Shown in pieces: positions 1-64,000 of a stretch of DNA of 64,000 bases. Location of the stretch: assembly GCF_041860085.1 (NCBI RefSeq), contig NZ_CP124747.1, forward strand, positions 3,224,001 to 3,288,000. Reading direction: 5' to 3'. Under the pieces are notes generated by a model. It did not search any database. It had not been told where the DNA came from and saw only the letters and a list, made by a program, of their open reading frames with translations. Position 1 is the stretch's first letter, and the number at the start of each line of letters is the position of its first letter. Source of the DNA: Schlesneria sp. DSM 10557. GTDB taxonomy: Bacteria > Planctomycetota > Planctomycetia > Planctomycetales > Planctomycetaceae. The position numbers and the translations under genes were made by a program.

Positions 1-571
1 CCGCCTCAAATCGAACGCCATTCGCCGTCACCAGTTCGATACTGTTAACATGGTCGCGGGTCGACCCGACGCGAATCGAGTGAGAGCCTGCCGCATCCAG
101 GGCGAGCATACTTCCGATGGTAGTAGTATCACTGTTGGCGGGGTCTGGCGGAAAATAGCGCCCCGACTCTCGCAGCACATGGTTGAGCCGACTCAGCACA
201 ACACCGGGCTGAACACGGACAGTCTGCTGTCCCACCTCCTCAACCGCGTGCATATGGCGAGAGAAATCGACAATGATTCCCGCCCCTAACGCCTCCCCTG
301 CAACGCTGGTTCCTGCTCCGCGGGGGATGAGAGGTAACTTTTGTTCGGCGGCGTAACGGACCAGCGTCTGGACATCGTCGCGGTCATGCGGGAATGCCAC
401 GCCGAGCGGAGTTTCCTGATGCAAACTTCCATCACTGGCGTAGATCGATTGCGCAAGAGGATGACAGACAATCTCCCCTCGGAAGATTCCCGCCAGGTCT
501 TCGATGAGTCGTAACTGTCGAACGTCCACAGGTAGGTTCGGCCTTTGCCCGTATAGAAATCCGTCCTGCAA
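1..571 (-). CDS. FAD-linked oxidase (GlcD-like), N-terminal part, cut by the window edge
   Basis: The minus strand stays open from about 571 to the window edge and encodes the N-terminal part of an FAD/FMN-containing dehydrogenase of the GlcD / D-lactate dehydrogenase type. Visible PCMH-type FAD-binding signatures are LIPRGAGTSVAGEALG, the P-loop that holds the FAD pyrophosphate, then FPPDPANSDTTTIGSML and a following GSTRDHV. Such enzymes oxidise 2-hydroxy acids with FAD. The frame has no ATG before the middle of the FAD domain. The likely start is TTG at 569-571, giving LQDGFLYGQRPNLPVD. This TTG is in the same frame as, and only 4 bases after, the stop of the AlgH-like gene, so the two are probably co-transcribed. 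The C-terminal half, which would show any Fe-S domain, lies outside the window. Confidence 0.8.
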   Translation of the reverse strand, partial: MQDGFLYGQRPNLPVDVRQLRLIEDLAGIFRGEIVCHPLAQSIYASDGSLHQETPLGVAFPHDRDDVQTLVRYAAEQKLPLIPRGAGTSVAGEALGAGIIVDFSRHMHAVEEVGQQTVRVQPGVVLSRLNHVLRESGRYFPPDPANSDTTTIGSMLALDAAGSHSIRVGSTRDHVNSIELVTANGVRFEA

Positions 572-574
572 ACC

Positions 575-1144
575 TTAGTTTGCCGAGGGATCCTTGACCC
601 GATGAGGCAACAGGTGGTTGGATTCGTAGAACTTCTGCAGAAGAGTTTCGTAGACTGAATAGGGATCTTCGTGAAATACCATTTCCCGATTGCCGGGATA
701 GGTTAACCAGTCCCCCCGCTCGATCTCTCCTTCCAATTGTCCGGGCCCCCAGCCAGAGTAACCCGAGAAGACACGGAACGAGTGAGACGGTGGCGTACTG
801 GCGACCGCTTCGCCGATGACCCGTTCAAAAGCTTCGGGGCTTCCGCCGACGAACAATCCCGGCAGGATCGCGGGCCCGGTGTCTTCAAAGCTGGCGTCGT
901 CATGAAGTATGACAAGAGCCGTAGGTTCCACAGGCCCTCCCCCAAAGACGACGTCATCCATTTCCGGCAAATCAAAGTGCCCGGACAGAGCGTCGGAGAC
1001 CTTGACGGAAAGAGGTCGATTGATGACCAGACCCATCGCACCATGCTCGCCATGTTCGAGCATCAAGACGACCGTCTTATAAAAATTATCATCCCGCAGC
1101 CGTTTAGAGGCGATCAAAAACCGACCTCGGAGCGATTCGGCCAT
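575..1144 (-). CDS. AlgH/YqgE family (UPF0301) protein
   Basis: Small cytoplasmic protein of the YqgE/AlgH family, about 189 residues from the chosen start, the usual length. Family signatures are an N-terminal LRGRFLIASKRL (normally GxxLIAxPxL), the block MLEHGEHGAMGLVINRP, FGGGPVE, and a late GYSGWGPGQLEGEI. No biochemical activity is established for the family. An upstream TTG at 1183 would add 13 residues (THFPNRYTDGAS) that do not resemble the family, so the ATG at 1144 is preferred; neither start has a good ribosome-binding site. The stop at 575-577 is directly followed by the in-frame start of the FAD oxidase gene, suggesting an operon. Confidence 0.9.
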   Translation of the reverse strand: MAESLRGRFLIASKRLRDDNFYKTVVLMLEHGEHGAMGLVINRPLSVKVSDALSGHFDLPEMDDVVFGGGPVEPTALVILHDDASFEDTGPAILPGLFVGGSPEAFERVIGEAVASTPPSHSFRVFSGYSGWGPGQLEGEIERGDWLTYPGNREMVFHEDPYSVYETLLQKFYESNHLLPHRVKDPSAN

Positions 1145-1458
1145 ACTGGCACCGTCTGTGTAGCGATTTGGAAAGTGAGTCAAAATGGTAGAACGGGTAC
1201 TCTCTGGGGGATTCTACTCTCCCCAGGTCACCAGCGAAACCTGAAGCAGAATCTTACTGTCACGGAGCCACACCACGGACGATCGTCTCTGCTAAAACAG
1301 TTCCCCGATTTGAATGCTCACTGTTCCGGTTGCAACAAACTGAAATTGTTTGCCGCGTGAAATATCAGCATCAAGATGATGCCACGGCAGACAGATCCCA
1401 TCTGCGTCGCGTCCGGCTTCGGTCGTCGTCCGAACGCGAGAGATTTTGCCCGCTGGCG
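1145..1458. other. Intergenic, nothing recognised
   Basis: About 310 bases between two minus-strand genes. I see no convincing ORF, hairpin with a T-tract or repeat. It must hold the promoter of the AlgH-like gene, but I cannot place one with confidence. Confidence 0.5.
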
Positions 1459-1929
1459 TCAGTCATTCACCGATTCCGATCGATTGAGTGATTCGCTGCG
1501 GAGTTCTTCGTTCCCCGCGCCGATCAGCACGGGAAGATCCGCTTCTTCTGAGACTTCCTGCCCGTCGCCACTTCCTTGACCGCGGGGCCAGATGTGGAAC
1601 CCTCCTTTGTGGGCCAGGCTGAGCTCCCAGACGCCCCAGATTCCTCGCCCCTCGTTGTACCCCTGATACGCAACATCATGCGCGCCAATGTACCGTTTCG
1701 TCCACCAGCATTTGCCAGACTCTTTCTCATAAGTTCCATTAAAGAGAAACTCGCCGACGGAATCACGTCCATCTCCCCGGAGTGTCCCGTCGCGAAAGAC
1801 CAGATGAAGTTCCATCTGGAAACGCTTCGACGATCCTGGCTCAAGGTAATACCCTTCCCATGCCCCGGACGGAAACCGATCATCCTGCTCCAGTGTCGGA
1901 TCAGATACATCATCAATTGGTCGTGACAT
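1459..1929 (-). CDS. Conserved small beta-rich protein, function unknown
   Basis: A 156-residue protein without signal peptide or membrane segment. It has aromatic/glycine-rich strands, including GAWEGYYLEPGS, GEFLFNGTYEKESGKCWW, YIGAHDVAYQGYNEGRGIWG and GGFHIWPRG, which suggest a compact beta-barrel or sandwich. The C-terminal 40 residues are acidic and low-complexity. I believe similar proteins occur in other planctomycetes but cannot name a family. ATG at 1929 has an AGGG about 8 bases upstream and is preferred over the TTG at 1950. It stands alone, divergent from the histidine kinase. Confidence 0.7.
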   Translation of the reverse strand: MSRPIDDVSDPTLEQDDRFPSGAWEGYYLEPGSSKRFQMELHLVFRDGTLRGDGRDSVGEFLFNGTYEKESGKCWWTKRYIGAHDVAYQGYNEGRGIWGVWELSLAHKGGFHIWPRGQGSGDGQEVSEEADLPVLIGAGNEELRSESLNRSESVND

Positions 1930-2098
1930 GGAAGGTACCCTGATTGTCAAAATTGCAAAGTTGCTCAGTCGCCTCGCGATTTTTCGAGGGTGACCAGACT
2001 AGGTCAATGGATATTCACGGCCGAGCAATTCTCATCCCCGTTTCACGCCAGAGGCGAGATTTTCAACCGAACTTTCACGGAGTGAATGAGTTATATTG

Positions 2099-2160
2099 GC
2101 GACCTCTCGGCGGAGGTCGCTATAGTGAGGAGGCCTCGAAAGATTCGAGCCAATTCCTCC
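2099..2160. other. Two consecutive hairpins in the histidine-kinase leader
   Basis: Within the 490-base divergent spacer between the small protein gene and the histidine kinase there are two adjacent inverted repeats. The first is GCGACCTC (2099-2106) with GAGGTCGC (2113-2120), loop 6. The second has an inner CTCGAA/TTCGAG pair around 2137-2151 flanked by GGAGG and CCTCC. Neither is followed by a T-tract. They could be leader structure of the kinase mRNA or an end structure; the function is not determined. Confidence 0.35.
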
Positions 2161-2422
2161 CGATTTTTCCTGTGGTTTATTTTCAGGGCGAAACCGATTT
2201 CGACTCGCCATGAATGACGCTGTTTTCCGAAAAAAGAGATTCGCCTGCTGTCCTGATTCGAACAAAGCCTGAATCCAGAGTTTGTGGAGTGAACTGATTG
2301 AACCAAAGGTTTCAGGAGTATCCTGCCTCCCTTGAAATCAATCTTCCCAGACTCTGAATGGAATTTTGCCTGAATGCGCGTCCCCTGTCCCGCCGGGGGT
2401 GTGCGGACCGAAGGATGTTGAG

Positions 2423-5400
2423 ATGCCTCGACTTATCGTGGTGGAACGCGATTCAGGGCGCCGTGATTCGCTCCAGTTCGTGCTGAACCGAGCAGGTTAC
2501 GAGGTGCTGGCAGTCCCCGCGGAAGAGGCGCCGTCGCGGTGGAAAGAGGCCGATCTTCTCATCATCGGTGATTCCGACCTGCAGATCCTCAACAGTCTTC
2601 CAAGGACGGATTCAAAACCGGTTCGCCCGGTTCTGGCTCTGATCGATCCCGGGAACTGTGAGTCAATTCTCGCCTGCCTTCATGCGCGAGTTGCGGGCAT
2701 GATCTCACGGCTGCGAACTCCTGACGAAATTCTTGCCGAAGTCCGCAGGTTCACGAATCCGTTGAATTCATCAGTGACAGAGGATTCGCCCCCGAGTCCT
2801 GCAACGGCAATCCCCCGCTTTGATCCCGAACTTCCTCGCGAAAGTCTCGTAAAAGCCTTGCAGTCGGCCTGCAATGACATCGTCTGGTTGCAGGACCGTT
2901 ACGAGAATGAACTCTCGCATCGGCACAAAGTCGAACAGGCTCTTATGGAGTCGGAGGTCTTCTACCAGTCTCTGGTCGAGACTCTGCCTCTGGCGATGCT
3001 CAGAAAGGATCTGAACGGGCGGTTCACCTTCGCCAATCGATTGCTGTGCGAAGCCTTCAATCGGCCGCCCGAAGCAATTATCGGACATGTCGACTACGAC
3101 TTTTTTCCGCGTGAACTGGCCGATAAATACCGTGCCGATGACCGAAAGGTGCTCGAACAGCGGAGTACCCTCGAAACCATCGAAGAGTTCCAGACGCCGA
3201 ACGGGGATCGGCGTTATACGCACGTGGTCAAAAGCCCGGTCTACGACTCGGCAGGGAATCTGGCCGGGATTCAGGGAATCTTTTCCGACGTGACGGAAAA
3301 GGAATGCGCCGAAAGGGAACTCGTACAGACCCAGGCACGACTTCAAGCGGTGCTGGATGCAGCGACCCAGGTGGCGATTATCTCGTCGGATCTGGACGGG
3401 AAAATCAATCTCTTCAATACCGGTGCCGAACGGATGCTCGGATACACCAAGGAAGAGATGCTTGGCAAGACACCAGAGATCTTTCATCTGGGATCAGAAA
3501 TCGAGGCCCGTGCGGCCGAGATGTCACGCGAATTTGGTCGGCCGATCCAGGGGATGGACGTTTTTGTGGAACATGCCCGACGCGGAGAGCATGACGAGCG
3601 GGAATGGACGTACGTTCGGAAGGATGGCAGCCACATCCGAGTCGCGCTCTCGGTCACAGCCAAGCGAGACTCCGATGGCAACGTCTCCGGCTTCCTGGGA
3701 ATTGCCCTCGACATCACAACCCGTCACCTCGCCGAAGCCGAACTCCTGAAGGCGAAGGAAGCGGCGGAATCGGCGAACCGTGCGAAGAGTGACTTCCTGG
3801 CCAATATGAGCCACGAAATACGCACGCCGCTTAACGCGATCATCGGCATGACGGAACTCGTCCGAGATACCGAACTCGACGTGACCCAGCGCGAGTACCT
3901 TGCTCTGGTGCAGGAATCAGGCGAGTCACTTCTTTCGGTCATCAACGACATCCTCGATTTCTCCAAAATTGAAGCGGGCAAGCTCAGCCTCGAATGCGTC
4001 CCCTTCGATCTGCGTGAACTGCTGGGCGATACCGCGAAATCCCTCGCGCTTCGCGCCCACCGGAAGGACCTGGAACTTGCTTGCCACGTCGCGACCGGGG
4101 TTCCCGCAATCGTCGAAGGAGATCCCCACCGTCTGCGGCAGATCGTCATGAACCTGGTGGGCAACGCCATCAAGTTCACCGAAAAAGGGGAAGTGGTCCT
4201 GCACGTCGATGTGGAAAGCAGCACCGACCATGACTTGTACCTGCATTTTCGTGTGACAGACACCGGCATTGGCATTTCCGCCGATCAGTTGCATACGATC
4301 TTTGAAGCCTTCGAACAGGCCGACACATCGACGACGCGACGCTATGGGGGCACAGGACTGGGTCTGGCGATCTCGTCGCGACTGGTAGAACTGATGCAAG
4401 GGCGCGTCTGGGTTGATAGTGCGCTGAATCAGGGAAGCACGTTTCACTTTCTGGCACGTTTCGGCGTCTCGTCAGACGAGGCCCTCGCCAGCAATTCAAC
4501 CATCTATCCTCCGATGCTGCAGGGACTTCCTGTACTGGTCGTTGACGACAACGCCACAAACCGCCGGATTCTGATCGAAATTCTCAACAACTGGTCGATG
4601 AAACCGACGGCCGTGTCGAGTGTCGCAGAGGCTGTCGATGAACTGAAAAGAATGGCCGATGCGGGAAATCCCTACGGCCTGATTCTGACGGATGCCAGCA
4701 TGCCCGATGTTGACGGCTTCACGCTGGCTCGTCGAATCCAGGAAAATCGCGTTCTGTGCCGGTCCATGGTGATGATGCTGACGTCCGCGGATCGCCCGGG
4801 AGATCTGCGACGCTGTGAAGAGCTGGGTGTCGCAGCCTACCTCGTGAAACCGATCAAGCAATCCGAACTCCTCGATGCCATCCTCGTGGCTGTTGGCGGG
4901 CAGTCCCCCTTAACCGGAGCCCAGGAAACCCCCGCATCTTCTGCGAGGAAATCGGGAGCCCCCAAGTCGATCCTGCTGGCAGAAGACAGCCTGATCAATC
5001 AGAAGCTGGCAATCGGATTGCTCGAAAAGTGGGGACATCGCGTTACGGTTGCAAACGACGGCCGCGAAGCAGTGGAACTTTCTCAGCGGGGTGCTTTCGA
5101 TCTGGTTCTGATGGACGTCCAGATGCCCGAACTGGATGGGCTGGATGCGACCCGGGAAATCCGGCGGAGGGAACTGCTCACCGGAGAACATATCCCCATC
5201 GTCGCAATGACCGCCCACGCGATGAAAGGTGACCGCGAGTTGTGCCTGGAATCAGGTATGGACGACTACCTGATGAAACCGATCAGGGCCGAACAACTGT
5301 TCCAGGTACTGGAGCGGATCGGGGCTGGTCAAGTGCTGGTCGGAGCCGCAGCCAGCAACACCACCGCCAGCGATCGCATCGACTGGGATCTGGCACGGCG

Positions 5401-5719
5401 GGCCGTCAACCACGACGAGGATCTCCTGCGGCAAGTCGTCGAGGCATTTCTGGAGGAAGGCCCTCATCTGCTCCAGACGATGCGATCATCCAGCAGTGAG
5501 GGAGAGTGGAAGCAGTTTCAGCGAGCCGCACACACCCTGAAGAGCGGCCTGCGAATGTTCGGAATCAACTCGCTCGCCGACGAGGTCGAACGATTGGAAC
5601 TGGCTGCGAAGACGGGGGAGTTGACAAGCGCCTCCGGCACACGCATGGACCAGATCACCAGCCGTTCACGCGGCATGCTGTCTGAACTGACAGCCTTTGT
5701 TACGGGTAAGACGACGTGA
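2423..5719 (+). CDS. Hybrid sensor histidine kinase (PAS-PAS-HisKA-HATPase-REC-REC-HPt)
   Basis: A soluble multi-domain phosphorelay protein of about 1098 residues from the ATG at 2423, which has AAGGA 8 bases upstream; an ATG at 2366 would add 19 unconvincing residues. In order: a degenerate receiver-like N-terminus (to ~115); PAS (~175-300) and PAS (~300-430); HisKA with MSHEIRTPLNAIIGM, phosphorylated His about 464; HATPase with N-box NLVGNAIKF, DTGIGIS and GGTGLGLAIS; REC1 with LTDASMPDVDG (Asp757); REC2 with LMDVQMPELDG (Asp898); C-terminal HPt with AHTLKSG (His1037). All canonical phosphotransfer residues are present, so a full His-Asp-His relay is possible. No transmembrane segments are seen, so the PAS domains probably sense an intracellular signal. 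No dedicated output regulator is adjacent. Confidence 0.95.
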   Translation: MPRLIVVERDSGRRDSLQFVLNRAGYEVLAVPAEEAPSRWKEADLLIIGDSDLQILNSLPRTDSKPVRPVLALIDPGNCESILACLHARVAGMISRLRTPDEILAEVRRFTNPLNSSVTEDSPPSPATAIPRFDPELPRESLVKALQSACNDIVWLQDRYENELSHRHKVEQALMESEVFYQSLVETLPLAMLRKDLNGRFTFANRLLCEAFNRPPEAIIGHVDYDFFPRELADKYRADDRKVLEQRSTLETIEEFQTPNGDRRYTHVVKSPVYDSAGNLAGIQGIFSDVTEKECAERELVQTQARLQAVLDAATQVAIISSDLDGKINLFNTGAERMLGYTKEEMLGKTPEIFHLGSEIEARAAEMSREFGRPIQGMDVFVEHARRGEHDEREWTYVRKDGSHIRVALSVTAKRDSDGNVSGFLGIALDITTRHLAEAELLKAKEAAESANRAKSDFLANMSHEIRTPLNAIIGMTELVRDTELDVTQREYLALVQESGESLLSVINDILDFSKIEAGKLSLECVPFDLRELLGDTAKSLALRAHRKDLELACHVATGVPAIVEGDPHRLRQIVMNLVGNAIKFTEKGEVVLHVDVESSTDHDLYLHFRVTDTGIGISADQLHTIFEAFEQADTSTTRRYGGTGLGLAISSRLVELMQGRVWVDSALNQGSTFHFLARFGVSSDEALASNSTIYPPMLQGLPVLVVDDNATNRRILIEILNNWSMKPTAVSSVAEAVDELKRMADAGNPYGLILTDASMPDVDGFTLARRIQENRVLCRSMVMMLTSADRPGDLRRCEELGVAAYLVKPIKQSELLDAILVAVGGQSPLTGAQETPASSARKSGAPKSILLAEDSLINQKLAIGLLEKWGHRVTVANDGREAVELSQRGAFDLVLMDVQMPELDGLDATREIRRRELLTGEHIPIVAMTAHAMKGDRELCLESGMDDYLMKPIRAEQLFQVLERIGAGQVLVGAAASNTTASDRIDWDLARRAVNHDEDLLRQVVEAFLEEGPHLLQTMRSSSSEGEWKQFQRAAHTLKSGLRMFGINSLADEVERLELAAKTGELTSASGTRMDQITSRSRGMLSELTAFVTGKTT

Positions 5720-6126
5720 CCTCCAATCAACTCCATCAACCAGATGCTGCGTCCCGGCAAGTTCCTCCGGAAAGCAATTTGGAACGATCGGTTGATCGAA
5801 CGCCCACAGGGTCTTCGAAGTCCGCTTTCCCTCCAAAAAACAATCTGGGAAATCAGCCAACGTATTCCGCGCGAGTCCGACTCGAACTGCGCGTCGGTGA
5901 CCGTACATTCGAGCTGGCGAGCGTGGCACCTTCGAAATGCGTTCTGAGGGAACCGTTGGAACTTCCCGCCTGCACCGCAGAAATTGCGATGTTCGTCGAT
6001 GACACGCTTTCAATTTGGCCTGTCAGAATACCGAATGGTGTCGTTCCGTTCGACAGGCATTTCACAACTCAATTGATGGGAAAAATGCAGCGAGTGAGCC
6101 CAATCCCGAAACGGCTTGACGATTGA
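5716..6126 (+). CDS. Small protein translationally coupled to the histidine kinase, unknown function
   Basis: A 136-residue protein starting at GTG 5716, which overlaps the kinase stop codon (GTGA), a typical translational-coupling arrangement. The first 45 residues are polar and disordered-looking. The remainder is a compact domain with RVRLELRVGDRTFELASVAP, CVLREPLELPACTAEIAMFVDD and WPVRIPNGV, suggesting a small beta domain. No catalytic motif, signal peptide or membrane segment is visible. Coupling suggests it modulates or is needed stoichiometrically with the kinase; that is inference only. Confidence 0.7.
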   Translation: MTSNQLHQPDAASRQVPPESNLERSVDRTPTGSSKSAFPPKNNLGNQPTYSARVRLELRVGDRTFELASVAPSKCVLREPLELPACTAEIAMFVDDTLSIWPVRIPNGVVPFDRHFTTQLMGKMQRVSPIPKRLDD

Positions 6127-6271
6127 TCGGAGCGATAATAGAAGCCCCCCTGTTTCGCTCACCTGACTGTAATTCCGCCAAAGAGAAATCTGAACCTTAC
6201 GCCGACTGTCTCAGATATGCCGGCCCGAAGCGGCGGGCGCGATCGAGTCACCATTCACACCCTCAAAGCAT

Positions 6272-6308
6272 CCTAACCGACCCGTTTCAACCGAAAGGGT
6301 CGGTTAGG
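6272..6308. terminator. Perfect 12-bp inverted repeat between convergent genes
   Basis: CCTAACCGACCC (6272-6283) and GGGTCGGTTAGG (6297-6308) form a perfect 12-bp stem with a 13-base loop. It lies between the plus-strand genes ending at 6126 and the minus-strand gene ending at 6364, so a bidirectional terminator is likely. Neither side has a long T-tract. Confidence 0.6.
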
Positions 6309-6363
6309 AGTAGTCAATCAATCGACGCATCGAAAGAAGTGATCTGATGCGTTTGATTGGGGT

Positions 6364-9207
6364 TCAGTCGACGAACATGAACTCATTGGTCATGAGCAGG
6401 ACCTGAGCCAGCCTGTCCCAGGGTGAAAGTTTCTCGCTGTCCGACGTTTCCGCCGTGCCCAGGAACTGCAGCGCGACACTCCGTTCGTCCACTGTTGGCT
6501 GACGTCCGAAAACGCGTTGATACAGATGCTCAAGACGCTCGGGATCATTGCTGGCCATCGCTACACAATCGGCCGCCAGTCGCCTTGATTGCTCCTGCAT
6601 GAATGGAGAATTCATCGCGAACAAAGACTGTTGCGGCACTGTCGTCTGAGGACGATCAGATGCCGATGCATCAGTGTCCGCAAAGTCGAACGCTCGGAAA
6701 ATCCCCGGCAAATCATTGCGATTAATCAGGGTGTAGAGCGTCCGTCGCGTCGTGGCTGGATTCATCACACCATCAAATGGTTGTCCCCCGATGCGATCAT
6801 CAAGTTTCCCAGAGACCGCCAGCAGGGAATCGCGGAAGGATTCGAAGTCCAGTCGCTGTCGCGGCATTCGCCACAGCAAACGGTTCTCGGGATCGACCCC
6901 ACGTGCAACCGGGTTTTCCGCAGCGGACTGCTGAAAGACGGACGAGGCCATAATCAGCCGGTGCAACTTCTTCAGCGACCAGTTCATGGGCGAATCGGGA
7001 TGGTCGAGACCGCTGAGTTCCGCTGACAACCAGTCGAGCAATTCAGGATGTGAAGGAGGGAGGCCGCGAGTTCCGAAATCGCTCGGAGTCGCGACGATCC
7101 CCGTCCCGAAGTGGTGCTGCCAGACACGGTTCGTAATGACTCGTGCTGTCAGGGGGTTTTGTGTATCAACAATCGCTTCCGCCAGATCCAGGCGGCCGCT
7201 GCCTCGCGCAAATGGTTTGCGCTCGGGCATCGAAACAACCTCGAGGAACTGCCGTGGAACCGGCTTGCCGCGCCGTCCCGGGTTACCGCGCACAAAAATC
7301 ACGGGATCATTCAAGGCCCCATCACGGACAATCATCGCGCGAGGGGGAGCCCCTGGCGACGTCACCTTCAGTGCATCAACATTTCTCTTCAGATTCGTGA
7401 TCTGATCGACAATATCGCGACTGAACGCGGGACGGGCTTCGTCGAGAGTCAGATTTGCTGGAGACTTCTCGCCATACAGCAGCTGTCGAACTTGCTCCGC
7501 ATTGGGGTCGGCAAGTCCAGTGGCCTCGGGGGTCGCTTTTTGCAATTCCGTCCACTGAGAGCGAAGATCATCAAACAGGTTGCCGTAAAGACGAGCAAGC
7601 TCCAAAAGCGTCGTTGGCTTCTGAGCGACGATTGCTTGCCGGACGAGAGGATTAACCCGTGCGGCTTCGTCATCGTTGGCCCATGACTCCACCATCTGCG
7701 TTACCGCAGCGGAAAAGTCTTCGGGCTTCTCCACTTTTGAAAGGACAAACCAGGGAACCAGGGCCGGATGTGGCTGTGCGACATTGCGATTGAGCAAGTC
7801 TTTCCAGCGCTGCACGACGGGTCGACGTGGTTCGTTAGCGCCCGTGAACGCGACAGGAGTCTGATTCCAGGCTGGGATCTCCTTGGCGATCTGCTGCAAT
7901 GAATCACCTGCAACGACACGAATCTCTTCGGCCAGTTTTGGAATGCTCTCTTTCTCATAGGCCAGCACGTCGGCTTGCCGCTTTTCCAATTCGGCAAGGA
8001 ACTGGCGATAGGCGGCCTGATCTTTTGGCAGACCGATGACAGGCAACTCCTCGGGTTCCGTGGTCGAAGCAAAAACTCCGTACAGCGAGTAATAGTCCGC
8101 AGTCGGGATCGGGTCGAACTTGTGATCATGACATCGCGCACAGCCGACGGTCATCCCCAACAGGCCTCGCGTCACAACGTCGATGCGATCGTCGATAATG
8201 TCGTTCTGGTTGTTCAGATACCGCCGGCCGACGGTCAGAAACCCGAGTGCCGCCAGACGCGAATCTTGCGACTCAGCGATTCCCTGCTCGCCCTTCTCGT
8301 TAAGGACAACCAGGTCAGCCGCAATCTGCTCAACCACGAACCTGTCGTAAGAAAGGTCCGAATTCATCGCTTCGACTACGTAGTCGCGGTAAGTGTACGA
8401 ATAGGGATAGCGGGGCTCTGCCGTGAAAACATAACCCTTGGAGTCGGCATAACGAGCCACGTCGAGCCAGTGTCGGCCCCAACGCTGCCCGTAGTACGGC
8501 GAAGCCAGCAGACGATCAATTAACCGTTCGGCCGCGTCGGGTGACTGATCCGCCAGGAATTCCTGCACCTGATCGAATGTGGGCGGAACACCCCACAAGT
8601 CCAGCGTCGCACGGCGGATGAATTCATAACGGCTCGCCGGTGGCGCGAGCGTGATGTCCTTTTCAGCCAATGATTGGGTGATGAACGCATCTACCGGGGT
8701 TTGAACTTGGGACACCGGCACCGCTTCCGAATGCGGGTTCCCGGAAAGCGAAGTCAGATGAGGAATCGCGGGACGTTTGACGGGCTTGAATGCCCAGTGA
8801 TCCTTTGGATCGGCGGCATCGACCACCGACTCGGCGGGCCACGGCGCTCCCATGGACAGCCACTGCTGGAAGTCCGCAATTTGCTCGGCGGGCAGTTTTC
8901 CTTTGGGAGGCATCTGCGTATCGCCATCGGCATACTCGAGTACCTTCAGCAAGCGACTTCCTTCGGCGTTCCCCGAAAAAACGGGGCCGCCGTCGGTACC
9001 TTTCAAGAACCCCGCGTGAGTATCGAGCCGCAGCCCCGCTTCCTGCTTTTTAGAACCATGGCATTCGAGGCAATGCTCGACGAGAAGTGGGCGAACCCGC
9101 TTTTCAAAGAAATCCAATTGCTCGGGCGTGGGGGCCCCTGCCGCACTCGCAGCGGAAAGGGCAACGAGCCACACCGAACAGTGGGCGATTCGAAGGAGAT
9201 TTTTCAT
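6364..9207 (-). CDS. Secreted planctomycete cytochrome c / DUF1549 / DUF1553 protein
   Basis: A 947-residue exported protein beginning with a signal peptide (MKNLLRIAHCS then a hydrophobic stretch ending ASAAGA). It continues with a cytochrome-c-like domain containing the haem motif CLECH (Cys46, Cys49, His50) and a later TQMPPKG Met region. The DUF1549 part follows, with WGRHWLDVARYADS and the second motif CARCHDHKFDPI. The C-terminal DUF1553 part has TARVITNRVWQHHFG and MNSPFMQEQS. These large periplasmic proteins are a hallmark of Planctomycetes, where they occur in high copy and are linked to polysaccharide breakdown, but no reaction is proven. The start is set at the ATG preceding the signal peptide; an in-frame upstream ATG at 9237 would add 10 residues. 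The partner DUF1501 gene often found next to such genes is absent here. Confidence 0.93.
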   Translation of the reverse strand: MKNLLRIAHCSVWLVALSAASAAGAPTPEQLDFFEKRVRPLLVEHCLECHGSKKQEAGLRLDTHAGFLKGTDGGPVFSGNAEGSRLLKVLEYADGDTQMPPKGKLPAEQIADFQQWLSMGAPWPAESVVDAADPKDHWAFKPVKRPAIPHLTSLSGNPHSEAVPVSQVQTPVDAFITQSLAEKDITLAPPASRYEFIRRATLDLWGVPPTFDQVQEFLADQSPDAAERLIDRLLASPYYGQRWGRHWLDVARYADSKGYVFTAEPRYPYSYTYRDYVVEAMNSDLSYDRFVVEQIAADLVVLNEKGEQGIAESQDSRLAALGFLTVGRRYLNNQNDIIDDRIDVVTRGLLGMTVGCARCHDHKFDPIPTADYYSLYGVFASTTEPEELPVIGLPKDQAAYRQFLAELEKRQADVLAYEKESIPKLAEEIRVVAGDSLQQIAKEIPAWNQTPVAFTGANEPRRPVVQRWKDLLNRNVAQPHPALVPWFVLSKVEKPEDFSAAVTQMVESWANDDEAARVNPLVRQAIVAQKPTTLLELARLYGNLFDDLRSQWTELQKATPEATGLADPNAEQVRQLLYGEKSPANLTLDEARPAFSRDIVDQITNLKRNVDALKVTSPGAPPRAMIVRDGALNDPVIFVRGNPGRRGKPVPRQFLEVVSMPERKPFARGSGRLDLAEAIVDTQNPLTARVITNRVWQHHFGTGIVATPSDFGTRGLPPSHPELLDWLSAELSGLDHPDSPMNWSLKKLHRLIMASSVFQQSAAENPVARGVDPENRLLWRMPRQRLDFESFRDSLLAVSGKLDDRIGGQPFDGVMNPATTRRTLYTLINRNDLPGIFRAFDFADTDASASDRPQTTVPQQSLFAMNSPFMQEQSRRLAADCVAMASNDPERLEHLYQRVFGRQPTVDERSVALQFLGTAETSDSEKLSPWDRLAQVLLMTNEFMFVD

Positions 9208-9435
9208 CGTGGCAAGTTTCCAAAGGCTGGAAGACACCTGCGTCTGCTGAAGATCAGCGACATTGATTGCCGGGCTTCAGTAATCGTATTCAGACGGACC
9301 AGGGGAATATTCGACGGTGAACCGACGACATTCCGTGATCATCAGGTGAAATCGGTGTCGTTTTACTGGCGGGGGTGGAGTGCAGTTTTTAGCAGTGAAT
9401 TCTTGAGCAAGTGGCTCAGCGGTGCGGTAAGCGAA

Positions 9436-10416
9436 TCAATGACCTGAAACCTGTAGCCAGTGTTCAAGATCAGCGAGGGAATGAAAATCCAGCAGTGCTT
9501 CCCCCAGTTGGTGGCTCTGCTCCAGTGAAAGTCGGTGAATCTTCTGCCTCAACTCATCCGGTACGTCCCCGCACACTCGGACCAGTTGCCGCAAAAGCAG
9601 TTCCTCGCTTCCTTTGAGGAAACCTTCTTCTCGTCCTTCTTCTTTTGCTAATCGTTCTACCGAGGTCACGTACGGCATACGTAACTCCTCTTCATAAGCG
9701 ATCAAATCTGAGCGGAATCGGCGGTCCAAATCAGCTCTCAAACGCATCATCCAGTCAATCAGCCGAAAGAGCTCTCTTATTCTATCGGAAGAGTACCCCA
9801 GCGTGTAGAGGTTTCGTACCAACTCCGTCTTCGCACTGAATCGCGACTCTGGGTCACCCGTCGTCCTGAGGGCGGCAATTTGAGCTCTCGAAACCTGAGC
9901 GACCAGTGACACATTGTCCACCCAGTCTGATTCGAGTCGTTCCACGATTTTGCAGACGGGAAACTGGCGATGGCTCAGGAAGCCACCCATTTCAAAGCGA
10001 TGTTCACGGGGCATCCAGCTTTTTCGTAAATCGGCCAAAATCACCAGCGTCAAAATCTCCTGGCGAAACATCCACTTGAGCCCAGAATGGTAAAGATCGA
10101 GCCGAAAGGCGAAATCCGCCTCGTACGAGGTCTGAATCTCCAGATGACACAAAATCCACTGCTCGTCGCCAGTTTTCAGACGAACTTTAAACAGAACATC
10201 AACTTCACTGTTCTTTTGACCAGACTGACCGACGATCTGGCTGATTTCTTTGTCCAGCCACTGCGGTTCAAAGCTCCAGTCAACCAATTCTGCCAGCGCG
10301 GGAAAACAATTCTCGACCGAATCTCGCAAGTGCGAGCGCAGTAACTCTTTCCACGCCCCGTCATAATCACTTTCCGGCGTCTCGCTCTGCGATCCAGAAA
10401 TGGAGTCATTCGTCAT
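9436..10416 (-). CDS. Rpn/YhgA-like PD-(D/E)XK nuclease family protein with DUF4351-like tail
   Basis: A 326-residue soluble protein resembling recombination-promoting nuclease/transposase-related proteins. The N-terminal half shows a PD-(D/E)XK-type core: Asp73 in SEVDVLFKV, then ILCHLEIQTSYE with Glu93 and Gln95 (E-x-Q replacing E-x-K, as is usual in Rpn proteins). The family block LVILAD follows. The middle has RRFRSDLIAYEEE, and the last ~50 residues (LLLRQLVRVCGDVPDEL to ADLEHWL) match the DUF4351-type helical tail. Such genes are often multicopy and probably mobile in planctomycetes. It lies 37 bases downstream of the GH20-like gene on the same strand, perhaps by read-through. Confidence 0.8.
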   Translation of the reverse strand: MTNDSISGSQSETPESDYDGAWKELLRSHLRDSVENCFPALAELVDWSFEPQWLDKEISQIVGQSGQKNSEVDVLFKVRLKTGDEQWILCHLEIQTSYEADFAFRLDLYHSGLKWMFRQEILTLVILADLRKSWMPREHRFEMGGFLSHRQFPVCKIVERLESDWVDNVSLVAQVSRAQIAALRTTGDPESRFSAKTELVRNLYTLGYSSDRIRELFRLIDWMMRLRADLDRRFRSDLIAYEEELRMPYVTSVERLAKEEGREEGFLKGSEELLLRQLVRVCGDVPDELRQKIHRLSLEQSHQLGEALLDFHSLADLEHWLQVSGH

Positions 10417-10453
10417 AAATCGAACTTCATCGAGAGAGGGACTGCACCAGAAG

Positions 10454-12847
10454 TCACTGTTTTTCCGCCTTGATGACCCAGATGTCCGTCACGTAGTGTC
10501 GCTGTCGCCAGTTCAGTTCGGATTCGTCCATCTCTTCCCATGTGAGGGTGATTCGGCCATCGGCCAGCGTCTCCGCAGGAACCTCAAAGATCTGTTCAGT
10601 CACCTGGTCGAACGTCTCGCCGGTTCTCAACAACTTCGCCTTGACGCCATCGATCACCAATGGGGACGACCGCTGAGCAAAAAGTTTTACGATGTAAGCT
10701 GAGGAACTGTCGAGATTGTTGTAGGTGATGCCTTGCGGGATGCGGAACAGGTAAGCGTGCCAGGCCTGTCGCAATCGATTTCGCTTTTCCCCCACCCATC
10801 GCTGGTTGGGCCGGGGATGGTCATCCTGATGGCGAAGCGCGTCTCCTGCCAGCAAGAGTTTCGGGATACGAGGGGAACGACCAACGTGACCGACGACGTC
10901 GTAGTAACCTTGGTCGCCCGGATTCTCCCAATTGATGATGACCTCAATCCGTTTCCGCTGTGTCGCCACGTCGGACAGTCTGACGACCGCTTCTAACTGA
11001 TCTTCCAGCCACCAGCGGTTATTGAGGGGGTAGTTCACAAAATCGAGAACCGCCCCTCGCTCGTAGCCCGAAGCCTGGTACCGGGGGACGCTGGTCTGCA
11101 GTCCGATTTCTTCAAACAGTGTCTCACCGAATTTGTTGAGCTTTTCCAGCCCCTCTACGTCGACAGGTTCGGTCGCGGCCCGTTCGAGAATCTGACGCGC
11201 GGCACTGATCGTGGAGAGGACATCGGCATGACTCGACTCGGCCAGTTTGGCCAAGGCCTGACGTTCGAGATCGATCTCATAGAGAAGTCGCTTTCGGGTG
11301 TAAGCATCGTAATAGGCTCGGAACAAGTGCATCTGAAAACGCCACGGACTTCCCGCAGTGACAATGCGTCGTTCAAGTTCCTGCCACAATCGCAACGCCC
11401 CTTCGATTGAGCCGTTCTCCGCAAGGGCTCCGCGCAGATTCGTCTCCAGTGAGAACAAACCGTCTGCCCCGACCTGGGCAAGGTCACTGCGGAAAAAGAA
11501 CCGGGCGTACTCCTCTGCCACATGGCGCGGATCGACCTCAGGATTCCAGCCAAGCTGTGACCACAGGTTCTTGTTGAAGTCATCGTGTACGCCGTCGGAA
11601 TAAGAAAGAAAGCCGTTTGTGAAGGAATAGTCCATCCGGTAAACGGCGGTGTAATCGACAGGGCGAGGGTTAACGCACTCACGGCCGAGGGTCATACCCA
11701 GCGCCGGATCGAGCCACGGGACAGGATACTGACATCGCACGGTGTGCGTGATGTCCGGGTACCAACGGAGTTGATACGCATCGGCAAGTCGGCGACGTGT
11801 CGCCTCCATCGGAGGACTTCCCGGCCCCATCACCAATCCACCAAACCAGGCTGGCTTATGTTCATCGAGATAGCGGAAGAGGAAGTCCACGTCGTCTGGT
11901 TTAAAGTGCTGCAGCGACAGCCAGACCTTCGCCTGGGGATGATACTTGTTTACCAGTGATGCCATGCGCTGTAAGAACGGCACCAGATGCTCTGCTTTAT
12001 TCTCCCCCGGATCTCCCCCCGGAACGAAGATGGCATCCAGCCGCTTGACCTGCTGATAGTATGCCTCCTGCTGCTCGAGGAATGCCGCTTCCTCCGTCGC
12101 GTTCGGCAGCTTCACGAGCACCGGTACCCAGATCCAGTGATCGAGATCATACCGATCACACAACTCTGCAAATTTGATATTCATTTCCGGGCGGGAATAT
12201 TTCATCAATGGACTGAGTTTTCCTCCTTGCCAGGGAATGTTCTCAACTGCATTGGCTCCGAAAATGACGAGTTCGCGAAAGTACTGATCAAATTGATCAA
12301 TGCTCCACGCATCCCAACTATTCGCTGTATCCCGATATCCCAGCTGATGACCACGCAGGGGCCTGTCGGGTGACTCACTTGCCTGAAACCCGAACGACAA
12401 CGTGATGCGCCCGTCATGCCAGTTCAGGTTCCGCAGCAGCTTGCCAACGCCGAATAAGGCTCCTCGCGAATCACGGCCCGTCACGAAGACGATCGCGGGC
12501 CCCTGTTCATTTGCCGGAGTCAACCGAATTGAGAACGATTCCGCCGGTTCGGGAACGGTGGCAACGACAGAATTCGCCCGCTCTGACCACGCCGGTGGTG
12601 CCACTCTGGTTGAGATGGCGATGATGGCTTTTGCGTCAACGGGCCATTCGGTCGTGACCGGCAGCTGGATCCCAGTTCGACGCTGCAACTCTTCAACGAG
12701 AACTGTCGGGGCGATTCGTTCTGCGGCAGGTAATTCGCCCCCCCGCGTGACGACGATCGCCTTCGAGAGATCGATCTCGTGAGCCCAAACTGAAGAGGTC
12801 ACCGTCAGTAAGAGGACGACGATACAGCCGAGGGATTGACGGACCAT
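10454..12847 (-). CDS. Secreted glycoside-hydrolase-like protein (GH20 N-terminal-type fold plus TIM barrel)
   Basis: A 797-residue exported protein with a signal peptide (MVRQSLGCIVVLLLTVTSSVWA). Residues ~25-150 match the zincin-like domain that precedes catalytic barrels in GH20/GH67-type enzymes (AERIAPTVLVEELQRRTG; later SRGALFGVGKLLR). The central barrel has RGHQLGYRDTANSWDAW, FGANAVENIPW, DLDHWIWVPV and IFVPGGDPGENK. The C-terminal ~300 residues are helical plus a beta-rich end. It probably acts on extracellular polysaccharide, but I cannot assign substrate or catalytic acids. It could equally be a GH84- or GH67-related branch. It is followed on the same strand by the Rpn-like gene. 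Confidence 0.75.
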   Translation of the reverse strand: MVRQSLGCIVVLLLTVTSSVWAHEIDLSKAIVVTRGGELPAAERIAPTVLVEELQRRTGIQLPVTTEWPVDAKAIIAISTRVAPPAWSERANSVVATVPEPAESFSIRLTPANEQGPAIVFVTGRDSRGALFGVGKLLRNLNWHDGRITLSFGFQASESPDRPLRGHQLGYRDTANSWDAWSIDQFDQYFRELVIFGANAVENIPWQGGKLSPLMKYSRPEMNIKFAELCDRYDLDHWIWVPVLVKLPNATEEAAFLEQQEAYYQQVKRLDAIFVPGGDPGENKAEHLVPFLQRMASLVNKYHPQAKVWLSLQHFKPDDVDFLFRYLDEHKPAWFGGLVMGPGSPPMEATRRRLADAYQLRWYPDITHTVRCQYPVPWLDPALGMTLGRECVNPRPVDYTAVYRMDYSFTNGFLSYSDGVHDDFNKNLWSQLGWNPEVDPRHVAEEYARFFFRSDLAQVGADGLFSLETNLRGALAENGSIEGALRLWQELERRIVTAGSPWRFQMHLFRAYYDAYTRKRLLYEIDLERQALAKLAESSHADVLSTISAARQILERAATEPVDVEGLEKLNKFGETLFEEIGLQTSVPRYQASGYERGAVLDFVNYPLNNRWWLEDQLEAVVRLSDVATQRKRIEVIINWENPGDQGYYDVVGHVGRSPRIPKLLLAGDALRHQDDHPRPNQRWVGEKRNRLRQAWHAYLFRIPQGITYNNLDSSSAYIVKLFAQRSSPLVIDGVKAKLLRTGETFDQVTEQIFEVPAETLADGRITLTWEEMDESELNWRQRHYVTDIWVIKAEKQ

Positions 12848-13265
12848 GAAGGAGCCTTTTCACGGGAAATTTCCGCAGACTGACTGCTGGCGCGCCTCCA
12901 GACACAGGCGCACAGGTCGATTGAAACGCGTGAGTGAGAATGACAACCAATGCAGAGGGGTCCGACATCAAAATCGGACGACGCCGAGCTTACCACTGGG
13001 TCTATTCGCAAGCAATTAACGCAGTCCGGCCCTCGGAGCGTCCGTCGTCATCCAGTCACCATGTGATGCGACCGCTTAGCACGTGCGAGTTCTGACTTCG
13101 TCCGCAGCAAAGCAGAAACCCCGGTCGTCGCAAACATGCGACCACCGGGGTGACGTGTGAAACAACTTTTCTTCCGATCGCACTGATTGTCAGTATGTCA
13201 GGGGGAGGTCTCGATTCGGAGCAGCGTTGGCCTGTCGATGGGAGGAACGATGGTCTCCACTCAGA
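12848..13265. other. Intergenic, contains one terminator
   Basis: About 420 bases upstream of the GH20-like gene and downstream of the DUF1207 gene. Apart from the terminator at 13119-13150 I see no gene or repeat. Confidence 0.5.
13119..13150 (-). terminator. Rho-independent terminator of the DUF1207 gene
   Basis: CCCCGGTCGTCGCA and TGCGACCACCGGGG pair over 13 of 14 positions with a 4-base loop (13119-13150). On the minus strand the stem is followed by TTTCTGCTTTG. It lies about 115 bases past the stop of the DUF1207 gene. Confidence 0.75.
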
Positions 13266-14342
13266 TCAAAAGTCGAACCAGATCCCCGCCCCGATCATCC
13301 GATCTGATTGTCCCACGAATGACCACTGCATCGAGGGCCCCTCGTAATAACTGACACCCGTTCGCAGCGTATGATTCGATACCCCACGCCATTGCCATCC
13401 AGCCTGGACGGTAATGCTGGTGGTATAGTTGAACTCCTGTCGTGTGTGACCATTGATCGCTGCGAACGGTGCCCCATGCAGACCAAAAACCAACGGGGAG
13501 TACTGAATACCATACTGCAGTTCCAGGGGTTGAGCACCGTCCTGAGCAAACACGGCCCAGGCAATCTCACCATAGACTTGCAGATTGGGACTCATGACGT
13601 CGCGTGTCCATCCAATGATCAGCGAATCTCGAACATAGTTAAGACGTTCAAAACCGATGTTTCGAATCAGGTACTCGTCCCCCACATGCGAACTGAGATG
13701 GTAGTAGCCTGCTTTGAACGCGTTGGGACCTCGACGATGAGTGATCAACCATCCCGCGCGGAAGTCAACAGCCTCAAGGTCATCCTCGTGTCCCATGTCC
13801 ACACGGGGCATCGCCGCCCCTTCGAGGTCGAACTGCCAGCCTTGGGGGTTCACCGAGTTCGTCGTTCCGTAACGCAAAAGGCCGACGTGAGCACCGAGAG
13901 TGTTCTCCCAGATCGCTCCTTTACGACCATTCGCTGCGTAGAAGACAGACGCCATTCGAGACTCTTTTTCACCCGCCAGATAGGCCTTGTACATCAGCCC
14001 GACGGGAAGCACCTGCCACTCGTAGCCAGGTCCTTCGAAAATCTCGTCGAAATTTGACGAGGCGACTGGAACCGCTGGCGCTGCGGGTGTGACCTGTGAC
14101 AGCGGAGGCAAACCTTCCGGAGTCAGATAGGCGGGTGAATCCCCCCCCACAGCCTGCTCCGTCGTTCCCGGTGACTCTGTAGCCGAAAAATTGACTTGCC
14201 TGACTTCCGATTTTTCTTTTATGGGGACGACACTTGCGAGGTTGTAAGGCGGGGCCGGATGACCCTCACTACCTCCCCAGGCCATCGTTGTCAGGCATGC
14301 ACTAAAGATCAGAGTGCTCACTTGGATTTTATATGTCCGCAC
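13266..14342 (-). CDS. DUF1207 outer-membrane protein
   Basis: A 358-residue exported protein. An N-terminal hydrophobic signal (LIFSACLTTMAWG) is followed by a ~70-residue low-complexity proline/serine linker. The DUF1207 domain comes next: VLPVGLMYKAYLAGEKESRMA, then WENTLGAHVGLLRYG, GWQFDLEGAAMPRVD, YHLSSHVGDEY and a C-terminal GAGIWFDF ending in an aromatic residue. Alternating strands and the terminal Phe suit an outer-membrane beta-barrel. The family is abundant in planctomycetes and has no established function. It is a single-gene unit with its own terminator. Confidence 0.88.
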   Translation of the reverse strand: MRTYKIQVSTLIFSACLTTMAWGGSEGHPAPPYNLASVVPIKEKSEVRQVNFSATESPGTTEQAVGGDSPAYLTPEGLPPLSQVTPAAPAVPVASSNFDEIFEGPGYEWQVLPVGLMYKAYLAGEKESRMASVFYAANGRKGAIWENTLGAHVGLLRYGTTNSVNPQGWQFDLEGAAMPRVDMGHEDDLEAVDFRAGWLITHRRGPNAFKAGYYHLSSHVGDEYLIRNIGFERLNYVRDSLIIGWTRDVMSPNLQVYGEIAWAVFAQDGAQPLELQYGIQYSPLVFGLHGAPFAAINGHTRQEFNYTTSITVQAGWQWRGVSNHTLRTGVSYYEGPSMQWSFVGQSDRMIGAGIWFDF

Positions 14343-15228
14343 GTCTTGTCCAGTCCTGCTCTCAGTTCAAGTTCGAAACCGTATTAGGTGGTCGGTGACC
14401 TTTGAGGTTCTGCTGTAAAAGCAGATCGGCTTCCTACGCTTGGCAAGAACGCTTTCACTGGCTCAGTACGAATCTCTTGTCTGAAAACTACACCCGACAA
14501 ACCCCATACAACTGGTACGACTGGTCCCGTCTATTCCACACGTTCGATAACTCCGCTTCACACGTGATGCTCCGTTGATGCGTCACACATCGCACAATCA
14601 ACGACAGCGAGCAGACCTGCGTCATCCCGACAGCAAAACGACTCAAGCCCGTCAGAGAAATGCCACGTCAACACGTACCAGTGAGAGGACTGATCCCAGC
14701 TGTAGGGGAGCTGCTGATTTGGGAAACTTTTCCGAGCCTGCGGCCTTTAAGACAGCCAACCTGGAAATATCAAAACAGAGTCAATTCCAGGTCTTAACGA
14801 TTCGCAAAACAGGCTCATGAAACCGCGCAGAGGCAATGAATCGAACAGAGGTCAGGGAAAATCGGACATCGGGTCCCCGGAGAAAATGAACTGGAACGGG
14901 TGCAGGGACGATGTTCTTTGAACATATTGATGCCCCGGTAGCCCGCACGTGGCGGCAGGCCGTCGCTTCCCCCTGCACGAGGGTGACTGGAAGGACGAAC
15001 CATCACCCAAAATCCTGAGCAATCGCTACAACCCAAACAACCCACACAAGCAGTCCCAACAACGGAAACTGAGCTGAAGGCACGACCTTTGACGCAACTG
15101 CACGCCCGGTTCCGACTCGAAGAGAGTAGCCGCCCAGGGCTCCGAGCAATCCCAGATTTCAGGGCACCCGATGGCAGCCAGCGCGTCGCAAAAGGATGCT
15201 TATCTTGTCGCCAATCCCCTCGGTTTCT
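14343..15228. other. Long intergenic region, no convincing gene
   Basis: About 890 bases between the DUF1207 gene and an unrecognised minus-strand gene. Short open frames here have compositions unlike proteins and no ribosome-binding sites. No clear hairpin or repeat was recognised. It presumably holds the DUF1207 promoter near 14350-14450. Confidence 0.45.
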
Positions 15229-16098
15229 TCATTTGGAAATCCCCTCTCCGATGTCGGGTGGATCTTCGAATGAACGAGGCTGAGCGTAGAACTCGCTGAG
15301 GTCGAGTTTTCCTTTCGCCTCCGCTTCCAGCAACTGGATCCGTTTTTCCATGCGTTGTAATCGCATTTCCAGGTGGGGCGGCAACTTCAAATCGCGGGAG
15401 GATTGAGAACGAGGGACCGCAGGATATCCCAGCTGACGCTGCAATGCGGCGAACAGTAAAAGCGGGTCTTTCCCACGGTTCGCCTTGGCAATCCGTCCCT
15501 CCTGGCGGCTGAACAGTAACGGAACGGTGGGAACTTCATGGGGGTCGACCAGCTTGCGCCGCTCTTCCAGATAGAATTCCGATCGAAAGTAGATCAGGTC
15601 CGCGAACTCGACAGTCCCCAGCTGCAGTCGAGACCTCAGAATCCACTCGCGCCAATCGGCATTGTAGACAGGATCTTCCGAGATCGCGGTCATTCCCCGA
15701 TCATAGCCCAATCGGTTTCGCGAAATGCATTCGAACTGATAGACAAACAGTCCGGCGGGGTTCCCGTTCTCGGCCCGATAGCGAGCTTCCCGTTCCAGAA
15801 TTTGCAGCGCGACACGTTGATCGAACTTGGTGCGGTCTTCTTCAGCCTGCTTCATGACGAACGTCTGAAACGGCGCGAAGTAATGCTTCAGCAGTGCCAT
15901 CCCCTCGCAGAGACGCCCTTTCAGCAGCATCTCTCCTCTCAGGACATCGAGAGCGAGCGGCAGCTTCGTCGTCCCCAGGATCTCTTCCTTGATGCTCGTG
16001 AGGATTTCCTGGGACGGCAGGTCTTCGTCGAGTCGTTCCAGGAACGTCTTAAAAAAATATGCCTGCTCGATGTATTCCTCACGATCGAGGATTGCCAT
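15229..16098 (-). CDS. Conserved protein of unknown function, helical
   Basis: A 289-residue soluble, charged, mostly helical protein. The N-terminal ~130 residues (MAILDREEYIEQAYFFKTFL ... YRAENGNPAGLFVYQFECI) look like a helical repeat domain. A C-terminal coiled-coil-like segment (PHLEMRLQRMEKRIQLLEAE) precedes an acidic tail. No motif I can name is present. It follows the sigma-54 activator gene by 45 bases on the same strand, so they may be co-transcribed; this does not establish a shared function. I believe it to be a planctomycete-restricted family. Confidence 0.7.
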   Translation of the reverse strand: MAILDREEYIEQAYFFKTFLERLDEDLPSQEILTSIKEEILGTTKLPLALDVLRGEMLLKGRLCEGMALLKHYFAPFQTFVMKQAEEDRTKFDQRVALQILEREARYRAENGNPAGLFVYQFECISRNRLGYDRGMTAISEDPVYNADWREWILRSRLQLGTVEFADLIYFRSEFYLEERRKLVDPHEVPTVPLLFSRQEGRIAKANRGKDPLLLFAALQRQLGYPAVPRSQSSRDLKLPPHLEMRLQRMEKRIQLLEAEAKGKLDLSEFYAQPRSFEDPPDIGEGISK

Positions 16099-16143
16099 TG
16101 GTGTCTCTCAAGTCCGTCAAGATCAGGGGGTGATTCGCCAACC

Positions 16144-19100
16144 TTACCGCGGCAGTCGTCCAAACCGGGGCGAATCCGGCGGAGGATTGTCGTCAATCCC
16201 ATACTTTTTCAGCTTGCTGAAATACGTGCTGCGGGGCAAGCCGAGGCGGCGCGCGGCCTTGGTTTTGTTCCCATCGCAAGCGTGCAGCGCTTCCACAAGG
16301 ATTCGCCGCTCAGACGCGGGATCGTCCGCCGCGAACGTCTGGCTTGCAATGGTCTCTGTCGTACTCAGATCCCAGTTGGGCGATCCTTTGCTCACCGTCG
16401 AAGTTGTCTTCTGAATGTCGGCAGGCAAATCGCTCAGTTCGATTACCTCATCCTCGCACAGGACCACGGCCCGTTCGATGACGTTCTGAAGTTCACGAAT
16501 GTTACCAGGCCATGAGTACTGCATCAGGGCATTCAAGGCGTCATCGTCAAAGCGCGTGACTCGTCGACCCCCGCGGACCGCTGCCGATTTGAGGAAGTAA
16601 GCCGCCAGATCGAGAATGTCGTCCGGTCGCTCTCGCAGTGGCGGCAAATGAATGCTGATGACGTTCAGGCGGTAGTAGAGGTCCTCGCGAAATTTGCCTT
16701 CGGCGATCAGCCGTTCCAGGTTCTGATGTGTCGCCGCGATCATGCGGACGTCGACCTGAATCGTTTTGGTCCCCCCCACGGGCTCGAACTCACGCTGCTG
16801 AAGCACACGCAGCAGCTTGATCTGCGTCTCGGCGGAAATATCGCCGATTTCATCCAGAAACAGCGTTCCCCGATGAGCCAATTCAAATCGACCTGGTTTA
16901 TTCTCATGAGCTCCCGTGAATGATCCGCGCACGTGTCCGAATAGCTCGCTTTCCAGCAACCCGGACGAGAATGCCGCACAGTTCACACTGATCAGAGGTC
17001 CGCTCCGCCGTGAACTGTTCTCATGGATCGCTTTCGCCAGCAATTCCTTCCCTGTCCCGCTCTCGCCACGAACTAGAACACTCGTTTCACTCGGCGCGAC
17101 TTTGCGAACCATCTCCAGCACCTGATTCAACGCCGGACTGCGCCCGATGATTGCGTCACGACGGAACTCGGTCCCGGTCGCAGTGACAGGTTCAGACCGT
17201 GTCGTCGCGATCTCGGCCTCCAGCATGGCGATTCGCTGACGTTGCTGCGCCAACTGATCCACCTTCGTTCGCAGTTCTTCGTTAAGATGTTTCAGGTTTT
17301 GATGCACGTTGGCGCAATGAAGTGCGATCCCGGTGATCTGCCCGAGCGCCGTAAGGAAGGTCAGATCTTCGGCCGAATACATCAATCCATTCTGTTTGCC
17401 TCCCAGAACGACGATCCCGGTAATTTCGCCATTGGTTTCCAAGCCGTGGACGAGATCCGCTTTCACCAGCCTTAACAGGCTTTGTGTCGGCGACAGATCA
17501 TCGCGCGACACGGACGTGACGCGCTGAAGAGTCGGATCGGTCTGAAGCGCCTGGCAGAATTCCTCCGGTGCGGAAAACTGCATGGGAAGACCGGCGGAAA
17601 CTCCTTGAGCACCGGCGAGTCGAAAAGTCGAGGTTTGCGAATCGCGAAGATACAGTGCCGTCAATTCGGACTGCAGCACGTCGCGACAGGACATCAGCAT
17701 TCGTTCGGCGAGAAAGTCGACATCAGCCAATCGCCCCGCCGCCTGATTCATCCGCTGAAGTGCCTTGTCCAGCCGATACTTTTCGCGAAAGAAGCGTCGA
17801 TCGACAAACGTCTGCCAGGAATCCCTCAACCAGATCAGCAACACGACAGCGAGCATGAGAATGCCAGCGATGATCCAGGAAGGCTGTTCCAGAGCCTGGG
17901 CTTTGCGGATCGTCATCGCCAGGGTTCCGCAGGAAATGACAAAAGCGACGGTTGCTGTCGCGGCATAACTGAGGACGTAGTACCACATCCCGCGGTTGAC
18001 GATCTGATCAATCAGCATGAGTTTGTACCGGACAATCCCGACTGCGTATGCGAACATAAACAGCAGACTGGCCAGGAACATGGGAATTCGCCCTCCCCCC
18101 AGCGCAAATTCGGCCCGGTAGAAGAAGGCGAGATAGAGTGCATAGCCAATAAAGAACGAGGCGGCGCAGCCGGCACGCAGGATCCAGCGAACCTGATTCT
18201 TTTCAATGGGATTACGGGCCGTAAACCAACTGTGCGTCAGAGCCCCCAAAGCGATCAGAAAGTACACCGCTGCCACGGCAAAGTAGCTGTAGACACCGAT
18301 TCGCAACCAGTTCAACAGCATCGAGACAAGTTGCGAATTGAATTCCGCCTGTGGCCCCATCGAATGAGGCAAAAACCATAAGCCGCCGTCCACGGCGAGA
18401 AACGCCATGATCGTCAGAAGTGGAATGGCGTAGATGGCAGCGACAGTGGCAATCGGCCACTGAATCAGCGGTCGCTTCGAACGGGGGTAAACGAGGAAAA
18501 AGTGCAGAATGACGGCCGGGAGCAAGATTGCGCAGACAGCGAAGGGAAGGTTCAGCCAGAAGTTGCTGCCGACCGTCCACCAGTGAAAGCCCCCCACAAA
18601 CGCGGCCAACGTCACGGAGCACATCACAAAGAAGAGTCGCGCGGCGTCATCGAACGGCCGACTCCAGAAACCGACCGCCCCCACTGAAAAAATAATCAGT
18701 TCGAGCAGGAACCAGACGAGAGTCAAACCCACTTCCCGCATCGGGACCGCTTGGATCTTGATCGCTGTGGAGACTGGCTGAGCGTCCGTCGATCGGACAA
18801 ATTTAATCGGAACGTAGTTTTGCGCATCCTGCCGATGTGGACCCGGAGTGTTCGGGCGAAGCTGAAGATCCCGATTTCGGATGGCGAACTGTTCTCGCAT
18901 AAAATCGAGACTGGTTTTAACCGGTTGACCATCCAACTCAATCAAGACGTCCTGGGGCTGCGGTACCGGTTGCCCATCCAGGGCTTCGACCCCGATCGTA
19001 TCTTCGATGATGATGCCGGAGGTAAGTCCGGTAGGCCCGACGAGAAGAAAACGCAGGCGAAGGTCGGGCGCCGTGGCGACAACCACCATCACCACAACAC

Positions 19101-19167
19101 AGTAGGCAACGATGGCGCCAGCAAAAACTGCCAAGCTCCCCCTAACCACCCAATTTGTGCGATCCAT
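16144..19167 (-). CDS. Membrane-bound sigma-54-dependent transcriptional activator
   Basis: A 1007-residue bacterial enhancer-binding protein with an unusual sensor half. After an N-terminal membrane segment comes a PDZ-like stretch (SGIIIEDTIGVEALDGQPV ... LIELDGQPVKT). About seven hydrophobic segments follow at ~145-440, then a GAF-like domain (~480-620) and a short coiled coil. The sigma-54 AAA+ domain has Walker A GESGTGKE (Lys707), LFLDEIGD as Walker B, and FREDLYYRLNVISIHLPPLRER. A Fis-type helix-turn-helix (NKTKAARRLGLPRSTYFSKL) ends it. The sigma-54-contact loop, normally GAFTGA, reads GSFTGA (748-753). It probably senses a membrane or lipid signal directly instead of through a histidine kinase. 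Palindromes upstream (19195-19261) and a divergent -24/-12 promoter suggest it regulates the adjacent transcript and itself. Confidence 0.92.
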   Translation of the reverse strand: MDRTNWVVRGSLAVFAGAIVAYCVVVMVVVATAPDLRLRFLLVGPTGLTSGIIIEDTIGVEALDGQPVPQPQDVLIELDGQPVKTSLDFMREQFAIRNRDLQLRPNTPGPHRQDAQNYVPIKFVRSTDAQPVSTAIKIQAVPMREVGLTLVWFLLELIIFSVGAVGFWSRPFDDAARLFFVMCSVTLAAFVGGFHWWTVGSNFWLNLPFAVCAILLPAVILHFFLVYPRSKRPLIQWPIATVAAIYAIPLLTIMAFLAVDGGLWFLPHSMGPQAEFNSQLVSMLLNWLRIGVYSYFAVAAVYFLIALGALTHSWFTARNPIEKNQVRWILRAGCAASFFIGYALYLAFFYRAEFALGGGRIPMFLASLLFMFAYAVGIVRYKLMLIDQIVNRGMWYYVLSYAATATVAFVISCGTLAMTIRKAQALEQPSWIIAGILMLAVVLLIWLRDSWQTFVDRRFFREKYRLDKALQRMNQAAGRLADVDFLAERMLMSCRDVLQSELTALYLRDSQTSTFRLAGAQGVSAGLPMQFSAPEEFCQALQTDPTLQRVTSVSRDDLSPTQSLLRLVKADLVHGLETNGEITGIVVLGGKQNGLMYSAEDLTFLTALGQITGIALHCANVHQNLKHLNEELRTKVDQLAQQRQRIAMLEAEIATTRSEPVTATGTEFRRDAIIGRSPALNQVLEMVRKVAPSETSVLVRGESGTGKELLAKAIHENSSRRSGPLISVNCAAFSSGLLESELFGHVRGSFTGAHENKPGRFELAHRGTLFLDEIGDISAETQIKLLRVLQQREFEPVGGTKTIQVDVRMIAATHQNLERLIAEGKFREDLYYRLNVISIHLPPLRERPDDILDLAAYFLKSAAVRGGRRVTRFDDDALNALMQYSWPGNIRELQNVIERAVVLCEDEVIELSDLPADIQKTTSTVSKGSPNWDLSTTETIASQTFAADDPASERRILVEALHACDGNKTKAARRLGLPRSTYFSKLKKYGIDDNPPPDSPRFGRLPR

Positions 19168-19194
19168 CGTCTATCCGATCTGGTTTCGAGGGGC

Positions 19195-19261
19195 CTTTCG
19201 GCGCCGAAAGCAACCGCTTCGGCGCTCATTTGGAAAAGTTTATTCTTCGGCGCGCGCCGAA
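19195..19261. promoter_or_regulatory. Paired palindromic sites, candidate upstream activator sites for the bEBP
   Basis: Two perfect 16-bp palindromes share the TTCGGCGC/GCGCCGAA arms: CTTTCGGCGCCGAAAG (19195-19210) and TTCGGCGCGCGCCGAA (19246-19261). A half-site TTCGGCGCT lies between them (19218-19226), and a further half-site GCGCCGAA is at 19341-19348. They lie between the start of the sigma-54 activator gene (19167) and a divergent -24/-12 promoter (19356-19372). That is about 120-190 bases from its expected start site, the normal distance for enhancer-type binding sites. Assignment to this activator is inference from position. Confidence 0.6.
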
Positions 19262-19355
19262 AATCGTCCTCTGCTACAACCATCTTGCCCCGTTCGAGCC
19301 TGAAAATCAATGAAATATTGAATGAGATTCAAAATTTTGTGCGCCGAAACATCCT

Positions 19356-19372
19356 TTGGCACAAGGTTAGCT
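19356..19372 (+). promoter_or_regulatory. Sigma-54-type -24/-12 promoter
   Basis: TTGGCACAAGGTTAGCT matches the sigma-54 consensus (YTGGCAC...TTGCW) with the invariant GG (19358-19359) and GC (19370-19371) separated by exactly 10 bases; one mismatch occurs in the -12 TTGC element (TAGC). It points right, away from the sigma-54 activator gene, with expected transcription start near 19383. Confidence 0.65.
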
Positions 19373-19382
19373 TTACATCTCT

Positions 19383-19658
19383 CACGTGACGAGCAATCGC
19401 CACATGATCTTTCCCAGCCCGAACCCCCAGCGAACAACGAACCCGTTGGCTGTGAACTGCATGGCCCCCTCTGAGCAGTCTCTGACCCACTCTGCTCCCC
19501 GGAACCCAATCGCCAGTACACCCAACATAGTTGACGGACGCAGTTCTCTGGGGGTTCTTTTTCTTATACTGAGACGGAGCTGTCACCAGCACGTCTCTTG
19601 CGGTCAACGGATGGAGCAGGATGCAGTCGCCCTCACGGATGGGGGCGTTTTTCTTTTT
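19383..19658 (+). ncRNA. Candidate sigma-54-dependent structured small RNA
   Basis: The stretch between the -24/-12 promoter and a strong terminator is about 275 bases. I found no ORF with a ribosome-binding site that stays inside it; the one long open frame runs through the terminator and has a non-protein composition. GAACCCCCAG (near 19421-19430) can pair perfectly with CTGGGGGTTC (near 19547-19556), a long-range stem followed by TTTTTCTTAT that could itself terminate. These signs suggest a structured non-coding RNA, perhaps with a short and a long form. A tiny peptide gene is not excluded. Confidence 0.4.
19628..19658 (+). terminator. Strong Rho-independent terminator
   Basis: CGCCC (19628-19632) pairs with GGGCG (19643-19647), extendable to 7 pairs with a G-U, and is followed immediately by TTTTTCTTTTT. 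It reads on the plus strand. The only plus-strand promoter I can see upstream is the -24/-12 element at 19356. Confidence 0.8.
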
Positions 19659-19918
19659 GTACGTGCTAGTTCGGCCGTGCCAGTGTGGAATCCCCGAATC
19701 AAGACCGAGGGGTTCCGCGATACGTACCTGGAACTCTTAAGAGCATATTCTCGCCTGGCAGTAGAAACTCCCGGCGGCTCTGCACCGATTCTGCTGCGGA
19801 CATCCCGGTCCGGGGGAATCGAGCATCCCGCTAAAGTGAAATCCACATCCGCAACGGATACCTGATTCGGATTCCTCTTCTCGAATAATCCCGCGTGACA
19901 AAGCTCTGCCAGCTTCGT
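19659..19918. other. Intergenic, no gene recognised
   Basis: Spacer between the plus-strand terminator and the end of the minus-strand membrane-protein gene at 19919. No hairpin or ORF of note. Confidence 0.4.
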
Positions 19919-22090
19919 TCATTGCGCAGAATTGCCCACTTCCCAGTTCATCCAACTCCGGTAAGCCAGCCCCACCCCCACCGTCGAGGAAACCAAGAAC
20001 GTGGTAAAGGTTGCGGCCAGGATCATGGCGGGTTTCAACGTTGTCAGATCGAGCGGGAACAGAATAGGAGCGATGACTCCTGATACAATCGCAATCCAGC
20101 CGAGCACCGCAATCAGAACCACCACCCCCTGCGATTGCACTGTCATGGCCCAAACTCCGATGACATAGACAGCGACTAGCACGGTCACGATCACGGCATT
20201 CACACTGAGAATTGCCGGGATCGTCCACTGACCGAAACGCCCGGTGCAGAGCAGCCAGTTCCCATACACGCCTGAAACGGCGGCGACAGGCAAGAGCTCA
20301 CTCAGCAGCCCGCGGAAATTTGTTAAAACCCAGTCCCGGCGTGAATTAGGTCGCAAGAGTTCGACGGACATCATCGGGCGGCGATACCAGGCAAAGCACA
20401 ACGGAAAAAGAAGTCCGGTACCAAGGAGTTGAAGACACCCGAAATCGATTAGCTGCGTTCGGGATAGCCATTCAGCGGGGATCACCAGTGCCTCTACCAC
20501 CTTTGCGATCACGATCATCACAATAAAGTTGTTGACCCACCCTTTCGTTGTCAGGATCCCCGCAGTCTCCCATTGATGAAGCGGCGTAACACGGGAGCGA
20601 CCGCGGATTCGTTCCGCAAACTGTTCCATACGCGCATCAACCAACCTGTATAAACGCTGCTCTCGCTTCGGCGACTTGGACTGCAGGGACACTTGGGTAC
20701 TTGCCCACCCCTGCCAGCCGGGCACATCCACACAACTCAGCGGGACATCCCCCCCGCCCGACTCTTCCAACCCTCGTTGCAGCCCAGTGTACCACCGCGC
20801 CAGGTCATACGCCCCCCAGCAAGTCGCTGCCACGACGAAGAACGCCGCCCCAACCTGTTCCCCTCGCAGGAACCAATCCAGTTCCAGACGATTTGCGTTC
20901 GTCAGTAACAGACAGAACGGGAGCCCTAATGCCAGACATTGAACCGCGACCCAATTCGCCACGCCGGGTACCGGGACTCCCGAGAGGCCACCAATCCAGC
21001 GAGAAAAGCGCATCAGTACCGCAAGCAGTACGATGGGTACGCCACTCAGGGCCAAACTGGCGAGGAAAGCACTTCCGGCTCTGTGAAACAGAAGACACGA
21101 CAGTCCCGCCGTACAGAGAGCAATCGCTCCGGCGGAACTGAAATGACTGCTCGCGAAACGGGGTGCCAGCAGGCGATGGGAAGACACAAACTGGGAGGAT
21201 AACTGGATCGAAAGACCAACGTAAACCAGGAACCCGAAGACCACAATCAGATTCACTCGTTCGAGTCGCACGGGGTCGTATGCATGCGGCCGGACGCGAA
21301 TCTGGGGCAACACCCGTTGCAGTTCGGACAGGACATTCGGGAACGCCGGTGGCAATTCCACCAGGAAAAGTCGCTTCAATCGCGGGAATTTCCTGAGTTC
21401 GTCGATGACCTCGGGAGAAACTCCCGTCGTCGAGGGGACGATACGCGTCGACACGGTCTCTAACTGGTGCAGGCCTCGCCATTCGCGCAACCGCGACAGG
21501 CTGACTCCACGTGGGTCATCGCAAATCAATGTCCTCAGATTAGGAGGCCAGTCGAGCTTCTCATCGGCCTGCACCACATCGAAGCTTGTGAATCTAAGAA
21601 AATCCAGACGAGTCTGGTTTTTCCAGGCGCGTATTCCTGCGGGTGTCAGACGCTGCGTACCATGAAGAATCAAGGAGACGAAACGGTAACGCTGGCACAG
21701 TTCCGTCAATTCATCATCGGTGACACCTTTGTAGACGGTTAGCGATTCCAGGCGCGGCATGGCACCATCAGTCCACAACGGTGCGCATTGCGAAAGATCC
21801 ATCACCTTCAGTGTGCGTACCTGGGACCAATTGATCGAGCGTGACGCGTCTTTCCCAAATGTCATGTCGACGACTGGATCGGGTGCTGCTGCCGTAGGAT
21901 TTGCCGAATTGAGAGTCCTGGATCGGGCCACGTCCTCCGGGTCCCTTGCAACCGCCACTGCGATCCCTGCCCCCACCAGCCCGGCCACTAATGCGAATCC
22001 CCACATGAGCGGACGAGTGCAATACGACAACCAGACGGCCCTCCATCGACGGGGACGGGCAATGACGGAATTTCGAGGAAGATCAGACAT
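19919..22090 (-). CDS. Multi-pass membrane protein with an extracytoplasmic LRR-like region, probable partner of the ABC ATPase
   Basis: A 723-residue membrane protein. One transmembrane helix (WGFALVAGLVGAGIAVAVA, ~30-48) is followed by a ~220-residue extracytoplasmic part. This has leucine-rich-repeat-like spacing (VRTLKVMDLSQC, MPRLESLTVYKGVTDDELTEL, LRTLICDD, FPRLKRLFLVEL). About ten or more hydrophobic segments follow from ~280 to the end. No ABC-permease motif is obvious, but its ATG overlaps the stop of the ABC ATPase gene by 8 bases and both follow a YtrA-type regulator. By position it is the membrane component. The LRR-like insert between helices is unusual for such a protein. Confidence 0.75.
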   Translation of the reverse strand: MSDLPRNSVIARPRRWRAVWLSYCTRPLMWGFALVAGLVGAGIAVAVARDPEDVARSRTLNSANPTAAAPDPVVDMTFGKDASRSINWSQVRTLKVMDLSQCAPLWTDGAMPRLESLTVYKGVTDDELTELCQRYRFVSLILHGTQRLTPAGIRAWKNQTRLDFLRFTSFDVVQADEKLDWPPNLRTLICDDPRGVSLSRLREWRGLHQLETVSTRIVPSTTGVSPEVIDELRKFPRLKRLFLVELPPAFPNVLSELQRVLPQIRVRPHAYDPVRLERVNLIVVFGFLVYVGLSIQLSSQFVSSHRLLAPRFASSHFSSAGAIALCTAGLSCLLFHRAGSAFLASLALSGVPIVLLAVLMRFSRWIGGLSGVPVPGVANWVAVQCLALGLPFCLLLTNANRLELDWFLRGEQVGAAFFVVAATCWGAYDLARWYTGLQRGLEESGGGDVPLSCVDVPGWQGWASTQVSLQSKSPKREQRLYRLVDARMEQFAERIRGRSRVTPLHQWETAGILTTKGWVNNFIVMIVIAKVVEALVIPAEWLSRTQLIDFGCLQLLGTGLLFPLCFAWYRRPMMSVELLRPNSRRDWVLTNFRGLLSELLPVAAVSGVYGNWLLCTGRFGQWTIPAILSVNAVIVTVLVAVYVIGVWAMTVQSQGVVVLIAVLGWIAIVSGVIAPILFPLDLTTLKPAMILAATFTTFLVSSTVGVGLAYRSWMNWEVGNSAQ

Positions 22091-22964
22091 GGTGATACTC
22101 CAGAAAAATCTCTTCGAGATTCAGGTCTTCCACCACCACGTCTGCTTGCCACTGCCGTTTTAATTCGGACACAAGCTGATCATCAACCCGTGTGACCGCC
22201 GCCACGGCCTGCTTCCCGTCCACAGCACAACGCAAGGCTCCCGGGACTGTGAAATCAGCCGGAAGCATGGATGCCGCCTTAATCCGGAATCGCTTCACCT
22301 GATCCTTGACGTTATCAAGCTCGTCAAATAGAGCGATTTGCCCCTCTTTCAGAATTGCCAGATGTGAGGCAACCCGCTCCAGATCCGAAGTGATATGTGT
22401 CGAGAACAGGATGGTGTGCTCGTTCTCCTGACAGAGTTCGAGCAACGACCGCAGAAATCCGCGTCGTGCGACAGGATCCAGACTCGCCACCGGCTCATCA
22501 AGAATCAGCAGCTCAGGTCGATATCCCAGGGCAAGCACCAGTGCCAGTTTCTGTAACTGACCGGGAGACAAAGGGCCGATTCGATGTTCCAGCGGAAGCT
22601 CCCATCGATCGAGCAGTGTCGCTGCCCACTGTTCGTCCCAGTCCTCGTAGAATGAAGAGGTGTAAGCAACGATATGCTTCACCTTCATCCACGGATAAAG
22701 CCGGACAGTCTGAGGAACATATCCGAGTCGACTTTTTGCCGAGGCACTGAGGTTCCAGGAATCCTCTCCAAACAGACTGACTGTCCCCGAGGTCTTTCTC
22801 AGCAGGCCAAGCAAACACTTGATGAGAGTGGATTTGCCCGAGCCGTTCGTCCCCACCAACCCCACAATGGCCCCTGCCGGTACGTCGAGATCAACGCCGG
22901 TGAGCACCTGCCTCGAACCAAAGGCCTTCTTCAGGGAATTGATCGTAATGACGGAATCAGCCAT
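22083..22964 (-). CDS. ABC transporter ATP-binding protein (YtrB-like)
   Basis: ATPase of about 293 residues. Walker A is GTNGSGKST, the signature motif is LSPGQLQKLA (a variant of LSGGQ), Walker B is LLILDEPVAS, and the switch His is in ILFSTHITSD. The ~75 residues after the nucleotide-binding core form the C-terminal extension typical of this subfamily. The ATG at 22964 has AAAGGGG 8 bases upstream and is preferred to a GTG at 22985 that overlaps the regulator's stop. It sits between the GntR gene and the membrane-protein gene in one operon and should energise the latter. The substrate is unknown; related systems export peptides or antibiotics or respond to envelope stress. Confidence 0.92.
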   Translation of the reverse strand: MADSVITINSLKKAFGSRQVLTGVDLDVPAGAIVGLVGTNGSGKSTLIKCLLGLLRKTSGTVSLFGEDSWNLSASAKSRLGYVPQTVRLYPWMKVKHIVAYTSSFYEDWDEQWAATLLDRWELPLEHRIGPLSPGQLQKLALVLALGYRPELLILDEPVASLDPVARRGFLRSLLELCQENEHTILFSTHITSDLERVASHLAILKEGQIALFDELDNVKDQVKRFRIKAASMLPADFTVPGALRCAVDGKQAVAAVTRVDDQLVSELKRQWQADVVVEDLNLEEIFLEYHHV

Positions 22965-22981
22965 CGGGAGGTCCCCTTTCT

Positions 22982-23398
22982 TCACAAGTTCCGTTCTTTG
23001 AACACCGATTCGACAACGGAAATCACCTGCTGCTCAGTCAACTTCAGTTGCCACGCCCGTGTCGCCAGCTCTTCGGCGATCGGCCGCAACTCTTTCTGCC
23101 GTTCGGCAACCGTCGTCCGCGGTCCGGAACTCGTTCCAGCATCCGGGGCGAGGGGGACCCGCATTCCCACCCCTCTCTCGCGCTCGATCACACCGTCTGC
23201 TTCCAGACGGGCGTAGGCCTTCGAGACTGTCATCATGTTGACCTCGAGTGTCGCGGCCAATTGCCGCACACTGGGCAGCCTGTCCCCTGCCAACAGCCGG
23301 CCGCTGGAGATCATGGAACGAACCTGATCCATCAGTTGCCGGTAGATCGGCACTCCAGACGTAGGCTGCACGGCGAATTCGAAAGGGTTTTGTTGCAT
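22982..23398 (-). CDS. GntR family regulator, YtrA subfamily
   Basis: A 138-residue repressor-type protein. An N-terminal winged helix has PIYRQLMDQVRSMISSGRL, GDRLPSVRQLAATLEVN and TVSKAYARLEADGVIERERG. It is followed by a short helical C-terminus (VAERQKELRPIAEELATRA) and not a large effector domain, which defines the YtrA subfamily. ATG at 23398 is chosen because the longer frame (GTG at 23422) would read through the palindromic operator at 23401-23422. The operon is GntR, ATPase, membrane protein; negative autoregulation is likely. Confidence 0.92.
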   Translation of the reverse strand: MQQNPFEFAVQPTSGVPIYRQLMDQVRSMISSGRLLAGDRLPSVRQLAATLEVNMMTVSKAYARLEADGVIERERGVGMRVPLAPDAGTSSGPRTTVAERQKELRPIAEELATRAWQLKLTEQQVISVVESVFKERNL

Positions 23399-23400
23399 TT

Positions 23401-23422
23401 GTGTATCACGACAGTAATACAC
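23401..23422. promoter_or_regulatory. Palindromic operator of the GntR-ABC operon
   Basis: GTGTATCAC (23401-23409) and GTAATACAC (23414-23422) form an inverted repeat with 8 of 9 matches around GACA. It abuts the start codon of the GntR gene. This resembles the GTGTA/TACAC-type half-sites bound by YtrA-like GntR repressors. A TTGACT -35-like element lies just upstream (about 23436-23441, minus strand). Confidence 0.65.
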
Positions 23423-23802
23423 TTTGACATGAAAGTCAATTTCGAATTTCGACTTGGACCGGGACTTGCTTGGAACGCCTGCCTGGATCGGAAAACCGCC
23501 GCGACACCCCTTTGATCGATCTGCCGCATCGATCGGTCGCGAAGGTCAAATGAGAGCAGGGGAAAGACAGCCTCCAGGTGCTTCAAAACAGCACACTGAG
23601 CAGGAGGTGTGGGGAGGCCCTGTAGCCTTCAATCGCCTTAAAAACAGGCTCATCAACAACACAAAGAAAAACGTGATGGCTACTGTAAGAACGTTCGCGT
23701 CATCGACCAGAACCAACCGATGTTAGTTCCAGAAGTCGAACAAGCCCTGCCTTCAGGCCAAAAACTCATTGGATGAGATCGACCGCAAAGGAGTAATGCA
23801 CC
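23423..23802. other. Divergent intergenic region
   Basis: About 380 bases between the GntR operon and the small basic protein gene. It holds the GntR promoter at its left edge. Nothing else is recognised until the AAAGGAG ribosome-binding site near 23788. Confidence 0.4.
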
Positions 23803-24057
23803 ATGGCACTGATTGAGCTGACCGCCACGCCAGATGCGTCTAATCAGAATCCATACTCCGATGACGTCAAGCAGATCTTCGAGGCCCTCCTCCGAGCGCT
23901 GCAGGCAGGAAACGGTTCAGCAGCAGAGGCCGCCTTCGCCCAACTGAAGCGAAGCTTTCAAAAAGGTCAGCGTCCCGCCAGCCGGAAGAAGCGCCGGAAG
24001 GTTGTGCAAAAGCGACCTAAAACTCCGCCCACGCTCGTCAACAACACCCCCGCGTGA
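23803..24057 (+). CDS. Small protein with a basic C-terminus, unknown function
   Basis: An 84-residue protein preceded by a good ribosome-binding site (AAAGGAG about 9 bases upstream of the ATG). The first half is a predicted helical pair (DDVKQIFEALLRALQAGNG, AEAAFAQLKRSFQKG). The second half is very basic (ASRKKRRKVVQKRPK), resembling nucleic-acid-binding tails. It stands alone between two minus-strand units. I do not recognise the family. Confidence 0.7.
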   Translation: MALIELTATPDASNQNPYSDDVKQIFEALLRALQAGNGSAAEAAFAQLKRSFQKGQRPASRKKRRKVVQKRPKTPPTLVNNTPA

Positions 24058-24358
24058 AGGATTGTTGAAAAAACGGATCCTCGATTCGACGATTGTCGAA
24101 ATTTCCAATCATCCGCCTGATTCCTGAAAACATGACAAACGATCCGACGCGTCGACTCCTTTAACAGGGTCTTTTAACAGGGTCTTTGCCTCGTTCACCT
24201 GACGCAGATCGAACAAAAACAACACGAAGCTACACCGCGAAGTCGCGACCCGTCATGTAGCCAGTGCCTGCCACCACTCTTGTGGCGACAGGCACTGGCT
24301 GCAATCGAGATGTTCTCAGATTGGGAAATCCCACTCATCGAAGAGGGCTCAAGCCGCG
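24058..24358. other. Intergenic with short tandem repeat and a long hairpin
   Basis: Convergent spacer. It contains a 13-bp tandem duplication (TTAACAGGGTCTT, 24161-24173 and 24174-24186) and the large inverted repeat at 24259-24300. Confidence 0.5.
24259..24300. terminator. Large hairpin between convergent genes
   Basis: AGCCAGTGCCTG (24259-24270) pairs perfectly with CAGGCACTGGCT (24289-24300). An inner CCAC/GTGG pair extends the stem. It lies between the small basic protein gene and the M14-like gene, consistent with a bidirectional terminator, though neither side has a T-tract. A dispersed palindromic repeat is the alternative. Confidence 0.5.
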
Positions 24359-25942
24359 TTACTCCGGTGGGGCCGGAAGTTCTTGATAACCACGATTACG
24401 TGGATTTCGCGAAATCGGTTCAATCGTGGAATAAGGAACGGGGCTGCCATTTGCATCTGGGTCCACGCCATTCTCTCCCTCACCCGCACCGAGAGGTCGC
24501 CCAACCACTGCGGCCAGCACCTGCGATTGAACCTGGGTCCAAGCCTGCTGCCAGTCGTTGCCAATGCTAACCTTGAGCGACAGAACGGCGGCCTCCAACG
24601 TTCCGTCAGAGAAGTCTTCCAGCGAACCAGGACTGAGTTCAGGATCCAGCAGCACAGGTTTCAACTTCGCATTACGCTCAAGCTCAAGTGCCAGGGGTTT
24701 TCCGGATCGGTTGTAGAGAACCTGCGACGGACCTGTTGTCGAAGTGAGGTGAATCACCCGACGCGGACGAAACGTGTACAGCGTGTCCAGGATCACACGT
24801 GTCTCAACTTCGCTGGCGGGGACAGCAAACGAAGGGACGCCGACCACCTGCCGATATCCTCGGCTGGGGAAATTACGGTTGAGCGGCACACCGCGAGAGT
24901 TCGTCTTCACTTTCCGAACCAGACCATCCGGGTTACCAGCCCGGAAGAACACGACTTCGATGTTCTTCGTGAGGTCCGGCCGGCTGGCCATTGCATCCGC
25001 CAGCAACTCGAGCCAGCGCACAGCAACGCGATCCTCACCATTTAAACCGGCGATCACCAGTATCCGGGTCCCCGTCGACCCGAATTGGGTGGAATGCATT
25101 TTCCGACCTTCGGTCGTCTTGCCGATTACCTTCCACTCATACCCCACGATTGGCTTCGACGTCTGAGGCGCTGTCGCAGGCTGCGCAGGAGCGGTCATCG
25201 TCTTCACCACAGGCGTAGCCTCCTGCCGCGAAACGTTTGTAATTTCCGACCCTGTGACAGCAGGAGCCTCGGCCGCACTCTCCGCAGGCACTGACTGAGC
25301 CACCTGGGGCACCGCTGCGGGAGCTTCCTGAGCCTGTTCGGCGACCGTCGCGACGGGGGCTGGTTCGGGTTCTTTCTCCGTTTTCAGAGCTTCAGCCTGT
25401 ACCGATCCAGCCTCTGCTGCAGGGGAACTTGCAGCGATATTTGCAGCCTCTTCCTGCTGAATACTTTCCTCATGCTGAATGAGAATCTGTTCAACAACCT
25501 GATCGATCGCCGCTCCGGGATCGAAGGCAATCCGCTGCAGATCATCCAGTCGCGTCGGCGGAAGTCGCGTCGGCTTGGATTTGGCCACTTCTTCCGCTGG
25601 ACTCTTATCCGCGGCGTAGGTGTCGATGGCCGACTGGGTGACTTGCCTCAATCGCTGAAAGGCATCGTCGAGCGGCGCATCGGAATGCCCACCATGCTGG
25701 TTCGCGAAGTCATCGAGCACCGACTTCGTGTGCAGGTGCACGCGATTCACGAGTTCCTTAACAGAGCCTCGCGAGACTTCAGACAGACGCAGGTACTCGC
25801 GCTGCGCCTCTTCCTGAAGCCGCGCTGCAGCCGAAGGAGCTTCGTAAGGCTCACCCACCGAGGGTGTTCCCTGAAGATAGAAATACCCTGCCGTGGCGGC
25901 AGAAAGAGTCGCAAGCGTCATCAAAGTTCGCACGGTTGTCAT
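24359..25942 (-). CDS. Membrane-anchored M14 (MpaA-like) carboxypeptidase homologue, probably inactive
   Basis: A 527-residue protein: an N-terminal membrane anchor (VRTLMTLATLSAATAGYFYL), a ~240-residue Ala/Pro/Glu-rich linker, then a C-terminal M14 zinc-peptidase domain close to MpaA. Family landmarks are IGKTTEGRKMHSTQFG, ILVIAGLNGED, FRAGNPDGLVRKVKTNSRG, VPLNRNFPS, PASEVETRVILDTL and VIHLTS. The first zinc motif, normally HGDE, reads NGED, so its His is Asn. The catalytic Glu region (usually TLEL) appears as LSLKV. It is therefore probably a non-catalytic peptidoglycan-peptide-binding protein in the periplasm. The start is set at the ATG before the anchor; a TTG 51 bases upstream is possible. 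No operon partner. Confidence 0.75.
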   Translation of the reverse strand: MTTVRTLMTLATLSAATAGYFYLQGTPSVGEPYEAPSAAARLQEEAQREYLRLSEVSRGSVKELVNRVHLHTKSVLDDFANQHGGHSDAPLDDAFQRLRQVTQSAIDTYAADKSPAEEVAKSKPTRLPPTRLDDLQRIAFDPGAAIDQVVEQILIQHEESIQQEEAANIAASSPAAEAGSVQAEALKTEKEPEPAPVATVAEQAQEAPAAVPQVAQSVPAESAAEAPAVTGSEITNVSRQEATPVVKTMTAPAQPATAPQTSKPIVGYEWKVIGKTTEGRKMHSTQFGSTGTRILVIAGLNGEDRVAVRWLELLADAMASRPDLTKNIEVVFFRAGNPDGLVRKVKTNSRGVPLNRNFPSRGYRQVVGVPSFAVPASEVETRVILDTLYTFRPRRVIHLTSTTGPSQVLYNRSGKPLALELERNAKLKPVLLDPELSPGSLEDFSDGTLEAAVLSLKVSIGNDWQQAWTQVQSQVLAAVVGRPLGAGEGENGVDPDANGSPVPYSTIEPISRNPRNRGYQELPAPPE

Positions 25943-26047
25943 CTCCAGACAGAGAATGGGGGCACTCCGTCGTGCGAGGCAGGTTGCATTCAAGTATACG
26001 CGGGCAGATCAAGGAGGCGGGGTGGTCTTCCGACCGGCATGCGAATC

Positions 26048-26734
26048 TCAGTCCAGGTCGATTCCCAGTCGCGTTCTCATTTCTTCAAACCGCCGCGCGA
26101 ACTCATCCGTGGACGAGTGAATGTGTTCGGCTTCGGTGATGAACTTGATCTTTTCCATTCGAGGCAGGCCGTAGTCATCGAGGATGTCTTCGAACTCGAC
26201 GAGTTCCTGGCCGTAGATGATCAACAGCTTGTGTTCATCAAGTTGGATCTCCCTTGGGATTTCAGGATTAAGAACAGCGACGCCGGTACATCCATCCCCC
26301 AGCAGCAAATCTTCAAACTCGTAAAAACTGCTCTTCAGCACCGGCAGATCAATATCTTCTCGATACAAGTCGTGATGACTTCCCCGGCGACGATCATGGC
26401 TGGTTTCCAGCACGACATCGACTTCGTGCCCAAGCGGTTCCAACAAGTCGAGGAACAGCTCCAGGAGGATTTCACTACTGGCGGCAGCCATAATGACCGG
26501 GATCCGGATCCCCGATTCCTGATCATGGTAGAAGTCGTGGCGATATCCGGCCTGAGGCACGATTTGCAGATCGTATGAGGGCCGAACTGCGTCTGTCAGC
26601 GAAAAGTTGCCGTATCGTCCTACTTTCAGATGGGCTTCGAGTTGTTCGTCACTCAAATTCTCGAAGCTGCTGCGTCCCTGCTTCGACTCACCGTCGCGAT
26701 ACGTGTTCTTGAAAAAATGCTTCAAGAACCCCAT
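26048..26734 (-). CDS. Conserved cytoplasmic protein, unknown function
   Basis: A 228-residue acidic, soluble protein with no signal peptide or membrane segment. Notable blocks are SFENLSDEQLEAHLKVGRYG, HDFYHDQESGIRIPVIMAA, VDVVLETSHDRRRGSHHDLYRE and LDDYGLPRMEKIKFITEAEH. I do not recognise a catalytic motif. It stands 105 bases from the M14-like gene on the same strand. The family is likely restricted to planctomycetes. Confidence 0.7.
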   Translation of the reverse strand: MGFLKHFFKNTYRDGESKQGRSSFENLSDEQLEAHLKVGRYGNFSLTDAVRPSYDLQIVPQAGYRHDFYHDQESGIRIPVIMAAASSEILLELFLDLLEPLGHEVDVVLETSHDRRRGSHHDLYREDIDLPVLKSSFYEFEDLLLGDGCTGVAVLNPEIPREIQLDEHKLLIIYGQELVEFEDILDDYGLPRMEKIKFITEAEHIHSSTDEFARRFEEMRTRLGIDLD

Positions 26735-27368
26735 GACATTCCCCTCTCGCCTACGGTTTGGATCGACGCGACATCTCGCAGCGAACCCAGACGTGGATTT
26801 TCAATGCTTCAGAGACCGCCATTCGATCCCGTCATTGAATGAAATCTAGCACCCGTTTTGAGATTTCAGCGGAATCAGTCTTGTTCTGACGGGTGGAATT
26901 CCTAGGTAAATGTGCCACTCAATCCGACAATATCGGTCGAAGAGCTTCTGACATCACCCTGAAATTTTCTTGAGTGAAAACCCCGTCGAGTCGACGCCGG
27001 GCACCATTCTATGCGGCATTTCCGCAGCGGCGCAACAACCTGACGAGGTAACAGTTATGCCATGAATGCATCCCTCAAATTCAATGCATCCAACTGGTCC
27101 GCCGGCGGCCCTCGTACGGCTCGCGGAACTCACCCCTGAGCGCAACCCGGCGAAGTTCCAGAGACAGGCGCTCACACGCTTGACGGCGACCGGCCGCAAT
27201 CACCAGCCGCTTCGTTACGTCCCATCGTGTGCCTGTTCGCTGCCCCCCCCTCCCTAAGTTGCCCACGACAGGAGCCCCTGCACGTCAGTTTCAACTCGCT
27301 GAATCAGTCAGTCCCGTCCCTGAAACCGAGAAGGCTCGGGCGGAAAACAACCCTCCGTAAACAACGAA
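26735..27368. other. Intergenic, no gene recognised
   Basis: About 630 bases between the conserved protein gene's 5' end and the metK terminator. The part around 27070-27240 is unusually GC-rich compared with its flanks and gives open frames in several directions, but none looks like a real protein. Confidence 0.4.
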
Positions 27369-27402
27369 AGAACCCCGCCAAGGCTAAGCCTGACAGGGTT
27401 CT
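27369..27402 (-). terminator. Rho-independent terminator of metK
   Basis: AGAACCC (27369-27375) pairs with GGGTTCT (27396-27402), with an inner AGGCT/AGCCT hairpin. On the minus strand the stem is followed by TTCGTTGTTT. It lies 38 bases past the metK stop. Confidence 0.75.
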
Positions 27403-27439
27403 CAGTTTGTTCTGACTTTACGGCTTATACCGCATCAAA

Positions 27440-28585
27440 TTACAGACCGGCAGCCTTCTTGAGGTCAGCAGCCTTGTTCGTGGCTTCCCACGTGAAGTCG
27501 GCATCGTTACGACCGAAGTGTCCACCGCTGGCGGTCTTGCGGTAAACAGGTCGACGCAGCTTGAGGTACTCGATGATCGAGAGCGGGGTCATCTTGAAGT
27601 GCTCACGAACCAGTTGGACAATCTTGTCTTCGGGAATGACATTGGTGCCATTCGTGTCGACGTGAACGCTGACCGGTTCGGCAACGCCGATGGCGTAGGC
27701 GAGCTGAACTTCGCACTCGCTGGCCAATCCAGCGGCAACGATATTCTTGGCGACGTGGCGTGCCATGTAAGCGGCAGAACGGTCCACCTTGGTGGGATCC
27801 TTGCCACTGAATGCACCACCGCCGTGACGGCCCCAGCCACCGTACGTATCCACAATGATCTTGCGACCCGTCAAACCGGTGTCACCGTGTGGACCACCAA
27901 CGACAAAGCGACCCGTTGGATTGATGTGGTACTTGGTGTTCTTGGTCAGCAGCTCAGGCGAGATCGACTTCTTAATGACTTCATCGATCACGAAGTTCGA
28001 GATATCTTCCTGACTGACGCTGTCAGAATGCTGGGTCGAGACAACAACCGCGGAAATTCCGACGGGTTTGTTGTTGGCATCGTATTCCACCGAGACCTGG
28101 CTCTTGGCATCAGGACGCAACCAGTCGACTTCCGTCTTCTGACGGGCTTCGGTCAGACGGTTAATGATGCGGTGCGACAGGGCGATCGGCAGCGGCATCA
28201 GTTCCGGGGTCTGGTTACAGGCATAACCGAACATCAAACCTTGGTCGCCGGCGCCTTCGCGATCGACACCCATGGCAATGTCAGGGCTCTGGCTATGAAG
28301 TGCAACGAAGACCTTGCAGGTCTCGTATGAGAAACCGATATCATCGCTGATGTAACCGATATCTTTGACGACGTCGCGAGCGATCTGCACGTAGTCGAGC
28401 TTGGCCTGGGTGGTAATTTCACCGGAAAGAACCACGAGGTCCGTCGTGCACAGCGTTTCGCAGGCCACGCGAGAACGGGGATCTTGAGCCAGAATCGCGT
28501 CGAGCACGCCGTCAGAAATCTGATCTGCGACTTTGTCAGGGTGACCCATGCTGACAGATTCGCTGGTAAAGAAATAATTCGTCAT
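27440..28585 (-). CDS. metK: S-adenosylmethionine synthetase
   Basis: A 381-residue enzyme that makes S-adenosylmethionine from methionine and ATP in the cytoplasm. Length and motifs are standard: [18 protein letters not shown] at the N-terminus with the ATP-contacting His, the [12 protein letters not shown] hexapeptide region, [17 protein letters not shown], and the glycine loop [20 protein letters not shown] single-gene unit with its own terminator. I looked for a SAM riboswitch in the 160 bases upstream and saw no convincing aptamer. Confidence 0.98.
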
Positions 28586-28747
28586 CTGGCTTCGAAACTC
28601 CGATCAAACGCATTAATGGATCGTGAAATTGATAGGGGGACAGTGAATTTCGACATCAGCATGCACCTGGCATGCCCCGGCGGTCCTGCCCACGGACTTT
28701 TAAACTCTTGGCCACCTAACTCGAGGGACGATTCTACGACGACACTG

Positions 28748-29623
28748 TCAAACTCTCAACCCGGCCGATTCGGCCCCCCGAAGAGCCTCTGCTTTTCCTT
28801 CGATAAATTTCAAGTGATGCGTGATGTGGCCCGTCACCCGCTGCAGCAGCACGAGTAATGAAATGGGGCCATCGGTCGAGTGCTGGCCGGTCCGGTCGAA
28901 GTCGCTCGCCTTCAAGGTTCTCAAAATGCGAGCCACCTGACGCCGAACAGAAGCAATCAACCCCAGCTCTTCCCGAACGTCACGCTGGTCATAGGCGAGT
29001 TTCGCTGCAAACAGGTCCGGATCACCACTCAACATTGTCGGATTATCCTCGGCCACGACTCGCTTCATCCGGTCGGCATAGACAATCTCAAAATCGGATA
29101 GATGGCAAACAATCTGCAGCACGCTCCAGACCCCCGGAGGAGCAGGCGTCTTGAGCTGCATCGAGGGAAACCCCGCGACAGCCGCAGACAGCTCCCCAGC
29201 ACCCCGTTCGTATCGGGCGACCAGGTCCTTTAACGAATCTGGCCAGCTCGCAACATTCGGGGGGACACTCAACGCAATAAATGCTTCCTCGCGCGACTCC
29301 ATGATGGGCCAGATCTGATGAAACTTGGCGACCTCCAAAACCTCCCGACCAACAGGCGAGGGATTACAAATGACAAGTCGCCCCCCTTGGCGCGAAATGT
29401 CATTCCACAGAACCCGGATCAGTTCCAGCAGGCTCGACCCGAAGAAGGGAGCTTCAGCCAGATCCACGATCAGCTTGCTGCACCCCATGCAGCGTCGCTG
29501 CTCTCGAATTTCATCGAGTTCATTCAGAATATTGTGATCGGCCAGGCTGCTGACACTGGAAGCCAGCTCCAGAACCATGATGTCGCCGGCAGACTGCGTT
29601 TGAATCAACTGACGAAGAGCCAT
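28748..29623 (-). CDS. STAS-DinB fusion protein (anti-sigma-antagonist domain plus DinB-like domain)
   Basis: A 291-residue protein joining two domains rarely seen together. Residues ~10-115 are a STAS domain (SKLIVDLAEAPFFGSSLLEL, with phospho-acceptor candidates Ser63/Ser64; GGRLVICNPSP), the fold of anti-sigma-factor antagonists. Residues ~130-285 are a DinB/DUF664-type four-helix domain with WSVLQIVCHLSDFEIVYADR and a C-terminal GHITHHLKFIEGK, whose histidines normally bind a metal. It lies 4 bases downstream of the receiver/RsbW-like kinase gene, so the pair is probably a partner-switching module: the kinase would phosphorylate the STAS serine. The role of the DinB part is unknown. Confidence 0.85.
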   Translation of the reverse strand: MALRQLIQTQSAGDIMVLELASSVSSLADHNILNELDEIREQRRCMGCSKLIVDLAEAPFFGSSLLELIRVLWNDISRQGGRLVICNPSPVGREVLEVAKFHQIWPIMESREEAFIALSVPPNVASWPDSLKDLVARYERGAGELSAAVAGFPSMQLKTPAPPGVWSVLQIVCHLSDFEIVYADRMKRVVAEDNPTMLSGDPDLFAAKLAYDQRDVREELGLIASVRRQVARILRTLKASDFDRTGQHSTDGPISLLVLLQRVTGHITHHLKFIEGKAEALRGAESAGLRV

Positions 29624-29627
29624 TTCT

Positions 29628-30629
29628 TCATTCCTTCAGTCCTGTGAAGACAGAACCGCTGGCAGAGTGTTTTCCCGACTGAGCACCACTGGAGCTGTCG
29701 TCACCAGCCTCGGTCGACGGAGCCTCCTCCGGAATCACGATTTTGCGCCGTTTGATCAGCCGCACTTCATTTCCAACCGAGTTGTAATTCACCTCGTCCA
29801 TGAAGGTATGCATCAGCAGCAACCCACGCCCGCAAGGACGTTCGAGATTTTCAGGATCCGTCGGATCAAGCAGACAGCTCCGGTCAAAGCCAAAGCCATC
29901 ATCCCGAATCACAAACTCGACTTCGTCACGCGTAAAGCGGCCCGTGACGTGTATCCGCCGAGCCGACCAGGGAAGCGACTTGACTCGCTCAAGCGCCAGA
30001 TCGTAGTACGCCCGATGATCCGTTTCCCGCAGCGACGAGCAGAGCTCCAGATTCCCGTGAAAGCAGGCATTCGTCAGTGCTTCCTGTAGCGAAACACCGA
30101 TCCGGACCCGATCTGATTCGTCACAGACCCCCATCTCCATCACCTGATCCTGGAGATACTGCACCATCGACGAAATCAACTCCTGGTCGTTCTCCAGACT
30201 GAACTCCACCTCTTTTCGACTGAGTCGCTGCTTCAGCCGCAACTGCGCCCGGTTATGTTGAGCCGCCTGCAGAACCTGAGTCGCTGTCTCCGCCAGATGA
30301 AGATTCAACTTCCGCTTGGAGACATAACTCGCGGCACCCGCTTTCAATGCTCTCACGGCAATTTCTTCACTTCCCCGGGCTGTCATCAGGATGACGGGAA
30401 CAAACGGATGGATCTCACCAATCACCTTCACCAACTCCAGGCCGTTGATCGCAGGCATATCGAGATCCGTCACGACCAGATCAGGAACGTGCTCCCCCAT
30501 CTTAGTCAGCGCATCGTTTCCATCCGTGGCGTATTCCACACTCACTCCGTCAACTTGAGTGAGCAGTCCTCCCGCGCGGAGACGATCAGTCGTAGAATCG
30601 TCAACAACCAGGATGGTAGGCATAATCAA
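29628..30629 (-). CDS. Response regulator with RsbW-like anti-sigma serine-kinase output domain
   Basis: A 333-residue cytoplasmic protein. An N-terminal receiver (ILVVDDSTTDRL; Asp55 in LVVTDLDMPAING; LMTARGSEE; SKRKL) is followed by a helical linker. A GHKL ATPase domain of the RsbW type comes next, with EALTNACFHGNLE (N-box), IRDDGFGFD and GRGLLLMHTFMDEV. A Ser/Gly-rich tail follows. Such proteins couple a two-component input to an anti-sigma kinase that acts on STAS proteins. The gene is 4 bases upstream of the STAS-DinB gene, its probable substrate. No sigma factor is encoded nearby. Confidence 0.9.
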   Translation of the reverse strand: MIMPTILVVDDSTTDRLRAGGLLTQVDGVSVEYATDGNDALTKMGEHVPDLVVTDLDMPAINGLELVKVIGEIHPFVPVILMTARGSEEIAVRALKAGAASYVSKRKLNLHLAETATQVLQAAQHNRAQLRLKQRLSRKEVEFSLENDQELISSMVQYLQDQVMEMGVCDESDRVRIGVSLQEALTNACFHGNLELCSSLRETDHRAYYDLALERVKSLPWSARRIHVTGRFTRDEVEFVIRDDGFGFDRSCLLDPTDPENLERPCGRGLLLMHTFMDEVNYNSVGNEVRLIKRRKIVIPEEAPSTEAGDDSSSGAQSGKHSASGSVFTGLKE

Positions 30630-31062
30630 AACTCGGTGAGTGCCATGAAAAAGTGACGGCGGGCCATCATCAAACCGGCAGGAAGACCACCCGGTCGCTG
30701 ATTGATCAGGACCTCGACGTATTCGATCGAGATGGTGTCATTCTATACACCCTGACTGCGGTACGAGCGGCACACCTCGTCCGCCCCCTAAGATGCTGCC
30801 ACCCCTCGTAACCGTCCGCAAGTGTACGCCCCTCTCGATCCCTATTTCCCCACGACCGTTTTCATACAGCCGCCAGACTATCCCCCGGCAGTTTCCCATC
30901 CCCCGACCGCGGGTCTGCTGACACGAGAAACGCACCCCACCCAGTCGCATCAACAATCTCATCAGCGACCGGGCAACCAAACAGATCAACAATCTCAGAT
31001 CAATCAGATCGCCTCGTCACGCTGATGCGAAATGCCGACGCGCATTTCCTGCGAGAGTCGGC
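30630..31062. other. Divergent intergenic region
   Basis: About 430 bases with no convincing gene. ATCAACAATCTCA occurs twice near 30950-31000, a short direct repeat of unknown meaning. The right end carries the promoter of the ferredoxin gene. Confidence 0.4.
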
Positions 31063-31090
31063 TTGACGTGAGAACACAACGAGCTACGAT
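31063..31090 (+). promoter_or_regulatory. Sigma-70-type promoter of the ferredoxin gene
   Basis: TTGACG (31063-31068) and TACGAT (31085-31090) with 16-base spacing. The expected start site falls inside the downstream palindrome at 31095-31109, as for a repressible promoter. Confidence 0.55.
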
Positions 31091-31094
31091 GGAT

Positions 31095-31109
31095 TGAGAC
31101 TGAGTCTCA
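31095..31109. promoter_or_regulatory. Fur-like 7-1-7 palindrome
   Basis: TGAGACTGAGTCTCA is a perfect 7-1-7 inverted repeat with the TGA...TCA ends of Fur boxes. It overlaps the expected transcription start and precedes a bacterioferritin-associated-ferredoxin-type gene, a classical iron-regulated gene. Identification as a Fur site is inference. Confidence 0.6.
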
Positions 31110-31124
31110 GTATGAGGAGCGCCA

Positions 31125-31424
31125 GTGATCAGTTCCGCCGAGTCTACCACAGTAACCCAGAATCACGCCTGCGAAGGGACGTGCTCCAGTTGCGGCCTGG
31201 TTGGGAGTTGCGCTGTCCGCACAGTCTGCCGATGTCTGAAAGTCGCTGAAGATACCATTATCGAAGCGATTCGCACCGGCGGTGCCACCTCTGTCCGCGA
31301 CCTGAAACTGATGACAGGGGCAGGCGACGGTTGCGCCGCCTGCCACAGACACCTCAAACAGTATCTGGCCATCTATCTGCCGCCCGTGGCGGATCACTCG
31401 ACCTCTTCACCCAGCATGTGCTGA
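31125..31424 (+). CDS. Bacterioferritin-associated ferredoxin-like [2Fe-2S] protein
   Basis: A 99-residue protein starting at GTG 31125, with GAGGAG 5 bases upstream. The BFD-type [2Fe-2S] domain is clear: CRC (Cys35, Cys37), the helical block EDTIIEAIRTGGATSVRDLK, and CAAC (Cys70, Cys73). It probably reduces and mobilises iron from bacterioferritin. Unusually, the N-terminus carries four more cysteines (Cys16, 20, 23, 29 in CEGTCSSCGLVGSC), which could bind a second cluster or zinc. The last 31 bases overlap the 3' end of bfr on the other strand. A sigma-70-type promoter and a Fur-like box precede it. Confidence 0.85.
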   Translation: MISSAESTTVTQNHACEGTCSSCGLVGSCAVRTVCRCLKVAEDTIIEAIRTGGATSVRDLKLMTGAGDGCAACHRHLKQYLAIYLPPVADHSTSSPSMC

Positions 31425-31876
31425 GCGAGATAGTTTTCCAGCCCGATCTTCTCGATCAACCCTAACTGGGTTTCCAGCCAGTCAACGTGCTCCTCGGAAT
31501 CCGTGAGAATCTCAAGCGCGATGGCGTGGGTTCCGTTATCCTTGATCTTGATGCACAGATCGACCAGTTCGTTGTAGGCCGCCACCCCACTGGTTTCGAG
31601 CTTCAGGTCATTCTCGAACTGCTCTTTGACGTCACTGCCGACGCGGATCACGTCATAGCGGGCAATCTCGGGAGTTCCTTCCAGGAACAACACCCGGTCA
31701 ATGATCTTGTCGGCATGCTTCATCTCGCCGATCGATTCTTCATAGTGCTTTTTCGCCAGCTTCATCAAGCCCCAGTTTTTGCACATCTTCGACTGGCAGA
31801 AGTACTGGTTGATCGCCGTCAATTCGATGGTCAGAGCGCGATTGAGAGCGTCGATGACCTGAGTGTTGCCTTGCAT
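31394..31876 (-). CDS. bfr: Bacterioferritin
   Basis: A 160-residue ferritin-fold iron-storage protein. The start is ATG 31876 (GAGG 8 bases upstream), giving the standard length and N-terminus MQGNTQVIDALNRAL; an upstream frame to 32167 would add 97 unrelated residues. Haem ligand Met52 (GEMKHAD) and ferroxidase residues Glu18, Glu51, His54, Glu94 and His130 are present. The position three before His130, normally Glu127, is Ser (DSEEH), with Glu128/129 adjacent. The gene converges on and overlaps the ferredoxin-like gene, its natural redox partner. Confidence 0.95.
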   Translation of the reverse strand: MQGNTQVIDALNRALTIELTAINQYFCQSKMCKNWGLMKLAKKHYEESIGEMKHADKIIDRVLFLEGTPEIARYDVIRVGSDVKEQFENDLKLETSGVAAYNELVDLCIKIKDNGTHAIALEILTDSEEHVDWLETQLGLIEKIGLENYLAQHMLGEEVE

Positions 31877-32391
31877 GGAATACCTCAACCTGAAATTGTG
31901 TTGTGGAGAAATCGTGTTGTGAATTTGTAAAACGACGCACGGCCTGATCAACTCCGTTCGCCCCCTGAACGAATCGCCCCGTGAGAGCCATTCCTCCGGT
32001 TTTCGCAGCCTGGTTTTTCGCAGCCAGGTAAAGTTCTGCAGCAGAACGGATCGAGTCGAAGATGAGACCGAAAGCGTTGAGGTCGCTGTGACGACGGCTT
32101 GCACGAACAGCCCATTCGCCCCATCGCTGTGACTGGTAACTCCCTCAAAAGTCGAATCACGAATCATACGGCGTCAGATGGGGAATGCAACCAATTGCTG
32201 GCCACCTGACAGCCCCTCAAGCTGTCTAAATCTTGAATTCGCCAGTAATTGCGAGTCTTCCACCGAGACGATACCTTGACCTCCGAGACCACCGCCGGTG
32301 GGTCCCCAGAGCACACCAGCATCCCGGCACCGATGAGCCCGGTCCACTGGTGTTCGCGAACCGCAGTCACTTGCCGAACGACTGAATCCCC
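31877..32391. other. Divergent intergenic region
   Basis: About 515 bases between bfr and the Ser/Thr kinase gene. Open frames on the minus strand continue into the kinase gene's antisense and are not believable. The AGCCTGGTTTTTCGCAGCCAGG area (about 32007-32029) contains a near-repeat (TTTTCGCAGCC twice). Confidence 0.4.
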
Positions 32392-34611
32392 ATGCCTGCT
32401 GAACCACCCCCGCCCAAATCCACCGTGAACCATCAGTTTTCGCGTTCGCACATTGGACGTGCTTCGCGTCTGTTCACTAGCGACACGAAACTGCAGGCGA
32501 CCGGGCGATTCCTGCGACGGGAAATCTGGGCCTGGCCCCTGATCGCCGCAGTCCTTTTCGGAGGTTTGGGATATTGGATCTCCGGAGCCGTCGAAGCGGT
32601 CATGCATCAGGAACGCTCGGAAGAACTGAGCGTGATCGCCGACGCTACCGTCAACGCGCTTGAGATCTGGATCGATGACCAGCGGACGATCGCCCGGTTG
32701 TTCTCCGAAGACCAGGAATTGCGCCCGCTGGTCGCCGATCTCCTCGCCAAACTCCATTTGCCGATGGCCGATCGAAAACTGCTGCAGTCCCCTGCCCAGG
32801 ATGCCTTGCGACAGCGACTGGAAAATCGCCTCACCCAGTCCGGCTTCATCGGTTACTTCATCGTCGCGCCGGGGGGAACCATCCTCGCCGCCGATCATGA
32901 CGCTCCGGTCGGAAAACCGGTCGATCAGTACCGCAAACATCTCTACGACCAGGCTCTGTCAGGCGAAATCGTTGTCTCCAAACCCTTTCGCAGCCCACTT
33001 CTGCTGGACGACGAGAACGGACAATTGCAGCAGAACCTTCCGACGATGATCGTGATCGCCCCCATCGGAAATGACGCGGGAGAACCCCTCGCCGCACTGG
33101 GAATACGCATCCGGCCGGAAAATCAGTTCAGCCGCATCCTGCAGGTCGGCCGATCAGGTCAATCGGGCGAGACCCTTGCCTTCGACAGCAACGGCCTGCT
33201 GCTCAGCCAGAGTCGCTTTGATGAACAACTGAAGCAGTTCGGCCTGTTACTCGATCAGCCCGAAGCCCATTCCACCCTCAGCGTCGAACTGCGTGACCCC
33301 GGGGTCAACATGGTCAAAGGAGGTCGCCCGCAAACACGGCGGCCCGAACAGCCCCTCACCCGTGACGTTGCCAACGCTGTACAAGGAAATTCCGGAAGCG
33401 ATGCCGATGGCTTCCGGGATTATCGGGGAGTCATGAAGGTCGCCGCCTGGCGCTGGCTGCCAAGCCACGATTTCGGCGTGACAACGGAAATGGATGTCGC
33501 GGAAGCATTCCTCCCCGTTTACCTGCTGCGCCGCTCATTCCGGACTCTGATGGCCCTGCTGACTTTCTCGGCCATCGCCATCTTCCTCGCCATGCTCTAC
33601 GCAGCACGCCAGCAACGCTCACTGCAGGATGTGACGCTCGCTGCCATGCAACTGGGCCAATACGCTCTAGAAGAGAAACTGGGATCCGGCGGCATGGGGA
33701 CAGTCTACAAAGCCCGGCATGCCCTGCTCCGCCGCCCCACCGCCGTGAAACTTCTCAGCCTGGAACAGATGTCCGAGTCCGCTGTCGCTCGCTTTGAACG
33801 GGAAGTTCAACTGACCAGTTCGCTCAGCCATCCCAACACCGTCAGCATCTTTGATTACGGACGGACCCCCGACGGCATTTTTTACTACGTGATGGAGTAC
33901 CTCGACGGGATGAATCTCGATGACCTGGTTCGACGCTTCGGTCCCATCCCCGAAACGCGGCTGGTCTATCTGCTGAAACAGGCCTGCGGCGCGCTGGGCG
34001 AGGCGCACGCGGCGGGGCTGGTCCATCGCGATATCAAACCGGCGAATATTTTTCTGACTTCACGCGGAGGCCTGTTCGACTTTGTCAAAGTCCTCGATTT
34101 CGGATTGGTGAAGACATTGACCGCCGCCTCAGAGGCCAACCTGACAAACCCCAACTCGGTCACCGGCACCCCCTACTATCTCTCGCCCGAAGGAGTCAAT
34201 CGCCCCGATCAGGTGGATACGCGGTCGGACGTCTATGCGTTAGGTGCCGTGGCCTATTACCTCCTGACCGGGACTCATGTCTTTGAAGGAGGTACTGTGG
34301 TCGAGATCTGCCTGAAGCACACGCGGGAAACGCCGGAAACCCCATCCCAGCGTCGTGGCCAACCGGTTTCGCCACAACTGGAATCGCTCATCATGAAGTG
34401 TCTGGCGAAATCGCCCGATGAAAGGCCCAAAGACGCGCGCGATCTGCTCCAGACACTCGAATCACTCGAAGTGGCTGGAACCTGGACCGAAACTCACGCT
34501 CAGTTGTGGTGGGAAAGCCACGCCAGCCAGAACCTGACCAATGCCTCCACAACGGTCCTCTTGCCGAATTCCCTCCCCACCGAGGACGGCGCGTCCGACC
34601 AGACACGCTGA
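32392..34611 (+). CDS. Transmembrane Ser/Thr protein kinase with extracytoplasmic Cache-like sensor
   Basis: A 739-residue receptor kinase. A first transmembrane helix (WAWPLIAAVLFGGLGYWI, ~45-62) is followed by a ~320-residue periplasmic part like a double-Cache sensor (SVIADATVNALEIW, SGFIGYFIVAPGGTILAA, SGETLAFDSNGLLLSQSR, WRWLPSHDFGVTTEMD). The second helix is LMALLTFSAIAIFLAMLY (~387). The kinase domain starts at ~424 with KLGSGGMGTVYKARH, AVKLL, VHRDIKPANIFL (Asp547) and VLDFGLVKT, and all catalytic residues are present. It phosphorylates unknown Ser/Thr targets in response to an extracytoplasmic ligand. The last ~15 residues come from a sequence that recurs at 36110-36178. Confidence 0.93.
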   Translation: MPAEPPPPKSTVNHQFSRSHIGRASRLFTSDTKLQATGRFLRREIWAWPLIAAVLFGGLGYWISGAVEAVMHQERSEELSVIADATVNALEIWIDDQRTIARLFSEDQELRPLVADLLAKLHLPMADRKLLQSPAQDALRQRLENRLTQSGFIGYFIVAPGGTILAADHDAPVGKPVDQYRKHLYDQALSGEIVVSKPFRSPLLLDDENGQLQQNLPTMIVIAPIGNDAGEPLAALGIRIRPENQFSRILQVGRSGQSGETLAFDSNGLLLSQSRFDEQLKQFGLLLDQPEAHSTLSVELRDPGVNMVKGGRPQTRRPEQPLTRDVANAVQGNSGSDADGFRDYRGVMKVAAWRWLPSHDFGVTTEMDVAEAFLPVYLLRRSFRTLMALLTFSAIAIFLAMLYAARQQRSLQDVTLAAMQLGQYALEEKLGSGGMGTVYKARHALLRRPTAVKLLSLEQMSESAVARFEREVQLTSSLSHPNTVSIFDYGRTPDGIFYYVMEYLDGMNLDDLVRRFGPIPETRLVYLLKQACGALGEAHAAGLVHRDIKPANIFLTSRGGLFDFVKVLDFGLVKTLTAASEANLTNPNSVTGTPYYLSPEGVNRPDQVDTRSDVYALGAVAYYLLTGTHVFEGGTVVEICLKHTRETPETPSQRRGQPVSPQLESLIMKCLAKSPDERPKDARDLLQTLESLEVAGTWTETHAQLWWESHASQNLTNASTTVLLPNSLPTEDGASDQTR

Positions 34612-34614
34612 GCC
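34546..34614 (+). repeat. 69-bp repeat, copy 1 (3' end of the Ser/Thr kinase gene)
   Basis: This stretch, including the coding end NSLPTEDGASDQTR and stop of the kinase gene, recurs with about six mismatches at 36110-36178. It suggests that the C-terminal codons derive from, or seeded, a dispersed repeat. Confidence 0.7.
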
Positions 34615-34884
34615 CCCACCGCGTTCTCCCCCCGTTTTCCCCACGACCGCTCAACCCGCGGCGAATGAGCGGGATTCACGACATCCCAGCCACCATCTTT
34701 TCCGCCACCGTCTTTCCCGCCAGCATCCTGACGAGTCCCGGCGGAGTCACGATGACGTCCCGAATTGTCAAAGAGCAAAAAATATCGAATCAGCTTGCGG
34801 CCCGTCACGAAGCCACGGCCACGGCCACGAAACCAGCGCTGCCCAGGAATCGCGAACAGCAATAACGCCATCCCCCAAAATTCG

Positions 34885-34984
34885 CTGGCCAGCCGGGCCA
34901 GTCGGCCCAAATGACTTAACTCCAAACTAAGGCAACACATGGGACTGGCCACCCGCTGGCCAGGATTTGGCCAGCCGGCCAGCC
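34885..34984. repeat. Cluster of CTGGCCAG palindromes
   Basis: CTGGCCAG occurs at 34885-34892 and 34956-34963. A related ACTGGCCAC is at 34944-34952, and TGGCCAGCCGGCCAGCC is at 34968-34984. Five close variants within 100 bases exceed what surrounding DNA shows. Confidence 0.5.
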
Positions 34985-35350
34985 CGATTCACCGAAATCC
35001 GTGACCCCGCCCCCGTGGCAGCGGCATCCCGCAACTGGCCTTTCTTCCCAATAACCCCGCACGCACAATCCTTCCCGCAAGCAACTGAAACAACCAACAG
35101 AAAGCAGAGTCACAAGCTCCCCTGACGCCCCAACACCAGCCCCGTACACCCCGACCACCTGAACCACACCCAAAAAAGAACCGCTCGCGACAAAAATGTT
35201 GTCCCGTTCACTGAGCCAGGCAGCTCGTCGACCTGACCTCTCGGTCCGTGATCACTCATCCGTCGACCGATAATTTCCCAAGCCAGCAGTGTCGGCAACA
35301 AACAACAACACCGCGAGTCCAAACATCCAAACCCCTGGAATACGACTCCC

Positions 35351-35383
35351 AGCTCAATCCAAGCTCAATCCAAGCTCAATGCA
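35351..35383. repeat. 11-bp tandem triplicate
   Basis: AGCTCAATCCA, AGCTCAATCCA, AGCTCAATGCA in direct tandem, one helical turn apart. Confidence 0.8.
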
Positions 35384-35557
35384 AAGGGGTAGAAAAGGAG
35401 GTCAATCCAATCTCCTCGAACTCCTCACTGGAAAATCCGCCTGCCCGGTGACCTGCGTTCTGTTCCTGACATGGCAATGGACGCATCGTCCGGGCGAGAA
35501 CTATTGCGCGAGTTCCCGTCAACAAGCGATGGAATACATCCCCACTTGCATTCGGCG

Positions 35558-35989
35558 TCAGTCGATGCTGCCCCCGTTCGGCGGTTCAATCGACCCGGGT
35601 GGAAATACCGTTGAGCGAGCAGGAAGTGGCTCACCACAGTAGAGGCACTTACAGCGTCGCGCCGAATTGGCGTGGCGGCATTTCGCACATTGACTCACAG
35701 CCGCTGGCTGCCGCAAGCGGCCATCAAGCGCGCCGTCTCGCAAATCAATTTCTTCGATTTTCGCTTCAACAGCCTCTTCCGAGAGCTGGCCTTGTTCACA
35801 CAAGATCTCGGCAATGGCCATCGTCGACATCGTCAAGCGATCGAATGCTTCCTCGAGTTTCTGGAGGCGGATTTTGAGAAATCGGATTTCCGCGTGTGCG
35901 TCCGCAGCGACAGCCTTCGCATGCTGACTTTGAAGTTTCGCCTGAGCGATCTGAGACTGTTGAATGAGATCCCAAAGCATACCGATCAC
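35558..35989 (-). CDS. Coiled-coil / zinc-ribbon protein, unknown function
   Basis: A 143-residue protein. The N-terminal ~85 residues form helices with heptad-like spacing (LQSQHAKAVAADAHAEIRFL, KIRLQKLEEAFDRLT). A C-terminal zinc-ribbon-like motif, CAKCRHANSARRCKCLYCGE, has two Cys-x2-Cys pairs. A proline-rich tail follows. No signal peptide. The zinc-ribbon end is typical of small planctomycete proteins of unknown role. It sits alone in a repeat-rich, gene-poor stretch. Confidence 0.7.
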   Translation of the reverse strand: MIGMLWDLIQQSQIAQAKLQSQHAKAVAADAHAEIRFLKIRLQKLEEAFDRLTMSTMAIAEILCEQGQLSEEAVEAKIEEIDLRDGALDGRLRQPAAVSQCAKCRHANSARRCKCLYCGEPLPARSTVFPPGSIEPPNGGSID

Positions 35990-36683
35990 TCACCAGGAGC
36001 CAAAAAAGGGGATGACGTGCAGCCTGATTCTACAAACACATCCCAGCCGAGGTAATGACCCAGCAACCTCCTCCCGTTTGTTTCCCCGATTTCAAAACTG
36101 CGAAACCCGTCCACACCGGTCCCTTTGCCGAACTCCCTCCCCACCGAGGACGGCTCGTCCGCCCAGACACGCTGAGCCTTCACCGCGAAGCCCCCCAAAC
36201 CTAAGCCCAGCACCGTTCAGCCTGAATCTGTTTACTCTCTCCGGTGGAAAATCAATTCACCCATGCACTGAACTCAATGAATTCCGCCCCAGCGAGCCAG
36301 CCATTGACTCAGTAAACAACGTCCGCGCCCCCCGTTCCCACACGTCCTGAAAGGCCAGCACATATCAAACCGGGGCAAAGCGCCGCGGCGAAAGCCGCGC
36401 AGCGACGTAGAACGATCGGTTGCCATCGCCCTGTAAAGGGCACCACAACACCTCCGAAAGGGACATCGCCGAATTCAACACCCGATTCGCCAGCCTCACC
36501 CGTTCCGGTAGAATAAGTGAACTCCTTAGTTCGAAGGAGAAACAGTGAACCCCTTTAGGGCCAACCCTCGGTATGCAACAGCGACCATGCCTCAAGACCG
36601 AGATTCCAATGAGCCGAGGAGCGACCTCGGGGATTGCGCTGCCAAACAGCATCATTCCGGAATACTGACTCGCTGCGAAGGAA
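35990..36683. other. Intergenic with one repeat copy
   Basis: About 690 bases without a clear gene. It holds repeat copy 2 (36110-36178) and a tight hairpin CGCGGC-GAAA-GCCGCG near 36380-36400. Confidence 0.45.
36110..36178 (+). repeat. 69-bp repeat, copy 2
   Basis: About 91% identical to 34546-34614, here outside any gene. It shares the block CTCCCCACCGAGGACGGC and the end CAGACACGCTGAGCC. Confidence 0.7.
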
Positions 36684-37091
36684 ATGCTCAACATGATTTG
36701 CTGCACGGTTCCCACGCACACGGTCCTGGCCGCACTCACGCACTACTTTTTCCTGGAGAATTACCGTGTCGCTGCCTTATTCAGTGCGTCAACGATCTGC
36801 GGTATTGTCGTCGCCTTGGTTTTGAGGAGAAAGATTCCGCCCCACAGTCTCGCAACCGCATTTGTTGCGGGTACGATCTTTCTTATCCTTCTTCTCCAAA
36901 ATGAAGAATTCTTCCGACTCCTGTCCGACAAGAACGCGGTCCAATACCTGCTGTTTCATACTTGCCTCCTCTTCTCTGTCGCAACGTGCCTCACGTGGCT
37001 CATTTCCTGGGATTCCGAGCGATTAAAGAACAAGAAATCTGGACGCAATAAATCACCCGGGTCCATGAAACGAACACCCTCGTCGCCATAA
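36684..37091 (+). CDS. Small multi-pass membrane protein, unknown
   Basis: A 135-residue protein with about three to four hydrophobic helices (TVLAALTHYFFL, AALFSASTICGIVVALVL, LATAFVAGTIFLILLLQ, LLFHTCLLFSVATCLTWLI). It ends in a charged, basic C-terminus (SERLKNKKSGRNK). The periodic hydrophobicity followed by a positive tail argues for a real gene. An internal ATG at 36693 with AAGGA upstream is an equally good start. No recognised family or partner. Confidence 0.55.
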   Translation: MLNMICCTVPTHTVLAALTHYFFLENYRVAALFSASTICGIVVALVLRRKIPPHSLATAFVAGTIFLILLLQNEEFFRLLSDKNAVQYLLFHTCLLFSVATCLTWLISWDSERLKNKKSGRNKSPGSMKRTPSSP

Positions 37092-37142
37092 ATGTCGACA
37101 GGTTGAACCAGTAGAGGGCGCTGTACCCCCACATCCGAAAAC

Positions 37143-37440
37143 TGGGGGCTGAAGATTGATAATCATCTGCCAGAGCCGATGATGAAGCCTCCCGCCATCC
37201 TGCGGAAGAACATGCTGTTCGTCGGCAGCGAACAGGGAGGTCATCGCGCCACGATCCTGCTCAGTCTGGTCAGTACCAAGTTCTGCGAGGTGGAATCGTG
37301 ACACTGGCTGCGAGCAGTCCTGGAAGAACTCCCCCAACGACCACGCACCGGAGCAGACCCGCCCGACCTGACAGACCTGCTCCCCGATCACTGGCTGAAG
37401 GCCCATCTCGAGCACCGCTGGAACGATCCTCTAGAAAGAA
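37143..37440 (+). pseudogene. IS66-family transposase remnant (C-terminal part, nonsense mutated)
   Basis: One frame reads PPAILRKNMLFVGSEQGGHR and ATILLSLVSTKFCEVES, then a TGA at 37299-37301. In the same frame it continues HWLRAVLEELPQRP and DLTDLLPDHWLKAH. This matches the C-terminal end of IS66 transposases (the GRKNWLFAGSDEGG block, then a L-DVL-LP region and LLPDRW). The N-terminal three quarters and the element ends are gone. It marks the left border of the accessory island. Confidence 0.7.
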
Positions 37441-37750
37441 TGCCAAACGACAACTGGGACGTACGTCACCGCGCACTCACACAGGTTCTACGGACTTGGA
37501 GCTTTGTTTTTGCCGATCCGAGCGAGCCTTTTTGTCCCGGATCACCAAATCAGACGAATTTTGCCTATGATTTCTGGGTTGCAAGAGAAATTTTTTACAT
37601 TTCGGCACAATTCGCCAGTTGACATCGACATGCGTAGTTCATCCGCCTGCGTGGTTGGAGGGGTTGTACAGACATTGCTCTAGTTGCTTGCACAGCTCGC
37701 CGAATTACTCATGAGTCTCGAGCGCAGATGTGCCTAATAGAAGCAACTGA
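37441..37750. other. Intergenic, nothing recognised
   Basis: About 310 bases between the IS66 remnant and the DUF4338 gene. The AT-rich stretch near 37560-37620 may carry the promoter of that gene. Confidence 0.35.
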
Positions 37751-38656
37751 ATGAGAAAGACTTGGCCAAAAACGAGCGGCGTCGTCATCCGTGGAAGAAC
37801 ACTTCTTCAGGATGAACTGGTGCTGATACGTAAGTTAATCCGAGACAATCCGACTTGGGGTCGTACGAGAATTTCTGAGGCGGTATGCCGGGCGTTGGAT
37901 TGGAGACAGCCTAACGGTCGCCTCAAGGATCGAGGATGTCGCGTCGCACTCCTGAAATTGGAAATGCTCGGCTTCTTATCACTTCCGCCCAAAAAGATCG
38001 ATCGAGGTGGACAGCCCCCCCACATAGAAACCAACTCCAACCTCGATCAAACTGAAATTCGTCAGATGCCTCAAGTGCTGGAATTAAGACTGGTCGAATC
38101 AGTCCGAGACTCGCGTCTGTGGAACTCTTTAATTGCCAACCATCATTATTTAGGGCTCGCTACGCCAGTCGGAAGGTTAGTCCGATACTTGATTCTGGGA
38201 GATGGTGCCATACTTGGCGCAATCTCTTTTTCGGATGCAGCCTGGAGTATCAATGGTAGAGATGAATTGCTTCTTGAATTTGGCCTAAATCGCCAGGAAA
38301 TCAGATCGGCAGTCGTATCGAACAATCGTTTTTTGATCCTGCCGCATGTTCAAGTCCGGAATCTTGCCTCCAGAGTTTTAGCCCTTGCGACATCGCAATT
38401 GCTACTCGATTGGAAGGCAAAGTTCATGTCAACTCCTCAATTCTTTGAAACATTCGTTGATCCACGAAGATTTGAAGGAACGTGCTACCGCGCAGCGAAC
38501 TGGACTCTCGTAGGAAAAACCAAGGGTTTCGCGAAGCATGGCGCGACCCACAGAAACGAAAGACTTCCTAAACTCCTCTTCATGCTTGGTATCGGCTACA
38601 ATTGCCAACGCTTCTTACGCGAAAGGTTTCTGGAGCCGAGTCACCGTGCAGCATGA
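37751..38656 (+). CDS. DUF4338 (DruA-like) protein
   Basis: A 301-residue protein. The N-terminal ~90 residues hold a DNA-binding-like helical part (ELVLIRKLIRDNPTWGRTRI, VALLKLEMLGFLSLPPKK). The DUF4338 domain follows: LWNSLIANHHYLGLATPVGR, RYLILGDGAILGAISFSDAA, VVSNNRFLILPHVQVRNLAS, QFFETFVDPRRFEGTCYRAANW and a C-terminal RNERLPKLLFM. This is the domain of DruA from the Druantia anti-phage system, but it also occurs in other mobile contexts. The other known Druantia genes (for example the DruE helicase) are not here. Its 3' end overlaps the start of the kinase-ATPase gene, suggesting one operon. Confidence 0.85.
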   Translation: MRKTWPKTSGVVIRGRTLLQDELVLIRKLIRDNPTWGRTRISEAVCRALDWRQPNGRLKDRGCRVALLKLEMLGFLSLPPKKIDRGGQPPHIETNSNLDQTEIRQMPQVLELRLVESVRDSRLWNSLIANHHYLGLATPVGRLVRYLILGDGAILGAISFSDAAWSINGRDELLLEFGLNRQEIRSAVVSNNRFLILPHVQVRNLASRVLALATSQLLLDWKAKFMSTPQFFETFVDPRRFEGTCYRAANWTLVGKTKGFAKHGATHRNERLPKLLFMLGIGYNCQRFLRERFLEPSHRAA

Positions 38657-40227
38657 TCGCCGAATCCTTGACGACCTCAACCCGTTACTGCTCTCTGGAC
38701 ATTCTGTCCTGATTGTTTGGAATAGAGACCAGCGATCGTACAAACTGATTGAACAACTTGGGCGAGGACAGACTGCCATTGCTTGGAAGGTCGAAGATTC
38801 CCTCGGGCGAACTTACGCGCTGAAGCTTGTCCCCAAGACTGAGTTTAAAAACCACAGCCTCGACGCCGAAGCACGCAGGGCCAGTAACTTAGATGGAACG
38901 CGATTCGCCAGAGTTGATTTTTATGGTGATTTGCAACTGGACACTGACGTTTCGGCTCTCTCTGCGTTCTATGGGGTGATTGTCGTCTGGATTGAGGGAA
39001 CATCGCTGCAACGATTTTTAGAAGACCCGAATACGGTGGTCGACGGTGCATCATTCTGCCGTCTTGCGAAGGATCTATGTCAAGTTCTTCAAGAATTGCG
39101 TGATTGCCAGCCTCGGCTGACGCATAATGATCTTCACGACGAGAATGTGATTATCTACGCCAAGCGTGACCCACTTTCCAACATTTTTTCTCACCACCTC
39201 ACGGTCATTGACACTGGGCAACTCAAATCAATCGAACGGTGGGACGAGCTGCTTGACAACTGGCGAGATCAATGTTCAACCCTTGAATCTGTCAACAATG
39301 CGTCACTCTCACCCACTATTGTTCGGATCAGGGAACGTATCGAATGGTTCTCAAGAACAGATCAAGAATGGATCGTGTGCCATTTATGCAACTTATACAA
39401 TAAGATGCTTAAAAACGTATCGCGCCTATCGCCATCCGATAAGAAGTTTGCGCGAGATCTCCCAATGCTTCTCTGCCAAATGGTGGATTCTAATCATTCA
39501 AGACGCTTGGACGATCCAACCCAAATGTATCGCGAGGTTGAGCGACTTTGGAGGCAAGCCGTTGAAGTGGGCCCGCCTCCAATGACAACGCCGTTCGACC
39601 TTCCATCAGCGGAGTTGATTCGAAGTGACAGGCAGCTGATGACTCTCTTCTCGGAAGAATACCCGAGGATTGACGCTTGTAGAAGCGGTTCACCACTCTA
39701 TATTTACGGGCCCCGAGGATCGGGTAAATCCACAATTCTTCGGTCATTATCGATAAAAGCCCTTCTCGCTAGCGCAAATCCGAAAGATGAATTGGAGAAG
39801 ATTTCGTTTTTTGGTGTATACCTCTCAAGCAGCCAAGAATTACGTTCCCGATTCTGGCTGATGACGGAATCCGACTTTGCCGCCCTCGAAGGACACGTCG
39901 TACGGTACTTCAATTTGTTGTTGATTGAGGCTCTCGTCGAGACACTGGATTGCTTACACACGACGGCCACCAACACTGCAATCGGTGACGACATCGGAGC
40001 ACTTGGAACGCTAACGACTACTATTGCCCATGAATGCGCGCGCGTGATTCGATACCGGCTTGGCATTGATGCGTCCGGTATTGTTTACTCGGGGATGTCA
40101 GAGTTAAAGTCACTTCGTCACGATATCCAACGAACTCGTGATGATCTGTGGCTCCGTATTCTCGACCGCAGTGAACCCTCTCACCGCCCTGACGCTCAAC
40201 TACTGTTCGACGTAGTCAAAGACTTAG

Positions 40228-41748
40228 CAGCCTGTTGAAAAACTCCCAAAAGCCAATATCCCTGATATACTCAACGGGCCTTGTTGAGAAGATGGTATCT
40301 GGAGGATTTGGCGGTGTCGCTGGGGAAGCGTGAATCAGAGAGTCAACGGGAATTCTGGCTGGAGACGGATCGTCTGGCGACCGGTCCAGGACATGTGTTT
40401 TACGACAAACTCAATCGCTTGCTGCGTGAACACGGGTTTGATCTGTTCGTCGAGCAGTTGTGCCAGCCGCACTACAAGAGTGGTGGCCGCCCTTCGATTC
40501 CTCCAGGCGTCTACTTTCGAATGCTGATGATTGGCTATCTGGAAGGGATCGACTCTCAGCGGGGAATCGCCTGGCGGTGCGAAGACTCCTTGGCGCTGCG
40601 GCGTTTTCTGGGAATCAGCCTGTCGGAAGAGACTCCTGACCACAGCAGTCTGACTCGTATCCGTGATCGGTTACCGCTGTCGGTTCACGAGGAAGTCTTT
40701 CAGTACATCCTGTTTGTGATCGAGGAACAGGGCCTACTGAAGGCCAGGACGGTCGGAGTGGACTCAACGTACCTGGAAGCCAACGCGGCGATGAAGTCCA
40801 TTATCCGCAAAGATACGGGGGAAGACTGGAAGGAGTACCTGAAGCGGTTGATGAAGGAAGAGGGCCTGCTGGGAGAGGGAGATGACGACCCGACGGATGA
40901 GGAACTGCGGCGGTTCGACCAGCAGCGAGCGAAACGAGGAAAGAAGAAGGTCTCCAACGCCGAATGGGCCTCACGTACCGATCCTTCCAGTAAAATTGTG
41001 AAGATGAAGGACGGGCGCACTCACCTGGGCTACAAGGCCGAGCACGTCATTGATCTGGAGAGTGAAGTCATCCTGTCCGCGACCGTTTACACGGGAACGG
41101 AAGGGGATTCGCAGACATTACTGGCGAGCGTTCTGACGGCTCAAACACACTTGGAACAGAGCGGAAGTTCCCTGAAGATTGAAGAGGTGGTGGCTGACAA
41201 GGGGTATCACACGAACGAGCAGTTAGCCGGGGCAGAGGAGATGGACCTGCGGACCTATATCCCCAAGCCGAAGTCCCGTTACCGCCGTCGCTGGAAAGAC
41301 AAACCTGTCGAGCAGCATAGGGCGGTGGCAAACAACCGCCGCCGGATGACTCGGGCGAAGGGAAAGAGCTTGCAGCGTGCTCGCAGCGAGAAGGTGGAGC
41401 GAAGTTTTGCCCACGTCTGTCGGACCGGGGGATCTCGAAGGACATGGCTACGAGGCCTGGCCAAGATCAACAAACGCTATCTGATGGTGGCTGCCACCCG
41501 GAATCTGGGAATCTTGATGCTCAAGCTGTTCGGAATGGGCAAACCGAGGACGCTGCACACGGCCAGGGGCCGTATTTCGGCCATTATTCCGGTCTATAGT
41601 TCACTCAAAATCGCTCTCTGGAGCCATCATCGGCGACACTTCCCTCTACCGGCTACTTGCATGGCCTTCTGAGTCTGTCCGCCACATTTTCTCGCAAATA
41701 CGAAAATCGGATGAAACCTCTGAAATTCACAGATTCTTCAACAGGCTG
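40228..41748 (+). mobile_element. IS1182-like insertion sequence, copy 1
   Basis: A 1521-bp element with terminal inverted repeats: CAGCCTGTTGAAAAA at the left, and the complement CAGCCTGTTGAAGAA at the right. It is flanked by a 4-bp direct duplication TTAG (40224-40227 and 41749-41752), as usual for IS1182 elements. It carries one transposase. An apparently identical copy in opposite orientation is at 44266-45786. Intact ends, target duplication and perfect frame restoration of the host gene show a recent insertion. Confidence 0.92.
40281..41672 (+). CDS. DDE transposase of the IS1182-like element, copy 1
   Basis: A 463-residue transposase beginning at TTG 40281. An N-terminal DUF772-type domain (GGRPSIPPGVYFRMLMIGYL, DSLALRRFLGISL, DHSSLTRIRDRL) is followed by the DDE catalytic domain. 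First Asp in TVGVDSTYLEANAAM, second in VVADKGYHTNEQL, Glu in RSEKVERSFAHVC. A charged insertion (GEGDDDPTDEELRRFDQQRA) separates the first two. Full length, so likely active. Confidence 0.92.
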   Translation: MLRRWYLEDLAVSLGKRESESQREFWLETDRLATGPGHVFYDKLNRLLREHGFDLFVEQLCQPHYKSGGRPSIPPGVYFRMLMIGYLEGIDSQRGIAWRCEDSLALRRFLGISLSEETPDHSSLTRIRDRLPLSVHEEVFQYILFVIEEQGLLKARTVGVDSTYLEANAAMKSIIRKDTGEDWKEYLKRLMKEEGLLGEGDDDPTDEELRRFDQQRAKRGKKKVSNAEWASRTDPSSKIVKMKDGRTHLGYKAEHVIDLESEVILSATVYTGTEGDSQTLLASVLTAQTHLEQSGSSLKIEEVVADKGYHTNEQLAGAEEMDLRTYIPKPKSRYRRRWKDKPVEQHRAVANNRRRMTRAKGKSLQRARSEKVERSFAHVCRTGGSRRTWLRGLAKINKRYLMVAATRNLGILMLKLFGMGKPRTLHTARGRISAIIPVYSSLKIALWSHHRRHFPLPATCMAF

Positions 41749-42859
41749 TTAGAAACAACCTGGTCCATCCTGGCGAATCGACGCATCGTATTTCTGATTG
41801 ATGACTATAGCAACCAACGCATTCCCCGTGCTCTTCAAAAGCGACTCAATCAAGCGATCACTTTTTCCAAACAAGGTAGTCCAATTTTTAAGGTAACTTC
41901 AGAGTACGATGGCGTCGATCTTGAAGGTGTTCAAGAAGGCCGCGAAGTCAGTGAGGTCAACGTTGGCTTCGAATACATTAGCCTCACTGACACACGTCGC
42001 TTTAGATTTCTTCAAAACGTACTGGAGAAACGATTTAAATATTGCGGCTTCGATGTAGACCTACTCACCGTGCTGCCACTGAGCCAGATTGGCCCAGCAA
42101 TTCCAATGGCGAAGTCGATCAAAGATGCTCACCTCAATAGTCGGCGGTTTCATTACCATGGCCTAGATACAATTAGTGACTTGTGCTCAGGCGATTTCGC
42201 GATGGGCATCGATGTCGTTAGAAGGATTTTCGAGCATGCGGCCGCCGATTGGCGACGGCCAACCGCGATTTCAGCCCAGAAGCAAGATGAGGCAGTTCGG
42301 GAATACGCCAAACAAGAATTTGAGTACATTCGACACCAATCGCAAGATGGGCGCCGGAAATACGAGATCGCTGACCGACTGTGCTGGCTGTCAAAGGAAT
42401 GCATCCTCAAGCTGGAAGTGATGAAAGACGGAAAACGAGTTCCTTTGATTAAGAATCATTTGGATGTAAGTGAAAAAGCGTTTCGTGACCTTGAACGCGA
42501 TTTCCCAGAAATGTGGCAACTGTTCCAAGACTTGACTCGTTCCGGTATTCTCTTTCCGATTCAACCGAGTCGTGCGATGGAGGCACGCGATGCGACGAGA
42601 CGATTCATGATCCGCCGAATTTTGCTAGCACGGTATACGACCGTTCTGGGGCGTCATCGACCAATTAGAATTGATGACGTTCAGCGGCTGATGTGGCTTC
42701 TTACAGACCCAGCAGACTTCGTGACAAACGAGCTCGGCTTAGCAGCAGATAGAGAAGATGAAAACGGAGAGTTCACCAGAACAGTGCCAAGGGCTAATGA
42801 TTCAACAAGCTCAGTTCGACAGCGACGGCTCTTTTGAGCACGACTGAAAGGTACGGCGG

Positions 42860-43969
42860 ATGCCTCAGATTTCACAAACCACAATTGCGGACGTTATAGG
42901 AAGGTTGCCGCAACTCGTTTTGTGGAGTGCAGCCAATATTGAGAGCTCAATAAGGCTGCTGATAGTTTGCGCTGGATTTGAAGAACGTGCGGCAGCGATT
43001 GTCAAGGAACTCAAACATGTGACCGTCGATCACCTGCTCGTCATAGAGTATCCGACGAATCAAGCGGAGAACGCAACTTCACTCTCTCGATTTGATTCGA
43101 TCCGCGCGAAGAATCGGCACCATATCAAGTATAGCAGATCGACATTTCTTTCAGACGTAGGACGTGAAGTAGAAAGATGTGTGGGGTCCCCAAGTCGAAT
43201 CCTTATCGACGTTTCAGCGATGGCATCCTACGTCACCTCTCGTGTGTTGAAATCAGTGTGGGAACGATGCGGCTCTTCTTCAGTATTGATTTTTTACGCC
43301 GAGGCCCAGACGTATCATCCCACTCATGATGACTGGAACACGTTTTTCGCCAATGTGCCTGATCCTGACGACAATCTATCGATTGCAGCATGCTACGAAG
43401 ACTCCTACTTTCAATCACGAGGCGTTGATGAGACCTATGAGTGTGATGCATTCCCGGGCCGCAACGAAGGACCGCTTGCAACAGAACTAGTCATTATTCC
43501 GAGCTTCAGTCTTCAGCGAGTCAAGTCGATGACAACTTTAGCAGAAGCAAGGTACAATGTAACTGCAAAGACAACTCATTGGTTTTTGGGATCTCCACCG
43601 AACAAGTCAACCAACGGATGGAGATTTGATGCAGTTGCCAAGCTATATAACGTTCGCTCAGGTGGCGTTGCTGTCGATACGCGGGACTACCGAGATATTC
43701 TCAGAAAGCTCGATGAGACTTGGACAGAAGCACTCAAGAATGAGCGACATTTGGTGCTCGGAGGAATGGGCAGTAAGCTACAGAATATCGGAGTATTTCT
43801 GTTTCTCACGATACATTCCGAATGCGGTTTACTTCATTGCGAACCGAAGGAGTTTATCGCAAACCGCTATACTGAAGGAATTGGCCCGACCTGGTGCTTA
43901 GACATCGGAGAGATTCTGGCGATGAAAGATCTCTTGGAATCGCGAGGATCACTTAAGTTCATGTGGTGA
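42860..43969 (+). CDS. Rossmann-like protein of unknown function, partner of the kinase-ATPase
   Basis: A 369-residue soluble protein, 22 bases downstream of the kinase-ATPase stop. The N-terminal half alternates strands and helices like a Rossmann or TOPRIM-related fold: IRLLIVCAGFEERAAAIVKE, HLLVIEYPTNQAENATSL, ILIDVSAMASYVTSRVLKSV and SSVLIFYAEAQTYHP. The C-terminal half has VLGGMGSKLQNIGVFLFLT and LLHCEPKEFIANRYTEG. I do not recognise a family or catalytic residues, although the conserved-looking FEER, IDVSAM and EAQTYHP patches would suit a nucleotide or nucleic-acid binding effector. Tight linkage suggests it acts with the kinase-ATPase. Confidence 0.75.
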   Translation: MPQISQTTIADVIGRLPQLVLWSAANIESSIRLLIVCAGFEERAAAIVKELKHVTVDHLLVIEYPTNQAENATSLSRFDSIRAKNRHHIKYSRSTFLSDVGREVERCVGSPSRILIDVSAMASYVTSRVLKSVWERCGSSSVLIFYAEAQTYHPTHDDWNTFFANVPDPDDNLSIAACYEDSYFQSRGVDETYECDAFPGRNEGPLATELVIIPSFSLQRVKSMTTLAEARYNVTAKTTHWFLGSPPNKSTNGWRFDAVAKLYNVRSGGVAVDTRDYRDILRKLDETWTEALKNERHLVLGGMGSKLQNIGVFLFLTIHSECGLLHCEPKEFIANRYTEGIGPTWCLDIGEILAMKDLLESRGSLKFMW

Positions 43970-44099
43970 AGCGAGGAACCCCTTCCTGAAGCGGCTACAT
44001 GCCGTCGGCACCGCTCGGGGTAGAGTGGGAAATCCACAACTGCACATGGACCAGTATTGCACGCTGTGCTGCTCTGGTTCTATTCACCCATCGTCTTCT

Positions 44100-44222
44100 A
44101 TTCACCCATCGTCGCTTCGCCGCGTGGCCTGCAGCAGTTTTCCCAGCTGAAGAAGATCCAGCAGAGACTACTTGCGTCACGCCCGACCTCGCTGTCTGAT
44201 TCTACGATTTTGAAATCCGCCC
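44100..44222 (+). mobile_element. 3'-end remnant of an ISKra4-type element
   Basis: Residues EDPAETTCVTPDLAV, the stop and the following GATTTTGAAATCCGCCC match the end of the intact ISKra4-type transposase (HQTTCVTPELAV) and its terminal repeat at 51713-51737, with several differences. Only the end is left, in opposite orientation to the intact copy; the left limit is approximate. The element border is CCGCCC at 44217-44222. Confidence 0.65.
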
Positions 44223-44265
44223 GCAACATACTGTCGCACCCATACTTAAACACCCCTCTGCTTAG

Positions 44266-45786
44266 CAGCCTGTTGAAGAATCTGTGAATTTCAGAGGTTT
44301 CATCCGATTTTCGTATTTGCGAGAAAATGTGGCGGACAGACTCAGAAGGCCATGCAAGTAGCCGGTAGAGGGAAGTGTCGCCGATGATGGCTCCAGAGAG
44401 CGATTTTGAGTGAACTATAGACCGGAATAATGGCCGAAATACGGCCCCTGGCCGTGTGCAGCGTCCTCGGTTTGCCCATTCCGAACAGCTTGAGCATCAA
44501 GATTCCCAGATTCCGGGTGGCAGCCACCATCAGATAGCGTTTGTTGATCTTGGCCAGGCCTCGTAGCCATGTCCTTCGAGATCCCCCGGTCCGACAGACG
44601 TGGGCAAAACTTCGCTCCACCTTCTCGCTGCGAGCACGCTGCAAGCTCTTTCCCTTCGCCCGAGTCATCCGGCGGCGGTTGTTTGCCACCGCCCTATGCT
44701 GCTCGACAGGTTTGTCTTTCCAGCGACGGCGGTAACGGGACTTCGGCTTGGGGATATAGGTCCGCAGGTCCATCTCCTCTGCCCCGGCTAACTGCTCGTT
44801 CGTGTGATACCCCTTGTCAGCCACCACCTCTTCAATCTTCAGGGAACTTCCGCTCTGTTCCAAGTGTGTTTGAGCCGTCAGAACGCTCGCCAGTAATGTC
44901 TGCGAATCCCCTTCCGTTCCCGTGTAAACGGTCGCGGACAGGATGACTTCACTCTCCAGATCAATGACGTGCTCGGCCTTGTAGCCCAGGTGAGTGCGCC
45001 CGTCCTTCATCTTCACAATTTTACTGGAAGGATCGGTACGTGAGGCCCATTCGGCGTTGGAGACCTTCTTCTTTCCTCGTTTCGCTCGCTGCTGGTCGAA
45101 CCGCCGCAGTTCCTCATCCGTCGGGTCGTCATCTCCCTCTCCCAGCAGGCCCTCTTCCTTCATCAACCGCTTCAGGTACTCCTTCCAGTCTTCCCCCGTA
45201 TCTTTGCGGATAATGGACTTCATCGCCGCGTTGGCTTCCAGGTACGTTGAGTCCACTCCGACCGTCCTGGCCTTCAGTAGGCCCTGTTCCTCGATCACAA
45301 ACAGGATGTACTGAAAGACTTCCTCGTGAACCGACAGCGGTAACCGATCACGGATACGAGTCAGACTGCTGTGGTCAGGAGTCTCTTCCGACAGGCTGAT
45401 TCCCAGAAAACGCCGCAGCGCCAAGGAGTCTTCGCACCGCCAGGCGATTCCCCGCTGAGAGTCGATCCCTTCCAGATAGCCAATCATCAGCATTCGAAAG
45501 TAGACGCCTGGAGGAATCGAAGGGCGGCCACCACTCTTGTAGTGCGGCTGGCACAACTGCTCGACGAACAGATCAAACCCGTGTTCACGCAGCAAGCGAT
45601 TGAGTTTGTCGTAAAACACATGTCCTGGACCGGTCGCCAGACGATCCGTCTCCAGCCAGAATTCCCGTTGACTCTCTGATTCACGCTTCCCCAGCGACAC
45701 CGCCAAATCCTCCAGATACCATCTTCTCAACAAGGCCCGTTGAGTATATCAGGGATATTGGCTTTTGGGAGTTTTTCAACAGGCTG
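44266..45786 (-). mobile_element. IS1182-like insertion sequence, copy 2 (inverted)
   Basis: The same 1521-bp element as copy 1, in reverse, with identical ends. The left flank is TTAG (44262-44265) but the right flank is CTAT (45787-45790), so there is no target duplication. The right end abuts a truncated IS5-type transposase. This suggests a deletion next to the element after insertion. Confidence 0.92.
44342..45733 (-). CDS. DDE transposase of the IS1182-like element, copy 2
   Basis: Identical 463-residue transposase to the one at 40281-41672, with the same DUF772-type N-terminus and DDE residues. Both copies are full length. Homologous recombination between the two inverted copies would invert the 2.5 kb that contain the distal half of the kinase-ATPase gene and its partner gene. 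Confidence 0.92.
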   Translation of the reverse strand: MLRRWYLEDLAVSLGKRESESQREFWLETDRLATGPGHVFYDKLNRLLREHGFDLFVEQLCQPHYKSGGRPSIPPGVYFRMLMIGYLEGIDSQRGIAWRCEDSLALRRFLGISLSEETPDHSSLTRIRDRLPLSVHEEVFQYILFVIEEQGLLKARTVGVDSTYLEANAAMKSIIRKDTGEDWKEYLKRLMKEEGLLGEGDDDPTDEELRRFDQQRAKRGKKKVSNAEWASRTDPSSKIVKMKDGRTHLGYKAEHVIDLESEVILSATVYTGTEGDSQTLLASVLTAQTHLEQSGSSLKIEEVVADKGYHTNEQLAGAEEMDLRTYIPKPKSRYRRRWKDKPVEQHRAVANNRRRMTRAKGKSLQRARSEKVERSFAHVCRTGGSRRTWLRGLAKINKRYLMVAATRNLGILMLKLFGMGKPRTLHTARGRISAIIPVYSSLKIALWSHHRRHFPLPATCMAF

Positions 45787-46045
45787 CTATGGACGAGATG
45801 GACTACCGAAGTGGGTCAAAGAGTCATTCGGATGGATCTTGCAGACGATCTTACGGCCGCCGAACACCAGCGGATTCGTCGTCTTGCCAAAGCGATGGAT
45901 TGTGGAGCGAACTTTTGCCTGGCTGGCGCGACACCGACGTCATAGCAAGGACTACGAGCATAACCCTGAGACCAGCGAAGCCATGATTCAGATCTCCATG
46001 ATCGGACTCATGACCCGAAGGCTTGCTAACCAAAATCGGGTTTGA
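45787..46045 (+). pseudogene. IS5-family transposase remnant (C-terminal third)
   Basis: Directly after the IS1182-like element the frame reads YGRDGLPKWVKESFGWILQT, GFVVLPKRWIVERTFAWLAR, HRRHSKDYE and MIQISMIGLMTRRLA. This is the C-terminal part of an IS5-group transposase, including the Glu of the DDE triad in VERTFAW. The N-terminal two thirds are missing. The remnant had itself inserted in, and now truncates, the PD-(D/E)XK nuclease gene on the other strand. Confidence 0.8.
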
Positions 46046-46354
46046 AGACTTCTTCTTAAACCAGACAAGTTTTGCGATGTCGCGCGCCACGTTCAACGAT
46101 TTTTCGTCCGTCCATTTTACTTCGATCGCGATTTCATTCGCATTCCTCACAGCTACAAAATCAATGCGTTTTTTGTCTCCACCACCGTCGCTGGAAATCT
46201 CATCGCATGGATACTCGCAGGTAACGACATAGCCACGCGCAACGAGAACCCTGATGCACGGTTCGTACAGAATATATTCGCTGAAGATCGTGTTCAGTTC
46301 GCAAGCAGCCCAGTAACTGCCGAATCCGCAAAACGCGCGTTTGATGCGCGTCAA
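46024..46354 (-). pseudogene. PD-(D/E)XK nuclease-like gene, 3' truncated by an IS5 remnant
   Basis: The minus-strand frame encodes FGSYWAACELNTIFSEYILY, EPCIRVLVARGYVVTCEYPC, DKKRIDFVAVRNANEIAIEV and KW. The spacing Asp in RIDFVAV and Glu-x-Lys in IEVKW is the PD-(D/E)XK catalytic pattern of restriction-type nucleases. After about VSKP the frame runs into the antisense of the IS5 transposase remnant, so the C-terminus is lost. The start is uncertain; a TTG at 46354 is chosen, and the frame is open up to 46549. It is transcribed divergently from the next gene. Confidence 0.6.
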
Positions 46355-46547
46355 TGATTCGATCGGCTCCGGATATTCAATACAGTAAACATGCAGTGTC
46401 CCCCAGCACCCCTGTTGCACGAATGCCCTGGCGCCCCAAGACAGATCAATGACCGAAAGCGAATATGGGGGTATTGCAAAGGATGAGGCTGTCGGAGAGA
46501 ATGCGGGAGTGTTTATGCTCCTTGGAAGATCATCGGAGAAAGGCATC

Positions 46548-47633
46548 ATGAAACCTCTCGCCCCTTACTTGGCCTTTGCTCTTTTCATCTCCTTCCAAAC
46601 CATCTTGATTGCGGGTAATCGAGATGAGGAGGGTTTGATCGGTCGCATGAACTCTGAACTCTGTTCGTGCTGTCCAACAGATTCATCCATCGCCAGCCTG
46701 ATACTTGATCTACTTGAAAACAACTATGACTTCCAAGCAAGACCGGAATCCAGAACGAAACCGGACCTTTGGACAATTCTGAATCGGTCGTACAATGGCC
46801 GAAACATTGCATCTCGGCTTCATTCGACCTACCAGAACTCGCTACACGACCACCCATTCTTAACCGAGTCACAACTGATACTTCTACGAGCAGCAGTCGG
46901 TCTTGCACACGATTCGACAGGCAAGATCAACGACTTAGGTGTCGTCAATAGGGCCATGATTCTCGCCGGTGATATCTGTACTGATCGAATCCCGGATAGC
47001 CAGCGTCAGCGAATGTCCCTTTTCACACTGCCATTCTTCGCCAACGCAGCCGCACACCCCCCAGCTGCTCCACCAAGCCAGCAACGCATCACTCGTGCTT
47101 TCAACTATTCGGACGTGGCTGTCTCCGTGCTCTTCCCGCAGGTTCCCACATCATACAGCGCTTCCGACTTGCGCACGAATCACGCCCGGCTCGCTAAAGC
47201 AGTGGAGGCATCAACAACCGACTTAAAGAAGGGAATTCACGCGATCCACCTTCACGCGTTTGCTCTGACATGTTCCGCCTTGGTTCTCGTCGACTTTCGT
47301 GGCGACGACCACTTAAGATGGGACATGCTAGAAAATGCGGACCAGACTACCGTTGATTCATTCACTCATTTAGCGTCCAGTCTTGATCGGCTTGAACATC
47401 TCTTGGGCACTTACCAGCAGCGCACGCGACTGCTCGCCGAAACCGCTGTCCCCCCGAATCAAGATCGGCTAAACTTGGCTCTGCGCGACAGCTTGAAGCA
47501 ACCCATTGCAGATGAGATTACACTTCGATCAAAGCCGAAAGTGGATGCTTTATTTGATATCAGTCAACCGGACACGCTCCCGATCACACTTCTCGATAAA
47601 CTGTTGACTGTAATACATTATGCACCCAACTGA
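46548..47633 (+). CDS. Unrecognised protein with an N-terminal hydrophobic segment
   Basis: A 361-residue protein from ATG 46548; the frame is open from 46449 but the extra 33 residues look non-coding. MKPLAPYLAFALFISFQTIL suggests a signal peptide or anchor. The rest is helical, with FLTESQLILLRAAVGLAHDS, CTDRIPDSQRQRMSLFTLPF, a proline-rich stretch AAAHPPAAPPSQQ and LASSLDRLEHLLGTYQQR. No motif is recognised. It is the first gene rightwards of the truncated nuclease. Confidence 0.6.
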   Translation: MKPLAPYLAFALFISFQTILIAGNRDEEGLIGRMNSELCSCCPTDSSIASLILDLLENNYDFQARPESRTKPDLWTILNRSYNGRNIASRLHSTYQNSLHDHPFLTESQLILLRAAVGLAHDSTGKINDLGVVNRAMILAGDICTDRIPDSQRQRMSLFTLPFFANAAAHPPAAPPSQQRITRAFNYSDVAVSVLFPQVPTSYSASDLRTNHARLAKAVEASTTDLKKGIHAIHLHAFALTCSALVLVDFRGDDHLRWDMLENADQTTVDSFTHLASSLDRLEHLLGTYQQRTRLLAETAVPPNQDRLNLALRDSLKQPIADEITLRSKPKVDALFDISQPDTLPITLLDKLLTVIHYAPN

Positions 47634-48039
47634 ATCCTCTCGCCAGCTTCTGAGCATCCGGGCAGATTCGGTTCACTTTGCCACTTTGGGAATCGCGTCA
47701 CCGATCAAGCGGCAGGTCGCCAAGCCGGCAGCTTCCATACAAGAGTTTGCGTCACTCAGTTGGAGAAATCCTGCGGTACTGACGACTGCGATTCACCCGG
47801 AAATGCTCGATTCGCAGATATTCTGAACCAGACCGCAATTGCTTCCATTATTCAACCAGCAACTCGTTGCCAAAGAACCGGCAGACTGCGAATTCTGGGG
47901 TCACATTGACACCTCGCAGAAGTCCCCCGAGCACGGATGGCATCGAGAGGAATCGCGTAGGCTGGTGTACAAGGTAGTCTGCAGATAAACTGCATTGATC
48001 TTTCGGAGCCTTGCCTTCCGCTTTCAGCTGGAGATGCGT
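47634..48039. other. Intergenic, one doubtful short frame
   Basis: About 400 bases before the three-gene operon. A 68-codon frame (47620-47826) starts with ATG overlapping the previous gene's end, but its composition is unconvincing. The promoter of the operon should lie here. Confidence 0.35.
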
Positions 48040-49020
48040 ATGCCCTCAAACTCACTCTTAATTCGGACGACCGGATCGCATCGATTCTCGCGAAACAACG
48101 TGGACGGACATTCCTTTTGTTTTCCATCTACCGTCAGCCTGTTCGAAGTCAAGGCTGAGCAGATTCTTCTCTCGGTAGCAGGGGCGTACGACGACAACGC
48201 CGATTTCCTTAATGACCTTCGCGTCTGCGTCCGGTACTTCGACAACAATTCCGGCAACCCGAGTACCGTCGATGTAACCCACTCGCTATCGAAGCACTAT
48301 TCAGATGCAGTCGTCGCTGTGTGCCCCGACGAGGCTGAATTCACTCACCGTCTCATTGATTGTTTTATAGACAAAGTGGCATTTTGGGAGCCGGACGTAA
48401 CCATCGCAAACCGAGAGGCCCGCGCGACTGAAGTGCTTCAAGACATTTATCGCAGGTTGCCACAACAAGGAGCAATCGGGAAGCTGGGAAATGGAAACAA
48501 TGCGGCAAACCTTGCTGAGTACCACTGGTTTGAGGTTGTTCATTCGATACTTCCGTCACTTCCTATAGACCTCAATGTCGTTTGTCAGCAGTTGGCGGGG
48601 ATTGAACTTGTTCGACTGCATGAGCCGATTTCGTTGATCTTCACTACCGGACCTGCAACTAAATCGCTTAACGGACCGGCACCACTTAGTCGCGCAGCTC
48701 GAAATGACGTGGGTGCTACATTCAATAGGGGAGGGCTGTTTGCCGACCTCTCAGTTGTTTACCGCAATCCTCTTCTTGATGAGTTGCATGACATTGACAG
48801 ACAGCTCGATGCAATCCGCGCTGACATCCAGTTGCTTCAAGATGATACAAATATACTGTTCGCAACGATCGATCAGATCAACCAAAATCTAAGCACCGCA
48901 TTGATTGCGTACGATCATGTTAAGAATACAACTAACGGAATCAGGATCCGCGTAGCCGAACTTCAGAATCGGATTCGCGAGAATACGGGCATTCTCCAAG
49001 GAATTAGTAATCGGCTCTAA
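48040..49020 (+). CDS. Unknown protein with C-terminal coiled coil (operon gene 1)
   Basis: A 326-residue protein. ATG 48040 is chosen because GGAG lies 6 bases upstream; the frame is open from 47995. The N-terminal half is globular (HSFCFPSTVSLFEVKAEQIL, LNDLRVCVRYFDNNSG). The last ~85 residues form a coiled coil (LLDELHDIDRQLDAIRADIQ, LLQDDTNILFATIDQINQNL, RIRVAELQNRIRENTGILQ). No signal peptide. It is 21 bases from the next gene, with which it probably forms a complex. Confidence 0.7.
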   Translation: MPSNSLLIRTTGSHRFSRNNVDGHSFCFPSTVSLFEVKAEQILLSVAGAYDDNADFLNDLRVCVRYFDNNSGNPSTVDVTHSLSKHYSDAVVAVCPDEAEFTHRLIDCFIDKVAFWEPDVTIANREARATEVLQDIYRRLPQQGAIGKLGNGNNAANLAEYHWFEVVHSILPSLPIDLNVVCQQLAGIELVRLHEPISLIFTTGPATKSLNGPAPLSRAARNDVGATFNRGGLFADLSVVYRNPLLDELHDIDRQLDAIRADIQLLQDDTNILFATIDQINQNLSTALIAYDHVKNTTNGIRIRVAELQNRIRENTGILQGISNRL

Positions 49021-49041
49021 CGTCGACACCGGAGATCGACC

Positions 49042-50403
49042 ATGCCTAGACTTCCCCCATCGATTGATGCTTTCGAGCGTTTTGCGCGACTCGCAGACGA
49101 TTTTCCGGACGAAGCTCTTTACCGCGGCTCAGTAGCGGTAATGCGCTCCAGTGAATCTTATCTTTCGACTGCGACTCAGGCAGCCGCCAAGATCGATCGG
49201 CACCTAAAACGCGATTGGGACCATCGAAAAGCAGGCGAAGTTCATCTTTCTGACGTCCTAATGAAGGAACTTGCCACCAGTGGGGTTGAGATTCCAGTCA
49301 TTCCGGACATGACCTTAGGCGAGCTTGTAATTCCAGTTGATGGCCCTTTTGTGCTCGTGCCATTCACGGGGACCCGGGACATTCCTGACCCTAGCGGTGC
49401 CTTGGTCACGTACACACTAACCCTTACTGTCTTTCTTGACATCCAACTTTCCTTATCTCAGAACGAGGTGGTTGCGTCGCTCAATGTTGCCCATGTCGAT
49501 TTTTCGATCCAGCCGCCTTTCGACAATCCCGATCAGTTTCCTCCCGCTGATTTAACTTCTTACGCGAAGAAGGATGTTGAACTGGATACCTATCGCGAGA
49601 TCATCAGGCAGTTGCGTGTATGGGATCCGCAGATCAATGACTGGCGTAAGGGGAAGTCGATGTGGTCCCTTAGCCTGCCTGCACGGCTTGAGGGGCCAAC
49701 AGGCTTCGATATGCCACGCCCATTCGCGATTGCATTTTGGAATGGGGTATCCGTGTTTTTGAGGGATCGGACGGGAACTCAACTCGGGAGAAATGCGCGG
49801 GACAACAGTCACCATTACGCAGTATTGTTGTCTGTTGAGCCATTCAAGGACTATATGAAGAGTCCGGAGCACGGCCTGACGTACTCAGAGGGAAACGTTG
49901 GTAACGATGAGAGTACGTGGAAGAAGGTCGAACCCGGCGAAATCCGAGTAACATCTGGATCAGAAATAACTGCCAGGGCACATTTTCAGTATCACCACTT
50001 CATCGGTGGCTCGAAAGGATGCAACTGGCTGTTTTGCTGGGACACTCGAATGTGGATCGGAGTTCGTGATGATGTAGATATCCAGCTAGCTTTTGCAAGC
50101 GTTGAAAGAAACAACGAAGTATTCGTCGAAGTCACGCCTCGGCATAACTATGGTGGGCCCGACGACGGAGACATTTATTACAAGAATCTTCGCTTGTTGC
50201 TTCAATGGTTTGGCTTCATCAAAGATGGGATTCGTGCGATGGTGCGAATGGTTGTCAACGACCGGCTTGCAGCAATTGAGCAGGAGGAACTTACGGTGCC
50301 ATTGCCCGAGTTCGACCGTCCCTTGAATGTTGCCTCGCATTCTGTCAGCCTCAGAGGCGGAGCCGAGGAAACCCTAAGCGTCGTGGTAGACTTCAACCTC
50401 TAA
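49042..50403 (+). CDS. Unknown beta-rich protein, possibly lipid-binding TULIP-like (operon gene 2)
   Basis: A 453-residue soluble protein with a good ribosome-binding site (CGGAG, 7 bases from ATG). Long amphipathic strands occur, for example LGELVIPVDGPFVLVPFTG, TYTLTLTVFLDIQLSL and EVVASLNVAHVDFSIQPPF. A Trp-rich centre reads CNWLFCWDTRMWIGVRDD. The C-terminal VVNDRLAAIEQEELTVPLPE then SHSVSLRGGAEETLSVVVDF recalls the ends of TULIP/BPI-type domains. That resemblance is weak and by eye only. It lies between the coiled-coil gene and the CFI-box gene. Confidence 0.65.
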   Translation: MPRLPPSIDAFERFARLADDFPDEALYRGSVAVMRSSESYLSTATQAAAKIDRHLKRDWDHRKAGEVHLSDVLMKELATSGVEIPVIPDMTLGELVIPVDGPFVLVPFTGTRDIPDPSGALVTYTLTLTVFLDIQLSLSQNEVVASLNVAHVDFSIQPPFDNPDQFPPADLTSYAKKDVELDTYREIIRQLRVWDPQINDWRKGKSMWSLSLPARLEGPTGFDMPRPFAIAFWNGVSVFLRDRTGTQLGRNARDNSHHYAVLLSVEPFKDYMKSPEHGLTYSEGNVGNDESTWKKVEPGEIRVTSGSEITARAHFQYHHFIGGSKGCNWLFCWDTRMWIGVRDDVDIQLAFASVERNNEVFVEVTPRHNYGGPDDGDIYYKNLRLLLQWFGFIKDGIRAMVRMVVNDRLAAIEQEELTVPLPEFDRPLNVASHSVSLRGGAEETLSVVVDFNL

Positions 50404-50436
50404 CACTCACATACTCGCATGTTCGGAGTTTCGATT

Positions 50437-51633
50437 ATGCCAACCTACCGACTTCCTGCCAAACACTTTGCGCCGCTTGGCAGAGTGTTCTTTACAATGT
50501 TGCGCCAGCTCAGCAGGAGTGAGATCCAGGAGATTGAGGTTGGTGAGCTGCTTTCGGCGGTCCCAGTAATCAGATACCGGAGTGAATCGGATGGGAGGCT
50601 GCTCCACGCACGAGGAAAGCTGGAACGAACCCAAGCCGGCACAGCCATCTTTAACCAGCCACGCAGGCCAATTACTATCCAAGTCGGGTTTATCCAGGAG
50701 AACTTCCCACCTAATAATGCAGACCAGCTTATTCTCGCTGACATCGCGCCTCGCATTCAGGCATCTCATACGGTGAGGGATGACACATACGAACTCGTCT
50801 TCATTGAGGACCTGTCGCACAGTCCGCCCATAAAGAGGCCATATATTACGTTCCCCGGCCACCCGACTCTCACAGGCGAACACCTCACGCGAGTGTTTTT
50901 CAACGGCGACGAAGTGCATATAGTATTGGAGAACAACACGATCATCGGTGATTACACGAGATCTCTGGAAGACGAGGGGATTAAGAGAGACTTCAGGCCG
51001 AAAAACGAACGAACCCGCGTGGTGAAGATCGGTACATTGCTGGATCTCAACACAAACAAGCAGTATCGAGTAATCGAGGGTTACTTCAAGATTGCGAAGG
51101 CGAAGCGCGAGCATATCGATTGCGATCCGGGCGACCAATACTGTGATTCCGAGCGGTGCAACGTCGATATATCTTACGAGTCAGGCGAAATCGAAGTGCC
51201 GGATGGAACTTCCGAGGAGGCTGCAATCCAGGAAGCTTGCGAGGCGAAGGAACGCGAAGTTGGTGACTTCGAATGGGATGAAGTGAAAGTAGTATGGACT
51301 AGGGAGAAGGGGAGTGATAGTGGTTCCCGTAACTTTCCTAAGGGAGCAGGTAGGTGCGTAGATGACGCAGTGTCCATAGGTGGGACCTGCCAGTGCTACG
51401 TTGTCACTGCCACATACGGCGAGTCGCAGATTCTCGATGTTTATCGCTCCTTCCGCGATAACACACTTTCTCGAAGCGGCTTCGGCCAACGATTCATTCG
51501 CTGGTACTACTGCAACGGCCCTAAACTGGCATCTGCCTGCAAGAGTTCAAGATTATTTCACCTCGCTTCCCGCATTGTCATCTACGTAATCTACTTGGGG
51601 TTGCGGCCCTTTTATCATCGAAAACTAAAGTGA
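50437..51633 (+). CDS. CFI-box C-terminal domain protein (operon gene 3)
   Basis: A 398-residue protein; ATG 50437 has CGGAG 8 bases upstream and is preferred over the ATG at 50419. Residues 1-230 are an unrecognised beta-rich domain; a cysteine-containing acidic segment (DCDPGDQYCDSERC) follows. The C-terminal ~65 residues match the CFI-box type: CYVVTATYGESQILDVYRSF then RDNTLSRSGFGQRFIRWYY, where canonical members read CFIATAAYG...LRRFRD. A hydrophobic helix (LASRIVIYVIYLGLRPF) and a basic end complete it. The arrangement suggests membrane insertion or attachment of the C-terminus. Last gene of the operon. Confidence 0.75.
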   Translation: MPTYRLPAKHFAPLGRVFFTMLRQLSRSEIQEIEVGELLSAVPVIRYRSESDGRLLHARGKLERTQAGTAIFNQPRRPITIQVGFIQENFPPNNADQLILADIAPRIQASHTVRDDTYELVFIEDLSHSPPIKRPYITFPGHPTLTGEHLTRVFFNGDEVHIVLENNTIIGDYTRSLEDEGIKRDFRPKNERTRVVKIGTLLDLNTNKQYRVIEGYFKIAKAKREHIDCDPGDQYCDSERCNVDISYESGEIEVPDGTSEEAAIQEACEAKEREVGDFEWDEVKVVWTREKGSDSGSRNFPKGAGRCVDDAVSIGGTCQCYVVTATYGESQILDVYRSFRDNTLSRSGFGQRFIRWYYCNGPKLASACKSSRLFHLASRIVIYVIYLGLRPFYHRKLK

Positions 51634-51712
51634 GGCTGCGTGTGACGAACGCGTGCGATGGCAGACGTGTTCAAGTCGTATCGCATATTGGGTGGGGCAA
51701 ATTCAGTTGGAA
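51634..51712. other. Short spacer before ISKra4-type element
   Basis: Junction between the operon and the mobile element; nothing recognised. Confidence 0.3.
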
Positions 51713-53244
51713 TGGGCGGATTCCAAAATTGTAGGGATCAGACAGCGAGTTCGGGCGTGACGCAAGTTGTTTGATGGAAGAGTTCTTCTGCTCTCCCCGC
51801 TTTGATCCATGCTCGGATTCGGATGATCGTTTCCGCGTTCTCCCGTAGCCAGTAGACGGCATTGCTTTTGACACGCAGGTTGATGACGCGACGAACGGCG
51901 CTCTCGATGGCACCGCTGCCGATCGGCAGTTGGTGATCGCGCGCGTGAGAATAGTCCATGCGACGATTGGTCAGTCCGTTCGTGATGAAATAGTTCAACC
52001 AGGTCTTCTGGTCTTTCGTCCTGTGGGAGCCTAGTAGCGATCGAATCTCATCGACCACTGCCCCGATTTCTCCCCGCCAGAGGCGTTTCTTTTGAGTCGT
52101 CAGCCAGCGCGACTTGCGACTTCCCGTGAGCGACTTACTTTCGGCAATCTTGCCCAGGTATTCCATCGCGTGCCAGAAGTCGATCAATTGCTGGACCTTT
52201 TCCTCAAGGAGTCCCAGCGACTTGATCAGCTTGGGGATCCGCCGCCAGATCCAAGTGGCGCCATCGGCCACGAAGAGGATGCGAGCGGCTTCCGTCACGT
52301 CGAGCCCCCGCAGGTAGGCCAGCAATAATGCGAACAGTTGGTCACACGAACCCATGGTGCCGTCAATGACGGGGGCGAAGTCGCTCGCCATCCGGCCCTC
52401 TTCATCCACGGCATAGATGATGAAGAGTCGTGGTTCACGCCATTTCGGTGAGAATCGCTTGCGCCCCTTCTTCGTTTTGCCTCGACGTCGCTCCCGCAAA
52501 CGGACACGCCCCCCATCCATCGACACCACAATCCGTCGGCCCGATACTGGTCCCGTCGCGGTCATTGAACCGAGGTCGGTCATTCGCCGAAGTAATTGGC
52601 CCATTCCCGCAGTCACCGTTCGCAGTTGGTTGACGGAGATGCTGATCCCTTCTTCGGCGAGCATCGCCACCCCCTCATCATAGGATCCCAGCAGTGCCGC
52701 GGCTTTCGCCATCCGCGTGCGGATTTGTGGGGTGTAATGACCGGCAATCCCCAGCAGCATCAGCATCGGAAACAAACCCCGACGACTGTTACCACCCGAT
52801 TGGCAACGGTGGTAATACGTCACCATGAGTGTCACGGCGACGTCACCTGGAAGATGAACTTTCTTCTGGCGAATTCCCTGAGAATGGTAGGTTTTCGGCA
52901 GTGACTTGATGAATTGCCGTTCCTTCGACCGCAACTCGCAAGAGTGAGTTGCCCGAATCAAGTGAAGACCCAGGCGGAGCGATGCCAACTTTCTGCCCAG
53001 GGCGGGATACTGCTGCTCACACCTCATCACGTCGGCAGCGGAGCGGAGATCGACAGTCATCCCCCAATCCCGCAGTTCTGCTTCGACGACACTCGCCTCC
53101 GCTTCCAGTCGTTGATATTCTGCGTTCATCCGTGAATCGCTCCCTGAAAAAACGTTGTGGTAAACGCTCTTTACAGCGATTCACGGACTTTCTCATACCC
53201 CAATATCTTGTCCTTCAATTCCCCACAATTTCAGAATCCGCCCC
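51713..53244 (-). mobile_element. ISKra4-type insertion sequence
   Basis: An element of about 1.53 kb with matching ends: GGGCGGATTCCAAAATTGTA from 51714 and the complement of 53225-53244, GGGGCGGATTCTGAAATTGT. They share the GGGCGGATTC core and AAATTGT. It encodes one full transposase on the minus strand. Exact borders and the target duplication are not determined. A diverged 3'-end remnant in the opposite orientation is at 44100-44222. Confidence 0.75.
51738..53129 (-). CDS. ISKra4-family transposase
   Basis: A 463-residue transposase. It has a helical N-terminus, a central region RGLFPMLMLLGIAGHYTPQI, and the catalytic core. The core shows VVSMDGGRVRLRERRRG (first Asp), ARILFVADGATWIWRRIPKL (second Asp), FWHAMEYLGKIA, and a Glu in HQLPIGSGAIESAVRRVI. 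The ISKra4 family is characterised by the DGGR and GSGAIES blocks. The start has no obvious ribosome-binding site. Full length, so presumably functional. Confidence 0.88.
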   Translation of the reverse strand: MNAEYQRLEAEASVVEAELRDWGMTVDLRSAADVMRCEQQYPALGRKLASLRLGLHLIRATHSCELRSKERQFIKSLPKTYHSQGIRQKKVHLPGDVAVTLMVTYYHRCQSGGNSRRGLFPMLMLLGIAGHYTPQIRTRMAKAAALLGSYDEGVAMLAEEGISISVNQLRTVTAGMGQLLRRMTDLGSMTATGPVSGRRIVVSMDGGRVRLRERRRGKTKKGRKRFSPKWREPRLFIIYAVDEEGRMASDFAPVIDGTMGSCDQLFALLLAYLRGLDVTEAARILFVADGATWIWRRIPKLIKSLGLLEEKVQQLIDFWHAMEYLGKIAESKSLTGSRKSRWLTTQKKRLWRGEIGAVVDEIRSLLGSHRTKDQKTWLNYFITNGLTNRRMDYSHARDHQLPIGSGAIESAVRRVINLRVKSNAVYWLRENAETIIRIRAWIKAGRAEELFHQTTCVTPELAV

Positions 53245-53282
53245 AATTGCCTGCCCGCCCACCGTGCCGATAGACTACTGTG

Positions 53283-56200
53283 CTAACGAGCCTCGAAGTG
53301 GGGCGACTGGTTGTCTTGGGGTGTTGTTTGGAGGGAGTTGAATGCTGCGCTGACGCGCTGCTGGACCTTGGCCCAGCGGGTGTCGGACCATTCGAGGGTG
53401 ATTCGGCGAACTTGGGGTCGGAATACGACGAGTGACACTTCGTGCGGTCGTACTCCGAACCATTGCTGCACGGCGTAGGCGTACAGCCCCATCTGGATTT
53501 CATACGGGGCCAGCAGTTGTTCGACTGGGACCTCGAGCGGAAATTCTCCTGTCTTGTAGTCGATGACGTGCCAGCCCTGATCGGCCTGAATTAGCAGATC
53601 GATGACACCGGCAATCATCGGATCGGGTCGCGGAACAGGCCGCGCACCGGCCTCCGCAGCCTCGGACTTGCCCTCCTTGGGCCTGTCCTCCTTCAGGTTC
53701 GATGGCCAGGGGAGGAAGAATTCGACCTCTCGCTGAGTTGATTTGTAGCCGGCGAGTTCCTGCGCCAGTGGTGAACTGAAAAATTTCGTCAGCATCATCT
53801 CGGCCTGACGAACGACTCTTTGTGGGATCGCATCGGGGCTCCGCTGCACGGCCCGGGTCAGCAATTCTTCCCAGCCGTCCGGCTCGTCAAAGTGGGCCAC
53901 TTCCAGCACGGCGTGAACCAGCGTTCCCAGAGCCGTCGCCTGATCGGGATCCATGAACGATTCGGCATCCTGTCCCCGTTCCCGTTCCTGCCCTCTTTCC
54001 TGTCCCGGATGCGGCGTGATCTGGTGAGGTGCCCGTAGCGTCGCGTCGATCTCTTCGAGACGTGACACGCTGAGAACCGCCAGATCGTTTCGATCCGGTC
54101 CATACACGCGGGAGGTGACGGGGAACTCGCCGGGCTCTGCGTGCAGCACACGTCCGGGAATTTCTCCGACCGCGATGTGTTTTTCGTGATGCAGATGGAA
54201 GCGAGGCACCTGACACGCTTCACGATGAATGAAGACTTCCGGAACGGTGTCGCGTCCTCCGGTCCCAAACTCCGAAGTCCCCAGCAGGGGATCCATTTTC
54301 AGCAGCCCGGTACTGACATCAAAGCGGGACTCAAGCAGGATTCGCCACGGGGATTGAGCGGGTTTCTCAGGCTCGATTCCGGCGGACAGAATCAGGTAGT
54401 CGGCCGCTCGCGTGCAGGCGACGTAAAACAGGCGAATCGTCTCCGCCGCATCCGCTTCATCCTCGTCCAGCTTGTACATCTTCAGGCCGAGGTTATCGAC
54501 CTGACGTCCGAATTGTTCCGGCTGCTTGATCAGTGGCCCCAGTTCAGGGTGCAGGATGGCTGAGCCACCTCGCGGTGGCCCCTTCCGATCGATGTCGGCC
54601 ACGATCACCACGGGAAACTCCAGCCCCTTGGATTGATGGATCGACATCAACCGAATGACATCTCCCGACTCGGGCTGCGTGGTGGCAAATTCCTCACTCG
54701 ACTCTTCCAGCACCGAAGTCTGCAGACGGGTGACGAAATCCTTAAGGGTGTAAACATTACCACGATCGAACTGCCGCGCCATGTCGATCAGCTTTCGCAG
54801 ATTGGCGAGCTTACGTTCCCCCAGAAACTCGGCCAGCAGCGAAGCGTCGTAACCGGTCCGCTCAACCCCCTGGTTCAGCAGATCGGCAAGCGGAATTCGA
54901 TCCTTCAGATTTCGAAGTTCGCTCAGAACTTCGTTTGCAAACCGAATCCGGGATTTCTGATCGTCGGGTAGAAATGCCGGTGGTTCCTGCTGCAGGGCGT
55001 GGTGAAGCGAGGGTTTGTTTCGGGACGGGGAAGCGTGACCTGGCCCCTGCCCTGCTCCCTCTGCGGCAAGCTGTTGCGAGGCGGCAGCAACCTCCTCTGC
55101 CCCTTTCGCCCCGGAGCCCGAACTGGTGGCCAGTGCCTGGATCGCGTCGTCGCTCAGATTGAAGAACGGCGACCGGAGCACGCCGACCAGCCCGATGAGA
55201 TCATCAGGATCATCGAGATAACGACACAGATTCAACAGGTCGAAGACTTCCTGCTGCGCGAAAAACGCTTTGCCGCCGACGAGGTAGTATTCGAGTCCAT
55301 AACGACGGAGAGCCGCTTCGTAGTCCTGGACGTTCGACAGGGCGCGAAACAGGATGACGATATCACCCGGTTCGGTCCGGCGAAGAATCGGATTCCCCTG
55401 CGCGTCCCTGGCATGACTTCGAATCCGTGGCGTAGGGTCGTCCAGCAAGGCATAGATTCGCCGCGCGATCCAGTCTGCCTCCCGTCTGCGCAACTGGGGA
55501 GCGTTCGCGCGCGTCTCCTCGTCCTCCTCTGCCGACAACGCTTCGCTGGCACCCGATTCCTCGTCCTCCTGACGGGCCTCGACGACATCGTACCAGGCGA
55601 AGAGAAACTCGACTGCTGGTGTCGGCGAATGCTGGACCTTCTGGAACGGGTCGAGCGGCTCGTACTCCTCCAGTGCCGCAGAAAAGAGGTGATTCACGAA
55701 ATTCAGCACCGCAGGCTGACTGCGAAAGTTCACATTGAGGGGCAACCGCCCGTGCGGGGGGAGCTCGGCACTCATCGAAGTGAAGACGGTCGGGTCGGCC
55801 CGGCGGAAGCGGTAGATCGACTGCTTGCGGTCACCGACCATGAACAATTTACCGGCGGTCAATGCGGCACCGCACAGGCTGCGAACGACATCCGCCTGAA
55901 CGGGATCGGTGTCTTGAAACTCATCGACCATCAACAGCCGAATCCCCGCAGCGACTCGCTGACGCACGGCTTCGTGATCACGAAGCAGATCCCGTGCATG
56001 CAGCAGCAGATCGTCGAAGTCGAGCACTCCCTGAGCCCGTTTGGCAGCGGCGTACTCGGCGGCGGTCAGTTGGGTCAGACGGACGGCACGGCAGGCCAGT
56101 TCCGCAGAGATGGCGACGTGCTGCGGGTCAAATTCCAGTTGCTCCCGCAACTTGTCGACAGCCTTGCGCATTTTCTCCAGGACTAATTTGGCCTCTTCCT

Positions 56201-57101
56201 GCCGCTCGTCCGAGACCCAGTCCTTTTTCCCGCCCCCTCCCTGGACGCGGCACTGATCACGAATGTCTGCCAGCGTTTGCTCGACATTGGCCCAGTGGGT
56301 TTCGGGATGCAGCAGCGTGCTCAGGATGCCAATCCGCTCAATCATCGTCGGGTTCTTTGACGGCGATCCGGATAAGGCTTCCCGCAACCGCTCTACCAGA
56401 GGGGCTTTTCGGAAGTTGTCGACCAGGCGGGGCACATAATCAGTCTGCCACTTCTGCAACCACTGGGTTGCTAGTAACTCGGGCGTGACCTCGCTGAAAG
56501 CCGCAAAATCTATCTGGAAACGCTGCAGGGTGAAAGCTCGCAGATGCTCCCGAACCCGTTCGAGACCGAACTGCACAGTGAACGCGACGGCATCCTCATC
56601 CCCCTGCTCCAGCAGTCGGTGGAGGGTATCCCGGGCGACGCGTCGCAGCAGCGTGTCGGCCAGGGCCGGTTCGAGGACTGTGAACTGCGGATCGAGTCCC
56701 GCTTCGACGGCTTGCGACCGCAAGAGACTGGTGCAGAACGAGTGAATCGTGCTGATGCGTGCCCCATCCAGCCCTCGCAAAATTTCCAGCCAATGGTCGA
56801 CGTGATCGGCCGTGCAGGTTTGCAATTGATGATGACAGGCTGCACGAATCCGATTTCGCATTTCGCGAGCGGCGCGATCGGTGAAGGTGATGGCCACCAG
56901 TTGATGCAGATCGATGGGCGATTCGGCACTGGTCCCCGCGGGCTGCAGCCCTGCCAGAAACCGCTGTGTCAGCACGAATGTCTTACCGCATCCGGCCCCC
57001 GCGGAAAGGGCAATGGAAACCCCGCGGCGGTGAATGGCATCACTTTGTTGGGGGGTGAACGAGGGGGATTTTCCCGCGAATCGACCAGCTTCGTCACTCA
57101 T
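53283..57101 (-). CDS. AddA/RecB-like UvrD-family helicase-nuclease
   Basis: A 1272-residue DNA-repair protein for double-strand-break end processing. The order is standard for AddA/RecB: helicase motif I ALSAGAGCGKTF (Lys40), Ia ITFTDRAAREMRNRI, LDFDDLLLHARDLL, motif II RLLMVDEFQDTDPVQ, III LFMVGDRKQSIYRFR, IV NVNFRSQPAVLNF, V IRLMSIHQSKGLEFPVVIVA and VI IRLFYVACTRAADYL. The C-terminal PD-(D/E)XK nuclease has GVIDLLIQADQGWHVIDYKT. No AddB/RecC partner gene is adjacent. The right border of the mobile region ends 38 bases from its stop, so the neighbouring insertions have not damaged it. Confidence 0.92.
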   Translation of the reverse strand: MSDEAGRFAGKSPSFTPQQSDAIHRRGVSIALSAGAGCGKTFVLTQRFLAGLQPAGTSAESPIDLHQLVAITFTDRAAREMRNRIRAACHHQLQTCTADHVDHWLEILRGLDGARISTIHSFCTSLLRSQAVEAGLDPQFTVLEPALADTLLRRVARDTLHRLLEQGDEDAVAFTVQFGLERVREHLRAFTLQRFQIDFAAFSEVTPELLATQWLQKWQTDYVPRLVDNFRKAPLVERLREALSGSPSKNPTMIERIGILSTLLHPETHWANVEQTLADIRDQCRVQGGGGKKDWVSDERQEEAKLVLEKMRKAVDKLREQLEFDPQHVAISAELACRAVRLTQLTAAEYAAAKRAQGVLDFDDLLLHARDLLRDHEAVRQRVAAGIRLLMVDEFQDTDPVQADVVRSLCGAALTAGKLFMVGDRKQSIYRFRRADPTVFTSMSAELPPHGRLPLNVNFRSQPAVLNFVNHLFSAALEEYEPLDPFQKVQHSPTPAVEFLFAWYDVVEARQEDEESGASEALSAEEDEETRANAPQLRRREADWIARRIYALLDDPTPRIRSHARDAQGNPILRRTEPGDIVILFRALSNVQDYEAALRRYGLEYYLVGGKAFFAQQEVFDLLNLCRYLDDPDDLIGLVGVLRSPFFNLSDDAIQALATSSGSGAKGAEEVAAASQQLAAEGAGQGPGHASPSRNKPSLHHALQQEPPAFLPDDQKSRIRFANEVLSELRNLKDRIPLADLLNQGVERTGYDASLLAEFLGERKLANLRKLIDMARQFDRGNVYTLKDFVTRLQTSVLEESSEEFATTQPESGDVIRLMSIHQSKGLEFPVVIVADIDRKGPPRGGSAILHPELGPLIKQPEQFGRQVDNLGLKMYKLDEDEADAAETIRLFYVACTRAADYLILSAGIEPEKPAQSPWRILLESRFDVSTGLLKMDPLLGTSEFGTGGRDTVPEVFIHREACQVPRFHLHHEKHIAVGEIPGRVLHAEPGEFPVTSRVYGPDRNDLAVLSVSRLEEIDATLRAPHQITPHPGQERGQERERGQDAESFMDPDQATALGTLVHAVLEVAHFDEPDGWEELLTRAVQRSPDAIPQRVVRQAEMMLTKFFSSPLAQELAGYKSTQREVEFFLPWPSNLKEDRPKEGKSEAAEAGARPVPRPDPMIAGVIDLLIQADQGWHVIDYKTGEFPLEVPVEQLLAPYEIQMGLYAYAVQQWFGVRPHEVSLVVFRPQVRRITLEWSDTRWAKVQQRVSAAFNSLQTTPQDNQSPHFEAR

Positions 57102-57157
57102 AACCGATTATTCCAAAAAGGCTTACATCCACGATCAGCGTGAAGAGCGTTCCGGGG

Positions 57158-57185
57158 TTGTGTGGTATTCTCGACACACTATAGA
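57158..57185 (+). promoter_or_regulatory. Possible promoter of the fatty-acid cluster
   Basis: TTGTGT (57158-57163) and TATAGA (57180-57185) with 16-base spacing, 115 bases before the first gene. A weak match, chosen by position. Confidence 0.3.
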
Positions 57186-57300
57186 ATGAACTATTTATGG
57201 TCGCTCGTGTGTGAGTAGGATTCTTGCAAACCCGACCTGCAGTAGCACGCGTTGCCTGAGTTCACGATCAGTGCAGCGGTGCGGAAATGGACGTAGTTGA

Positions 57301-57780
57301 ATGCGATTTTTGCTGATTGACCGCATTACGGAGTTGGAACCGCAGAAGTCCATCACGGCACTCAAAAACCTGTCCTTGGCCGAGGAATACCTGGCGGATC
57401 ACTTTCCCGGGTTTCCCGTCATGCCAGGCGTGCTGATGCTGGAGACGCTGATTCAGGCTGGCGGCTGGCTGATGAGGCACGCGGACAATTTTGCTTACAG
57501 CACCGTCATGCTGAAGGAAGTGCGTGCCATCCGTTACAATAACTTTGTGACCCCGGGAAACACGTTGATCGTGAAGATGGCGGTCCGCAAGCAGGCAGGC
57601 ACAACCTGGGAGTTTAACGGGTCCGGAACGGTGAACGGTGATTCGGCGGTCTCCGCGAAGCTCACCCTCGAAGCATTTAATCTGCGTGATCAAAATCCAT
57701 CACTGGCAGACTCTGATGCGCTTCGAATTCAAACTTACCGGGACATATTTCAACAGATCTGGACACCCCCGCAAGCCTGA
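57301..57780 (+). CDS. FabZ-like 3-hydroxyacyl-ACP dehydratase, paralogue 1
   Basis: A 159-residue hot-dog-fold protein that should dehydrate 3-hydroxyacyl-ACP. The active-site motif HFPGFPVMPGVLMLE has His34 and Glu48, matching FabZ (HFPGxPxxPGVLxxE). The block QAGGWLMRH follows, and the usual KxxRAI region is KEVRAIRYNNFVTPGNTL. There is no clear ribosome-binding site before the ATG. It heads a cluster of FabG, ACP, a second FabZ-like gene and FabF, all plus-strand. Confidence 0.9.
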   Translation: MRFLLIDRITELEPQKSITALKNLSLAEEYLADHFPGFPVMPGVLMLETLIQAGGWLMRHADNFAYSTVMLKEVRAIRYNNFVTPGNTLIVKMAVRKQAGTTWEFNGSGTVNGDSAVSAKLTLEAFNLRDQNPSLADSDALRIQTYRDIFQQIWTPPQA

Positions 57781-57873
57781 CGCGTTTTCGCGGCGCCGGA
57801 TAAATTCGCAATGGAACTGAGACGTATCTGACGCTGGTCGGCAAGATACGGCGATTTTTGAGGATCTACTACG

Positions 57874-58629
57874 ATGAATGTCTCTGAACGTGTCGCACTC
57901 GTTACTGGTGGAAGTCGCGGGATCGGAAAAGCAATCGTCTTCGCACTCGCCAAAGCCGGCGCGAAAGTGGCTTTCGTCTATCAGTCCAACCAGGAGGCCG
58001 CTGACCAGATCGTGACCGAGCTGACGTCGCAAGGTCATGAAGTGTACGCGATTAAGGCTGATGTCTCGCAAAAATCCGAAGCGGACGCCGCCATCGAGAA
58101 TGTGGTGTCAAAATGGGGGCGTCTGGATATCCTCGTCAACAATGCGGGCATTATTCGCGACAAACTGGTGCTCGCGATGTCTCCCGAAGAATGGCATGAA
58201 GTCATCAATACGAATCTGTCGAGTGTCTTTAATTTTTGTCAGGCAGCAATACGTCCGATGATGAGTAACAGGTTTGGTCGAATTGTGAATATGTCGAGCG
58301 TCGCCGCTGACTTTTCCAATCCCGGCCAGGCCAACTATGCGGCGAGCAAGGCGGGGATCGAAGGATTTTCCCGTTGTCTCGCCACCGAGTACGCCAAGCG
58401 GGGCATTACAGTGAACTGTGTTGCTCCCGGATTCATCGAGACGGACATGACAGTCGCGGTTGTGAATGCTGCAGGAGACAAAGTAAAGAACTCCATTCCT
58501 GTCAAGCGATTGGGGAAGCCAGAAGATATCGCCAATGCGGTATTGTTTCTGGCGAGCGAAGAATCCAGCTACATCACAGGCCAGGTGTTGAAAGTCGATG
58601 GAGGACTGACACTTGGCGGTATGGGTTAA
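57874..58629 (+). CDS. fabG: 3-oxoacyl-ACP reductase
   Basis: A 251-residue short-chain dehydrogenase, the NADPH-dependent ketoreductase of fatty-acid elongation. NADP-binding TGGSRGIGKA, structural NNAG (89-92), catalytic Ser142, Tyr155 and Lys159 (YAASK) are present. APGFIETDM and the C-terminal GQVLKVDGGLTLGGMG are family-typical. Length is standard. It lies 93 bases after the FabZ-like gene and 145 bases before the ACP gene. Confidence 0.95.
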   Translation: MNVSERVALVTGGSRGIGKAIVFALAKAGAKVAFVYQSNQEAADQIVTELTSQGHEVYAIKADVSQKSEADAAIENVVSKWGRLDILVNNAGIIRDKLVLAMSPEEWHEVINTNLSSVFNFCQAAIRPMMSNRFGRIVNMSSVAADFSNPGQANYAASKAGIEGFSRCLATEYAKRGITVNCVAPGFIETDMTVAVVNAAGDKVKNSIPVKRLGKPEDIANAVLFLASEESSYITGQVLKVDGGLTLGGMG

Positions 58630-58774
58630 TTTTTGTCAGGAACATGATTTGACCGATTGATGACTCACTCCATCCGTCGGGATTGAATCGATTTATTTGA
58701 ATTTGGGTGAAAATTAGAAATGAACTGCCGCAAGCCAATGTGGTCCGGCACGGCAGTTCTCAGGAGAATCTTGG

Positions 58775-59170
58775 ATGCCATCTCACGACGAAATCTACGA
58801 AAAAGTAAAAGCGACACTGATCGACGCCCTGGGGGTCGATGACGACGATGTCACGCCCGCGTCACGCTTGAAAGCCGACCTGGGAGCGGAATCGATTGAC
58901 TTCCTCGATATCGTCTTCCGTCTTGAAAAGAACTTCGGGATCAAGATTCCCCGCAACGAACTGTTCCCCGAAAGTCTGTTCGCCGCGGATTCCGGCTTCG
59001 CCGAAAACGGCAAAGTCACCGAAAAGGGTCTCAGCGAACTGCGAACCAAGCTGCCCCACGCAGACTCGGCCGCTATCGACAAGCTGGCTCAAGATCCCAA
59101 GGTCGAAAACGTCGAAGACCTGTTCACCGTCAACATGGTTGTGAACTTCCTCGCTTCGAAGCTGAACTAG
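58775..59170 (+). CDS. Acyl carrier protein, enlarged form
   Basis: A 131-residue carrier protein, about 50 residues longer than the usual ACP. The phosphopantetheine site is Ser40 in LGAESIDFLDIVFRLE. The helix-III/IV region expected directly afterwards is displaced by an insert of roughly 45 residues (LFAADSGFAENGKVTEKGLS ... KLAQDPKVENVEDL) before the final VEDLFTVNMVVNFLASKL. It is acidic, as ACPs are. Placement between FabG and a dehydratase suggests a dedicated carrier for this pathway and not the general AcpP. Confidence 0.88.
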   Translation: MPSHDEIYEKVKATLIDALGVDDDDVTPASRLKADLGAESIDFLDIVFRLEKNFGIKIPRNELFPESLFAADSGFAENGKVTEKGLSELRTKLPHADSAAIDKLAQDPKVENVEDLFTVNMVVNFLASKLN

Positions 59171-59183
59171 TTCACGAGCATTC

Positions 59184-59204
59184 CAATGAGAACTGCTCTC
59201 ATTG
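59184..59204 (+). terminator. Hairpin after the ACP gene
   Basis: An 8-bp perfect stem with a 5-base loop, 14 bases past the ACP stop. It lacks a T-tract, so it may stabilise the ACP mRNA 3' end or cause partial termination. Confidence 0.45.
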
Positions 59205-59384
59205 AACAAGCGATACCTCGCTGCTTCGGAGAAATCGACGAAGCAGCGACATCCCTTTTTGCGCCGGTCTGACGGGCACGGGGATCAACGACCTTCTGCG
59301 TTCAGTGCCCTGGTCTCGGCAATCGGCCCGCCCCAGTGCTCTGCAGAATGTCGCGCGCGAGATGATCAGCAGAAATAGACATTT

Positions 59385-59412
59385 ACACGGAATTTGCCAC
59401 ACGGAATTTGCC
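59385..59412. repeat. 14-bp tandem duplication
   Basis: ACACGGAATTTGCC twice in direct tandem, followed by ACAC. Confidence 0.8.
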
Positions 59413-59503
59413 ACACTGTCAGGAAAGACCGTTTTGGACATTGAGGGCTCTGGCCCGTCCAAAATCGTGGCGACCCGACTGTCCGAGATGGATCAATAAC
59501 ATC

Positions 59504-60010
59504 ATGCGCTGGATCTGGATTGACCGGTTTGTTGAATTTGCAGATGGCTCTCACGCCAAAGCGATCAAGAACATCACTTTGGCGGAAGATCATTTGCACG
59601 ACCACTTTCCGGGCTTTCCCGTGATGCCTCCGTCACTGATGCTGGAAGGAATGGCACAGACCGGTGGCATCCTTCTCGGAAAAGTGAATGATTTCAACAA
59701 GGTTGTCATTCTGGCGAAGGTGCCAAGAATGACATACCACAGCTGGGCCATTCCCGGCGACACCCTGACCTATACCGCCAAGTTGATCGATGTGCGGGAC
59801 GAAGGGGGCATGGTCGAAGCGACAGCCCACGTCGGCGATCGACTGGTGGCGGAAGGCGAAATCGTCTTCGCTCATGTCAACGAGAATGTCGCTGGCGGAG
59901 TCCGAATCGATCAGAAGAATTTCGTATTTTCCATGCGATTGCTGGGAGTGATGGATGTTGGAAAAGCGGGTGACGGAGCCAAAGAAGATCCCACGTCAGG
60001 GAATCCGTAA
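59504..60010 (+). CDS. FabZ-like 3-hydroxyacyl-ACP dehydratase, paralogue 2
   Basis: A 168-residue hot-dog-fold protein beginning at ATG 59504 (MRWIWIDRF); a longer frame from 59408 adds non-homologous residues. The active site HFPGFPVMPPSLMLEGMAQT has His34 and Glu48, at the same positions as paralogue 1, but PP replaces PG after the motif. KVPRMTYHSWAIPGDTLTYT follows. A charged tail of ~25 residues extends past the fold. Together with paralogue 1 it may give two chain-length or double-bond specificities. Confidence 0.9.
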   Translation: MRWIWIDRFVEFADGSHAKAIKNITLAEDHLHDHFPGFPVMPPSLMLEGMAQTGGILLGKVNDFNKVVILAKVPRMTYHSWAIPGDTLTYTAKLIDVRDEGGMVEATAHVGDRLVAEGEIVFAHVNENVAGGVRIDQKNFVFSMRLLGVMDVGKAGDGAKEDPTSGNP

Positions 60011-60092
60011 CTCCGTCGTAGTGCTCGCTTCCACGAGAATCAGCTAATCACGTCAGAGACATCCATCAAAGAATTTATTCTTGGAGTTCAAC

Positions 60093-61373
60093 ATGAGACG
60101 GCGAGTTGTCGTCACCGGTATCGGAGCTATCACCCCGATCGGTAATACTGTCGAAGAGATGTGGAAGTCACTCCAGGAAGCCAAGAGCGGAATCGGTCCG
60201 ATTACGCACTTTGATGCTTCGCACTTCCCGACGACATTCGCCGCCGAAGTCAAAAACTTCGACCTCAAGAACTACGTCGACGATCCGCGACGGTTCGAGC
60301 ATTGCGGCCTGAACATCCGGTTCGCCATTGGCGCAGCCCGTCAAGCGGTCGATGATTCCGGTGTCCTCGACAGCGTCGACCCGTCACGGTTCGGAATCTA
60401 TCTGGGTGCGGGCGAAGGTCAGCAGGATTTTGCCCGCGTGATGAGCCTTATTGCCGAGTCACAGCACGACGGTCATGTCGACCTCGAAGCGTTCACTCGC
60501 GTCGGTCTCACTCGTCTGCACGCGCAGCAGGAACTGGAGCAGGAACCGAACATGCCGGCAGGCCATCTGGCCAGTCTGTTCGATGCACAGGGACCGAACC
60601 TGAACTGTCTGACCGCTTGTGCGGCATCCAGTCAGGCGATTGGCGAAGCGACCGAAATCATTCGCCGTGGCGACGCAGACGTCATGCTTTCGGGCGGTGC
60701 CCACAGCATGATTCACCCCTTCGGTGTGACGGGCTTCAACCTGTTAACCGCGCTGTCGACTCACAACAACGAGCCTCAGCGTGCCTCGCGTCCCTTCGAC
60801 CGCGACCGGGACGGTTTCGTGCTGGGTGAAGGTGCGGGGATGGTGATTCTCGAAGAGCTCGAACACGCGAAGAAGCGCGGCGCCCGGATCTATGCAGAAC
60901 TGGTCGGCTACGGTTCCACGGCGGACGCCTACCGCATCACCGATATTCATCCTGAAGGTCGGGGTGCTGTCGCCTGCATTAATATGGCGTTGCGCGACGC
61001 CAAGCTGAATGCCGAAGATATTCAGTATATCAATGCTCACGGCACCAGCACAGAAGTTAATGATAAGGTCGAGACCGCGGCGATCAAAACATCGTTCGGT
61101 CCCTCCGCGTACAAGACGCCCGTTTCCAGCATCAAGAGCATGATGGGCCACCTGATCGCCGCTGCTGGAAGCGTTGAAGCGATCACCTGCCTGTTGTCGA
61201 TGCGAGACAACGTCTTGCCACCGACAATCAACTATGAGACTCCCGACCCTGACTGCGATCTGGACTACGTCCCCAATCAGGCTCGCGAGGCTCAGGTCCG
61301 TCGTACATTGTCGAACAGCTTCGGATTCGGTGGTCAGAACTGCTCATTGATATTCGCGGAATTTGAGAGTTAG
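60093..61373 (+). CDS. fabF: Beta-ketoacyl-ACP synthase II (KASII-type)
   Basis: A 426-residue condensing enzyme that elongates acyl-ACP with malonyl-ACP. ATG 60093 is supported by TTGGAG six bases upstream. Catalytic triad residues are Cys176 (LTACAASSQAIG), His316 (INAHGTSTEVND) and His353 (SMMGHLIAAAG), with Lys348. RPFDRDRDGFVLGEGAGM and NSFGFGGQN are family blocks. It closes the fatty-acid cluster, 82 bases after the second dehydratase. FabF is a conservative name; a specialised KAS is possible given the enlarged ACP nearby. Confidence 0.92.
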   Translation: MRRRVVVTGIGAITPIGNTVEEMWKSLQEAKSGIGPITHFDASHFPTTFAAEVKNFDLKNYVDDPRRFEHCGLNIRFAIGAARQAVDDSGVLDSVDPSRFGIYLGAGEGQQDFARVMSLIAESQHDGHVDLEAFTRVGLTRLHAQQELEQEPNMPAGHLASLFDAQGPNLNCLTACAASSQAIGEATEIIRRGDADVMLSGGAHSMIHPFGVTGFNLLTALSTHNNEPQRASRPFDRDRDGFVLGEGAGMVILEELEHAKKRGARIYAELVGYGSTADAYRITDIHPEGRGAVACINMALRDAKLNAEDIQYINAHGTSTEVNDKVETAAIKTSFGPSAYKTPVSSIKSMMGHLIAAAGSVEAITCLLSMRDNVLPPTINYETPDPDCDLDYVPNQAREAQVRRTLSNSFGFGGQNCSLIFAEFES

Positions 61374-61394
61374 TTCTGTCAGAGGAAATGACAA

Positions 61395-62405
61395 TTGTTC
61401 TGGCTGTCAATTCTCGTGGCCAGCGTGGTCGCAGTGGATGTTATTGTCCAGTGCATCTATGTTCGCCTCGTGCTGCGGATCTTCGAAACGAAGCCTCCTT
61501 TCTCTGTCCCGCCTGTACCACGGGATCCGGCTGCGGAAGAGGTCTCGTTTCAAACCCGCGATGGAATTACTCTCCGGGGAAGTATCCACTTTAACGGCCA
61601 GAGCGTCCCTCGGGGTGTCATCCTTTTCTGCCCCGAACTCGAAGGGAGCCACTGGTCGGCATCGATCTACGCCCGCGGGTTGCTGGAAGCGGGGTTCAAG
61701 GTCGTCGCCTTCGATTTCCGAAATCAGGGTGAAAGCGGTTCCCTGCAGGGGTATTCCCCGCTGCACTGGGCCACCGAGTTTGAAGTGGAAGATGCCCTTT
61801 CGGCACTCCGCTTCATCGCCAGCCGACCAGACCTTAATCACCTGCCGCTGGGAGTGATGGGGGTCAGTCGTGGATCGACTCCCGCATTGATCGCTGCGGC
61901 CCGGTCAGAACGTGTGAAGGCCGTCTTCTGCGAGGGTGCCTATTCCACCGATGCCCTGCTGGTGCACTTTATTTCCCGCTGGGCAACACTCTACGTTCCC
62001 CGTGTCTTCCTGCCGCTGTTGCCGATGTGGCACATCCGCCTGACATCGGTCCTGGTTCGCTGGACCAGTCAACTTCTGCGGAAACGCCCCTATGTGGTTC
62101 TGGAGAACTGGCTGCAGCTGCTCAGAAACCGTTCTGTACTGCTCGTCGCTGGGGAACGTGACAACTATGTCCACCCGGATGTCGGGCGTCACTTATACCG
62201 CCGCCTGGATTCTCCGAGGGCGAAACTGTGGCTGGTCCCCGCCGCCAAGCACAACCGCGCCCGGCATGTGGCCCCGATCGAATATGATCGACGTATCAGT
62301 GATTTTTTCGATACCTCCCTCGACCCGCGCGAGACGCTGTCGAATCAACGCCCGCACCTGAAAGTTACTGGTGCAGCGATCGGCGGGGATCTGTTGCTGA
62401 AATAA
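61395..62405 (+). CDS. Membrane-anchored alpha/beta hydrolase
   Basis: A 336-residue hydrolase starting at TTG 61395, with AGAGGAA about 8 bases upstream. A membrane segment (FWLSILVASVVAVDVIVQCI) precedes an alpha/beta-hydrolase domain. Nucleophile Ser in GVSRGS, acid Asp in GERDNYVHPD, and His in AAKHNRARH are visible; VILFCPELEGSHWSAS holds the oxyanion region. Only 21 bases from fabF, so it may be in the same transcript, perhaps acting as an esterase or thioesterase. Its 3' end overlaps the convergent gene by 41 bases. Confidence 0.85.
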   Translation: MFWLSILVASVVAVDVIVQCIYVRLVLRIFETKPPFSVPPVPRDPAAEEVSFQTRDGITLRGSIHFNGQSVPRGVILFCPELEGSHWSASIYARGLLEAGFKVVAFDFRNQGESGSLQGYSPLHWATEFEVEDALSALRFIASRPDLNHLPLGVMGVSRGSTPALIAAARSERVKAVFCEGAYSTDALLVHFISRWATLYVPRVFLPLLPMWHIRLTSVLVRWTSQLLRKRPYVVLENWLQLLRNRSVLLVAGERDNYVHPDVGRHLYRRLDSPRAKLWLVPAAKHNRARHVAPIEYDRRISDFFDTSLDPRETLSNQRPHLKVTGAAIGGDLLLK

Positions 62406-63756
62406 TCTCGTTGATGCCGGTTTGATTAAACCCTTTATATCCGTCATCGCGCTGCAGAATCTCGAGGTGGGACCCCAGGGCTCCCTGAGAGAGGAACTGG
62501 TTGGCCTGGGCGTCAGTGATTCGACCCGCCGCACGAAGCCGCTCGACTCGTTCAGGCCTGACCTTCCACTGCTCGCCTCGCGTAAACGCCTGACGCAGAT
62601 ACGAGAAGTCCGTGAACGGCGGCATCGTGTCGATCCCCGCCTCTTTCAACTGATCACGCGTCGCAGAGAAGTCGAACTGGCATTCGAGATGGTGCATCCC
62701 GGCCTGCAGAAATGCTTCGCCATGCAGGGCACACCACAGCCCGACTGTCCCCAACTGGGCTCGAGCGGGAAGCGGTTCGTGTGAGAAGTCCTGGGCCAGT
62801 TCCTCAGGAGAAAGATCAACGTCCGCAAAGATGGTGACACCCGTCACAGGGTGTTCGATGACCTGCGCTCCCCAGCCCGCTTCGCGGCCCGCGTAGAAGC
62901 GCTCGCGACACACAAAGCCCAGCTTCTCCAGAAATGCGATCAGCAGCACAAAGGTTTCACGGCTGGAACGATAGGTGTGATGATCGTGGTTCGCCCACCC
63001 CAACCCCAGCACCGCTTGCCGGGCAAGTTGGATTCGCCCCGCTCGATTCCGCTGCTGCCAGTACTGTCGCTCAGCTTTGAAGAACAGTTCACAGGCCCGA
63101 TCACGTCCGAGGTCCTTTATTGCCGCATCAGCTAGTTGTCCCGCCGCAGCAAAGCCTTCCGCGTCCAGTTCAAAGTCACGCCGGCGAAGCAGAAATCGTT
63201 CGTAGTGCAGCGCGACGAGAGCCGCGATGCGGGGATCAGCCGCGGAGGGTTCAAACGCCAGGGTTCCATGCCGTTCAACGACGATCACATCGACACCAGC
63301 ATCGCTGGCGACGCGAGCGCGCCGCAGTGCAGACCAAGGCTCCCCATCGATCGCAACATCCGTCATCGCGTGAGCAAACAGAAAATCCGCCACGGACTCG
63401 ACCTTGATCGCCAGTTCGCGTCTTTTCCCGTCGATCACTCGAATCCGGGGAAAGAGTCCCTCAGGATGATGCCAGACAGCTTCGCCCTCATCTGACCTCG
63501 TCTCGACATATCCGACGCCGGGCAATTCGCTGAGCATGGAGTCAACGTGGGGAATCCCAAAGTGGTCGATCCAATCGAGCAGGCGAGTCCCCGTTTCGTC
63601 CAGCATCCGCTGTGACAGCGCCGCCCCGAACGGGCTCTGCTGCAGGCATTCATTCAGGAGTTGATGGACAACGCGTGCAGGCGCGGGCTGAGGCTTCCAG
63701 GAGTATTCGGTCAACTTGGCGAGAGAATCGTTTGCTGTCTGCAGGACGGTAGCCAT
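62365..63756 (-). CDS. Conserved protein, unknown function
   Basis: A 463-residue soluble protein from ATG 63756 (MATVLQTANDSLAKL); an upstream frame to 63801 is unlikely. Blocks include LLDWIDHFGIPHVDSMLSEL, HYERFLLRRRDFELDAEG, GWANHDHHTYRSSRETFVLL and GVTIFADVDLSPEELAQDF. There is no signal peptide, membrane segment or known catalytic motif. The repeated acidic/His patches (NHDHHTYR, HHLECQFDF) could bind a metal. I believe it is a conserved planctomycete family. Confidence 0.75.
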   Translation of the reverse strand: MATVLQTANDSLAKLTEYSWKPQPAPARVVHQLLNECLQQSPFGAALSQRMLDETGTRLLDWIDHFGIPHVDSMLSELPGVGYVETRSDEGEAVWHHPEGLFPRIRVIDGKRRELAIKVESVADFLFAHAMTDVAIDGEPWSALRRARVASDAGVDVIVVERHGTLAFEPSAADPRIAALVALHYERFLLRRRDFELDAEGFAAAGQLADAAIKDLGRDRACELFFKAERQYWQQRNRAGRIQLARQAVLGLGWANHDHHTYRSSRETFVLLIAFLEKLGFVCRERFYAGREAGWGAQVIEHPVTGVTIFADVDLSPEELAQDFSHEPLPARAQLGTVGLWCALHGEAFLQAGMHHLECQFDFSATRDQLKEAGIDTMPPFTDFSYLRQAFTRGEQWKVRPERVERLRAAGRITDAQANQFLSQGALGSHLEILQRDDGYKGFNQTGINEIISATDPRRSLHQ

Positions 63757-64000
63757 GTCTGAATCTCCTGAAAGAAATGTGCGGATCCACAGACCCGACA
63801 TCCGTGCCGAGGATACTCCAACGCATTCCAGCAGTTCGGTCCTCGTCGTTGAGCTGGCGTGAGACAGCGACAGAAGTCAAAACATGCAGGATTTGACTGA
63901 CGATGGAATTGTAGGGATGTTCGTCCAGCGGCGGCGAGGGTGCCGTGACGCGAGAACCGGAAATGTCTCGCCACACCGAATGTTCGTCTTACCCCGTTTT
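63757..64000. other. Intergenic at window edge
   Basis: About 240 bases, no supported gene; should contain the promoter of the conserved protein gene. Confidence 0.4.

Follow-up and report, generated by a model that had tools for sequence, protein, structure and literature searches.

The locus considered here raises the question of what three closely spaced genes, coding for a DruA-family protein, a kinase-ATPase fusion and a Rossmann-like partner, might do together in Schlesneria sp. DSM 10557, and whether they form the undescribed conflict system that a first-pass annotation had proposed. The window, i.e. the whole stretch of DNA that was analysed, is 64,000 nucleotides long. We suggest that the genes probably make up an antiviral alarm system that is rare and occurs in distant bacteria; in this particular genome the system has been interrupted by a mobile element.

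The locus and its interrupting insertion sequence

The three genes are indeed close-set, and every feature named in the first-pass annotation was found where it had been placed:

37751..38656, + strand: gene A, DruA/DUF4338 family, 301 aa (Pfam DruA PF14236)
38646..40227 (ORF to 40235), + strand: gene B 5' piece, Ser/Thr-type kinase and start of an ORC/CDC6-like AAA domain (PF24389, PADLOC, intact relatives)
40228..41748, + strand: IS inside gene B, with a DUF772/DDE transposase at 40281-41672; flanked by TTAG
41749..42837, + strand: gene B 3' piece, remainder of the ATPase (Walker B IDDYS) and C-terminal part (PF24389, PADLOC)
42860..43969, + strand: gene C, predicted tandem CARF protein, 369 aa (two Rossmann-like halves, PADLOC)
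44266..45786, - strand: second IS copy, inverted, at the island border (identity to the first copy)

The gap of 22 bases between genes B and C had been given correctly, and the DUF4338 gene does overlap the fusion gene if gene B starts at the GTG at 38646, a start that is our choice. The cassette genes have a GC content of 0.477-0.495, compared to 0.563 on the left side and 0.574 on the far right, in agreement with an AT-rich island. The description of this island as bordered by insertion sequences holds for the copy at 44266-45786, but another 1521-bp copy, at 40228-41748, sits inside gene B. The two copies are identical at 1521/1521 positions and lie in opposite orientations; the TTAG flanks of the internal copy are at 40224-40227 and 41749-41752. 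Since this insertion splits gene B between its P-loop and its Walker B motif, the cassette is very probably non-functional in Schlesneria sp. DSM 10557.

The kinase-ATPase fusion

The 5' and 3' pieces of gene B were used separately in all searches. The 5' piece contains kinase motifs and the P-loop GPRGSGKST, and matches the ORC-CDC6-like Pfam model PF24389 with an E-value of 6.1e-16; the 3' piece contains the Walker B motif IDDYS and matches the same model at 4.7e-15. The proposed fusion of a kinase-fold domain to a P-loop ATPase is thus borne out, and the suggested likeness to STAND-type modules came close, the Pfam name for this ATPase being ORC-CDC6-like. The PADLOC model CARF6--CARF_STK_AAA also matches both pieces, at 6.8e-16 for the 5' piece and at 2.1e-8 for the 3' piece (profile positions 502-689). 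Its label CARF6 presumably derives from the 2020 CARF classification paper.

Intact relatives of the fusion are many and measure ~840-900 aa, the closest showing 65% identity across 99% of the gene B piece; we therefore read gene B as a real, interrupted gene, beyond what chance would give. We aligned 48 of 78 hits (alignment A2: 47 near-full-length relatives, of 77 found, and the window piece). The kinase residues K, E, HxD, N and D are kept in 47/47 of these relatives, as are the GPRGxGKS and DDYS residues of the ATPase, including the arginine of the P-loop; the glycine of the kinase DxG motif is kept in 46/47. A CxxC pair at the start of gene B was not seen in the window protein, and is present in two relatives (L032 and L023).

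The partner, a predicted tandem CARF protein

In the structural model, gene C is filled by two Rossmann-like halves (residues ~30-155 and ~205-357), in line with the Rossmann-like partner initially described, and its closest relative is 66% identical, so that we read it, too, as real beyond chance. The A1 alignment comprises 25 of the 28 listed relatives of gene C, three short ones being excluded; residues after strand 1 (CxGFExR; PxFSxxR) and after strand 4 (DxSxMxS; GSKxQ) are invariant in all 25 rows. According to the available part of PMC4012209, the ligand pocket of CARF domains is formed by the positions after these same two strands. With both the CARF fold and the conserved residues following strands 1 and 4 present, gene C is, as modelled, a tandem CARF protein. 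Profile and fold thus place the partner outside the housekeeping families, membership of which would have spoken against a system. The family, which had been considered unnameable, can in fact be named: apart from the identification of the partner, the combination of kinase, AAA and CARF has its own PADLOC model, CARF6--CARF_STK_AAA. Neither gene B nor gene C has a nuclease domain by Pfam.

The DruA-family protein and its predicted Mom-like fold

Gene A matches Pfam DruA (PF14236) with an E-value of 1.2e-27. The family is abundant (3724 hits at E<=1e-5), and yet the gene A sequence finds a single DruA match in the window genome, so that it is not a multi-copy element there. The predicted structure has a helical N-terminal domain, which may be HTH-like, and a C-terminal domain (~residues 107-295) with the GNAT/Mom fold; by this prediction gene A falls within the Mom/GNAT fold. 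The residue S207 is kept in 120/120 listed DruA relatives (of the 3724 found). At the sequence level, Pfam Mom scores 20.8 bits against gene A, with a cut-off of 27.1, and matches 44/57 members of the A3 alignment (55 of the 120 listed DruA relatives and two loci) at E<=0.01. DruA and Mom align weakly at the profile level (Prob 2.2, E 0.022), and a search of PDB sequences with the DruA profile gave one meaningless hit (E 0.12). The chemistry of gene A does not follow from a GNAT-like fold.

Recurrence and linkage of the three genes

The three-gene set recurs in distant genomes, as an undescribed system would lead one to expect. The A-B-C order, strand and tight spacing are repeated in an Acidobacteriota MAG (L013; JAIOJS010000595.1) and in another genome of the window's class (G683), while in an Actinomycetota MAG (G750) the arrangement spans two contig ends, which we took as one locus. 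The neighbourhood with the DruA gene is frequent, not universal.

Linkage was judged from the equal size of longest contigs, not from DNA seen, for contigs of at least 5 kb; contigs of 2764 and 1878 nt were excluded as too short to hold both genes. As the DruA rows come from 120 listed of 3724 relatives, the counts are lower bounds. On this measure, 27 of 67 fusion relatives lie on a contig equal in size to one of 71 contigs of the listed DruA relatives, compared to ~0.25 coincidences expected by chance; 10/16 partner relatives lie on a contig equal in size to that of a fusion relative, and there are 7 cases of three-way linkage. Without the 5-kb threshold, the counts become 28 for A-B and 11 for B-C. 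The linked DruA proteins make up 27/45 outside the general DruA clade and 0/26 inside it (Fisher p 8e-8, with non-independent rows), a contrast picked after inspection of the tree, the general clade being a 43-row set. In the tree of 124 rows (the 120 listed and 4 from loci) the linked rows do not form one clade: they require 27 changes, compared to a mean of 28.5 in shuffles, 134/500 of which were as low as 27. In this tree L013, L014 and L031 have DruA proteins that branch next to the general clade, apart from the kin of the window protein. What we claim is that the general clade differs in linkage from the remaining listed DruA proteins; we assert no single origin.

Upstream DruA is absent at 3/7 loci with a visible upstream side (L030, L032 and L023), of which L030 has a separate full-length DruA gene convergent to B and C. 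Genome-wide, PF14236 was found in 0/3 carrier genomes of B/C relatives (G315, G369 and G160). From these absences, gene A is inessential to the core. The B/C copies are broken in G315 and G369, and G160 is 61% complete.

The family is rare, with 3/392 genomes in a sample of the phylum, the window genome included. In G683 its neighbours include a serine recombinase with DUF5906 and ParB_N proteins; a TraG-type protein lies near it in G462, an integrase in G160, and HamA with a DEAD-type helicase in G551. Scanning genome contigs with the single partner sequence gave no relatives, and tblastn of plasmids with the fusion piece gave no match. The A2 profile found 5 loci in genome contigs: two full relatives, L013 and L014, and three (L015-L017) that were set aside, as they have only a short ATPase stretch in common with the fusion. 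In viral contigs it found one relative, L023, whose contig also bears Mu-like transposition genes; this fusion reaches the contig end, which leaves any downstream CARF gene outside view.

A proposed mechanism and its alternatives

From the observed domains, active-site conservation, gene order and recurrence, we infer a defence role, a class of ligand, a direction of signalling and an effector rather than self-marking function for gene A. We regard a conserved three-gene defence-type cassette of CARF sensor, kinase-ATPase transducer and DruA output as a tentative but quite plausible reading. The pseudo-dimeric pocket of gene C would bind a nucleotide-derived signal produced upon infection; gene B would oligomerise in an ATP-dependent manner and phosphorylate its partners once the CARF protein is liganded; and gene A would add a chemical group to DNA or RNA bases, most simply those of the invader, whose replication or expression might thereby be halted. 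That this amounts to an unnamed immune system in which a CARF-gated kinase/ORC-CDC6-type ATPase activates a Mom-like, base-hypermodifying DruA enzyme is a more doubtful proposition.

As for the source of the signal, a cyclase was considered and rejected: the Cas10-palm model PF22335 matches 0/1 in the window genome, and SMODS was found in 0/9 genomes, so that neither model identified a cyclic-nucleotide source in the window genome. Of 8 other carrier genomes, 4 match PF22335 at E<=1e-3, 2 of them above the cut-off; the model also matches the E. coli control genome, and may thus lack specificity for Cas10.

A division of labour resembling restriction-modification, where gene A marks host DNA and an encounter with unmarked or damaged DNA triggers attack or shutdown by the CARF/kinase/ATPase part, would find parallels in Mom, which shields phage DNA from restriction (PMC6483171), and in the putative GNAT-driven self-tagging proposed for BREX-related capture systems with ORC/Cdc6 ATPases (PMC12839542), as described in the available parts of both papers. 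We nonetheless hold it to be unlikely, given the absence of a Pfam nuclease domain from B and C, and the existence of B and C without upstream DruA (L030, L032), which an obligate self-marker would forbid. The genes might otherwise serve stress or RNA-repair signalling, with host processes under the control of the kinase-ATPase and with a CARF protein that, as has been proposed for RtcR, detects RNA ends or a nucleotide. Neither the patchy, rare distribution nor the mobile-element and defence neighbours resemble those of a housekeeping regulator, and even with the missing Cas10-palm and SMODS matches of the window genome in its favour, this seems rather improbable to us.

Gene A could also be an unrelated passenger of a system made of B and C alone. 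The abundance of DruA-family genes, the scatter of linked rows over the tree of listed relatives, B and C without upstream A in L030 and L032, and the three carrier genomes lacking PF14236 all point that way; the recurrence of the same order and close spacing across distant genomes, the 27/45 versus 0/26 contrast among listed DruA proteins, the different DruA convergent to B and C in L030 and the single DruA match in the window genome argue against it, and we consider it improbable. A variant of Druantia, suggested by the place of gene A within the Pfam DruA family, is already disfavoured and very improbable indeed: a PADLOC scan of ten ORFs (E<=1), gene A among them, gave no match to any Druantia model, and B and C match other models.

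If the CARF-gated cassette with a modifying DruA output is real, nucleic-acid modification would become a phosphorylation-gated defence output, and the DUF4338/DruA family would gain its first function. The cassette also joins three orphan parts of prokaryotic conflicts, namely a CARF protein outside type III CRISPR for which no cyclase was found, a kinase-ATPase that was described in 2014 with no surrounding system (in the part of that work available), and DruA. The Mom-like fold and the invariant serine make DruA directly testable, and intact cassettes are amenable to laboratory tests.

Comparison with known systems

The likeness to Druantia lies in the membership of gene A in Pfam DruA (PF14236). 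No Druantia model, PADLOC DruA included, matched in the ten ORFs, gene A among them; PADLOC found no DruE-type helicase there, and Pfam found only one of UvrD type (53286-57101) in ten more. The first-pass view that the locus lies outside known Druantia and lacks DruE is thus upheld by the lack of any further Druantia component in the ten ORFs. We know of no role assigned to DruA within Druantia. Compared to phage Mu Mom, a DNA adenine modification protein, gene A shows 15% identity and has an additional N-terminal domain in its predicted structure. Among CARF proteins of type III CRISPR, the closest to gene C is the double-CARF nuclease 6sce, which we take to be Can1; gene C has no nuclease domain by Pfam, and a Cas10-type cyclase, as for a cOA effector, was not found in the window genome with the possibly nonspecific PF22335. 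BREX-related capture systems likewise combine an ORC/Cdc6-type ATPase and a GNAT in one conflict locus, with no CARF protein in the portion of PMC12839542 available; neither PglZ nor HerA was seen in the window ORFs scanned with Pfam and PADLOC.

The nearest known relative is a protein, in print since 2014, that fuses a kinase, an AAA domain whose P-loop contains an arginine, and CARF; its domain order, Zn ribbon-kinase-AAA+-CARF-wHTH, is given by Makarova et al. (PMC4012209, available part). These proteins and PADLOC PDLC01925 CARF6--CARF_STK_AAA appear to be one family, and the gene B pieces and most of gene C align to successive parts of the PADLOC profile. The window cassette shares the kinase, the AAA+ domain with the P-loop arginine and the CARF domain with what is described there, but the published form is a single polypeptide with an N-terminal Zn ribbon, whereas here the two CARF halves are encoded by a gene of their own, no Zn ribbon was seen, and the cassette opens with a DruA-family gene. 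Our search of the open-licence literature found no experiment on any member of the cassette. The system is therefore not undescribed in its kinase, AAA and CARF parts; judged against that literature, its new element is the upstream DruA-family gene together with the split into three genes.

Organisation of the cassette

In the Schlesneria genome (7.07 Mb, one contig) the cassette consists of gene A, of the DruA/DUF4338 family (PF14236), gene B, a fusion of a kinase with an ORC/CDC6-like AAA ATPase, and gene C, a tandem CARF protein:

37751-38656, +, gene A
38646-40227 and 41749-42837, +, gene B, in two pieces
40228-41748, IS of 1521 bp inside gene B, TTAG on either side
42860-43969, +, gene C
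44266-45786, second IS copy, inverted, identical to the first, at the island border

The first-pass annotation had described an AT-rich, IS-bordered island. The base composition bears this out, with a GC content of 0.48-0.50 for the three genes against about 0.56-0.57 in the surroundings; the IS border holds for the inverted copy, while the other copy sits within gene B. As this latter copy separates the P-loop from Walker B, gene B of the window is very probably inactive. Searched with their own sequences, genes A and C have one match each in their own genome, and the first piece of gene B has one additional weak match (E 2.8e-4).

Upstream of the cassette lies a direct repeat (34531-34632 / 36095-36196, 102 nt, 81% identity). 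On the other side, ORF 45851-46549 (-) has a stretch that weakly resembles a Holliday junction resolvase/nuclease (PF01870 Hjc, 1.1e-3; PADLOC PDC-S01, 1.9e-3) and is overlapped by a transposase-like fragment, ORF 45740-46045, seen by eye. Four successive + strand ORFs (46449-47633, 47995-49020, 49042-50403 and 50419-51633) have no Pfam match under E 0.1; the last contains a CFI-box-CTERM domain (NF041770, 7.9e-13). This stretch, 46449-51633, has a GC content of 0.513 and is possibly another accessory island.

Conservation and linkage of the three genes

Both pieces of gene B match PF24389 (ORC-CDC6-like; 6.1e-16 and 4.7e-15), and 77 relatives besides itself were found at E<=0.001 among the best 7995 candidates scored. 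When 47 near-full-length relatives from these were aligned with the window piece, the kinase K, E, HxD, N and D, as well as the ATPase GPRGxGKS and Walker B DDYS, were invariant in all 47, and the G of the kinase DxG was kept in 46.

The first-pass annotation had looked to recurrence of this neighbourhood elsewhere, and profile searches of fetched loci, read with ORF listings, do recover it: A-B-C at L013 and L031, and A-B at L014, with the remainder of B, together with C, at L037.

Gene order at individual loci
L013, Acidobacteriota MAG JAIOJS010000595.1: A 8037-9101, B 9113-11728, C 11725-12855; A-B-C
L031 (genome G683, window's class): A 6749-7861, B 7858-10659, C 10652-11767; A-B-C
L014, Actinomycetota MAG JAGXFW010000031.1: A 8918-9901, B 9911-12004; A-B
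L037, another contig end of the L014 genome: remainder of B 271-723, C 725-1864
L030 (G462, window's class): B-C without upstream A; a second kind of DruA, full-length (12563-14041, -; PADLOC DruA 1e-106), convergent just downstream
L032 (G551): B-C without upstream A; within 524-11597, a Hachiman-like pair of HamA with a DEAD-type helicase nearby, and also a gene for a caspase-like peptidase
L018 (G369) and L020 (G315): broken copies
L019 (G160): locus runs off contig

Gene A thus lies directly upstream of B in four of the seven loci with visible upstream sequence (window, L013, L014, L031), with neighbour spacing from an 11-base overlap up to a 22-base gap; it is not found there at L030, L032 and L023, the last a relative on a viral contig. 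By genome search PF14236 is absent from all three genomes of L018, L020 and L019; the same search gave matches in G749 and G750.

Wider linkage was scored by equal size of the longest contig across the A, B and C protein searches (contigs of at least 5 kb, self removed). Of 67 fusion contigs, 27 coincide with DruA contigs (71 among the matches listed), where near-misses lead one to expect about 0.25 by chance and no equal sizes occur inside any single list; 10 of 16 partner contigs coincide with fusion contigs, and 7 contigs are common to all three sets (DruA among the matches listed). Among 124 DruA rows placed in a quick tree, none of 26 large-contig members of the starred general clade (40 proteins) is linked to the fusion, against 27 of 45 outside it (Fisher p 8e-8, for related rows and a clade split chosen after the tree was seen). 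The fusion-associated rows are scattered over more than one clade, and the DruA proteins of L013, L014 and L031 are placed beside the general clade.

Distribution and possible mobile context

At E<=1e-30 the fusion profile matched 3/392 genomes from the phylum of the window, and at 1e-20 it matched 6/397 from the class; these samples overlap and count in the window's own genome. In the phyla of G749 and G750 it matched 1/396 and 1/392 genomes, G749 and G750 themselves. Neighbouring genes encode, among others, a serine recombinase and DUF5906 and ParB_N proteins in G683, a TraG-type protein in G462 and an integrase in G160, consistent with transport on mobile elements. L023 is a phage-borne relative on an IMG/VR viral contig with Mu-like transposition genes; its gene (9470-12040) has a Zn-ribbon-like N-terminus ahead of the kinase-ATPase, close to a repressor-like gene.

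Proposed mechanism and relation to known systems

We consider it most likely that the CARF protein would sense a nucleotide signal, the kinase-ATPase would pass it on, and the Mom-like DruA protein would then modify nucleic acid. The signal might be cyclic oligoadenylate; a ligand made without a dedicated cyclase, such as the RNA ends proposed for RtcR, is as likely, given the cyclase searches: Cas10-palm has no match in the Schlesneria genome and matches in 4/8 other carrier genomes at E<=1e-3 (two over the cut-off) with a model that responds in the control genome of E. coli as well; SMODS is found in 0/9 carrier genomes, the window's included.

Neither the DruA partner nor the division into three genes turned up in the published literature searched, a limited set of open-access papers. 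The fused kinase-AAA-CARF form is already known, from PADLOC and from Makarova et al. 2014 (PMC4012209), which gives a P-loop-internal arginine as a trait of the kinase-AAA+-CARF family; gene B has this arginine in common with that family.
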